The notes under the pieces were generated by a model. It was not told the origin of the DNA. It searched no databases and was given only the letters and a program-made list of their open reading frames with translations. Source: Pseudomonadota bacterium (GTDB lineage Bacteria; Bdellovibrionota_B; Oligoflexia; Oligoflexales; CAIYRB01). Taken from it: a DNA stretch of 41,162 nucleotides. Shown piece after piece: positions 1-41,162 of the stretch; within the stretch, counting starts at the first letter, position 1, and each line of letters begins with the position of its first letter. A program made the position numbers and the translations under genes. The stretch is from contig JAPLFY010000039.1 in NCBI GenBank assembly GCA_026390435.1, positions 1-41,162 of the forward strand, given 5' to 3'.

Positions 1-335
1 GGACAGAGCCAGCCGGTCCAATTCACTCTTGCCACCGGATATTCCGATAAGCTACAAGGTCGCCAACCGCCGAAATATACTCCGGTGGTCCTACTAATCT
101 CCGCTTACCAAATCATACCCCCTTAATCTCAGATCAGAGCACAGAAAACTAAACAGGAAATTGTTGTCCTGATTTTTAGCTGCCTGGATTGAAAATCGGA
201 CACAAAAGTTGCCCGTGCCCTCCACTGTCTCTTCAAGAAAACAAAAAAATTGAAAAATGCGAATAATGTCGGGCATTTTTGCTCGTGATGGTCGCTGGCA
301 TGTCTGTTGCAACTTAGCAATCTGAGGTGATTGCT
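1..335. other. Intergenic region without a convincing gene
   Basis: No supported gene lies before the AraC-type reading frame. Short minus-strand open frames occur here, but they overlap each other, lack recognisable domains and have no clear ribosome site. The stretch carries two perfect inverted repeats. CCACCGGA at 32-39 pairs with TCCGGTGG at 81-88, and AAAAATGC at 253-260 pairs with GCATTTTT at 273-280. It probably contains the end of an upstream transcription unit and the control region of the regulator gene. No convincing sigma70 promoter could be picked by eye. Confidence 0.5.
253..280. terminator. AT-rich inverted repeat, possible bidirectional terminator or operator
   Basis: AAAAATGC (253-260) and GCATTTTT (273-280) form a perfect 8-bp stem around a 12-base loop. 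The A and T runs lie inside the stem, so it could act as a weak terminator in either direction or as a protein-binding site ahead of the AraC-type gene. The function is inferred from shape only. Confidence 0.3.
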
Positions 336-812
336 ATGGTCGATTTCGAAAAATCAATCGTTGCCGAGCTGCCAACAGAACTTGAGGCTATCATCGATAT
401 GTTCGTGAAAGATCATGGTGCCCAGCACTCATTGAGGAAAGTAGCACATGTGTCAGGTGTGTCCCAAGCGACGATAAATCGCAAATTTCGTCAGTTTTAC
501 GGCATGACTCCAATGCGTTGGCTTTGGGAATTTAGGACGTGCTTAGCTGCTGAACTTATCACTGTGGCTCCGCATTTATCATTGGCGAGCGTAGCAGGTA
601 AATGTGGCTTTGCGACTCTTGCACATTTCTCGCGCCGTTTTCATGGAACCTTCAATCAGCCACCGAAGAATTTTCGCACAAATCAGACCGCTCTAAATCA
701 AACCAGGTTAATTGCTACATCTGTGTCAGTGCCAGTCACAAGCAAACTTAAAGATCAGGCATTGAAGGCTCTACACAACCGTCTCCAGTCCAAGCTGCCT
801 CCGAATAGGTAA
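336..812 (+). CDS. Stand-alone AraC-type helix-turn-helix DNA-binding protein
   Basis: This is a probable transcription regulator of about 158 residues. The middle of the protein matches an AraC/XylS double helix-turn-helix domain. A first HTH lies around LRKVAHVSGVSQATINRKFRQ, then the typical linker GMTPMRWLWEFR, then a second HTH with LASVAGKCGFATLAHFSRRF ending in PPKNFR. There is no N-terminal ligand-binding domain and the C-terminal 40 residues are basic and undefined, so it is shorter than the usual 250-300 residue AraC regulator. I chose ATG 336 because GAGG at 324-327 lies 8 bases upstream; an in-frame GTG at 327 is the alternative. It precedes the polysaccharide genes in the same direction and is a reasonable candidate regulator of them, but its targets cannot be read from the sequence. 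Confidence 0.8.
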   Translation: MVDFEKSIVAELPTELEAIIDMFVKDHGAQHSLRKVAHVSGVSQATINRKFRQFYGMTPMRWLWEFRTCLAAELITVAPHLSLASVAGKCGFATLAHFSRRFHGTFNQPPKNFRTNQTALNQTRLIATSVSVPVTSKLKDQALKALHNRLQSKLPPNR

Positions 813-815
813 GGG

Positions 816-833
816 CTGAAAAATCGTTTTCAG
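816..833 (+). terminator. Stem-loop just after the AraC-type gene
   Basis: A perfect 7-bp stem CTGAAAA/TTTTCAG encloses the loop ATCG, starting three bases past the stop codon of the regulator gene. It is positioned like a transcription terminator, but no U-tract follows, so termination would be weak. It could also stabilise the 3' end of the transcript. Confidence 0.4.
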
Positions 834-889
834 TATCCTACTTTGGGTTTCATGCTGAAAGCGTCAATCCCTATTGGTGGGGTCGGTGG

Positions 890-905
890 CCATTAATAAT
901 AATGG
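890..905. promoter_or_regulatory. Inverted repeat upstream of the GT2 gene
   Basis: CCATTA-ATAA-TAATGG is a perfect 6-bp inverted repeat with a 4-base spacer, located about 50 bases ahead of the GT2 reading frame. The size and symmetry suit an operator or an AT-rich promoter element. No matching -35 box is convincing. Confidence 0.25.
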
Positions 906-952
906 ATTGCTTCCGATAACGACAATGGGTCAGACCGCTATGAAGCCTGGAG

Positions 953-2236
953 GTGGATCTTATCAGGCGCTTCATAGGGCGCTTCATCAGGCGGCACTTG
1001 GCTGCTCGGGCCCTGTGGTTAGTTCGGTTTGGATGCAAAAAAATGATATTATTACTTTGGTTGTCTGGTCTTGGGTTAGTTCTGGTGGCGCCTTATGCAC
1101 TACTGCTGGGCCTGTTTGGACTATCAACGTTTCGTCAACGAGACGATAAATCCCCAGTTGTTTCCCAAGACTCTGCAGTTTCTTTTGCCTTCATAGTTCC
1201 CGCTCATGATGAAGCAGGAACGATTGAAAAGACGCTGAGCTCGCTGCAATCGGTGGATTATCCGAAGGAATATCACCTCATTGTCGTGATTGCGGATAAT
1301 TGCAGTGACCAGACGGCTTTAGTCGCTCGCGAAATGGGCGTTCGTGTTTTTGAGCGTCAGCATGCGACAAGACGAAGCAAGGGATTTGCTTTAGAGGATA
1401 CTTTGCCAAAAATTCTGGCAGATGACCTTCTGCTGCATGTAGATGCATTTGTAATTGTGGATGCAGACACTGTTGTTGACAAAAATGTTCTACATACATT
1501 AGCACCACTTGTAAGCGAAGGCAGCGACTGGATTCAGGGCCTGGATTTAGTTGCCAATCCAGAGGAATCTTGGCGAACGAAACTGTTAGCCCTCGGGTTT
1601 GCGCTTTTTAATGGATCCTTCCAGGTTGGGAGTGAAGCATTAGGTCTGGGTGCGCACCTACGAGGCAACGGCATGTCTTTGTCGCGTAAGGGGCTTCAGC
1701 AAATCGCCTGGACGTCGAATGGTTTAGCCGAGGATTTAGAGTTTAGCTGGAAATTGCGGCTGGCAGGAGAGCACGTTAGATTTGCATCTCACGCGAAATT
1801 TTATGCTGATATGCCCGTAAATCCAACAGTATCGGCAAATCAACGGCGCCGGTGGGAAAAGGGTCGCCATGGGCTTTGGCGTACAATGCGCTCTCAGCTT
1901 TGGGATACTAGAGTTTCTATTTATAATAAAATTCTTTGGGCACTCGACCTAAGTATGCCATCCCTTACGGTGGTCGCTGGGGTGATCCTGATATCGATGT
2001 TACTTCTTGTGACAGCAGGAATTATTGGGATCACGATACCACTATGGCTAATAATCTTGACCTCCATCTTAGCGGGCGCAATGGCAATTTATGGGGTTAG
2101 TCCCTTCCTATCTTTCGGATTGCCTTGGTCTGTTTTAACTGCGGTATTGATGTTGCCCTACTACGCGATCTGGCGTCTTTTGATTACTCTGGGTCGTATT
2201 CCCACAACCTGGGTGCGAACAGAGAGGAGATTTTAG
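953..2236 (+). CDS. Membrane-bound family 2 glycosyltransferase
   Basis: This is a processive-type GT2 enzyme that would transfer an activated sugar at the inner membrane during exopolysaccharide synthesis. Numbered from the GTG at 953, a membrane helix lies near residues 31-56. The GT-A fold follows with IVPAHDEAGT at about 81-90, the metal/nucleotide motif DAD at 170-172, the acceptor/base motif ED at 260-261 and the QRRRW motif at 297-301, which marks the chitin/hyaluronan/cellulose synthase-like branch. Further membrane helices fill the C-terminal quarter. The start is uncertain. A GGAGG abuts the GTG at 953 too closely to serve it, and ATG 1043, just before the first membrane helix, is a good alternative. 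The stop overlaps the GTG start of the flippase gene, so the two are translationally coupled. The sugar and product are unknown. Confidence 0.85.
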   Translation: MDLIRRFIGRFIRRHLAARALWLVRFGCKKMILLLWLSGLGLVLVAPYALLLGLFGLSTFRQRDDKSPVVSQDSAVSFAFIVPAHDEAGTIEKTLSSLQSVDYPKEYHLIVVIADNCSDQTALVAREMGVRVFERQHATRRSKGFALEDTLPKILADDLLLHVDAFVIVDADTVVDKNVLHTLAPLVSEGSDWIQGLDLVANPEESWRTKLLALGFALFNGSFQVGSEALGLGAHLRGNGMSLSRKGLQQIAWTSNGLAEDLEFSWKLRLAGEHVRFASHAKFYADMPVNPTVSANQRRRWEKGRHGLWRTMRSQLWDTRVSIYNKILWALDLSMPSLTVVAGVILISMLLLVTAGIIGITIPLWLIILTSILAGAMAIYGVSPFLSFGLPWSVLTAVLMLPYYAIWRLLITLGRIPTTWVRTERRF

Positions 2237-3741
2237 TGGGGGTAGAGCCAAAAGAAAAGGCCACAGTCGAACAAGTTGTCGCCGTCGGAAATGATTTCGC
2301 GCACGACGCCGTAAAGACTGTATCCCATCTCGGCGCCGCGGCGCTGTTCTCTATGTCTTTGGGGCTGATACTGCGTCTCGTTTTGCCACGAGCCTTGGGG
2401 CGAGATAGCATCGGAATTCTTTATTTTAGCGAATCTTTCAGCGCGTTGTTCTTCACATTTTTGCCTCTTGGTTTGACCGCATATATTGTTCGCGAAGTGC
2501 CCGTTGATCATCGTAAGGCAAGCGTCATTTTACCAACTTTAGTGCCAGCATTGGGCCTGTGGGCTGCTTTAATATGGTGCGTTATGATGGTGTCTGTGTA
2601 CGGCTCTGGTGCCGATCAATCTACTGTCCTATGTGTTGCTGCTATGGGTGTATATAGTGCCGCGACGGTTTTTCAGAGGGCAATTTTGCGTCGAACTTAC
2701 GTGGCACTTGGAAGGTCGGCATTTACGGCTCAGTTAGAAATGGTCGTGCGAATATTGCTTTTGATTTTAGTGTTATTAGCAGTACTTAGCGGTGCGTCAG
2801 TATTGGGTGTAGTGTGCTGTTATGCAGTGTCAGAGGTGCTCGGCGTCATTTACTTATTACTGAGAGCTTCAAGAGACGGGCATCTGATTGGCAAGTTTGA
2901 CAGATCTTTACTAAATAAAATGGTCGGTCAAACCATGCCTTTTTTTGCTGTTGGGGCCTTGGTTGAGATTTATGGAAATATCAATGCCATCATGCTCCGC
3001 TACTTAGCAAATAATCAAGAGGTCGCTTACTTTGGTGCTGCGGACAAATTGAAGGGGATGGGTTTGCTTATGGTACCGGTGATGCAGACTGCTCTGCAGC
3101 CAGTACTGTCCCGAGCATGGCACGGCGATAGAGATGAGTTCCGTCGGCTTGTGTCTAATTCGATGCGTCTTCTTTCCGCTGTATCCCTGCCTTTAACCCT
3201 CGTGCTCATGTTGGTTCCGGATCTGCTCTCGGACGTGATATTCGGCGCGGAATTCAAATCATCATATCGATCGATATCGTTTCTAGCTCCAGTTTTAATG
3301 ATGACTTACATGAATGTCCTCATTGGATCCTGCCTAAATATCATCAGTGATGGAAAGAAGTTTCTTTGGGTCACTGCGATTAGTTTGCTTTTAAATGTCC
3401 TGCTTAACATTGTGTGTATTAGAATAGGGACGTTTTTATGGGGTGATGGTGGTGCGGCGGCAGGCTCCAGCATCGCAACTGTGGCATCAGAGGTCTTTGT
3501 GTTGATGTCGGTTCGCAGAATATTTCCGCAGGGACTGGAACACGACCGGTTATTCGGCTTGATGATGGTCGCCGTGATTCCGTGCACAGTACTGGCTATA
3601 AACTTTCAAGTTCTATTGTCATGGAATATTTGGTTGCGAGTATCATTGATATTGATAGCGCCATTTTATCTGTGGATTACTCGTCTGGTGCGCCGAGACG
3701 ATCTAATTTACCTAATGAATTTGAGAAAAAAAGTATCGTGA
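2236..3741 (+). CDS. Wzx-like polysaccharide flippase (MOP/MATE-type)
   Basis: This integral membrane protein of about 501 residues probably flips lipid-linked oligosaccharides across the inner membrane. The sequence is dominated by hydrophobic helices, roughly 12-14. It shows features of the polysaccharide-transport branch: an N-terminal amphipathic stretch, then a helix with GAAALFSMSLGLILRLVLPR, and later a central PFFAVGALVEIYGNINAIML segment. I chose GTG 2236 because it overlaps the preceding stop (TAGTG) and has AGAGGAG about 7 bases upstream; a longer frame begins at 2125 inside the GT2 gene but has no matching ribosome site. Pairing with a GT2 enzyme suggests a shared surface glycan pathway. 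No dedicated polymerase (Wzy) is visible in the window. Confidence 0.82.
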   Translation: MGVEPKEKATVEQVVAVGNDFAHDAVKTVSHLGAAALFSMSLGLILRLVLPRALGRDSIGILYFSESFSALFFTFLPLGLTAYIVREVPVDHRKASVILPTLVPALGLWAALIWCVMMVSVYGSGADQSTVLCVAAMGVYSAATVFQRAILRRTYVALGRSAFTAQLEMVVRILLLILVLLAVLSGASVLGVVCCYAVSEVLGVIYLLLRASRDGHLIGKFDRSLLNKMVGQTMPFFAVGALVEIYGNINAIMLRYLANNQEVAYFGAADKLKGMGLLMVPVMQTALQPVLSRAWHGDRDEFRRLVSNSMRLLSAVSLPLTLVLMLVPDLLSDVIFGAEFKSSYRSISFLAPVLMMTYMNVLIGSCLNIISDGKKFLWVTAISLLLNVLLNIVCIRIGTFLWGDGGAAAGSSIATVASEVFVLMSVRRIFPQGLEHDRLFGLMMVAVIPCTVLAINFQVLLSWNIWLRVSLILIAPFYLWITRLVRRDDLIYLMNLRKKVS

Positions 3742-3774
3742 TCTTTTTAGAGTTCAATAAATTCTGATCGTCCA

Positions 3775-5370
3775 TCAGTGTAAGGATTTCACCTCGACGA
3801 GGGAAACGCTTAGGGGTGGTATAGTGATTTTAAAGTTTCCGAGAAAATTCATTTTTCTCTCGCTTAATTTTCCTAATTGATTTGAATCGATTTGGAATGT
3901 GCGAACTGTCTGTTTTACCTGTTTTTTTGGATTAACTTTGAAAAAAAATGTTTTGGAATCTGATTGTGATTTGTTGATTAAGATAATAGTAAAGTAGTTG
4001 AGATCTGTGTTGTAGGACGTAAAAACACTGTGATCATCTCGGATAAAGCTTGCATCGCTAACTAGCGTCGACCCAAATGAACTCCCGTTCCCATCGTAAT
4101 TCCGAAAGAGTTTGAAGGCCTGTGCTGCTGCGGAATTGCGTGCGGGGATTGTCCAGTAATTGGCCGACCAAAGACCTTCTTTAGCAAAGATGCCTAGTGT
4201 TTCTGCTTGGGCGATTCCGCCACTGATATCATTTTCTGCCCCAAAATTATACTCACCGATTGCCACTCTGAGACTAGGCTTTATCCTTGCTATTAATTGC
4301 TTAAGTCGCGGAATTAGAAAGATGCGCTCGTTGATCCAGGAGTCATCCATGTATGTGGAGTCCCATAAAGATCTCGTGGCTGCTATTCGTGCCCCGCGTG
4401 ATTCTGATGTGGATTCGGGAAAAGTGCGAAGTTTCTCGTTATTTGGATAGTAGTGCACGTCCACCACATCGAGAAGTTGAGTCCCCCGTTTCTCTTCTTC
4501 TTTGACGACTGCCTCCAGAAACCATTGTAGAAACGGTTTATTCTGATGCTGTTCGCGGTCTGCAAACTTGCGATAGCCGTTCCAAGGTCCTCGTTCGTCA
4601 AATGCCGATTGTTGCATCGGTAACCAGCCCCAAAGCGCTGGACCAATAATGATAGCGGCGGGGTCGGCATGCCGCACGGCGCTAGCTGTGGCTATATATT
4701 TCGCCAAAACTTCGTCATAGGTTGCTGGCGCGGGGTGCACATCTCGGTGGGTTTCGTGCCATAACATAGGTTCGTTCCCAATTATGTAGTAATGGGGCGT
4801 GTTGCCAAAGCGCGACTTTAGATGTTGCACCCAGGTCGACACCCAGTCTGGAGTTATTTTTATATACGCGCGCTCCGGAAGCGCTGTGATCCTAGACTTT
4901 CGCTCTATAGAAATGCCGTTGCCAAAACCATCCCGCGCATCGACCTGCTTGCCGTATGCGGACACAGGGAAGCTCCCCGACTCCCCGTCCTTCGCGACCC
5001 ATCCCATAGATGGTACGACGATGGCGGAGGCTACATTTCGCGCTACGTTTTCAGCCATGAACGTGTCTATGATGCTCCTTTTATTGTGTTTAAAGTTACG
5101 AAAAAACCAGTCTGAGCCAGTGTTCCAGGAATCAATTTTCCAGTTGAACACCTCGGCCATGTTGCCGCCGAAGCGAAAGCAGGTCGGTCTTAAAGACCAG
5201 GTGTTCTCCATATCATGGGCTTCGCCCATATATGTTCCAAGGCCGTAAATATAAGGACTAATCTTAGGGCTATCGGTGGTTGGTCTTGCCAATTCTACGG
5301 AAATTGTCGCGGCAAAAGCAGCGCCTGGTAGGCAGATAGTTACGAGGAAAAAAAGAATTCTGTGAAACAT
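3775..5370 (-). CDS. Secreted glycoside hydrolase family 44-like glycosidase
   Basis: This is a predicted secreted endo-glycanase of 531 residues. It has a signal peptide (hydrophobic residues 4-18, cleavage after about AFA at residue 20). Family hallmarks are ISPYIYGLGTY near 37-47, FRFGGN near 65-70, the tryptophan-rich DSWNTGSDWFF, and HETHRDVHP downstream of the NEP motif. The likely acid/base is Glu200 (GNEP) and the nucleophile Glu373 (IGEYNFG). The 173-residue spacing equals the spacing I recall for the characterised GH44 endoglucanase pair (Glu186/Glu359). The C-terminal 80 residues form a beta-rich domain. GH44 enzymes cut beta-1,4-glucans, xyloglucan or related chains; the substrate here is unknown. 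Last gene of the minus-strand set, 45 bases after the GNAT gene, so it may trim the glycan made by its neighbours. Confidence 0.78.
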   Translation of the reverse strand: MFHRILFFLVTICLPGAAFAATISVELARPTTDSPKISPYIYGLGTYMGEAHDMENTWSLRPTCFRFGGNMAEVFNWKIDSWNTGSDWFFRNFKHNKRSIIDTFMAENVARNVASAIVVPSMGWVAKDGESGSFPVSAYGKQVDARDGFGNGISIERKSRITALPERAYIKITPDWVSTWVQHLKSRFGNTPHYYIIGNEPMLWHETHRDVHPAPATYDEVLAKYIATASAVRHADPAAIIIGPALWGWLPMQQSAFDERGPWNGYRKFADREQHQNKPFLQWFLEAVVKEEEKRGTQLLDVVDVHYYPNNEKLRTFPESTSESRGARIAATRSLWDSTYMDDSWINERIFLIPRLKQLIARIKPSLRVAIGEYNFGAENDISGGIAQAETLGIFAKEGLWSANYWTIPARNSAAAQAFKLFRNYDGNGSSFGSTLVSDASFIRDDHSVFTSYNTDLNYFTIILINKSQSDSKTFFFKVNPKKQVKQTVRTFQIDSNQLGKLSERKMNFLGNFKITIPPLSVSLVEVKSLH

Positions 5371-5415
5371 TTCTGCGACTGCTCCATGAATAAATAGTGC
5401 CCGTTGCAGTGTGCC

Positions 5416-5820
5416 CTATTTAATAGTCTCACCCTCACGTAGGAGAAACCCGTAACCCGCAGTGAGGCCTACATGTTTGTAGTACTCCTCAGCCGCGGGT
5501 GCGGCAAACAGGAAAATCGAGGCTTTGCCCCCTGCTTCCTGGGTGCGTCGCATTAACTCTTTGCCTATGCCCTGGCGTTGATAGCGTGTGTCGACCGCTA
5601 AATCAGAAAGGTAGGTACAGAAAACGAAGTCCGTTAAACTTCGCGCAATCCCCACCAAAGAATCTTGATCCCAGGCAGTGATCACTAGATTCGCAGCTGA
5701 AAGCATTTTTTGCATGCGTTCTTGGTCATCAACGGGCCGACGCAACCCTAGGGTTGATGCTCGGTAGACATCAATAACTTGCTCAATGGGTAGTTCATTT
5801 CCAACTTTGTAAGAAATCAT
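5416..5820 (-). CDS. GNAT-family N-acetyltransferase
   Basis: A small single-domain acyl-CoA-dependent acetyltransferase of about 134 residues. The acetyl-CoA-binding motif A is clear: LAVDTRYQRQGIGKELMRR, with the Q/RxxGxG loop, followed by a beta5 strand SIFLFAAPAAEEYY and the YKHVGL turn typical of GNAT folds. ATG at 5820 is preferred because AGGTGAT lies a short way upstream; a TTG at 5838 would lengthen the protein by six residues and overlap the hydrolase gene. It sits between the two-domain hydrolase and the GH44 gene in the same direction. It could acetylate an amino group in the pathway product or confer self-protection. The substrate is not predictable. Confidence 0.8.
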   Translation of the reverse strand: MISYKVGNELPIEQVIDVYRASTLGLRRPVDDQERMQKMLSAANLVITAWDQDSLVGIARSLTDFVFCTYLSDLAVDTRYQRQGIGKELMRRTQEAGGKASIFLFAAPAAEEYYKHVGLTAGYGFLLREGETIK

Positions 5821-5827
5821 AATGTCA

Positions 5828-7642
5828 TCACCTACCAAAGCGCTCTACCCAGTGGTCACCGACAAGATCGCAGAGATATGACTGAGACCAAATTGGGGTG
5901 AACGTATGATCAGCTTGATCAACAAATTCAATGCGGAAGTTTTTTCTTTTAACCATCAAACGAGCTCTTTTTCCTAGGTGTTCCTCCATGAGATCGATGC
6001 CGCCCTCGGCTGAGTCGAAGATCAGGAAAATATCTGTGCCGCGGGATTCCAGGGAAATGAAATTGCGACCCACTTCTGACAATTTTGCATCATGCTGCAA
6101 GCACCAGGAAATGAATTTATTCCACATCGCGATGGTACTGTGAGTTAACCTAGTAGAGATCGCCCCGGCGATACCTCTCCAATTTATCTGGCCTCTTATA
6201 AGTCTGAGCCAAGTTTCCTTTTGAGTCGAGCTGCGTATATAGAATCCGGTAGATTTGTAAATCTGACGGTGGGGGACAAGTACCGTGTCGCCATCTCTCC
6301 ACTGATAGGTAAGGGGATTGATCATTAACAGGCCGACAACGCGCTTGTCTGAAAGTGCAGCTTGATAAGAAAAGTATCCACCTGAGCATAGCCCAGCCAG
6401 TATAAACTGGTCGTAATTAAAGTGTACACTCAGGTAGTCCATGAGCGAAATTAAACTCTGAAGTCCACTGCTCGAGTAGATTTCATTTTCCCCGACGCCA
6501 ATTGGTGCGACGCTGTCCCCCATACCTGGTCGGTCAAAACGAATGACGCGAAATCCTCGCAAAGCCAAGTTTCGAGCCATGGTGACGCAAAGACGATGGT
6601 TTCCGACGCGGTGATTGGCGCCTGTGTTCGTAATGATAATCGTCGGTCTTACCTTACATAGGGCAAAGTTTGGGGCTTCACTGATGATGCCTGTGTTCCC
6701 GTGAATCTGGAGGACTTCTTCCGATATTTCTTCGCCATTGTGCTGAAATGTAGTGACAGTGTTGACTGTGTGATTGCGCTTATTATAGGTGGATGTGTCT
6801 GGGTATTGGTCTGACATCCATTCGGTGATGAAGGTCCATATTGTCTCAGGGACCTGAGAGTCGAGAGCATCGTCCTTCATTAGATTGCTGTATCCAGCGA
6901 TTGGTTTGATCTCAACGGCAGTGCCATCTGCCATTAGTGCTTCGGCAATGCGTCGTTCATTACTTGGGATATCATCACGGGGAATGATCAGTACACTCTT
7001 TAAAAGCTGACCAGCCAGCTTGGTCAAGTCGAGTTTCCCAAGATCATCTTTGGTCTCTTGAGTAAGAGGGTAACCCACAACTTCATCAGTTGCGGCTGGG
7101 TTATAGCCACTCATATCCGTATTGTTAATCCCTCGGAAGGCAAGTAACTCGCGGGTGTACTGGCGCCCTGATAGTACTGGAGCTAACATGATCAGGCTAT
7201 CGGTGTTGGCTTTAGAGGCAACGCTTGCCGCTAGAAGTCCGCCTAGTCTAGTGCCAAATAAGATTACCTGTTCTATGCCGCTTGTCTGTCGAATTTCTGT
7301 GACAGCAGAAATGATACTTTCTTGCCAAGACAATATCCTTTGGGCGTCTGTGGCAAGCCCAGCCGAGTCGCCAGTGCCGTCATAATCAAATCGAAGAACC
7401 GGAAAGCCTGCAGCTGCGAGTTGCACTGCGAGTTTTCGGTAGGCCCGATATACCACCATATATTCGTGCCCAAACGGAGGGCACAGCACTAATGCGGCCT
7501 TGCGGCTGACAGCAGACGGGGAGTGAAGCCAGCCGAAAAGCGGTCTTTTGGGATCTCCAAACCAACGCGGATGCCCGAATCCATCGTTAGGTGATGTTGT
7601 GGTTCCTTGCGAGTCTTCTGCAATGTGTTGCTGTTTTTTCAT
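5828..7642 (-). CDS. Two-domain alpha/beta hydrolase
   Basis: A 604-residue protein with two tandem alpha/beta-hydrolase folds. The N-terminal domain (about 30-280) has FDYDGTGDS and an elbow reading GTRLGG at 130-135, where Arg132 occupies the nucleophile position, so it is probably non-catalytic. I recall similar GxRxG elbows in exosortase-system-associated hydrolases. The C-terminal domain (about 330-604) has RFDRPGMGDS and an intact elbow GLCSGG with Ser420, with plausible partners Asp543 (IFDSAEGG) and His579 (QADHTFTP). It could release or transfer an aminoacyl or acyl group from the carrier protein, or act as a thioesterase. It starts 10 bases after the GH2 gene stop and just overlaps no coding part of the GNAT gene, consistent with one operon. 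Confidence 0.8.
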   Translation of the reverse strand: MKKQQHIAEDSQGTTTSPNDGFGHPRWFGDPKRPLFGWLHSPSAVSRKAALVLCPPFGHEYMVVYRAYRKLAVQLAAAGFPVLRFDYDGTGDSAGLATDAQRILSWQESIISAVTEIRQTSGIEQVILFGTRLGGLLAASVASKANTDSLIMLAPVLSGRQYTRELLAFRGINNTDMSGYNPAATDEVVGYPLTQETKDDLGKLDLTKLAGQLLKSVLIIPRDDIPSNERRIAEALMADGTAVEIKPIAGYSNLMKDDALDSQVPETIWTFITEWMSDQYPDTSTYNKRNHTVNTVTTFQHNGEEISEEVLQIHGNTGIISEAPNFALCKVRPTIIITNTGANHRVGNHRLCVTMARNLALRGFRVIRFDRPGMGDSVAPIGVGENEIYSSSGLQSLISLMDYLSVHFNYDQFILAGLCSGGYFSYQAALSDKRVVGLLMINPLTYQWRDGDTVLVPHRQIYKSTGFYIRSSTQKETWLRLIRGQINWRGIAGAISTRLTHSTIAMWNKFISWCLQHDAKLSEVGRNFISLESRGTDIFLIFDSAEGGIDLMEEHLGKRARLMVKRKNFRIEFVDQADHTFTPIWSQSYLCDLVGDHWVERFGR

Positions 7643-7651
7643 CGATTATGC

Positions 7652-10177
7652 TCACGTCGGAGCGATTTGAATTTTTATCGAGCTGATGGCATTTAATGGT
7701 GTCACAGACCCAAAGGGTTTTGATTCACCGGAAGTTGGCGTTAGGATGAGGCGCTTGCTGCTTGCGGGCGCTAGGTGAAAATAATTGTCACTTGATAAAT
7801 ATCCTTTGATGTCGAGGGCAATGGATTGAGCAAATCTAATTGTATGTAGGTCTAATTGCCATGAGCCATCAGGACGTTGTGAAGCGATGGCGCGAAGTCC
7901 AAGGTCTCTTTCTTGTCTGAAAGCCAGACCAAGAGGAAAACTAAACGCTTCACAGATTGCAGCTGCATTCGGATGACATTGAATGTTGGCCGTAACTATG
8001 TGATGGTTCGGTGGCCCGAACCTATACGCGTAGGCTGTATCGATAAAATGACCGATTATTGCATCGGCTTTCAGTTTGATCTTGTTTCGAGCAGGAATCA
8101 GTAGCTCGCTTTCGGCGTGAGTTGTCCGGACTGAGTCATCACGGTAGAAGTATAAGTTGAGAACTCCGTGAATGTCCTGTGATGTCTCGTTAATTGCATG
8201 GATCTCAAGTCCGTTGAGACCCTCGTCAGTGATCACTAGCGCCACGGGAGCCATGGCTCGCTTGCAGTAAAAATAAGCTGCTTTTGGGATGTCATTTGCA
8301 TCTATCAGACCCCATCCTGCGCCTGGCCAAAGGTCGCGTAACCACCAAATGAGCGCTCCTTGGCAGCTAGAGCCGACACGTCGCCACTCACCGATAGTGC
8401 GAGCCATTACTTCTCCGCTGCTGACGCGAGATAGTGCAAGATATCGAGTCATGTCGGAATAACGGAGTTTAGTTGTGTCAACTGAGAAGAGTTCTCGCGT
8501 GTAGTGATCGCGGATATCATCAAAATCCCATCCAGCACCGCCATCGCGGGGTACTCGCGATTTCCATGCCGGATGATGAACGGGTGCTTCTCCGTCTTTG
8601 AGAAATCCATTTATCGTAGATTCCTCCGGTACGTTAGCAAAACCCAAACATTCCGCTGCGAAGCGAACGCCACTAAGCCTGGCGTCACTCAGGGGCCTCA
8701 TATATGCACCCACACCGTAATAATGAGAAATCGACGCATCCAGCTGAAATGGTAGGTCGCCTCCACTTGGGCTAGAAGGGCAGTAAATGGTGTCAGGTCT
8801 TAATGATTTGATGAGATCGGGTAACGTTTGGGCAAAGAAGAAGTCGCGCCAGAGTTCCTTGGAGAGGCCAAGCATGGCGGTTTGCTGCTCGATATCACTA
8901 TTTCCACAAAATACAGCGATACAAGGAGATAGCTGCGTCCTGCTGACAAATTGATTAACCTCCTCTACCACGGATGCGAGAAAGTTTGCGTCTGTGAGTG
9001 GATAATCCATATTCGAAAACATGAAGTCTTGCCAGATCATGATGCCGAGTTCATCGCAGGTTTTGTAAAATTCATCTGATTCATACAACATGGAACCAAA
9101 GATGCGGAGCATATTCATGCCGGCCTCTTTTGCAGCAAGTAGTGTAGCCCGCATAGACCTGCTGTCGGCACTAAGAGCAATGATATCGGTAGGCGTCCAA
9201 CATGCCCCCCTGCAAAAAATTGGAGTTTTATTCACAAGGACCGTAAAGCTGCCCTGTTGCTGATCTACATCAACTGAACGGAATCCGGTCTTTCCGAGCT
9301 CTAGTACCGTGGTGAAGTCAGTCGCTTCAAGCACCAAACTGACATCGATCAAAGACGGATTTCCGTGGGTATGGGGCCACCATAATGGCGGGTTCTCGAT
9401 ATAAACATCGCCTTCTACGCGGAATAGATGATCTCCAATGGCATTGATCTGTAAGTTTTGACTTTCGGAGCCAGCTCGCAGTGTGGCTTTAGTTAAAACG
9501 TTGTCGCCCATGATCCTTAAAACAATTGCAGTGTCGATGACTCCCCTGGAATTATCCAGGCGTGCAGTAACCTGCGTTTCTTCCACAAATATCTTATCAC
9601 CGTTATAAATGGCGACACGCCGAAAGGGACCAACCGGTGCAACAGGCGGTGACCATGGCGCTATCCGGCCAAGCAGTGTAGTACGCAACCATCTTAGCTG
9701 CTGCTGATCGACCAGGCGGGTCTTCCAGCGGGGGCGCGGCCTCTTTATTGCTAGCTCAGTTTTTAAGGCGCGAAATCTGATGTGAAGAACGCCGGTCTTG
9801 ATCCTGTGGGTCATGTCGACCCAGTGACTTTGAAACATATTGTCTGAACTTAAAATGAGCTCATCATTCCAGAAAGCCTCGGCTAATGTCGCCAATCCGG
9901 CGAAGTAGAGATAGACAAATTCGTCCGTTGGTAATGTGATCTCACATCGATACCAATAGTCGTGTTCGTCGTAGTTTGTTTCTCCGAATTTGAAAACCCC
10001 CGAGGCCTGATGGCTGCCGGCCACAGTTCCTGGTACCACTGCATGTTGCCAAGATAGGCTCAGATCGGAGAGGCAGGATGGAGTAGTCGCCTGATTCGGA
10101 GAGATCGATACATACGCCCAGCCAGAGTCTACCGGAGTTTGCTTACAATCTGTGGGTTGAATCATGGTAGGCATCAT
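7652..10177 (-). CDS. Beta-mannosidase-like GH2 family protein
   Basis: An 841-residue protein with the GH2 layout: a jelly-roll sugar-binding domain (about 20-200), an immunoglobulin-like domain (200-310) and a TIM barrel (310-640) followed by beta domains. Residues such as WTPTDI, MLRIFGSMLYES and IWQDFMFSN match the beta-mannosidase branch. At the acid/base site the usual Asn-Glu pair reads GNSD, with Asp428 where Glu is expected. The nucleophile is likely Glu509 (AAEC). No signal peptide is visible, so it is probably cytoplasmic. It follows DUF1839 with an overlapping stop/start (ATGs at 10177 and 10174). In genomes I recall, a GH2 protein of this type accompanies amino acid:carrier-protein ligases, so it may act on or bind a glycoconjugate made in the pathway. 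Confidence 0.82.
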   Translation of the reverse strand: MMPTMIQPTDCKQTPVDSGWAYVSISPNQATTPSCLSDLSLSWQHAVVPGTVAGSHQASGVFKFGETNYDEHDYWYRCEITLPTDEFVYLYFAGLATLAEAFWNDELILSSDNMFQSHWVDMTHRIKTGVLHIRFRALKTELAIKRPRPRWKTRLVDQQQLRWLRTTLLGRIAPWSPPVAPVGPFRRVAIYNGDKIFVEETQVTARLDNSRGVIDTAIVLRIMGDNVLTKATLRAGSESQNLQINAIGDHLFRVEGDVYIENPPLWWPHTHGNPSLIDVSLVLEATDFTTVLELGKTGFRSVDVDQQQGSFTVLVNKTPIFCRGACWTPTDIIALSADSRSMRATLLAAKEAGMNMLRIFGSMLYESDEFYKTCDELGIMIWQDFMFSNMDYPLTDANFLASVVEEVNQFVSRTQLSPCIAVFCGNSDIEQQTAMLGLSKELWRDFFFAQTLPDLIKSLRPDTIYCPSSPSGGDLPFQLDASISHYYGVGAYMRPLSDARLSGVRFAAECLGFANVPEESTINGFLKDGEAPVHHPAWKSRVPRDGGAGWDFDDIRDHYTRELFSVDTTKLRYSDMTRYLALSRVSSGEVMARTIGEWRRVGSSCQGALIWWLRDLWPGAGWGLIDANDIPKAAYFYCKRAMAPVALVITDEGLNGLEIHAINETSQDIHGVLNLYFYRDDSVRTTHAESELLIPARNKIKLKADAIIGHFIDTAYAYRFGPPNHHIVTANIQCHPNAAAICEAFSFPLGLAFRQERDLGLRAIASQRPDGSWQLDLHTIRFAQSIALDIKGYLSSDNYFHLAPASSKRLILTPTSGESKPFGSVTPLNAISSIKIQIAPT

Positions 10178-11154
10178 TTGAATTCGCGTTGTAATAATGT
10201 CATCAATGAGTCCCAGCGGTCGGAAATCTCGCCTAACATTGGTGCGAGATCAATTTCGCGCCTGGTGGTGACGGCTCTAGCTGTTTTCATTAGAAGAGAC
10301 TTTGTTGTCGTTGAGATGCCCTCACAGTCAACTACCATATCGGTGTGACTAAGCTGACCGTAACGTCCTAGCCATGATAAGTAGTATGCCGCTAATTCAA
10401 ACGCTGCACCGAGTTGACGTAAAGTTGCAAAAGCATAAGCGTGGTAACGGTCCAGCCCATGACTTTTTATGTCTTCAATATCTAGTAAGAAGCGTGGGGT
10501 GAATTGACGCACCGGATTGATTTTTGGTCGCCTATACAAGTGCTTTTTTGCCAGGTTTTTTGAAATAACAGCAAGTTCTTTTGGTTTCCGATGAGTAAGT
10601 CGATCGAAGCGGATAAATTCAGCGAAAAGAGGCATGAAGTGTTGGTCATGCCCAGAATCTATCCGGAACAATTTAACGAAGTCTTCGCCGCTTAAGCGGA
10701 AGTACCCTGCATTGTGAAAGTAGCCAAGAGTTTGATTAGCGAGATCGATTTCTTGGATTCCGATTGTAGTCTTTGTGTGCTTTGTCCGGTAATCCGTACC
10801 AGCTGTGTCTGGCAAATAAAAGGCGTCGGTCTCTGCTAGTACCAAGCGACCCCGACGGAGCTGTTCCGTAGAATTCTCGATTAACGTCCGCCAGACGTTC
10901 AATTCTTGGACATCGACGCCGTATAGTTCAAATAGATCTTCATGCGGTGGTTTAAAAAATGTCCATTGATCGCCGTCGAAATCTAAAGCCAGTACCATCG
11001 CGAGACAGGCCGTGGGATCCAACCCCTTTGTGTTGAGAATTTCAAGCCAGACATCCACGTAGCAGTTTGTTTCTGTCCAGGCCCGTTCAAGGCGATGTAA
11101 CTCGTGTGGTACGTAGGATGTGGGATTAATCGCTCGAAAGCAGGAGATGCTCAT
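10174..11154 (-). CDS. DUF1839 family protein
   Basis: About 326 residues. It matches the uncharacterised DUF1839 family closely in the N-terminal half: ETNCYVDVWLEIL, LDFDGDQWTFFKPPHEDLFELYG, then ETDAFYLPDTAGTDYR, HTKTTIGIQEID and YFHNAGYFRLSGEDF. The many conserved polar residues (Asn, Cys, Asp, Lys, His) suggest an enzyme. The C-terminal third is helical. ATG 11154 is chosen because it overlaps the ligase stop as ATGA and has GAGG about 9 bases upstream; a longer start at 11187 lies inside the ligase gene. The family repeatedly occurs beside amino acid:[carrier protein] ligases, so it probably uses or transfers the aminoacyl group. The reaction is unknown. I see no secretion signal. Confidence 0.85.
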   Translation of the reverse strand: MSISCFRAINPTSYVPHELHRLERAWTETNCYVDVWLEILNTKGLDPTACLAMVLALDFDGDQWTFFKPPHEDLFELYGVDVQELNVWRTLIENSTEQLRRGRLVLAETDAFYLPDTAGTDYRTKHTKTTIGIQEIDLANQTLGYFHNAGYFRLSGEDFVKLFRIDSGHDQHFMPLFAEFIRFDRLTHRKPKELAVISKNLAKKHLYRRPKINPVRQFTPRFLLDIEDIKSHGLDRYHAYAFATLRQLGAAFELAAYYLSWLGRYGQLSHTDMVVDCEGISTTTKSLLMKTARAVTTRREIDLAPMLGEISDRWDSLMTLLQREFK

Positions 11155-12062
11155 GCCCAGAGGACCTCGCGGACTGGTTTTGGCCAACTGTCTGGATCCA
11201 TGCCGTGAGTTTTAAGTAGCGCCATGACGATTCGTTCGAGGCCAAATCCGAGGCAAGCTGTGTCAGCTGTTTCGCCGGTTGAAGTTTTGATGTTGAAGAT
11301 GGTGCCGAATTTATCCTGATGATAATTGAAAGAGCAGAGTGCCGTAGGCTTCTCGGAAGATATAACCGGACAAACCACCTCAAATTTTAGTTTTTGCTCG
11401 CGCTGGTTGGCCGCGAGCATTCGCCCTCCGCGACCAAAGAATGGGTCGCTCGCCAACTCTGCCTTAACTGGTAAACCCAGCGACAACAAAATTTTGAGCC
11501 CCCGTTGAAGCCAGAGGTCGCGCCAGGCTACCACGACATCCGTGGTGCCTAGGCGAACATATTCGTGAACTCGAAAGGCCTGCATTCGGGTCGGTTCCTC
11601 CGACGGCTCATGGCGAAATACCCAGTTCTGAACGTCAACTAGGGCGCCATTAGGCGGAAGAGTACCGGTGAAGGTCGGATAGACTGGGTAGCAGGCTGCT
11701 GGAGTTAGACAGCAATCAGTCATTGTCTGTAAGTCGCCCCATGGTTTGTCATCTTTCAGGCGGCTGCTAAGTTCGCGATGAGCGGCGTCATTACCGGTAA
11801 AGCTAAATACAGTCCCACTCAGCTGTGGGAATGAGTCGATATACATGCTCTTTTGCAGCACCTGCCGATTAATGCAGGGGGGGAAGTGCACCTTAGTAGC
11901 ATGATCACTTGCAGCCAGTCGGCTTACAGCTGCATCGAAGCGATTCAGAATCTCTTCAAATACGGCACCGCGGCCAAAAATACCTGGTACGCCGACTGGG
12001 ATGATGTGTCCGAATTTCACTAAGTCGTCGTACAGAATTTTTGAAGAGAATTCTGTTGTCAT
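11151..12062 (-). CDS. Amino acid:[carrier protein] ligase (class II aaRS-like)
   Basis: A 303-residue homologue of the catalytic domain of seryl-tRNA synthetase that lacks a tRNA-binding domain. Family members activate a small amino acid (glycine or alanine in those characterised by Mocibob and colleagues) and load it on the phosphopantetheine arm of a carrier protein. Class II motifs are visible: FRVHEYVRLG (motif 2 region) and CLGFGLERIVMALL (motif 3, with the ATP-binding Arg). Putative zinc ligands are Cys124 (AACYP), Glu167 (HEY) and Cys270 (TACLG). Spacings of 43 and 103 compare with 45 and 103 in my memory of the Bradyrhizobium enzyme. ATG 12062 has GAGG 9 bases upstream. Its carrier protein and phosphopantetheinyl transferase are encoded two and three genes upstream, which supports the assignment. 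Confidence 0.9.
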   Translation of the reverse strand: MTTEFSSKILYDDLVKFGHIIPVGVPGIFGRGAVFEEILNRFDAAVSRLAASDHATKVHFPPCINRQVLQKSMYIDSFPQLSGTVFSFTGNDAAHRELSSRLKDDKPWGDLQTMTDCCLTPAACYPVYPTFTGTLPPNGALVDVQNWVFRHEPSEEPTRMQAFRVHEYVRLGTTDVVVAWRDLWLQRGLKILLSLGLPVKAELASDPFFGRGGRMLAANQREQKLKFEVVCPVISSEKPTALCSFNYHQDKFGTIFNIKTSTGETADTACLGFGLERIVMALLKTHGMDPDSWPKPVREVLWA

Positions 12063-12084
12063 GAAATAATTACCTCGTAACTTT

Positions 12085-13254
12085 TTAGTCGTCTTTTAGC
12101 ACCAGAAGCATCCCAGCATTGCTATGAAGGATGCGGTCGTTTCCGACCATTAGAGCAGCCGCGTGGGCATCGCGAAGAACTCGACCAAGAGAAAATTTTG
12201 AATCATTTTTGTATCCGGCTACACCGCAAATATTTAAGGCTCGGTTGGCTATTTCGACTATAAGTTCCGATCCTGAAATTTTCAGGTTATTCAGTTTTAA
12301 GGCATAGGAAAGCGAAGAAAGTTCTTCGCTTGGTGGATCTGATGAAATTAAGCGTTCGTATTCGCTTAGTAAGGCATCGGATGAGGTTCTTAGGAGTTGG
12401 AGTAGAGGCACTACTTCGGCTAATCGCAGGGCTGTAGGCGGCACAGTCCCGGGATTTGCGCGGGCCTGACCTCGGACAAAAGCGCGAGCCTTGCTGACAG
12501 CAGATCGGGCTGTGCCAATCCATGTACCAGCCCAAACAAAGTGGGAAACCGGAACCATGGTATGGCTGGAAATTGTTGAAAAAGGAACTTTCAAAATCTG
12601 TTCGATGTTACCTTTCGACGTTAATTTGAACGGAGCGCTACATGTTCCCCGCATCCCCAGAGGGTTCCAGTTGCCGTTTTGGGCCATGGTGAAATCGCCC
12701 TTTTTTACAAGCACGAGGACCTGATCGTTTCCAGTTGATGAATACGACTTTCGCGCAGTAACTAAAAGGTCGTCAGCGTGAGCTCCATAAGAGCTAGTTG
12801 TGCTGTCTTTCACTAGGGTGAAATTGTCAGCGTCGTGCTCGACGGCGCAGATGCTTGATCGCATCTCGCCGCCCACCCCTAATTCAGAAGTGACCGATCC
12901 AATTAGATGCTGATGATTGACCAGGTCGCTTAGATAATTTCTAAAATATTCTCGGTCGAGTGCATGATGTACGATGCAAGCGACCTGGATTTGATGCATG
13001 GCAAAAATCATCGCTGTGGCGCCGCAGTGACGGCCCAGTTCTTCAGAGATCGTAGATAGATCTCTGAGACTAGCGCCCGCTCCGCCTAGGTATTGGGGTA
13101 CGTAGGCACTAAGCAAGCTTTGCTCTTTAATTGCATTTAGTGCCTCGATCGGAAATCGTGCCTTTTCGTCAACGTCATTAGCCGCAGGACCGGCAATGTT
13201 CTGACCAATGCTGCGAGCAATTTCTATCAATGATGACGTCGCCGATTTCGTCAA
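12085..13254 (-). CDS. Acyl-CoA-dehydrogenase-like flavoprotein
   Basis: A 389-residue protein with the acyl-CoA dehydrogenase fold: an N-terminal helical domain containing VPQYLGGAGASLRDL and HCGATAMIFAMHQIQV, a middle beta domain with GSVTSELGVGGEM, and a C-terminal helical bundle with NRALNICGVAGY and LGRVLRDAHAA. FAD would be bound between the middle and C-terminal domains. Because it lies between the carrier protein and the ligase, its substrate is probably a carrier-bound aminoacyl or acyl thioester, as in prolyl-carrier-protein dehydrogenases of pyrrole pathways. TTG 13254 is the only reasonable start: GGAG lies about 9 bases upstream, and no ATG or GTG occurs in frame before the next upstream stop. 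Confidence 0.87.
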   Translation of the reverse strand: MTKSATSSLIEIARSIGQNIAGPAANDVDEKARFPIEALNAIKEQSLLSAYVPQYLGGAGASLRDLSTISEELGRHCGATAMIFAMHQIQVACIVHHALDREYFRNYLSDLVNHQHLIGSVTSELGVGGEMRSSICAVEHDADNFTLVKDSTTSSYGAHADDLLVTARKSYSSTGNDQVLVLVKKGDFTMAQNGNWNPLGMRGTCSAPFKLTSKGNIEQILKVPFSTISSHTMVPVSHFVWAGTWIGTARSAVSKARAFVRGQARANPGTVPPTALRLAEVVPLLQLLRTSSDALLSEYERLISSDPPSEELSSLSYALKLNNLKISGSELIVEIANRALNICGVAGYKNDSKFSLGRVLRDAHAAALMVGNDRILHSNAGMLLVLKDD

Positions 13255-13311
13255 GGCATCAGTCTCCGCTGATGGTGAATTAATAGGTCTTATTGCACCG
13301 GATGTGATTGT

Positions 13312-13551
13312 CTAGTTGGTTTTTAGCTCGGAAATTGCGGTCTGAATTGCTGAGATGCTTTCGAAGACGCTTCGCTTGAGCATGCGGTCGGGAAATTCAA
13401 TATCAAATACCCCCTCTAGCGCCAACATAACATTTACACTTGCATGAGAAGTCATGCCAGCCTGGTAAAGGTCGGAATCCACGGCCAGTTTGGTCGTGTC
13501 GATGGAAAGCCGCCCATGGTCTTTTAGGATTTGCCGAATCTTTCCTTCCAT
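13312..13551 (-). CDS. Acyl/aminoacyl carrier protein
   Basis: A 79-residue carrier protein. The phosphopantetheine attachment site reads DLYQAGMTSHASVNVML, with Ser35 in a T-S-H context instead of the usual D-S-L. I recall the same form in carrier proteins partnered with amino acid:carrier-protein ligases. Four-helix topology and an acidic helix II region (LEGVFDIEFPD) fit the ACP fold. It carries the loaded amino acid for the neighbouring ligase, flavoprotein and hydrolase. GGA is 9 bases ahead of ATG 13551. The AcpS-type gene directly upstream presumably converts it to the holo form. Confidence 0.9.
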   Translation of the reverse strand: MEGKIRQILKDHGRLSIDTTKLAVDSDLYQAGMTSHASVNVMLALEGVFDIEFPDRMLKRSVFESISAIQTAISELKTN

Positions 13552-13616
13552 GTGTCAACTTCCTTAAATTTGTGATTCATTGAGGTTCAACGCTAATTGT
13601 TCTTAGCCGGCGTTAA

Positions 13617-14060
13617 TTACTGGTGGTACGTGGCCCTGCCCATACCGACGACCACCGCGGTTGCGTAGTCGCGTTCATGACTCATACTCAGTGTTATCTG
13701 ATCGATACCGGCGGCACCCGCCATTCGTGACGCAGGTGCATGAAGCTTGATATTTACTGCCCCATTTGGACTCTGCACTACCTCGATGGAACGCCAGGGT
13801 AGAAGTTGGTCGCGGTTTGGCCTTAACATTTTCATAGTAGCCTCCTTGGCTGCGAAGCGGGCGGCTAATCCCCAACAAGAAATTTCTTCCTTGTTTCTCG
13901 TGCAGTTTGCGATCTCTTTTTCTGTGAAAATGAATTTCAGATAGCGTTCTCCGAATTGTTCAACTGATGCCCTAATGTCAGGAACCCAGACAATATCCGA
14001 ACCAACCGCAACTCTTGGAGTTACCGCTAGGTTCAGAAGTTTTAGGAGCATTTTTAACAA
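13617..14060 (-). CDS. AcpS-type 4'-phosphopantetheinyl transferase
   Basis: A 147-residue protein of the small trimeric AcpS type, which moves phosphopantetheine from CoA to a carrier-protein serine. The two Mg/CoA motifs are present: VGSDIV with Asp22 and RFAAKEA with Glu73, 51 residues apart (about 50 in classical AcpS). LPWRSIEV and LSMSHERDYATAVVV also match. An N-terminal extension of about 15 residues precedes the usual start, so the true start may be further inside the frame; no strong ribosome site was found for ATG 14060. It lies next to a carrier protein rather than to the pyrimidine or pdxJ-type genes that often flank housekeeping acpS, so it is probably dedicated to this pathway. 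Confidence 0.87.
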   Translation of the reverse strand: MLKMLLKLLNLAVTPRVAVGSDIVWVPDIRASVEQFGERYLKFIFTEKEIANCTRNKEEISCWGLAARFAAKEATMKMLRPNRDQLLPWRSIEVVQSPNGAVNIKLHAPASRMAGAAGIDQITLSMSHERDYATAVVVGMGRATYHQ

Positions 14061-14229
14061 TGGAAGTTACGCTTCTTGGCGGGGGGGCATTAGTCGGTAA
14101 GTGGCTTCTTTAATAGTAACATTTCACACTGGGAACTGTGATCTAACTGTTTTTCTAGTTATTAAAATATGTCTAAATACGCCAATTTTTTCAGAAATTT
14201 AACTCGGTATAGAAAATTTTTAATCCGGA
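14061..14229. promoter_or_regulatory. AT-rich leader between the GT4 and AcpS genes
   Basis: This 169-base gap is the best place for a promoter of the minus-strand carrier-protein operon. It contains an inverted repeat TCACA-N8-TGTGA at 14124-14141 and a G7 run at 14081-14087 (C7 in the transcript leader). The repeat arms are in the opposite order to a CRP site. On the minus strand a weak -35/-10 pair, TTGGCG with 17 bases to ATAACT, can be drawn but is not convincing. Confidence 0.3.
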
Positions 14230-14233
14230 TTAA
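14220..14233. repeat. 14-base perfect palindrome at the GT4 stop codon
   Basis: TTAATCCGGATTAA is fully self-complementary and includes the stop codon of the GT4 gene at 14230-14232. As RNA it would form a 5-bp stem with a CCGG loop, followed on the minus strand by AAAATTTTC, so termination would be weak. It may be a binding site or coincidence. Confidence 0.3.
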
Positions 14234-15420
14234 CTGCGTATTACTCGGAACGAGTGATCAATCGCATGATGTAGGGATTCCACAGCCAAATTAGGATCGA
14301 AGTATCGCGCGTTTTTAAATGCTGCTTGGGAAGTCATCTTGCTCAGACTTAGGTGAGTGATGGGCAAGATTTTTAACGTTTCAGCAAATGTTTCGCGGTC
14401 GAAAAAAATAGCGTCCTCCCGATTGGTTAAATCAAAACCTCTCGAGCCAACGGTCGTGGTAAGCAGTGGTAATTCAGCTGCGATCATTTCAGCCACCTTG
14501 ATGCTGGTTCCGGACCCCTTGAAAATCGGATTTAGGCCCCAGTCTGCGGCTCTGAAGTAAGGTTCGATCTCTGGTACTGGGCCAGTCGCTATGAGACGTC
14601 CGGCATTTAGTGCTTTCTTTGTAACACTTCCGGTGACTACGAGAGTCAGATCGAGGTTATCGAGTAGAGCGAAATTTCGCTCGGCGAAGTTAGAGAGGAA
14701 ATCAAATCCCTCTTGATTAGGTGCGTAACGGCTGGCTGGAAATAACAACGCTCTAGTTTGTGCATGAAGTCCGATTTGATAGCGGACTCTTTCCCTTTGA
14801 ATAGAAAGATCCTGAAAGCGGCTTCTGTCTACGCAGTTAGGTACTATGATAAATCGTTGATTTTTTGCCGCGGCGGAGAAATATGTCAATTCCTCAAATG
14901 ACGAGCAACAAACAAGGTTCACGTTGTTGATTGCATGGATTTCTTGCTCGGAGACCTTGATCGAAGTGTTCTTTTGTTGATCTGCAAGGACATTAAATAT
15001 ATTCGCCTCGATATTATGCGTATTGAGTATTGTTAGTTGATGTGGTTTAGCGATATCGCAAAACGAGAAAGGAAAATCGAATATAATAGTGTCTGCCCAC
15101 TCAGCATCAGACTTAAGATGAGTGGACGGATTGTTTAGAGCTTTGGTTGCCCAGAATGGCGGCCGGTTTCGTTTATAGGACAACATTGCCTCGAGCCAGA
15201 GGCCCTTTGGGCGCTGCACAGATTCGGTGACTCGTTCACTGATCTTGGCAGTACCCCTTGGTTTGCCTCGGATCATGTCTTGCTTACGCCCAATGAGAGA
15301 GTGGACACGTATGGAATGGCCATATGCGGCTAGCCCCTCAGCGATCATGGCTGTTCGGTAGTTTCCTCCGGAAACCGGTGGGAATACCTGAAGTGCAGAT
15401 ATGATGAGAACATTTGCCAC
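14230..15420 (-). CDS. Family 4-type glycosyltransferase (GT-B)
   Basis: About 396 residues with a two-Rossmann GT-B fold. The N-terminal domain has PPVSGGNYRTAMIAEGLAA, typical of GT4/GT1 enzymes. The linker region has a LNTHNIEANIF segment and IIVPNCVDRSRF. The C-terminal donor domain has LNPIFKGSGTSIKVAEMIAA followed by LPLLTTTVGSRGFD, which binds the nucleotide sugar. I preferred GTG 15420 because AGGA lies about 6 bases upstream; TTG 15423 is equally possible. It is cytoplasmic and would add a sugar to a lipid-linked or acceptor glycan. It is divergent from the WecG-type gene with 91 bases between the starts, and is separated from the AcpS gene by 169 bases, so it may or may not share that operon. 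Confidence 0.82.
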   Translation of the reverse strand: MANVLIISALQVFPPVSGGNYRTAMIAEGLAAYGHSIRVHSLIGRKQDMIRGKPRGTAKISERVTESVQRPKGLWLEAMLSYKRNRPPFWATKALNNPSTHLKSDAEWADTIIFDFPFSFCDIAKPHQLTILNTHNIEANIFNVLADQQKNTSIKVSEQEIHAINNVNLVCCSSFEELTYFSAAAKNQRFIIVPNCVDRSRFQDLSIQRERVRYQIGLHAQTRALLFPASRYAPNQEGFDFLSNFAERNFALLDNLDLTLVVTGSVTKKALNAGRLIATGPVPEIEPYFRAADWGLNPIFKGSGTSIKVAEMIAAELPLLTTTVGSRGFDLTNREDAIFFDRETFAETLKILPITHLSLSKMTSQAAFKNARYFDPNLAVESLHHAIDHSFRVIRS

Positions 15421-15511
15421 CAAAGATCCTGGTGTTCTGTAGTTAAGTTTCCTATCAAGGTTGCTTCATCTTATCATAATTACACGGTGCTTAATTTCGT
15501 CAGAGGTTTCT
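15421..15511. promoter_or_regulatory. Divergent control region between the two glycosyltransferase genes
   Basis: The 91 bases between the GT4 (minus) and WecG-type (plus) starts must hold at least one promoter if both are transcribed from here. The region is AT-rich (for example ATCTTATCATAATTAC at 15468-15483, with a -10-like CATAAT at 15475-15480). No paired -35 element is clear. AGAGG at 15502-15506 serves the plus-strand gene. Confidence 0.3.
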
Positions 15512-16270
15512 ATGAATCGGGTGCAAGTAGCTGGACTTAAATTTGATAGTTTAAGATTTAACGAAGCTGTAAACATAATTATTTCGATAGCGAAGCGCAG
15601 GGATCGGCCGGCGCCCTTCGTTGTTACGCCCAACGTAGACCATGTGCTTCGATTGGAAAAATCGCCAGAACTTATGGAGATTTATCAAAGCGCGGCACTA
15701 GTGCTTGCTGATGGAATGCCTTTGGTATGGTTGTCTCGTTTGCAGAGTAAAGGATTGCCAGAACGAGTCACCGGAGCAGATTTGCTGCCATCAATTTGTG
15801 AAGGTGCGGCAGCTCAGGGAATCGGTGTGTATCTTCTAGGCGGCCCACCCGGAGCTGCAAAAAATGCTGCAGATTCCCTAAAGAAGAAACATTCGGATTT
15901 AGGTGTGGGGGAATACTGTCCTCCCTTTGGTTTCGAATTTGATGAAATAGAGAATCAACGAATTATAAAATTAATAAACGAACAGGCTCCTGGAGTGCTT
16001 TTTGTCGGGCTGGGTAGCCCTAAGCAGGAGCTTTGGATCGCGCGCTTTAGGTCACAGTTAAATGTTGGTGTTTGTTTGGGGGTTGGCGCCGCAATTGAAT
16101 TTCAAGCAGGGCTTCTGAAAAGAGCTCCACTATGGATGCAAAGGTCCGGTACCGAATGGATCTATCGGATGCTTAGCGACCCAGGGCGACTAGTGAAGAG
16201 ATATGCCTCCAATGCTGCGTTTCTGTTGGTAGTTGGTCGGGAAATTCTGGGTAAACAAAAAAGGCATTGA
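15512..16270 (+). CDS. WecG/TagA/CpsF-family glycosyltransferase (GT26)
   Basis: A 252-residue enzyme of the family that adds N-acetylmannosamine, N-acetylmannosaminuronate or similar sugars to a lipid-linked acceptor. Conserved segments are TPNVDHVLRL with Asn41, LADGMPLVW with the probable catalytic Asp67, LPERVTGADLLP, VGLGSPKQELWI and the C-terminal RAPLWMQRSGTEWIYRM. The C-terminal appendage is thought to place the enzyme at the membrane. I chose ATG 15512, which has AGAGG 5 bases upstream and matches the family N terminus; a TTG at 15461 would add 17 residues. It likely belongs to the surface-polysaccharide gene set, with transcription pointing towards the cytochrome operon but a 102-base gap before it. 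Confidence 0.88.
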   Translation: MNRVQVAGLKFDSLRFNEAVNIIISIAKRRDRPAPFVVTPNVDHVLRLEKSPELMEIYQSAALVLADGMPLVWLSRLQSKGLPERVTGADLLPSICEGAAAQGIGVYLLGGPPGAAKNAADSLKKKHSDLGVGEYCPPFGFEFDEIENQRIIKLINEQAPGVLFVGLGSPKQELWIARFRSQLNVGVCLGVGAAIEFQAGLLKRAPLWMQRSGTEWIYRMLSDPGRLVKRYASNAAFLLVVGREILGKQKRH

Positions 16271-16279
16271 AATTCGACG

Positions 16280-16321
16280 ATGTGCCGATATCGCACATAG
16301 TGGCGCCAGCTAACGTATACT
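16280..16321 (+). promoter_or_regulatory. Candidate promoter and operator of the electron-transfer operon
   Basis: ATGTGC (16280-16285) and GCACAT (16293-16298) form a perfect inverted repeat around CGATATC. A -10-like TATACT follows at 16316-16321. A 17-base spacer would put the -35 position on the right arm of the repeat, whose sequence is poor for sigma70. A weak promoter controlled by a regulator bound at the repeat would explain this, but it is inferred from layout only. Confidence 0.35.
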
Positions 16322-16372
16322 GAAGTATGTTGATTGTTTTGCGAAAGCTCGCCTACCGAGGCTACGTGATCT

Positions 16373-17725
16373 ATGCACTTATGGAGTCTGCTTTCCGTAT
16401 ATATGGCTAAACTAGTAGCTCCGATGGGATTTATCCTTGTCGGAGCTATGGCATATTGGAGCGTCAGACGGCGTCGGCTAGATCAACAAAGGGCAGTTCA
16501 GGCATTTAAAGCCACAGTTGCCAATGACCTTATAGAACCAACGACGCTGCATCCAGAGATTGACGCAGCGCGGTGCACTGGATGCACGGCATGTGTGAGG
16601 GCGTGCCCTGAAGGTGAGATTCTGCAAATTATTAACCACCGGGCTGTTCTGGTAAAACCAAACATGTGTCTAGGGCATGGGCAGTGTGAAATTGCTTGTC
16701 CGTTTGGTGCAATTGATTTGGTGTTCGGGACTAAGCGAAGGGGGATGGAACTTCCCCGTATCACGACTAACTACGAAACCAATGTTAAGGGTCTTTATAT
16801 CGCGGGTGAGCTTGGTGGGATGGGCTTAATTCGAAATGCTGTGCGCCAGGGTAAAATGGCGGCTATGCATGCGATATCAGCGATGTCACCAAATATTCAG
16901 GCAGAATTAGATCTGTTAATCGTCGGAGCCGGCTCAGCAGGATTGTCGGCAGCGTTGGCTGCTGCGCAAGCGCGAATTAAATACGCATGTATTGAACAAA
17001 ATAGTGTGGGCGGGACCATCTACAATTTTCCCCGTCAGAAAATTGTCATGACTCAGCCGGCAGAGTTACCGATGGTTGGGACAATGGAGTTCCCAGGTAA
17101 TAAAGTTTCGAAAGAGGAGCTTTTAAGCTATTGGAGTAAAATACGGAAAAAATACCGCCTGAAAATTCGCGAGGATTGTAAGTTTATCAACCTTTCGAAA
17201 AATAATGAGGTCTTCACTGTGGAGACTTCTCTCGGTGTCATTAAAGCTAAAAAAGTGATTCTAGCGATGGGCGTGCGGGGTACTGCTATGAAGATTAATG
17301 TGCCTGGGGAGGAACTCCCGAAGGTCACCTATAATTTGCTTGAGCCAGAGCAATATCGTCGTCGGGAAATAGCTATTGTGGGTGGCGGTAATGCAGCTGT
17401 GGAAGCGGCGCTTCAGTTAGCAAATCCATCATTAAAAAATCGGGTGACATTGCTTGTTCGTAGTAAGTCCTTTAATAGAGCTAATCAAGAGAATATTGAA
17501 GCAGTTAATGCCCTAGCTCTACAAGGTAAGATCTGGATACTGTTTGAGAGTTCTATTTCTTCCATTCATCCAACGCATATCATGGTCGATTATGGTGGTA
17601 GTCAGATGAAATTGAATAATAGCTATGTTTTTATATTTGCCGGTGCCGAGATTCCTTCGGCTTTTCTGAAGGGACTAGGGATTAAAATGGAAAAGAAGTT
17701 TGGTGAAAGGTTGCAAAGGAAATGA
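16373..17725 (+). CDS. Membrane-anchored 2x[4Fe-4S]/FAD/NAD(P)-binding oxidoreductase
   Basis: A 450-residue electron-entry protein. One N-terminal membrane helix (about 13-29) precedes a basic patch (VRRRR). A ferredoxin domain follows, with Cys68/71/74/78 and a second set Cys99/105/109 in which the expected second Cys is His102 (CLGHGQC). A segment YIAGELGGMGLIRNA at about 142-156 resembles the FAD clamp normally found at the C terminus of thioredoxin-reductase-like proteins, but here it precedes the FAD-binding fold (VGAGSAG, 184-190) and the NAD(P) fold (VGGGNAA, 336-342). There is no redox CxxC. I recall this order in a YpdA-like Fe-S flavoprotein family. It would pass electrons between NAD(P)H or a quinone and the downstream cytochromes. 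Its stop overlaps the next gene as ATGA. Confidence 0.82.
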   Translation: MHLWSLLSVYMAKLVAPMGFILVGAMAYWSVRRRRLDQQRAVQAFKATVANDLIEPTTLHPEIDAARCTGCTACVRACPEGEILQIINHRAVLVKPNMCLGHGQCEIACPFGAIDLVFGTKRRGMELPRITTNYETNVKGLYIAGELGGMGLIRNAVRQGKMAAMHAISAMSPNIQAELDLLIVGAGSAGLSAALAAAQARIKYACIEQNSVGGTIYNFPRQKIVMTQPAELPMVGTMEFPGNKVSKEELLSYWSKIRKKYRLKIREDCKFINLSKNNEVFTVETSLGVIKAKKVILAMGVRGTAMKINVPGEELPKVTYNLLEPEQYRRREIAIVGGGNAAVEAALQLANPSLKNRVTLLVRSKSFNRANQENIEAVNALALQGKIWILFESSISSIHPTHIMVDYGGSQMKLNNSYVFIFAGAEIPSAFLKGLGIKMEKKFGERLQRK

Positions 17726-18138
17726 GATGTCTCGTTGTCACGGTGGCGACCTGTGGCCTGACCGCATGTCTAGTGCGCACCCCAGGTATAGGTGCATCGC
17801 AGTCTGTCACTCCAAAGTTTGAGCATGCTGAATTTATTGGCAGCAACACCTGTTCTGCTTGTCATGAGTCGCAAAGGCCAGCTCCAATAGATGATGAGAT
17901 TCATGGTGCGGGGGGAGAGTGCATTCGTTGTCACACACCCAAGGATGATAGATCCGGGTGGTTACCTCTCATCCCGTTCAAGCACACGCCAAAGCCGAGT
18001 TCATGTAATGAGTGCCATGCTCAGCAGCGTCCTGCAGACCCACATCCTCAAAAGACTGATTGTGTTTCATGTCACAATACTACGAGTTTTTCCACCGGAG
18101 CAGGGACTAATTTGCTGCCGAATTTTCTGGTGCCATAG
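17722..18138 (+). CDS. Small tetraheme c-type cytochrome, probable lipoprotein
   Basis: A 138-residue exported protein with four CxxCH heme-attachment motifs at residues 44-48, 67-71, 95-99 and 114-118. The N terminus is hydrophobic and contains LTAC at 13-16, a plausible lipobox, so it may be lipid-anchored on the periplasmic side. Extra histidines (His61, His88, His107) could be distal ligands, giving bis-His hemes. The start ATG 17722 overlaps the previous stop by 4 bases. It probably relays electrons between the inner-membrane flavoprotein and the outer-membrane part of the system. It does not match a named small cytochrome that I recognise. Confidence 0.82.
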   Translation: MRCLVVTVATCGLTACLVRTPGIGASQSVTPKFEHAEFIGSNTCSACHESQRPAPIDDEIHGAGGECIRCHTPKDDRSGWLPLIPFKHTPKPSSCNECHAQQRPADPHPQKTDCVSCHNTTSFSTGAGTNLLPNFLVP

Positions 18139-18160
18139 CTGAAAACTTAAACGAGTATTG

Positions 18161-19582
18161 ATGGTGGTTCGTATCTCATCGCTGTTGGCTATGTTCGCGT
18201 CGGTATTATCGACGCCATCACTGGCTTATGAATATACCGGACGACTTAATTTAGGTGTTTACGCAGCCAGAGAGAATCTCAATACGACTGATTCGGGATC
18301 TCGCGAAAATGACGCATTTCTCACTTTAGCTCGAGTCTACGTCGATGTGACTAGGATGGGATCTAATAATCTCGAGCTAATAGTGGATGCTAGAGATAAA
18401 TATGACTCTTTTGGGAGGGTTGAGCCAACGCTGGGACGTTTGGTGCAGGCGAATGAGCCTCAACTGCGGCAGCTAGTCCTGAAGTCCCCGCCAAGTAGTG
18501 GGGCTTTGTACTGGTCGCTCGGCCGTTTTGTGGCTGCAGATGCCTCTGTGCTCGGTAACGATGGGGTCGAGGGTGGCTATAAATGGAATGCCAACAGTCG
18601 GATCGCTTTGTTCGGTGGTCTATATCCCGAACACCGCGCCAACCGCTCATTGAAGATAACGGAGGAAGATCGGCAGGGCGGGGCCTACGGGGTCTATGAA
18701 GATTTGGGCCGTGCTGGTGAAAGCCATACTTACGCCGCCACGAGCCTAGTTATGCGGAAGGCAGTCACTGACATTGAGTCGTTAGACAATCCAGCCGCTC
18801 CATTGTTAGGAAGTACTCTTCCCGGCCAATCTCCGACCCTCCCACCTGATCATCCCCTAGGGAATTATTTATTCTGGTATACCAATGCGATTAGGCAATA
18901 TGAAAATGGCCAGCGCTTAAGCTACCTGTCGCATGTAGATATTCAACCATCTTTGCGTGTACGAAATCTTTGGGCTTCTCTTTACGAGCCAATTTCTCCC
19001 CATTTAATCGGTACTCTAGGGATCATTCATCTGAATTTAACGGAGTATCAGCGCCGTCGTGATCTTCTCGATCGCTTGCCTCCTAGTGCCTACACTCAAG
19101 TTGGTGGCGATGCTCGGTGGAAATTGAGTAATCAGTATGCTGTGGTTGGTGAGACTTCCTACGGTATACGTGGCAATGACGGAAAGAATCAGGCCGTGTT
19201 AGGCGGGAAAGTCGTTGCGACCGGCTTAATGCGTGGCCATCTCACAGTGTTTGGTGGTGCAGGTTACCGGAAAAATTTTATTAGTAACGACATTTTTACA
19301 AAAGCAGGTGTGACCTACTACGCAAGTAGTACATCGATATCTAGTAGTGCCCAATATACGGCTCAGAACCGAGATACCGGTGTCAAGCTTCATCCAGTGG
19401 TAATCGATCTCGAGGCCTCTTCTATGTTCAACAGGCAACTCATGGGATCGATTATTTTGGAGTCTGCGCGCGATGAACAGGCTTCGGTGTTCAGTGTCTT
19501 GTTAAGTCTGGGTTACCGAATCAATCATCGGCAGTTGACGCCAATGCGAGACACAACCCCGAGATTGGAGCGCATCTTGTGA
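18161..19582 (+). CDS. Outer-membrane beta-barrel, porin of the cytochrome conduit
   Basis: A 473-residue exported protein with a signal peptide ending near SLA (about residue 22). The rest is rich in alternating polar and aromatic beta strands (for example LARVYVDVTRMG, LELIVDARDKYDSFG, HLTVFGGAGYRKNF, FSVLLSLGYRI), as in outer-membrane barrels. No CxxCH motif or plug domain is visible. Its place between two multiheme cytochrome genes mirrors MtrB/PioB-type porins that sheath a cytochrome across the outer membrane, but I cannot align it to a specific one of these. ATG 18161 is preferred over the adjacent TTG; the ribosome site is weak. Its stop overlaps the GTG start of the 36-heme gene (GTGA), which indicates coupled translation. 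Confidence 0.78.
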   Translation: MVVRISSLLAMFASVLSTPSLAYEYTGRLNLGVYAARENLNTTDSGSRENDAFLTLARVYVDVTRMGSNNLELIVDARDKYDSFGRVEPTLGRLVQANEPQLRQLVLKSPPSSGALYWSLGRFVAADASVLGNDGVEGGYKWNANSRIALFGGLYPEHRANRSLKITEEDRQGGAYGVYEDLGRAGESHTYAATSLVMRKAVTDIESLDNPAAPLLGSTLPGQSPTLPPDHPLGNYLFWYTNAIRQYENGQRLSYLSHVDIQPSLRVRNLWASLYEPISPHLIGTLGIIHLNLTEYQRRRDLLDRLPPSAYTQVGGDARWKLSNQYAVVGETSYGIRGNDGKNQAVLGGKVVATGLMRGHLTVFGGAGYRKNFISNDIFTKAGVTYYASSTSISSSAQYTAQNRDTGVKLHPVVIDLEASSMFNRQLMGSIILESARDEQASVFSVLLSLGYRINHRQLTPMRDTTPRLERIL

Positions 19583-22500
19583 AAAACTGGATCCTAGCGC
19601 TTTTCGTCGTTACAAGTTGTCTGCTTGCCAATTGGACTTATGCTGGAACAGCTAAGGGCAAGGTGGTGGACAAGAGTATTCCCTCTGGGGAAGGTCTGAT
19701 TAATTCGTTGCTCGCACCTGGTCCGCTGATGGAGGGTCATAAAGAGTTTGAACACGGTGGTTGTCTAAAATGTCATGACGCCGGTAATGGCGTTCCCGAT
19801 AATAAGTGCCTTGAGTGTCATACTGAAATAAAGAAGTCGATAGCGAGAAAGACGGGCTTCCACGCGTTAGCTAAGGGCACTTGTCTGAGCTGCCATTCCG
19901 ATCATAAGGGGCGAGACTTCAACGCAATTGCTTTTAAACAGAAGGGTTTCGACCATAAAAAAACGGGATTTGCGCTAAATGGCGGGCACGTAGGCGTTGA
20001 ATGCTCCAAGTGTCACACAGAGCGCCGCACAGAGAAGCCAGTGCGTCGAAGTGACACTCATTTTTTCGGTCAGGATTCCTCGTGCGTGAGTTGTCACAAG
20101 AAAGATGATGTTCATGCATTCCCGCCAAAGTGGGGAGCTCGTGATTGTAATGCTTGCCATTCGGACAAGAATTGGAAGGAAGCATTTTTTGATCACAAAA
20201 AGGAAACAGGGTATTCCCTTGTGGGTGCTCATGCCAAGGTTAGTTGTGCTGAATGTCACGCGCCCCGTGGTAAGTCGTCCGTTAAATACAATTTTCCAGA
20301 GTTGAAACGCGAGGGCTGTCGAACCTGTCACGCTGATTTCCATAAAGAGAATTTAGACGGCAAATTTAAGGGTGGTGCATGTGAAAGCTGTCACGGACAG
20401 CAGAGCTGGAAAATTGCAAACTTTAATCATGACATCACCGGCTTTGTGCTTCGTGGTGCGCATGCAAAAGAACCGTGTGTGGCCTGTCACAAGCAGCCAC
20501 AGCATGTATCAAAATTAAAAGATTTTAATTTTACTGGACTCGGTACGCAGTGTTCTGGTTGTCATAAGGATTACCATGGATTTCGCAGTGAGATTTCGCC
20601 CAAGCAGGGGATGCTGGCCCAGTGTCAAACATGCCATAACGAAATTGCCTGGATGAGTTCCATTAAATTCAATCATAATACCGATACGAAGTATCCTATA
20701 GATGGCAAGCATATTGGAGTTAAGTGCTTTGAGTGCCACAAGCCACTCGCCGGGGGGAGTACTCCTAATACTGCGCGTGATTATTCGTTGCCTGAACTTG
20801 AGGCTCGTACCTGCGAGACCTGTCATAAAAGCCCGCATGATGCTGCGAAAAACCCAGTTTTTAAAACAAGCAAATGCTCAGCTTGTCACACGACTAAGGG
20901 GTGGAACATCTTGCCCCAAACGGCAGGTGCTGGATTCAACCACTCAACGATGACACGATTTCCTTTGACAGGTAATCATGTCCCCCTAAAGTGTGCTGAG
21001 TGTCATCTTAAGGGTGGTAAGCAAATTTATCGATTCCCCGGCGAAAAAACCCAATTTTGCGAAGAATGTCACAAGACTCCGCACAAGGAACAGTTTCAGC
21101 CAAAGTACCTGCAGCAGGCTTGCGTCGAATGTCATAACACGACAAAATTTGCCGATATATTCAAATACGATCATAACAAAACACAGTTTCATCTTGTCGA
21201 CGCCCATCAGAAGATTGGGCAGCAATGTGTAAAATGTCATACACCTACAAAACGAATGCTTGCGGTGAAGCCGCCGCACCCTGCTGGGAAATATATATTC
21301 GGTCATCAGCAAGAGGGATATTGTGTGGAATGTCACAAGAACCCACACAAAGATCAGTTCGATCCTCAGACGCGAAGCGATAATTGTCAGCAGTGTCATA
21401 ATATAAAAAGTTTTAAAGATTTAAATCAGTTTGATCACAATACCACGCAGTTCAAGATTACGGGTGCTCATACTAAGATCAAAGTGGACTGCGTGAAGTG
21501 TCACATCAAGACGGAAAAGATGCTTCCGGTGATTCCCCCGCGACCTGCTGGGAAATTTATGTTTGATCATCAGGAAACCGGATTTTGTGAAAGTTGTCAC
21601 TCTAACGTACACAAGGAACAATTTAGCACTCGCTTTGCTTCGAAGCCTTGTGTTGATTGTCATGTGACGGATGATTTTGTAAAGAGAAAGCCTTTTGATC
21701 ATAGTCAAACCGACTTCCACATCACTGGATCACACCAAAAAATTAAAAATGACTGTGGTGAATGCCATATAAAAACTCAGAAAAATTTGCCGACGAAGCC
21801 GCCAAAGCCAGCGTCATTGTTTCAGTTCGAGCATCAGAATACTGGTTTTTGTGAGGCCTGCCATTCGAATGAACACCAAGATCAGTTCCATGCAAAGTTT
21901 GCAAGTCAAGCATGCCGAACGTGTCATTCCACTGTTCATTTCAATGCCCCGATAAAGTTCGATCACAATCAATCAAGATACGATTTAAAGGGTAAGCATC
22001 TCAAAGTTAAATGTGAGGAATGCCACAAGCCGACGGCGAAAAAATTTAAGGAGGCCCCGCGTCATCACAAGGGGACGTTTATTTTCGCCGAGCTTCAGAG
22101 CAAGGATTGTGCGCTTTGCCATGCAGATCCGCATAAAGGGCAGTACGGTAAAAAATGCTCGCAGTGCCATGTCGAGACTGGATGGGAGAAAACATCTGAT
22201 TTCCATAAAGATTTTGTACTTACTGGAGTGCATTACATACTCGAATGCAACGAATGCCATGCTAATAAGCGTCAGCTGACTGGTACGGCTAATGATTGCA
22301 AGGTTTGCCACCAGAAAGATGACGCTCATTTGGGGTCACAGCCTAACTGTGCTGATTGTCATACTCAGCAGTTTTGGTCAGCCCAGCGCTTTCAACATTC
22401 TATGACACAGTTTCCGCTTCGAGGCTCCCATAGGTTGCTGGAGTGTTCGGAGTGTCACGCAAATGGGGTGTACCTGGGGCGATCGGCCGATTGTGCAAGC

Positions 22501-22614
22501 TGTCATATTCAGGATGCAGTTAAGGTCGTTTTTCCAGACCACAAGCTGAGTGGATTTGAACAATGTGAGACCTGTCATAATCAGTTCTCATTTAGTGGTG
22601 GAAAAAGACGCTAA
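19579..22614 (+). CDS. 36-heme c-type cytochrome built of tri-heme modules
   Basis: A 1011-residue exported protein (signal peptide, cleavage near YAG at 21-23). I counted 36 CxxCH motifs, the first at 62-66 and the last at 996-1000. Eleven modules begin with a DH-rich strand (consensus F-[DN]-H-x4-F-x-L-x-G-x-H), followed by three CxxCH motifs; three more hemes lie N-terminal of these, giving 12 x 3. Middle modules share PPxPAGK and GFCExCHxNxHKxQF and repeat with an exact 88-codon period. Abundant extra His residues could supply distal ligands. No membrane anchor is seen, so it is periplasmic, barrel-inserted or extracellular. It ends the operon and is the likely terminal conductor to or from an extracellular partner (metal, mineral or another cell). 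The direction of flow is unknown. Confidence 0.93.
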   Translation: MKNWILALFVVTSCLLANWTYAGTAKGKVVDKSIPSGEGLINSLLAPGPLMEGHKEFEHGGCLKCHDAGNGVPDNKCLECHTEIKKSIARKTGFHALAKGTCLSCHSDHKGRDFNAIAFKQKGFDHKKTGFALNGGHVGVECSKCHTERRTEKPVRRSDTHFFGQDSSCVSCHKKDDVHAFPPKWGARDCNACHSDKNWKEAFFDHKKETGYSLVGAHAKVSCAECHAPRGKSSVKYNFPELKREGCRTCHADFHKENLDGKFKGGACESCHGQQSWKIANFNHDITGFVLRGAHAKEPCVACHKQPQHVSKLKDFNFTGLGTQCSGCHKDYHGFRSEISPKQGMLAQCQTCHNEIAWMSSIKFNHNTDTKYPIDGKHIGVKCFECHKPLAGGSTPNTARDYSLPELEARTCETCHKSPHDAAKNPVFKTSKCSACHTTKGWNILPQTAGAGFNHSTMTRFPLTGNHVPLKCAECHLKGGKQIYRFPGEKTQFCEECHKTPHKEQFQPKYLQQACVECHNTTKFADIFKYDHNKTQFHLVDAHQKIGQQCVKCHTPTKRMLAVKPPHPAGKYIFGHQQEGYCVECHKNPHKDQFDPQTRSDNCQQCHNIKSFKDLNQFDHNTTQFKITGAHTKIKVDCVKCHIKTEKMLPVIPPRPAGKFMFDHQETGFCESCHSNVHKEQFSTRFASKPCVDCHVTDDFVKRKPFDHSQTDFHITGSHQKIKNDCGECHIKTQKNLPTKPPKPASLFQFEHQNTGFCEACHSNEHQDQFHAKFASQACRTCHSTVHFNAPIKFDHNQSRYDLKGKHLKVKCEECHKPTAKKFKEAPRHHKGTFIFAELQSKDCALCHADPHKGQYGKKCSQCHVETGWEKTSDFHKDFVLTGVHYILECNECHANKRQLTGTANDCKVCHQKDDAHLGSQPNCADCHTQQFWSAQRFQHSMTQFPLRGSHRLLECSECHANGVYLGRSADCASCHIQDAVKVVFPDHKLSGFEQCETCHNQFSFSGGKRR
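21169..21960 (+). repeat. Three exact 264-base tri-heme repeat units
   Basis: Within the 36-heme gene, equivalent Asp codons of the DH motif occur at 21169, 21433, 21697 and 21961, each 264 bases apart, so three units are exactly 88 codons long and a fourth starts at 21961. Heme motifs fall at matching places in each. Neighbouring modules are shorter (77 codons before, about 79 after). The pattern points to growth by tandem duplication followed by sequence divergence. Confidence 0.85.
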
Positions 22615-22659
22615 GCGTCAGCTACCGATTTGTTTACTGTTTTTCTTAGGGCTGGCCTT

Positions 22660-22671
22660 AAAACATGTTTT
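22660..22671. repeat. Palindrome after the cytochrome operon
   Basis: AAAACATGTTTT is perfectly self-complementary and lies 46 bases after the stop of the 36-heme gene, followed by more Ts. It could be a weak terminator or a binding site ahead of the hydrolase gene. No GC-rich stem is present, so rho-independent termination is doubtful. Confidence 0.25.
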
Positions 22672-22755
22672 TTGGTAACATAAAAATCAAGAATATCGGA
22701 CGATTATGTATTGAATGGGGCGGCTCAGCTTGACCCTCACGAGAGAGATCAACCG

Positions 22756-23730
22756 GTGAATCAGACCGCCACAGCCACCGGCACGGATGTCGAGAGGTCA
22801 GCAGCCTCTGCGCTGCCTCCATTTCCAAGTGACGGAACCGAGGCCGGTAGTCGGGTTACTCTCACGTCATTGCCTGTCGATCACTATGGAACCACTGTCT
22901 ACCTCAAGGCCCTGAAACATCCGGATACCCAGCACGCTCCGATTGTAATTGTGCACGATGTCGGCGAACACGCGGACTGCTATGAACGGACTGCTAACGC
23001 CTTCTATGAGCGCGGCTATTCAGTCTACTTATTCGATTGGCGAGGCCACGGAAGGTCAGGCTGGCAGCTTGGGCATGCCCCAAGTTTTGATAGTCTAGTG
23101 AAAGATCTTTTGCAGGTAGCGGCTTGGGCTAGGTATCAAGAGAACGGCCGTGCTCCGATCATTTTAGGCAATGGCCTTGGGGCTCTCTTGGTGATGGAGT
23201 TCACTAAAAATTACGCTGCTTTCTGTCAAGCGGCGATACTTTGCGCCCCTTGTCTCGAGCTTCAGCCCGAGATGACTAGGCCGCATCGGATGCTGCTTAA
23301 GCTCTTGTCCGATATTTCTCCGTTGGTAAGATTGTGGTCACCATTTAGCCCGCGGCTTACCAGCCACAGGGTTAGCCTGCACCCGATTAGTCGCGAGGAC
23401 GCCAGCCTTAGTGCTAAGTTCCCTGGTGTCACAGCTGCTCTGACGTATGAGTTGGTCCAGGCGATCAAACGAGCAGAGACGCGGTTTAATGAGTACTGTG
23501 GGTCGGTACTCATAATTTGCCCCGAAAAAGATGGCATTTGTAGCTATAAGAAATTGAAAAAATCAGCGGCCTTACATGCCGACCACAAGGTGGAGATCGT
23601 TGATCTGGTTAATAGTGGTCATGGTGTGTTTACTGATGACGATGCAAGCCGAGAGTTGGCAATTAAGGTGGTTCTAGGGTGGTTGTCTAAGCTGGTGGTG
23701 GGTAAAGCCTCGGCAAGCGAAAGTCTATAA
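22756..23730 (+). CDS. Alpha/beta-hydrolase-fold protein lacking the nucleophile Ser
   Basis: About 324 residues with the monoacylglycerol-lipase (Hydrolase_4) pattern: IVIVHDVGEHADCYERTA, LFDWRGHGRSG, and a C-terminal SGHGVF histidine with a preceding CPEKDG acid. At the nucleophile elbow the expected GxSxG reads GNGLG (residues 138-142 from GTG 22756), so the Ser is Gly140, encoded GGC, a single base from AGC. It may therefore be a non-catalytic binding protein or a decayed enzyme. No secretion signal is seen. GTG 22756 is preferred because GAGAGAG lies just upstream; a TTG at 22711 is in frame and would add 15 residues. It is followed after 27 bases by the large membrane protein gene, suggesting co-transcription. 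Confidence 0.78.
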   Translation: MNQTATATGTDVERSAASALPPFPSDGTEAGSRVTLTSLPVDHYGTTVYLKALKHPDTQHAPIVIVHDVGEHADCYERTANAFYERGYSVYLFDWRGHGRSGWQLGHAPSFDSLVKDLLQVAAWARYQENGRAPIILGNGLGALLVMEFTKNYAAFCQAAILCAPCLELQPEMTRPHRMLLKLLSDISPLVRLWSPFSPRLTSHRVSLHPISREDASLSAKFPGVTAALTYELVQAIKRAETRFNEYCGSVLIICPEKDGICSYKKLKKSAALHADHKVEIVDLVNSGHGVFTDDDASRELAIKVVLGWLSKLVVGKASASESL

Positions 23731-23757
23731 ATTTCAGAGCCACAAAGGATCAAAACT

Positions 23758-26190
23758 GTGACGACGCTTAAGTCGGCAGTAGACAAGCGCAATCAAATCC
23801 AGGCGCATAGCTTTTTTTGGCGGCGAATAATCCTTTGCATCCTTGCTCTCCTGCTTGCCCTGCTAATGATCTCATTATGGTCTTTGGTGCAGGCTCAAGG
23901 GCAATTTGAGCAGATGCTGCTCGGCATTGTTACTTTCGGATTGGTAGTCTTTTATGGGCGGCGGACGGTCTCCTCGCCACCGGTGAATGCTGTTGATTTG
24001 GCACTAGCCCTAGAAATTCAGTACGGTCGGCAAATTCACGCCCCCCTCAGTTCGGTGAATGTCGATCAGGAGCTAAGTCCAGGGTGGCAAGAGGCTTTGG
24101 CAGCGGATGGAAAGTTAATTCGTCGTGATGAGATGCGTGCTCGCCTCGCTTTTGCCAGTACGCTGATTATTCCGGTCTTGCTCACTGTAGTGACTCTTGC
24201 TAAGGCCGCTCCAAGTCTGCAGATTGCTCTCCGCGAAGTGTCCAAGGTTGTCGAACGCTTACATCCTAATGCTACGCTTACAGTGTTACAGGGCAGTGCC
24301 GATAGTGCGGAGAAGAATTTTGAATTGACGGTGAATAAGCCGCGAACGATTGAATTAATGGCGCAGAACCTTATTGAAATCAGGGTGGCAGGGCTGGGCA
24401 GGGATACGATCACTCCAGTCATCGAATTGAGACGCAAGCAGGTCGATAACGCGGCTGCCGAAAGCGTATTTCAGAGTTTTCAGATGACTCCTGTTCACAA
24501 CAGTTCGGCAGACGGTACTATTGCAGAGCACATGATCTCGTTTGCTGTGTCCGAGGATGTCGAGTTATTTATTACCGATCTTGATAGAGCTCATTCTTTG
24601 GCTCATTTGAGGGTGAGACAGCTGCCAGTGCCGAAAGTTAAGTTGCAGGTGTTATCTCAGCTTGAAAATCCATGGCCCGACGATCAACCTCTCAATCTTA
24701 AGATCCAGGTTAAAGCTGAGCATCCGCTGCAATCCGTGCATCTCCTCATCAAGGTAGATCAAAAGCAGTCCAAAGAGCTGGTTGCCAACATTCTCAGTGA
24801 GGATAAGTTCGAACTTCTGACAGATTATCGGGTATTACTTGAGCCTTACGTCGAAAATGATGTGGCCGAGATCGATATAGTAGCTGAAGCAGTCGATCGG
24901 GCATTACCCACCCCTCTTATCGGGCGCAGCGAGACGATTCATTTGACAGTGGCAAGTGCCTATGGAAGGTATCGCAGGGCTCTCCAAACACTTAGAGAAC
25001 TTAAATCATTGGTCGATGGCGCAGCTGAAAAGTCACCAATAAAACTGCCTCCCGAGGCAGCCACTCTGGTGAAGAAGGCGGTAGACGAATCCGATCGGTC
25101 GCCCTTCTTTGACGGAATGGATAGGCTGCAGATCCGCCGCTTTGATACTGGCGTTGAGGAATTAACCAACAGTACTGACGCGGGTAGTCTTTATGAGCTC
25201 AGTCAGGCTTTGAATGATTTTTTATTTGAACACGAGATCCTCGACGACAGGGAGCGTGACCGTGACTTCTTTGTTGCCGCGAGAATGCTTTCACACCAGC
25301 TAGAGGTCGAGCCAGCGAGTCGATCGGTCCCACTGACCACCGTGGTTGAACGGCTGAAAGTATTCTTGAACGGTAGGCACGAGCGTTGGCGTCTGCGTGT
25401 AGGGCGACTGAAGGCTGAACTCCAGCCACCTGAATGGAGTGAGATTGACGGTAAAAGGCCTTTTCACCAGTCTATGATAGCGATAGCAGTGCTGGACAAG
25501 AAAGTGCTCGCAGCTGCAGCGCAGTCAGAGCAGTTAACTGTCTTGTCGAAGATGGTGACTGATTACCGGGCTTGGATTCAACAGCTCGAGGCATTTGAAG
25601 ACAAGATGCGAGACGATGAGGACAGGCAACGGCAGCAGGGCCTAGCCTCCGCGAAAGATACTCTGAAGGAGCTGCAGAAGCGGCAGGGTGAGATTTCATC
25701 CGAGTTGGACCGAGCCAGTGAAAAGTCGTCCGAGCAGTTGAGTGATCAATGGCCTTCGGCGAGGATGAAGCAGAATATCAATATCAAGGAAACGCGCGTT
25801 TTAGAGGGTCAAATGCGTGCGTTATCGCCTACCTCTGCCATGAGAATTCAAGGCGCACTGGAAGCAATGGAGCAAGTCGTAGAGGCGGGAAGCGCCGCCG
25901 ATTACCGCTCTGCCGAGGCCGGCGCTGATCTTGCCGGTCGACTTCTGCGGCAGGCAGAGAGCGCTGCCCAACAGTCGCAGCAAAAGCGTCGGAGCCGCGG
26001 CCGCCGTCGGCGAGTCACGGGTGATAATTACTACGGGCAGTCGGTGGTCGGGGGGGATGTTGAGATCAAGCGTGAGTACCAGGTCGACCGTCGGTACCGA
26101 GAGGACATTTTGGAGGAGGTGCAATCTTCCGGTTATGACGAGGAAAATCGGGTCCTTCTGGAGAACTATCTCCGACGTGTGATACGGTAA
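23758..26190 (+). CDS. Large three-TM coiled-coil membrane protein, DUF4175-like
   Basis: An 810-residue inner-membrane protein. Hydrophobic helices lie at about 24-46, 52-67 and 131-149. A long periplasmic part with beta-rich repeats (about 170-400) follows, then helical and coiled-coil segments (about 400-720, including DDEDRQRQQGLASAKDTLKELQKRQ) and a basic stretch KRRSRGRRRRV near 745. The C terminus is acidic/helical (REDILEEVQSS). The two N-terminal helices, a third near residue 140 and the coiled-coil tail resemble the DUF4175 proteins I know from alphaproteobacteria and myxobacteria; function is unknown there too. GTG 23758 has AAAGGA about 8 bases upstream. A small protein gene follows 16 bases downstream and is probably its partner. 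Confidence 0.6.
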   Translation: MTTLKSAVDKRNQIQAHSFFWRRIILCILALLLALLMISLWSLVQAQGQFEQMLLGIVTFGLVVFYGRRTVSSPPVNAVDLALALEIQYGRQIHAPLSSVNVDQELSPGWQEALAADGKLIRRDEMRARLAFASTLIIPVLLTVVTLAKAAPSLQIALREVSKVVERLHPNATLTVLQGSADSAEKNFELTVNKPRTIELMAQNLIEIRVAGLGRDTITPVIELRRKQVDNAAAESVFQSFQMTPVHNSSADGTIAEHMISFAVSEDVELFITDLDRAHSLAHLRVRQLPVPKVKLQVLSQLENPWPDDQPLNLKIQVKAEHPLQSVHLLIKVDQKQSKELVANILSEDKFELLTDYRVLLEPYVENDVAEIDIVAEAVDRALPTPLIGRSETIHLTVASAYGRYRRALQTLRELKSLVDGAAEKSPIKLPPEAATLVKKAVDESDRSPFFDGMDRLQIRRFDTGVEELTNSTDAGSLYELSQALNDFLFEHEILDDRERDRDFFVAARMLSHQLEVEPASRSVPLTTVVERLKVFLNGRHERWRLRVGRLKAELQPPEWSEIDGKRPFHQSMIAIAVLDKKVLAAAAQSEQLTVLSKMVTDYRAWIQQLEAFEDKMRDDEDRQRQQGLASAKDTLKELQKRQGEISSELDRASEKSSEQLSDQWPSARMKQNINIKETRVLEGQMRALSPTSAMRIQGALEAMEQVVEAGSAADYRSAEAGADLAGRLLRQAESAAQQSQQKRRSRGRRRRVTGDNYYGQSVVGGDVEIKREYQVDRRYREDILEEVQSSGYDEENRVLLENYLRRVIR

Positions 26191-26206
26191 ACCGCGAGGG
26201 ACCGCG

Positions 26207-26536
26207 ATGAATTTAAGAACTCCCAACGAGCAGCTTACGCAGCTTATAAGCCGATATGCCCAGGCGGCCATGACTAGTCGGCAGATAGCTCGGCGGGTGT
26301 GGTCTCTATTTCCGGCACGCTATAAGCAACTCAAGGGGGAACTCGCGAGGGGTGGCTTTGCAGGGGGGCGTGTCGAGCGTCTAGCGCTCACTGATCCGCG
26401 CTTTGAGGACATAGTTCGTGAGTTGACGGACGTGAGCCACGTAGCTTTGCAGGCTCGGATTGAATATGAGACCCATGCCATGCTTTTTAAGGCACGGCAG
26501 AGTTTGCGCGCCCTGCGGCAACATAAGGTTCGCTAG
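26207..26536 (+). CDS. Small basic helical protein of unknown function
   Basis: A 109-residue protein with no domain I recognise. It is rich in Arg, Leu and Ala and predicted helical throughout, without a signal peptide or membrane segment. Start ATG 26207 has GAGGGA a few bases upstream, and the gene lies 16 bases after the DUF4175-like gene, so the pair is likely co-transcribed. Its codons look like those of its neighbours, which supports it as real. It could be a cytoplasmic partner of the membrane protein; nothing more can be said from the sequence. Confidence 0.65.
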   Translation: MNLRTPNEQLTQLISRYAQAAMTSRQIARRVWSLFPARYKQLKGELARGGFAGGRVERLALTDPRFEDIVRELTDVSHVALQARIEYETHAMLFKARQSLRALRQHKVR

Positions 26537-26660
26537 TCGCGTCCTAAAGCTTGTGCTAATTTAGGGTTTTAGCTCTCATGGCAGCGCAACCCATGCGGCA
26601 CTTAAGCGTGACGGCGCGGCAGGGCTCCAGGGTTCGTTCGAAGATTATCAGGAGACGCTC

Positions 26661-28679
26661 GTGGCATTGATTCCTCATTTGATTTTTGCACTGCTCGCCC
26701 TTGGATCCTTTAGCTTCCTGGCGGTTAATTTGCGGCGGATCTGGGGCACGATCCACGTCGGGGTTGGCGTTGATGATGTGCGCACAAATCGCGTGTTTGA
26801 GCGCGTCTTCGGTATGCTTAAGGGCGGCTTCCTGCAACCTAAGATGCTGAAGGATATTTGGCCAGCGATCATGCACTACATGATCTTTTTTGGCTTTGTG
26901 ACTGTTTCTGTCGGCACCCTAGAAACACTGGTGCACGGCATTTTTGAGGCATTTTCTTTTCAATTAATTCTGGGTAATGGTGGCATCTACAGCTTTTATT
27001 TGGCATCGCAGGATATAGCTAACTTTGTCGTAGCCATCGCTATCGGCGCGGCTTTTGTTCGACGTTTGGTATTCAAGCCATGGCGGCTATCGCAGTTGGA
27101 AAAAAGCTCCCGCGTCGATGCTTACATTGTCCTTGGGTTTATACTCGCGCTCGTTGTGACCTCTTTGATTTACATGGGGGGGGAAACATTTATCGAAGGA
27201 GGACAAGGGTTGCCGGCAGGCCCATTACTGTTCTCTCGCTTTCTCGGCGGTGGGGTAGGTCGCCTCATTGGTGTGAGCTCTACCGAAGGATGGGAAATCT
27301 TAAGCAAGACATTTTGGTGGGCGCATTGTTTGGTTCTTTTCTCATTTATGATGTTTCTGCCGTCGTCGAAACATCAGCATTTTATCTGGGTTTGGCCGAA
27401 CATGTTCCTGCGTAGCTTGACTGCGCGTGGACGACTGAAGTCTCTGGAATTTGACGAAAACGCGGAGAGCTTTGGGATTGGCAAAGTTAAGGATTTTAGT
27501 TGGAAGCAGCTACTCGACGGCATTACTTGCGTTGAGTGCGGCCGTTGCACCGAACAATGTCCAGCGACCACTACGGGTAAGCCGTTGGATCCACGACTGA
27601 TTATGAAACACCTTAAAGTAGCCGTGGCTGAGGTGAGTAAAGGCGTACCCGAAGATCAGCGTACCCCGCTAATTGGTGAACAGGGTGCGATTGTGACGCC
27701 GGAAGAACTTTGGTCTTGCACGACCTGCGGTGCCTGTATGGAGGCATGTCCGCTTTATATCGAACATATACCTGCGATCGTTGGTATGCGCCGATATTTG
27801 ACCCTCACAGAGGGCGCTTTTCCCCCTGAGTTGGCCAATACCTTTAAAAGTCTGGAGACTAGTTCATCACCGTGGCCTATGGACCCATCCACTCGGGCTG
27901 ATTGGGCTAAAGGGCAAAATATCACGACGATGGCCGATAAGAGCGATGTCGAGTACTTATTTTGGGTTGGCTGCGCCGGATCGTACGATGAACGCTATAA
28001 GAACGTTTCTCGATCAATCGCTAAAATTATGCAGACTGCAGGCGTCAGCTTCTCCATTTTGGGGACTGAGGAGCAGTGTAACGGCGATACAGCTAGGCGA
28101 CTTGGAAATGAGTATTTGGCAAAGATGCAGATCGAGGCCAACGTAGAGACTTTCAAGCGGTATCAAGTGAAGAAAGTCGTTACAGGATGCCCCCATTGCT
28201 TCAACACATTAAAAAACGAATATCCTGAATTTGGTGTTAATCTAGAGGTGCTTCATCACAGTGAACTGATCAGCGATCTCAGCGCTAAAGGAAAGATAAA
28301 ACCGCAGCAAGTTCCGGCTGAAATGACCCAGATGACTTACCACGATTCCTGCTATTTGGGTCGGCATAATGAGGTTTATGATGAGCCGCGGAATGCCCTC
28401 AAAGCTCTGCCTAAAGTCGAACTCAAGGAAATGCCCCGCAGTCGTGAAACGGGTTTCTGTTGCGGCGCTGGCGGCGGGCGTATGTGGCTGGAAGAAACTC
28501 AAGGAACACGCATCAACATCAATCGGGCGAAGGAGGCTATCGCCACTGGAGCATCGACCGTCGCTACTGCGTGTCCATTCTGTATGACGATGCTAACTGA
28601 CGGAGTCAAATCTGAGGGCAAGGGCGATAGTGTAGTGGTCAAAGATATCGCAGAAATTGTTGCAGATTCGTTACAGTAG
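26661..28679 (+). CDS. Membrane Fe-S oxidoreductase with CCG domains (ETF:quinone-oxidoreductase-like)
   Basis: A 672-residue protein combining about five or six membrane helices resembling the heme-binding gamma subunit of nitrate reductase (residues 1-260) with a cytoplasmic iron-sulfur part. Two [4Fe-4S] motifs, [12 protein letters not shown] and [12 protein letters not shown], are followed by two CCG (DUF224/HdrD-type) domains, with CPHCFNTL..., [25 protein letters not shown] and CPFCMTML. The same layout occurs in membrane proteins proposed to take electrons from electron-transfer flavoprotein and reduce menaquinone during fatty-acid oxidation. Start GTG 26661 has GGAGA about 5 bases upstream. 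It contains a run of eight G at 27176-27183 without frame disruption. No ETF genes are in the window, so the donor is inferred. Confidence 0.82.
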
Positions 28680-28724
28680 ATAGCTCAGGAATAGATCATA
28701 GTGTTTTGCGCAGGGAGGCACGGC

Positions 28725-30170
28725 ATGGTACGGCTTTTGGCTTTAATGATGATGCTTCTCAGTGTGAGTGCAGAGGCTGCAGGGTCAAAGGCGTATTCTA
28801 CCCAGACCATGGACACAGGCCTTACCCTGGTCGGGTTCGAGTCACACAAGGTCCCGTTGGTAACTATTGTGCTGGCTGCAAAAGCTGGTGCTATGACCGA
28901 AACAGCGGACAGCAATGGGCTGACTCACCTTTGGGAACATATGTTCTTCAAGGGTAACCAGCGATTGCCGAATCAAGAGGCATTCAACAAGAGAATTCGG
29001 CAGCTCGGCATCACCTATAACGGTGATACCTCAGCCGAGAAGGTGCGGTACTTTATAACGTTACCGTCAGTTTACTTGGAAGAAGGGCTCCAGTTTATGG
29101 CCGACGCTATCGCCACTCCGCTCCTTGAGCAGAGCGAGATGGAACGTGAGCGGCGGGTGGTGCTCAATGAGTACGAGCGAAATGCAGCTCAGCCAGCCTT
29201 TGATTTTATGAATTTACAGCGAAATATGATCTATGGGCCGCTTGGATACCGTCGGGATCCGCTCGGTCTTGCGCCGATCATTTCTAATGCTACACGCGAG
29301 CAGCTACTACGCATTAAGGATCAAGTGTTTGTGCCTGCTAATTGCGCACTTTTAGTAGGAGGTGATTTCGTTCCCGCGGACTTGGCAAAGTTAGCAAAAA
29401 AACATTTTGCCAATTGGCGCACTCCGGAGGGATGGAAGCCATTGCAGCCACCAGCGTTTCCACGTTTTCCGGCAACGACTAGCTTTGTTATGACCAGACC
29501 GATTGTGCAAAACGTGCGTATACAAAGTACGTTTGACGGCCCGAAAGTTCGCCAGCAACCGAAAGAAACTTATCCGTTAGACGTGTTGGCTAATTTATTA
29601 GAGCATCGCGGTGGCAAGTTTTACCAAAAATTTGTCGACTCGGGCTTAGCTTTTGAAGCTGGCTTTAGCTATTACACTCAGTCTCAAGCGGGCGAGATCG
29701 ACGTATACGCCACGGCTGCGCCAAAACGCGCAAAAGAGGTTCAAAAGAAGCTCCTAGCTGAGATCAAGGAATGGGTTAAGCCCGGTTATTTCAATGCTGC
29801 CCAGCTTGTCGATGTTAAACGCAAAATGACGATCCATCGCAAGCGCGAGCAGAATTCCCCGACTGAGTTTATTAAAGAACTAGCATTTTGGTGGGCTGTG
29901 ACTGGTTTGGATTACTACGATAGTTACCTGACCAATATCGACAAAGTTAAGCTCAAAGATGTCCAGGCTAGCGTCAAGACTTGGGTACTAAATGCGCCTC
30001 ATCTCGACAGCGTTTTGCTGTCGCCCGAGGATGCGCGGGCTGTAGGTCTCAAAGATACTTCACCCCCGTTAGCAAAAAAGTATCTTGAGATGTACAAGGA
30101 CCCAGCAACTAAGGAGCTACCGGCAGCGACAGCCCCCGAGAACTCAGCTAGCCCAGCTAGCCCAGGTTAA
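28725..30170 (+). CDS. M16-family zinc peptidase (active subunit)
   Basis: A 481-residue exported peptidase with a signal peptide (MVRLLALMMMLLSVSAEA). The inverted zinc motif HLWEH is at residues 68-72, and the third ligand Glu149 (LNEYER) lies 77 residues after His72, the same spacing as in pitrilysin. The usual two M16 half-domains follow. ATG 28725 is chosen because GGGAGG at 28713-28718 lies 6 bases upstream; the frame also opens at GTG 28701 without a site. The next gene encodes a similar protein without the zinc motif, so the pair probably forms an active/inactive heterodimer in the periplasm. Its substrate may be a secreted or envelope peptide. It is the first gene of the operon running to 36536. 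Confidence 0.9.
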   Translation: MVRLLALMMMLLSVSAEAAGSKAYSTQTMDTGLTLVGFESHKVPLVTIVLAAKAGAMTETADSNGLTHLWEHMFFKGNQRLPNQEAFNKRIRQLGITYNGDTSAEKVRYFITLPSVYLEEGLQFMADAIATPLLEQSEMERERRVVLNEYERNAAQPAFDFMNLQRNMIYGPLGYRRDPLGLAPIISNATREQLLRIKDQVFVPANCALLVGGDFVPADLAKLAKKHFANWRTPEGWKPLQPPAFPRFPATTSFVMTRPIVQNVRIQSTFDGPKVRQQPKETYPLDVLANLLEHRGGKFYQKFVDSGLAFEAGFSYYTQSQAGEIDVYATAAPKRAKEVQKKLLAEIKEWVKPGYFNAAQLVDVKRKMTIHRKREQNSPTEFIKELAFWWAVTGLDYYDSYLTNIDKVKLKDVQASVKTWVLNAPHLDSVLLSPEDARAVGLKDTSPPLAKKYLEMYKDPATKELPAATAPENSASPASPG

Positions 30171-30207
30171 GTAGCTAATTTGTGACAACATGCCGAGGAG
30201 CGTGACG

Positions 30208-31605
30208 ATGAAGTACCAATGGCTGAATCTAAGCTTGGCTATTAAGTGCCTTTTATCAGGAGCTTTGAGTTGTGTGACTGCGCCTTTAGCAGTGGCAGCA
30301 GAGCAACTTGTTTCGGATGCCTCGATCAAGATCCAGAAGGATCTTACCAGTCGTCATCATTTGAAGAACGGCATGAGTGTTATTGTTAGGCAGATTCCGG
30401 ATTCCGATATAGTGCAACTTGGTGTGACTTTTAGTTCCGGTCTGAAAGATTTATCACCAGGTCGCAAGGTGCTGAATGAATGGCTATGGACGGCATTGCC
30501 CATGGCCGGCAAGGGATATCCTAAGCGGAAGGTATACCAACTTACTGAGCAATATAGTTTGGATCTGGCATGCAGCGGCGGTATTGAGTATGCAGCTTGT
30601 GGACTTGGCACTCTGAATGAATATTGGCCTAAAGCTTTGCCGCTTATGGCTGCATTGCTTACCGAGCCAAGTTTTACTCCTGAAGATGTCGCCTTGACCC
30701 GTGAGAGAATTGAAGCCGAGTTAAAGGATACTCCGAGTAATCCGGGTAGCTATGTTAACGAGATCGTAAATTCAATTTTCTACCGTCCAGGGCATCCTTA
30801 CCGCCTGAATCATGATGAAGCTCTCAAGGAGCTAGATGGCCTAGGCCGAGATGATTTAATAAAGCTTCACAAAGAAATACTCACTGCGGATAAACTCCAT
30901 ATAGTGGTCGTTACCTCGATGCCAGCGGCAAAGGTGGTTGCTGATTTAAATCAAGCTTTTGGAGGGGTTAAGGCGTCAAACGCGCCAGTTGTTGAAGTCA
31001 CTGCACCGGAATTTGACGCAGCTAAAGCTTATGCATTTTACGACCGTGAGTTGCCAACTGCATACATTCGGATGAAGATGAATGCTCCAGGGATTCATGA
31101 CGAAGACTCAGTGGCCATGCGGTTACTTTATGAAATCCTCAGTGAAGAATTAGGTGAAGAGATACGGACTAAGCGCTCTTTGTCTTATGCCGTCCACGCC
31201 TTTCTTATTGAGTACAACATCGGAGTAGGCGTGATTAATGTATCGACCTCAAAGCCGGAGGCAACTCTGGCTGCAATCCAGGATGTATTGTCGACGGTTA
31301 AATCTAAAACCTACAGCGATGAGGAGCTTGCGGAATTTAAGCGTGGTTTTGCGACTAGTTATTACTTGACGCAAGAAACGCATGCCTCGTTGGCTGGCGC
31401 ACTGGCGGCATCCGAAGTTTTCTACGGCGATTTCAATGAATACTATGATATGCCGCGCCGGCTCGATAAGGTGACGCCTGCTGATATCAAGCGTCTCGCT
31501 AATAAATGGCTGAGTAATTTGCGCATCGGAGTGATCGCTGGTCGTCAGCAGTTCAAGGACGAGTGGGCCTTAGACCTTATTAAGCAAACTGCTGCTAAGG
31601 ACTAA
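30208..31605 (+). CDS. M16-family peptidase homologue, inactive partner
   Basis: A 465-residue exported protein of the M16 fold. It has a signal peptide (hydrophobic stretch 8-30, AVAAEQ at the end). At the position of the zinc motif the sequence reads VLNEWLW, so neither His nor the full HxxEH is present and it cannot bind zinc in the usual way. The C-terminal domain keeps family features, such as YILSEELGEEIRTKRSLSYAV. M16 heterodimers commonly pair one catalytic and one substrate-binding subunit, for example mitochondrial processing peptidase. ATG 30208 has GAGGAG 8 bases upstream; ATG 30190 is a weaker upstream option. Confidence 0.87.
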   Translation: MKYQWLNLSLAIKCLLSGALSCVTAPLAVAAEQLVSDASIKIQKDLTSRHHLKNGMSVIVRQIPDSDIVQLGVTFSSGLKDLSPGRKVLNEWLWTALPMAGKGYPKRKVYQLTEQYSLDLACSGGIEYAACGLGTLNEYWPKALPLMAALLTEPSFTPEDVALTRERIEAELKDTPSNPGSYVNEIVNSIFYRPGHPYRLNHDEALKELDGLGRDDLIKLHKEILTADKLHIVVVTSMPAAKVVADLNQAFGGVKASNAPVVEVTAPEFDAAKAYAFYDRELPTAYIRMKMNAPGIHDEDSVAMRLLYEILSEELGEEIRTKRSLSYAVHAFLIEYNIGVGVINVSTSKPEATLAAIQDVLSTVKSKTYSDEELAEFKRGFATSYYLTQETHASLAGALAASEVFYGDFNEYYDMPRRLDKVTPADIKRLANKWLSNLRIGVIAGRQQFKDEWALDLIKQTAAKD

Positions 31606-31623
31606 TAGAAAGGTAGAGGTCAC

Positions 31624-32313
31624 ATGACTGCCGTGGTTCGCATCTCTAGTGTCGAGAAGATTTATCCTCTGGGTAAGACGCAGGTTCATGCCTTGTCTGG
31701 TATCGACATGGATATTCAGGAAGGTGAGTTTACTACGATTGCTGGTCCCTCCGGCTGTGGTAAATCGACCCTGCTAAACCTCATAGGATGTATGGATGTT
31801 CCGACATCTGGTGAGGTCTATATCGAGGGTCGCCCGATCGCTAAGCTAAGTGATCGGGAGTTGACGAAGCTAAGGCTAGAGAAGCTGGGCTTTATTTTTC
31901 AGAGCTTTAACCTAATCCCCGTCCTCACGGTATTTCAAAATGTTGAGTTTCCGCTGCTTTTGCAGGGGCGATTTAGCCGTGCGGAACGCCAGCAAAAGGT
32001 CTCAGCACTGCTTGCAGAGGTAGATCTTACGGCACAGCAAAGTCAGCGTTCCAGCGAATTGTCTGGCGGTCAGAGACAACGAGTAGCGATCGCTAGAGCG
32101 TTGGTCACCGGGCCGCGTATTGTGCTTGCGGATGAGCCCACGGCTAACCTTGATTCAGCAACGGGCGAGCGAATCATTGAACTCATGAAGACGATTAATC
32201 GGACTCATAAAACGACATTTATCTTTTCCACGCATGATCCGCAGGTGATGCGTCAGGCAGGGCGGATTATTCGTCTTAAGGACGGCAAAGTAGTAACGGG
32301 GCAAGATTCGTGA
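31624..32313 (+). CDS. ABC transporter ATPase, LolD/MacB type
   Basis: A 229-residue nucleotide-binding subunit. Walker A is GPSGCGKST at 41-49, the signature is LSGGQRQR, Walker B is IVLADEPT, and the switch His is in FSTHDP. The short sequence and the FNLIPVLTVFQNVEFPLLL Q-loop region match ATPases of the LolCDE/MacAB class, which drive FtsX-type permeases rather than classical import or export channels. Its stop overlaps the GTG start of the first permease (GTGA), and the two permeases plus a LolA-like protein follow. The complex would use ATP for mechanical transfer of a lipoprotein or substrate from the inner membrane. Confidence 0.93.
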   Translation: MTAVVRISSVEKIYPLGKTQVHALSGIDMDIQEGEFTTIAGPSGCGKSTLLNLIGCMDVPTSGEVYIEGRPIAKLSDRELTKLRLEKLGFIFQSFNLIPVLTVFQNVEFPLLLQGRFSRAERQQKVSALLAEVDLTAQQSQRSSELSGGQRQRVAIARALVTGPRIVLADEPTANLDSATGERIIELMKTINRTHKTTFIFSTHDPQVMRQAGRIIRLKDGKVVTGQDS

Positions 32314-34406
32314 GCTCGCAGCTAGGTCAGCTACGCCTAATTTCTTCGGTAGCCTTACGTAATCTGTGGTTGGACCGTTTCAGAACAACGATTGTCGGAG
32401 CGCTCATAGCATTTGGGGCGTTTTTGGCTGTTATCGGTCTGTCTTTGTTGAACGATGTTCGTGCCTCGATGCGCGCCAGTATTACTCAGAGTGTTGCTGG
32501 TGATCTGCAAATTTATTCTGCTAACGCCAAGGATAGTCTGACGCTGTTCGGTGGCAGCGGTTTTATGGGGCGGACTGATATCGGTAATTTGCCTAATTTT
32601 GCGCTGTATCGTGATGAAATTTTGCGTCATCCAAATGTCGCAGCATTTGTCCCTATGGGACTTGATATGGCGGTGCTGGCGCGTGGTAACGAGCTTGATG
32701 ATAGTCTGGACGCATTGCGCAGTGCGATTAAGGGCGAGGATTCAGCTATTATAGCTGGGCGAATAGCGCAGGTGCGTTTTCAGTTAGAGCAAGTTGGTTT
32801 AGAGCTAACCGCCCGCCGTCAACTTAGCGCCGATCAGGCTGAGCTGGAACAGCAGGAGCGTGACCTGAAGGTCGCCGCCGCGCCCGAGTTTCTGCAAGAT
32901 GCGAGTAAAATCGACGAAGCGAAATTACAGTTTTTAGAAACCCGGATTGCACCGCTTTCCGGTGAGAAGTTGCCAACCTACATTCAATACTTTGGTACCG
33001 ATATTGCTGCTTATCTAGCCAATTTCCCGAAATTTCATTTGATAGAGGGGGCTGTGCTAGGCCCGGGTGAGCGTGGCATCATGCTCAGCCGAAAAGTGCG
33101 CGATGAGCAGCTAAAGAATTCAGTAGCTAAGCTTTTTGATAAAATTCACAAGCGGCTAACTAAACGCAATCAATCGATCGCTGGCGACGATGAGTGTCGC
33201 CGCTTTGCCTCCGACTTAAAAAAACAGTATCAGCAGATTCTTTCCTATTTAGATCGTGCGGATGCCGAAGAGTTAAGTCGCAGGTTGACAGATTTAGGTA
33301 TTGCAGCTGTCGGTGGCGATGAATTGGTACAGCGCCTGAGTCATCAGCTGACCTTGTTTTTGACAGTTGACGATTCTAATTTCGAGCAACGTTATGCGTG
33401 GTTTTACGCCAATATCGCGCCTAAAATTCGGCTTTATGAAGTGTCGCCTGGTCAAACCATCACGGTCCGGAGCTATACGCGAAGTGGATACATTAAGACC
33501 CTGCCTCTCAAGGTGTATGGGATCTATAATTTTGATGGTTTAGAAGATTCAGATTTAGCCGGCGTGCTGAATATTATGGACTTGGTTAGTTTTCGGGAAC
33601 TCTATGGACAGATGACCGAGGCGTCTCGTCGGGAGCTAGATGTGATGCGGGCTCAAGTCGGCATCAAAGATGTTAGCGCGGAAAATGCTGAGACGGACCT
33701 TTTCGGTAGCGAGCGTCCTGCGACTACAGTCGCAGTAAATGACATAAGAGAGGCTGCGGAGCCGCTTTCCGTCAAGCCTAGATTGGCAGATCACTTCGAT
33801 CCTCAAGAACTACAGCGAGGCCTTGCGCTTAATGCTGCGATTAAGCTTAAGGATTCAGGGAAAGAAGAGAAGACACAGCAAGAACTGATTGCCGCCCTAG
33901 AGAATCGAGGGCTGAAAGCAAATATTGTTGGGTGGCAAAAAGCATCGGGAATTGTCGGTCAGCTAGTAAATATTGTTGGAGGGACTCTGGTCTTTGCCTT
34001 AGCGATTATATTTTTAGTGGCCTTTGTGATTGTAAATAACTCAATTATTGTTGGCACTTTGAATCGCACTCGAGAGATTGGAACTATGCGTGCAATCGGA
34101 GCCCAGCGTTCTCTTATTGTGAATCTATTTCTTGCTGAGACAGGCATAACCGGGTTCTTCGGCGCGGTCTCTGGAACGGCATTGGCGGTGGTGGTAATCC
34201 TGCTGGCGGGCCGCCTTGGTATTCCAGCTGGAAACGATATCGTTACGTTTATTTTTTCGGGCCCGCGGTTATACCCTCGTGTGCACTGGGCGGTGGTAAC
34301 AACGGCTCCCATTTTGATCACCATCGTGGCAACGTTAGCCTCGGTCTATGCGGCTCGTCATGCGGCCAAGATTCAGCCGGCTGATGCAACCCAGGAGAAG
34401 GAGTAA
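32310..34406 (+). CDS. FtsX-like ABC permease with large periplasmic domain
   Basis: A 698-residue permease subunit. It has one N-terminal membrane helix (about 25-48), a very long periplasmic domain (about 50-545), then three C-terminal helices (about 553-578, 605-635, 660-685) in the order typical of the MacB/LolC/LolE family. The motif GTLNRTREIGTMRAIGAQRSLI precedes the last helices. The periplasmic domain is about 250 residues longer than in its partner and includes a long polar, coiled-coil-like stretch (residues about 130-200) and DDECRRFASDLKKQYQQ. This suggests a specialised docking role. It begins at GTG 32310 overlapping the ATPase gene, and its stop overlaps the next start (TAATG). 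Confidence 0.88.
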   Translation: MSSQLGQLRLISSVALRNLWLDRFRTTIVGALIAFGAFLAVIGLSLLNDVRASMRASITQSVAGDLQIYSANAKDSLTLFGGSGFMGRTDIGNLPNFALYRDEILRHPNVAAFVPMGLDMAVLARGNELDDSLDALRSAIKGEDSAIIAGRIAQVRFQLEQVGLELTARRQLSADQAELEQQERDLKVAAAPEFLQDASKIDEAKLQFLETRIAPLSGEKLPTYIQYFGTDIAAYLANFPKFHLIEGAVLGPGERGIMLSRKVRDEQLKNSVAKLFDKIHKRLTKRNQSIAGDDECRRFASDLKKQYQQILSYLDRADAEELSRRLTDLGIAAVGGDELVQRLSHQLTLFLTVDDSNFEQRYAWFYANIAPKIRLYEVSPGQTITVRSYTRSGYIKTLPLKVYGIYNFDGLEDSDLAGVLNIMDLVSFRELYGQMTEASRRELDVMRAQVGIKDVSAENAETDLFGSERPATTVAVNDIREAAEPLSVKPRLADHFDPQELQRGLALNAAIKLKDSGKEEKTQQELIAALENRGLKANIVGWQKASGIVGQLVNIVGGTLVFALAIIFLVAFVIVNNSIIVGTLNRTREIGTMRAIGAQRSLIVNLFLAETGITGFFGAVSGTALAVVVILLAGRLGIPAGNDIVTFIFSGPRLYPRVHWAVVTTAPILITIVATLASVYAARHAAKIQPADATQEKE

Positions 34407-35743
34407 TGATTACCATCTTCCGGATAGCATTTCGCAATATGATTCAGGCAAAGCGGCGTTCCTTACTGCTAGGCCTGGCAATTGCGATAGTGGCAGCGCT
34501 TTTTTTAGTGCTTCGAGTGGTTTCTGGGTCGATTGCAGAGCGTATGATCGAATCCGCTACTACGCTATCCGCTGGTCACGTGAATGTGGGTGGTTTTTTT
34601 AAAGCACGTCGACGGGGTTCTGACCCGCTGATTAGTGATAGGTCACTGGTTAAGCAGATCGTTAAGCAATCTGTGCCGGAAGCAGTGTCGTTGACCGATC
34701 GCCATCGGGGTTGGGGGCGAATCGTCGGCCCAAGCTCATCTTTTAATGTTGGACTAAGTGGGATTGAGTACACCGAAGAAAAGCGCTTTTTTAAGTCCCT
34801 AAGGTTAGCGCCCGAATCTGAATACAAAGTTGGAGCGAGCGATAGAATTTTGGGTGATTTCGCCGGGCTGCAGCAACCGAATTCAGTGCTTATATTTTCG
34901 GCTCAGGCAAAAAAGTTGGGTGTGGGTGTCGGCGACACACTTACTATGGTTATTGAGGGGGCAAGAGCCAATACAGTGGATCTCACCATAGTTGCGGTGG
35001 CCTCTGATATTGGCTTTATGAGTAATTGGAATCTTTTTGTGCCGCGGCAAACAGTGCTTGATCTGTATCGTCTGCAACCTAACAGCACAGGCGTGGTGAT
35101 GGTCTATCTGCCTAATCCAGACCGAGCTACTGCCGTCATGGAGCGGCTGCGCGGAAATTTAACCAAAGCTGGATTAACAGTAATGGAACACGATCCGCGC
35201 CCCTTTTTCTTCAAGTTCGACAAAGTCAGCGGCGAAGACTGGTTAGGGCAGCGCCTTGATCTCACCATTTGGAGCGATGAGATATCTTTCGTGTTGTGGA
35301 TAACACGGGCGTTGGATTTTGTTTCATTTTTTGTCGTCGGCATTCTAGCTCTCATCATAGTGGGAGGGATTGTTAACTCCATGTGGATGGCAGTGAGGGA
35401 AAGGACGAAGGAAATCGGTACGATGCGAGCTATTGGCGCACCTAAGTCCATGATTGTGAAGATTTTTGTCGCCGAAGCCCTGCTGCTCGGAGTGTTTGCT
35501 GCGACGGTGGGAGCCGGTTTAGGATGTGCTCTGATCGGAGTCACTAATTTTCTTAAGGTGCCCGTAACTAGTGATGGCGTGCGATTATTTTTGATGACAA
35601 ATACGCTCCAGTTTAACATCCACTGGACGCAGGTAGTGACTACGTTGGTTTTGTTCTCAGCGGTAACCGGCATTGCGGCGCTTTATCCGGCGTTTAAGGC
35701 GGCTCGTTTGAAGCCCGTGGAAGCTCTTCTTAGCGGTAAATAG
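34406..35743 (+). CDS. FtsX-like ABC permease
   Basis: A 445-residue permease subunit, the second of a pair. It has the same four-helix arrangement: an N-terminal helix at about 20-45, a periplasmic domain of about 260 residues, then helices near 305-330, 355-385 and 410-435. The cytoplasmic motif MAVRERTKEIGTMRAIGAPKSM is almost identical in kind to that of its partner. Together the two permeases probably form a heterodimer like LolC/LolE around the ATPase. The start overlaps the preceding stop, with GGAG about 5 bases upstream, and the LolA-like gene follows 13 bases after the stop. Confidence 0.9.
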   Translation: MITIFRIAFRNMIQAKRRSLLLGLAIAIVAALFLVLRVVSGSIAERMIESATTLSAGHVNVGGFFKARRRGSDPLISDRSLVKQIVKQSVPEAVSLTDRHRGWGRIVGPSSSFNVGLSGIEYTEEKRFFKSLRLAPESEYKVGASDRILGDFAGLQQPNSVLIFSAQAKKLGVGVGDTLTMVIEGARANTVDLTIVAVASDIGFMSNWNLFVPRQTVLDLYRLQPNSTGVVMVYLPNPDRATAVMERLRGNLTKAGLTVMEHDPRPFFFKFDKVSGEDWLGQRLDLTIWSDEISFVLWITRALDFVSFFVVGILALIIVGGIVNSMWMAVRERTKEIGTMRAIGAPKSMIVKIFVAEALLLGVFAATVGAGLGCALIGVTNFLKVPVTSDGVRLFLMTNTLQFNIHWTQVVTTLVLFSAVTGIAALYPAFKAARLKPVEALLSGK

Positions 35744-35756
35744 CGGAGTTAATCGT

Positions 35757-36536
35757 ATGAGAAAAATATTAGGTTTGTTGTCGGTACTATTCAGTCTTCT
35801 TTCTTTTGCTCAGGTAGGCACGGCCTTAACAGATAAAGAAGTCAAAGAATTAGTTACTTTGATTGATGTCAGGCAGCGTAATGTCGGTGATTATGCATCG
35901 ATAGTATTTATCGATCAGAAGTCGAAAGACGGATCCAGTAAGGCTTTTGAAGCCCGCGTGTATCGCCGAGATGGTGATGATAAATGGATGATCTTGTTTG
36001 CAAAGCCGAAGGCTGAAGCTGGAAAGGGTTATTTGCGACTCGAAAAGAACTTGTTTCTTTACGAGCCTGCCCTGGGTAAGTGGGAACGCCAGACTGAACG
36101 GGCCAGTATCGCCGGGACTAATAGCCGCCGCGACGATTTCGATCAGTCTAGATTAGCTCAAGAGTATGAGGCCGTATTTGTAGCCGATGAATCTTTAGGT
36201 CGATTTAAGGTCTACCACCTGAAGCTGACAGCTAAGCCTGGTCTTGAAGTGGCCAGTCCTGTCTTGGAAATTTGGATCGATCAAAACGAAAAAAATGTCA
36301 TGAAACGTCAGGAATTCGCGCTTTCTGGCAAGTTATTGCGCACGAGCTACTATCCAAGTTGGGAGAAAATGTTCAGTAAGTCGAAGGGCGCAGAGGTATA
36401 CGTGCCAAAAGAGATTCGGGTCTTTGATGAGGTGGAGAAGGGCAATGCGACCACTGTAGCTCTGAGAGATGTGAAGCTTGATGCTCTGGATGTGAATATG
36501 TTCACCAAGGCATGGCTTGAGTCACAGAGTCGTTAA
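35757..36536 (+). CDS. LolA-like outer-membrane lipoprotein-sorting protein
   Basis: A 259-residue exported protein with a signal peptide (hydrophobic 4-20, TALT near cleavage). The mature part has the LolA/LolB-type beta half-barrel sequence pattern seen in proteins of the PF17131-type group: FEARVYRRDGDDKWMILFAKP, KGYLRLEKNLFLYEPALGKWERQ, then a segment AGTNSRRDDFDQSRLAQEYEAVF and a final KEIRVFDEV...VALRDVKLD. Such proteins are often encoded beside a MacB-like ABC system, as here, and would carry a lipidated or hydrophobic substrate through the periplasm. ATG 35757 has GCGGAG about 8 bases upstream. It is the last gene of the M16-ABC operon. Confidence 0.87.
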   Translation: MRKILGLLSVLFSLLSFAQVGTALTDKEVKELVTLIDVRQRNVGDYASIVFIDQKSKDGSSKAFEARVYRRDGDDKWMILFAKPKAEAGKGYLRLEKNLFLYEPALGKWERQTERASIAGTNSRRDDFDQSRLAQEYEAVFVADESLGRFKVYHLKLTAKPGLEVASPVLEIWIDQNEKNVMKRQEFALSGKLLRTSYYPSWEKMFSKSKGAEVYVPKEIRVFDEVEKGNATTVALRDVKLDALDVNMFTKAWLESQSR

Positions 36537-36556
36537 GCCTAATGATTTATTTTTTC
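36530..36556 (+). terminator. Candidate terminator after the LolA-like gene
   Basis: TCGTTA-AGCC-TAATGA forms a 6-bp stem (one G-U pair as RNA), starting at the last codons and stop of the LolA-like gene, followed by TTTATTTTTT. It is placed where the plus-strand operon meets the convergent M28 peptidase gene, and reads as a weak rho-independent terminator. Confidence 0.45.
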
Positions 36557-38244
36557 TGCAGCCTGACGGACCTTTGAGCAATTAATTTATCGTTGCTGTC
36601 ATATCCAAAGACCGAAATATGAATGCCGCTGCGAACCTGTAGATCGTCACCTAGATTGAAGAATTGTCGCGAACCCTTCTGGGTCGTTGCCTTGCCAATG
36701 AGAAGTTCGCGCTTACACGCGAAGCCTCCAGCTTCACTTACTTCGCAGATCTCCACAGATTTTACTAGGGATCCGACGGCAACACTGAGTCCGTAACTGT
36801 TGCCAGTCTCGCCGGTTTTAATTGCCAAAAAAAGATCTTTTGGTGTGGCCGCGCGAAATTTTGCTAGGTCTTCTTGATACGTTACTTCAGCGCTCTTTAA
36901 ACCAGCATGATGCCCCAGAAATGCTAGGCCAGTTTGGACGAAGCGACTAGCTAATTTAAGATCATTGATTGTGGCTGAAGTGTCCCGAGGGGTATGCAAA
37001 GCTTCGTTATAATCAATCGGATTCTCAAAGGGAAATACAGCGTGGAATCCAGCAGCTTGCCAGGAGGCGTGGTCAGAGGTTCCGGCGCGCAGGGTGCCAT
37101 CGACCACGTCGCCACCAAGATAGGTGGTGATGAGGGTTTTGAGTGACCTGCGTAATAGCGCGCTAGTTGAGTTTGTGACTAAGTATATCGTTTGAGACGA
37201 TGGATTGGATGCCCAGGAATTCATGTCGAGCTGGAGCATAGCCGCAACGATCCTGCCTGAGGCAGCATAGCTATCAGCTATATCATGACTGCCGACTAGG
37301 CCGACTTCCTCGGCTGCATAACCGTGAAATTCAATAGTGCGTTTGAATTGTGCGCCAGAGCTTGCGATCTGTTGCACGATTTCGACTAGAGTCGCGACAC
37401 CGCTGGCATCATCATCTGCGCCAGGTGCACCACCTTCTTTGTTGGCTGCATTTATGCTGTCTATGTGCGCCCCTAGTATAATCACTGGGCCGGTCGCCTG
37501 TGGATCCTCGGTGCCGAGGATCGTTACTACGACAGATTTTTGCTCAGTATCTGCATGAGATACCAATTTCACCGACATCCCAGGTATGCGTCCGCCTGCG
37601 GCTGTTTCGAACAATGTTTTCACAGTGTTCGAGGCTTGGATGCCGGATTGCGACGTGTGGTAGCGTGTGCCGATGCTTTCCAGAGTCTGGATCTTACTGC
37701 TCAATGACTGCGTAACTGCGGTCGTATCTATAGTTGTCAAATTTGCGATAGCCTGTCTGTTTAAAACTTCTGCATAAAGTGGCGGGGTAAATTCAGATGA
37801 AGTCGGTAGAGTGTTTAGTGATAACTTCTGGAGCATGCCGCAACTATGGCTTCCCTGCGCATGAGCAGCGATTGCTATCTTTGCCTCATCTTTAGCGTCG
37901 ATAATCTCGACTAAAGCGAAGCCTGAGTTGGTGTCATCGCCGGGTGAATAAACGAGAGTCGCAGGATCATTGGCGAGGTCCCGCGACAAGTTACTGTCGA
38001 TGGGTAGTGACACAATTCTTAGTTTTTTATCCTTGGCCCAGTTGCGTAGGTCATCGCCGCTATTAATTTGCTGCAGCCGCATACCGTGGCCGGCCCATAG
38101 AGTGCGGTCAGAAAATCCGACGTCCGGCACCAGCTGGATTCGGGCAGTGAGATCTTTGCGCACAAAAGCTTGTCCGCGGTTATGGCCGCAGGCCAAATTG
38201 GCAAGTATTGAGAGTGCAATAGCGGGGATTTTCAGGTTTTTCAT
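36547..38244 (-). CDS. M28-family zinc aminopeptidase
   Basis: A 565-residue exported peptidase. The N-terminal hydrophobic segment (about 5-19) ends in NLAC-G, a lipobox-like site, so it may be a lipoprotein. After a 200-residue N-terminal region, the M28 core holds the two-zinc site: His260 (GAHID), Asp277 (GADDDASG), Glu312/Glu313 (YAAEEVGLVGS), Asp340 (LQLDMN) and His417 (EALHTPRD), closely following the order in Vibrio leucyl aminopeptidase. A C-terminal beta domain of about 120 residues follows. It would remove N-terminal residues from peptides outside the cytoplasm. Its start codon overlaps the stop of the small proline-rich gene (ATGA), and its stop converges on the LolA-like operon. 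Confidence 0.9.
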   Translation of the reverse strand: MKNLKIPAIALSILANLACGHNRGQAFVRKDLTARIQLVPDVGFSDRTLWAGHGMRLQQINSGDDLRNWAKDKKLRIVSLPIDSNLSRDLANDPATLVYSPGDDTNSGFALVEIIDAKDEAKIAIAAHAQGSHSCGMLQKLSLNTLPTSSEFTPPLYAEVLNRQAIANLTTIDTTAVTQSLSSKIQTLESIGTRYHTSQSGIQASNTVKTLFETAAGGRIPGMSVKLVSHADTEQKSVVVTILGTEDPQATGPVIILGAHIDSINAANKEGGAPGADDDASGVATLVEIVQQIASSGAQFKRTIEFHGYAAEEVGLVGSHDIADSYAASGRIVAAMLQLDMNSWASNPSSQTIYLVTNSTSALLRRSLKTLITTYLGGDVVDGTLRAGTSDHASWQAAGFHAVFPFENPIDYNEALHTPRDTSATINDLKLASRFVQTGLAFLGHHAGLKSAEVTYQEDLAKFRAATPKDLFLAIKTGETGNSYGLSVAVGSLVKSVEICEVSEAGGFACKRELLIGKATTQKGSRQFFNLGDDLQVRSGIHISVFGYDSNDKLIAQRSVRLQKK

Positions 38245-38498
38245 TCGTCCACGACCTCTAGTGCCGAGTCTGGCCAGTCCGATATGCCGTCCCAGGTGCT
38301 AGGGGGGTCACCGGGCTTCGGGGATTGCGGTGGATTTTGATTTTTTTTGTCTTTGCGACAATAAGGAGTAGCGGCTAGCGTCATGGCGATGCCTAGCGGC
38401 AGCATCAGCCTGCGGACATATTTGGATGCCACTTCTGGGAGCCTCCCTGGGCCGGTGATAAGTGAGGGGATATTGATAGGCATTTTTAATTCTATCAT
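38241..38498 (-). CDS. Small exported proline-rich protein of unknown function
   Basis: A predicted 85-residue protein with a twin-arginine-like basic segment (YVRRL) before a hydrophobic stretch (MLPLGIAMTLAATPYC), then a polar proline-rich tail (KNQNPPQSPKPGDPP) ending STWDGISDWPDS. The hydrophobic stretch with a following Cys could be a signal or lipoprotein anchor starting at an internal Met. It overlaps the M28 start by 4 bases (ATGA), which supports translation. I recognise no family. The start ATG 38498 is uncertain; MPIN, six codons later, is an alternative. Confidence 0.5.
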   Translation of the reverse strand: MIELKMPINIPSLITGPGRLPEVASKYVRRLMLPLGIAMTLAATPYCRKDKKNQNPPQSPKPGDPPSTWDGISDWPDSALEVVDE

Positions 38499-38749
38499 GG
38501 AAATTTCCGGAATTTTCGTGTGCAGAGCCTTCTGGGTATGATGAATCTCCAGAGCCGTGAGGCGGTCTCTGAGGCTTTCAGTGGATCGGTAGATGAAAGC
38601 ATTTTCATGCTGATTTCATTCGGCTCTCAAATTTGCATGCTAAACTTTAAACTTATAATGTGCTGGAATGCGGGGTTCCTTAGGTACGCCGATACTTCAA
38701 ATATATGCCCGAAAATGAATCTATTTTTGATTAATTAGCGGAGTTGGAT
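38499..38749. promoter_or_regulatory. Divergent intergenic region with a candidate promoter for the SulP/DabA genes
   Basis: A perfect -10 hexamer TATAAT occurs at 38654-38659. A -35-like TTTGCA at 38632-38637 is 16 bases upstream, so it is a moderate sigma70 candidate directed at the SulP gene with a leader of about 85 bases. A small inverted repeat AGCAT-TTTC-ATGCT lies near 38598-38611 and could be an operator. A 72-codon open frame (38520-38738) crosses this region but is not supported. Confidence 0.4.
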
Positions 38750-40420
38750 ATGGGGACAGATGCGGCCGAAATCGGCAGTCGTCAGGCTCTCTTGCCGAAG
38801 AGTAAAACTGCCACGGTGCTTGGTGATGTGAGGGCGGGATTTGTCGTATTCCTCATTGCTCTGCCGCTATCTATCGGCATCGCCTTGGCGGCAGGAGCAC
38901 CACCAACGGCCGGGATTTTGGGGGCGGTCATTGGTGGGATCCTCGGATCTTTGGTCACCGGCTCTTACCTGACTATTAACGGACCTGCTGCCGGTTTGAT
39001 TGTGATTGTCATGGGGGCTATCCATGACTTGGGTGGCGGTGATCTGAAAGTCGGTTTTCCACGGATGTTGGCGGCGCTCGTGTTTGCTGGCCTCATTCAG
39101 GCCGTCTTTGGATTACTGCGTTGCGGTGTGCTTGGGCTTGCTGTGCCAGGGTCCGTTATTCACGGCATGCTAACAGCGATCGGCATGATCATTATGGTGA
39201 AGCAGCTTCCGGTGGCTCTAGGCGTGGTTTCCACTGCTAAGACCATCCCTGACATGATTGCTGCGATTCCGCACACAGTCAGTTCCTTGAACCCTGAGGT
39301 GGCTCTGATTGCCCTCGTCGGTTTCTACATCATACTGTATATGGGGCAGGCCCGGGGGGCGATTGCTCGCTGGGTGCCGGCCCCTCTTATTGTGATTGTT
39401 GTCGGCGTGGCCATGGCTCACTTATTTGATTTCGAACATGTCCATTTGGTGAAGTCTCACTGGCTAGAATTTACCGCTGATGAGCGTCTGCTGCTTAATC
39501 TCCCTAATAATCTGGTGACTGCTCTAGTATTTCCTGATTTTTCGCAATTGGGTACGTGGGAAAACTGGCGCTACGTTATTGAATTTGCGTTGGTCGGTAG
39601 CATCGAGTCAATTCTGAGTGCTGCTGCGGTTGATCGCATGGATCCCTTGCATCGCAATTCCAATCTTGACCGCGAGCTCATCGGCAAAGGTCTTTGCAAT
39701 GTCGTGTGCGGTCTAGTCGGTGGTTTGCCTATTATCGCCGAGATGGTCCGCAGTACCGCGAATATCAAGAACGGCGCGCGAACCAGAGTGGCAAACTTCA
39801 GTCACGGCATTTTTATTTTAGCGGCGTTGCTGTTGATACCAAGCTTATTACATCTGATCCCGTTAGCTGCACTTGCAGCGATTCTTATGTCCGTTGGTTA
39901 TAGCCTGGCGCATCCAAGCCAGCTGCTCAAAACGGCTAAGGTTGGTCGTGATCACTTGGCAGCATATATTGTTACTCTCTTAGTGACTTTATTCTCTGAC
40001 TTATTAATCGGCGTTTTTGCCGGGATATTAGTCGAAGTCGGGTTTAATTTATGGCGCGGATCGTCAATCCGAGGTCTTTTTCGTGTTCGGTTTTTGGTCG
40101 ATGAACAGCCCAACCAACTTACTCTGCATGTTCATTCTCCCTTAGTATTCACCAACTATCTTAGGATCCGGCGTCAGATAGAGCGCATGACAAATGGAGG
40201 TACAACGGAAGTTTCGCTAGATCTGTCTTTGTCGCAGGTTATCGATCATACCGTTTTAGATCAGTTGAATCGTCTAGAGCGCGATCTGGCCAAAAGTGGT
40301 TCGTCGTTTCAAATTCGCTTTGCCGACGATCATGTTGCTGTCTCTAAGCACCCTTTAGCTGCGCGTCGGTTGGCAAAAAGTAAAGTGGGTGTTGCTGCTA
40401 CGACCAGTGGTGGAAAATAA
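38750..40420 (+). CDS. SulP-family anion transporter with STAS domain
   Basis: A 556-residue integral membrane protein. About 12-14 helices with the SulP signature region near the N terminus (RAGFVVFLIALPLSIGIALAAGAPP, followed by TINGPAAGLIVIV). The C-terminal 100 residues form a cytoplasmic STAS domain. Family members carry sulfate or bicarbonate with sodium or protons. The dabA gene directly downstream favours bicarbonate. ATG 38750 is preferred, with GCGGAG 6 bases upstream; a TTG at 38744 is in frame. The gap to dabA is 13 bases, so they form an operon. Confidence 0.92.
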   Translation: MGTDAAEIGSRQALLPKSKTATVLGDVRAGFVVFLIALPLSIGIALAAGAPPTAGILGAVIGGILGSLVTGSYLTINGPAAGLIVIVMGAIHDLGGGDLKVGFPRMLAALVFAGLIQAVFGLLRCGVLGLAVPGSVIHGMLTAIGMIIMVKQLPVALGVVSTAKTIPDMIAAIPHTVSSLNPEVALIALVGFYIILYMGQARGAIARWVPAPLIVIVVGVAMAHLFDFEHVHLVKSHWLEFTADERLLLNLPNNLVTALVFPDFSQLGTWENWRYVIEFALVGSIESILSAAAVDRMDPLHRNSNLDRELIGKGLCNVVCGLVGGLPIIAEMVRSTANIKNGARTRVANFSHGIFILAALLLIPSLLHLIPLAALAAILMSVGYSLAHPSQLLKTAKVGRDHLAAYIVTLLVTLFSDLLIGVFAGILVEVGFNLWRGSSIRGLFRVRFLVDEQPNQLTLHVHSPLVFTNYLRIRRQIERMTNGGTTEVSLDLSLSQVIDHTVLDQLNRLERDLAKSGSSFQIRFADDHVAVSKHPLAARRLAKSKVGVAATTSGGK

Positions 40421-40433
40421 ACGGAGTGCTCTA

Positions 40434-41162
40434 ATGACGAGTAGTGCAGACCTGCAGGGATTGGCGGGTCATACTTCCGATCTTGACGCGATCATGGAAT
40501 CGATTGGGCATGATTTGCCTCAGCAGGGTCCGATCAAGGACTTTATCCACCACAATACCCTCCATGCATTCCAAGATATGAATTTCCATGATGGCGTTGC
40601 TGAGGCAAGCCGACGTTACAGGGCGCGGAGTTTCATGCCGTTGCCTTTTTATCATCAGGCCTACAAGGAGCAGCGCATTGTAATCGCAGCCCTTGATCTT
40701 GCGCTGAGTGATCAGAAAGTCTCAGAGCGTGACCTTGGTACAGGTCGTAGTCGGCTACTTGGTGGTATCGATGCGGCACCTGATATTCAAACCGGACATA
40801 TCGGTAAGCAAGAAAAGATAATCGATGAGCGTCTGCGTCTGGATTTGTTGATTCATCCGATGCTTTTTCGCTTAGTAGCGAATTTCTTAGATCAGGGTTT
40901 AGCGATTTGGCCGATGCCGGGGCGGCATGGTGGTTTTTGGGAGGCAATCAACGCTCTCGCCACGAATAGGTTGTGCGCCTTGCCACCTTTGAGTGATCCG
41001 GAAGCTCGCCAACTGCTCACCCTTGGTCCCAAAGCAGCTTTAGAGATCTGTCTGCAACGGCTAGTTGCCGAGAAAAGGGACTGGCATGTTTATCTCTTAA
41101 ATCTTTGTTTGGCACATCCCGGCTGGTCGGGCATGGTCCGTATGATTGAGACTCAGCCCCAA
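40434..41162 (+). CDS. dabA: DabA (DUF2309) inorganic-carbon transporter subunit, 5' part
   Basis: The first 243 residues of a DUF2309 protein, cut by the window end with the frame open. The N terminus holds the family hallmark PIKDFIHHNTLHAFQDM and later HPGWSGMV. Full-length members are about 800-1000 residues; the zinc-binding Cys, Asp and His residues of the carbonic-anhydrase-like site lie beyond the window. DabA works with a membrane partner (DabB, an NADH-dehydrogenase-subunit-5-like protein) to take up CO2 or bicarbonate. Here the neighbour upstream is a SulP transporter and no DabB gene is visible in the window. ATG 40434 has ACGGAG 7 bases upstream. Confidence 0.9.
   Translation, partial: MTSSADLQGLAGHTSDLDAIMESIGHDLPQQGPIKDFIHHNTLHAFQDMNFHDGVAEASRRYRARSFMPLPFYHQAYKEQRIVIAALDLALSDQKVSERDLGTGRSRLLGGIDAAPDIQTGHIGKQEKIIDERLRLDLLIHPMLFRLVANFLDQGLAIWPMPGRHGGFWEAINALATNRLCALPPLSDPEARQLLTLGPKAALEICLQRLVAEKRDWHVYLLNLCLAHPGWSGMVRMIETQPQ

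Follow-up and report, generated by a model that had tools for sequence, protein, structure and literature searches.

A 36-heme cytochrome c encoded at positions 19579..22614 on the + strand of the window, the 41,162-nucleotide stretch of DNA analysed here, is best read as the long cytochrome in an electron conduit of the porin-cytochrome type, one that comes close to PCC3, with a probability that we put at roughly 0.68. PCC3 comprises a porin, an extracellular and a periplasmic multiheme cytochrome and an inner-membrane protein, IMP (He et al. 2017, PMC5566968). The 36-heme protein probably carries electrons from the inner membrane toward the outside. Its gene is the last of a compact cluster, following those of an NAD(P)H/FAD/ferredoxin membrane protein, a tetraheme lipoprotein and a probable barrel, all on the + strand. 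The number of hemes is itself not new, since PCC3 cytochromes of 21-85 hemes were published in 2017; the novelty lies in the variation of length by triheme steps, in the lineage, in the presence of an NAD(P)H module and in the sharing of a membrane protein.

The cytochrome is 1011 residues long, begins with a GTG codon that overlaps the stop of the putative barrel gene by 4 nt, and matches the Pfam families Cytochrome_C7 (2e-37) and Cytochrom_c3_2 (1e-33). The initial annotation had placed the gene exactly in coordinates, strand and length, and our recount returned the 36 CxxCH motifs it had reported, indeed more hemes than in MtrA/MtrC or OmcS, as it had remarked. Chance does not produce such a number, as 2000 residue shuffles of the same protein yielded 0.45 motifs on average and at most 4. 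All 36 sites are plain CxxCH, with no CX3-4CH motif anywhere in the protein. Four other genomes encode proteins of 58-96% identity with the same number and spacing of motifs, which led us to reject an assembly artefact. Hemes would presumably be attached to all 36 motifs, and the genome holds c-type cytochrome assembly genes. Beyond the histidines of the motifs the protein has 49 further His, possible distal ligands, and with three such His recurring per module this would fit bis-His ligation throughout; Met number only 9. The residue-to-heme ratio is 28.

The modular reading of the initial annotation, three N-terminal hemes followed by eleven modules that each consist of a strand and a heme triplet, proved correct, with a divergent strand in module 10. 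The first three motifs (residues 62, 77 and 102) belong to an N-terminal triheme block, residues 36-112 (19684..19914). The triplets of the eleven modules start at residues 142, 223, 300, 383, 472, 550, 638, 726, 812, 890 and 956. In ten modules the triplet is preceded by a clear strand of the form [F/Y]xH..T.F.L.G.H, and module 10 carries the divergent version TSDFHKDFVLTGVH. Ten residues are invariant in every module, nine of them belonging to the heme motifs (the two Cys and the His of every CxxCH) and the tenth being a further His. The His of the first strand is nearly invariant among modules, and a third non-motif His follows the second CxxCH in most of them. In the module alignment these histidines form three distal-His columns that repeat from module to module, so that each module offers about three distal ligands.

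Comparison with relatives divides the chain into three further segments. Modules m1-m5 (residues 124-529, 19948..21165), defined by the module alignment, are collinear in orthologues; m6-m8 (residues 530-793, 21166..21957) are three copies of ~88 residues whose number varies; and the compact modules m9-m11 (residues 794-1011, 21958..22611), recognised by their spacing and invariant columns, have CxxCH spacings down to 16-17 residues and are conserved in all homologues. Pairwise identity between modules ranges from 29 to 61%, with m7/m8 (61%) and m6/m7 (53%) at the top. Matching every module of eleven other proteins to those of the 36-heme protein gave a collinear map, in which whole modules have been gained or lost. 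Homologues carry 24, 27, 33 or 36 CxxCH, and all 12 from this phylum have heme numbers divisible by three. The 36-heme forms have m1 to m11 complete, and the 33-heme forms have two copies from the m6-m8 tract in place of three. A single copy from this tract is present in the 27-heme forms, which also lack m2, and in the 24-heme forms, which lack m2 and m3. Collinear modules that differ by whole units support duplication, and together with the multiples of three they indicate that the chain has changed its length by entire triheme units, mainly within a single tract.

The genes preceding the cytochrome offer a view of its likely partners. The first (16373..17725) encodes a membrane-anchored oxidoreductase of 450 aa with Pfam Pyr_redox_3 (1e-41) and Fer4 domains, in which an N-terminal hydrophobic segment and two Fe-S motifs are combined with a YpdA-like FAD/NAD(P) domain. 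It is present in every genome that has this cytochrome cluster, save one incomplete MAG, and a homologue in Emticicia is 42% identical and stands in the same gene order. Its second ferredoxin motif (residues 99-109) reads CxxHxxCxxxC, with the second Cys replaced by a His that is invariant in 14/14 homologues, which suggests a His-ligated or three-iron cluster. The second gene (17722..18138) overlaps the first by 4 nt and encodes a small lipoprotein of 138 aa with 4 CxxCH and the lipobox LTAC, whose lipid-attachment Cys is invariant in all 9 aligned sequences. This lipoprotein has 2-heme forms in the relatives L028 and L030 and is absent in L026 and L032.

The third gene (18158..19582) encodes a protein of 474 aa that is probably an outer-membrane beta-barrel, and presumably a porin, judging by a signal-peptide-like N terminus and by its position immediately upstream of the cytochrome gene in every cluster. 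It has no Pfam or PDB match, and matches to portal proteins (E 0.015) were taken as chance. A crude count of amphipathic strands did not separate it from its soluble neighbours. The barrel would probably be smaller than the 26-strand MtrB, and the MtrB/PioB-family barrel (PF11854) has no match in the genome or in the 474-aa protein. Counting the window, 13 clusters in 11 genomes from two families show the order FAD/Fe-S protein, small heme lipoprotein (sometimes missing), barrel, multiheme cytochrome.

This arrangement bears on a rival reading, in which the 36-heme protein is a periplasmic electron capacitor whose hemes serve chiefly as an electron store between a donor in the inner membrane and other periplasmic acceptors, the barrel being incidental or of other use. 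Such a role has been proposed for monomeric multi-domain cytochromes such as GSU1996 (PMC10138318), storage was also raised by the authors of work on PCC3 (PMC10734462), and the co-encoded tetraheme protein could serve as a partner. We nevertheless consider this reading unlikely, as every cluster has the barrel gene directly before that of the cytochrome, the two overlapping by 4 nt in the 36-heme cluster, and storage alone leaves the conserved N-terminal block and the collinear order of the modules unexplained.

Several genes downstream of the cluster were also noted. An 810-aa membrane protein and a 109-aa protein (23758-26536), both lacking Pfam and NCBIfam matches, adjoin the cluster in relatives too. 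They are followed by an HdrD/GlcF-like Fe-S protein (26661-28679) that is anchored in the membrane and contains two CCG domains. It is also found downstream of the cluster in the relatives L033 and L037, and none was seen at the sister cluster described below. Further on (31624-36536) lie an ABC ATPase, two FtsX-type permeases and a LolA-like protein, and an apparently similar ABC/permease set stands beside the sister cluster (L026 6168-11268; L027 12040-17093). The repetition suggests a duplicated segment, or lipoprotein-sorting genes travelling with the conduit. The window ends (38744-41162) with a SulP-type anion transporter and a further ORF, which we take to resemble DabA/DUF2309 (inorganic carbon uptake).

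The 36-heme cluster itself contains no IMP gene. A second cluster in the same genome (153 contigs), located on contig C23 and encoding a 24-heme protein, begins with the IMP that the 36-heme cluster is missing, a membrane protein of 261 aa. Two WX3HX13H motifs and SGxxG, the motifs published for the IMPs of PCC3/PCC4 and interpreted there as two b-hemes, are perfectly kept in the IMPs of the sister cluster, of phylum relatives and of Emticicia. A hydropathy threshold gave 3-5 segments for these proteins, as against the five TM helices published for the PCC3 IMP. Each of the six genus members carries two clusters with two FAD genes but a single IMP, which without exception lies on the contig of the 24/27-heme-type cytochrome and is in no case next to the 36-heme one. 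Two clusters with a single IMP between them suggest one inner-membrane hub that serves two conduits. The second family has one cluster and one of each gene.

All genomes with the IMP carry the cytochrome, and 12 of the 14 genomes with a cytochrome match carry the IMP, the other two being one incomplete MAG and one marginal match. Among 58 genomes of the phylum, all in one class, the cytochrome family occurs in two families of one order; this pattern of kinship suggests that the lineage is Oligoflexia. A search of contigs returned a single match, a 96% identical relative that is a MAG (Loclat_bin-10810). The conserved NAD(P)H/FAD/ferredoxin partner, together with the b-heme membrane protein, speaks for NAD(P)H, and not quinol, as the redox partner on the inner side, unlike the published model.

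The N-terminal block hints at the orientation of the chain. A tblastn search of plasmids with the cytochrome gave matches in 47 records, and the best of these all begin within query residues 1-47 and, except in Emticicia, cover only about the N-terminal quarter. Six plasmid cytochromes examined besides that of Emticicia have 240-265 aa and 7 hemes, and their genes follow those of an IMP-like protein and an FAD/NAD reductase, with no evident barrel; a 2Fe-2S domain is present in the reductase of all four sets tested. The N-terminal block profile scores 45-61 bits on these six porin-less proteins and 57 bits on the 23-heme protein of Emticicia, and only 16 on the 40-heme protein of the same organism. 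No other block of the 36-heme protein exceeds 31 bits on the 7-heme cytochromes. We infer from these scores that the N-terminal block is the end at which the inner-membrane b-type cytochrome would dock, an orientation that would turn the compact modules m9-m11 toward the outer membrane as the proposed barrel-facing end.

The plasmid-borne relatives form a group of their own. The porin-less three-gene set of FAD/2Fe-2S reductase, IMP-like protein and 7-heme cytochrome recurs on plasmids (L039 and L041-L045, plus the 47 records) of Alpha- and Gammaproteobacteria and Bacteroidota. Copper or heavy-metal genes often lie close by, and 25 of the 47 records are typed conjugative. These sets (Sphingobium, Bradyrhizobium, Pontibacter, Salinimonas and others) share with the 36-heme system the IMP logic and the N-terminal triheme block. 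They differ from it in that the cytochrome has 7 hemes, a barrel is missing, the FAD protein belongs to another family and metal-resistance genes are often adjacent. A fuller related cluster on the Emticicia oligotrophica plasmid pEMTOL02 (L038 2520-14387) comprises a CcsA-type assembly protein, the IMP, the FAD/Fe-S protein, the 23-heme and 40-heme cytochromes and a 538-aa protein.

The same N-terminal evidence weighs on the reading of the 36-heme protein as an exported nanowire or surface cytochrome of the PCC3 extracellular type. Published PCC3 heme numbers have a median of 34, and reach 85, for the extracellular cytochromes and a median of 21 for the periplasmic ones (PMC5566968), so that 36 hemes come near the former and not the latter. 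The N-terminal block, however, is common to the IMP-linked cytochromes and the Emticicia 23-heme protein and is not shared with the 40-heme one. The composition is lysine-rich rather than Thr/Ser/Ala/Gly-rich, with T+S+A+G at 25.1% compared with 24.7% in the Emticicia 23-heme protein and 34.1% in the 40-heme protein. The chain begins with a signal peptide read from the sequence (residues 1-22, 19579..19644, with probable cleavage between TYA and GT), and no conserved lipobox Cys is found across the orthologues. The shared block, the composition and the lack of a conserved lipobox make export to the surface distinctly improbable.

Structure prediction does not add heme geometry to this picture. 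AlphaFold2 gave a mean pLDDT of 24.9 for the full chain aligned with one homologue and 44.6 for a bi-module query whose alignment consisted of the remaining modules of the same protein, and Foldseek of the bi-module model against the PDB returned a single meaningless match and nothing else, so that no heme-heme distances are derivable. The initial annotation had described a single-chain wire built by duplication; the duplication stands on the module identities and whole-module differences given above, while the wire finds no support in these models.

Profile comparisons with known structures gave distant matches. The module profile matches 3oue_A (3e-7), which we take to be a fragment of GSU1996, and 6r2q_A (3e-6), presumably MtrA; both matches are weak and partly driven by CxxCH. 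A profile of full-length homologues likewise found only weak matches in the PDB, best to sixteen-heme cytochromes, and phmmer with the full 36-heme protein found none there. A search of the genome for PF09699 gave no match. That the protein is a multiheme enzyme (a reductase) rather than a conduit is highly improbable, because the octaheme nitrite reductases touched by the module profile are short and weak matches, all 36 sites are plain CxxCH with no other kind of heme site, and the three recurrent distal His per module leave no obvious open heme.

In the conduit that we favour, the FAD/ferredoxin membrane protein would be the cytoplasmic entry or exit point of electrons for NAD(P)H. Electrons would pass between cytoplasmic NAD(P)H and the two-b-heme IMP, whose single gene per genome lies in the sister cluster and which would be shared, and between the IMP and the N-terminal triheme block docked to it. 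From there they would move along the eleven triheme modules, provided these pack linearly, to the outer membrane, where the putative barrel and the tetraheme lipoprotein, if localised there, would complete the path. The number of triheme modules would then set the length of the conduit. If hemes were packed as in MtrA, where 10 of them span 80 angstrom, the 36 in a linear chain would measure ~290-310 angstrom and the 24 of the sister protein ~190-205 angstrom, for a periplasm of about 200 angstrom; these lengths are arithmetic and not evidence. An extended version, in which one polypeptide spans the whole envelope and enters or threads the barrel while the 24-heme sister just crosses the periplasm, is tentative and, in our judgement, rather doubtful. 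If true, it would mean that NAD(P)H is wired directly to the surface without soluble shuttles, over a length set in triheme steps. The homologues of 24, 27, 33 and 36 hemes form a natural length series whose members differ by entire three-heme units, and whether wire length follows envelope width thus becomes directly testable.

Among known systems, MtrAB/MtoAB/PioAB likewise encode a cytochrome and a barrel (here putative) side by side, and the 36-heme protein has weak profile matches to MtrA and the DmsE-family decahemes. It differs in having 36 hemes instead of 10, and membership was rejected, as TIGR03508 (DmsE family) scores 75 bits against a cut-off of 192 and the genome has no PF11854. 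GSU1996 of Geobacter is a single-chain "nanowire" cytochrome of triheme domains with a solved structure, and proteins of this type have a linear heme array with edge distances of 3-5 angstrom and a proposed capacitor role (PMC10138318). The 36-heme protein resembles it in its consecutive triheme domains within one chain and in the weak profile match to the solved fragment. It has twelve blocks in place of the 4 domains of GSU1996, and three recurrent distal His per module with 9 Met in total, whereas GSU1996 has one His-Met heme per domain. GSU1996 is also described as a periplasmic capacitor with no barrel mentioned, in contrast to the 36-heme cluster with its probable barrel.

The closest likeness is to PCC3, which has already been described in iron-oxidising bacteria, with the conduit role being a proposal; expression data from Sideroxydans ES-1 establish no link between PCC3 and iron oxidation. 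PCC3 cytochromes are repeat-rich and have 22-39 residues per heme (PMC5566968). The periplasmic ones of Gallionellaceae have 21, 24 or 27 motifs and long, mostly linear models (PMC10734462). As in PCC3, a putative porin stands beside a very heme-rich, repeat-built cytochrome with a low residue-to-heme ratio, and the 36 CxxCH at 28 residues per heme in a protein of presumed periplasmic location fall inside the published range. The heme counts are multiples of three, as in Gallionellaceae, and the IMP motifs are identical, although located in the sister cluster. Unlike PCC3, the cluster has no large extracellular multiheme cytochrome and only the 138-aa tetraheme lipoprotein, which is diheme or absent in some relatives; the probable barrel is small; an NAD(P)H/FAD/ferredoxin subunit not among the published components is added; the IMP lies outside the 36-heme cluster and is shared between two clusters; and a protein of the periplasmic type reaches 36 hemes. 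Compared via the published description and motifs, the system is PCC3-like in anatomy, and we do not file it as a member because a large extracellular cytochrome is missing, the IMP is elsewhere in the genome and the barrel is a prediction. Read in this way, it extends PCC3-like systems beyond the lineages of earlier PCC3 reports.
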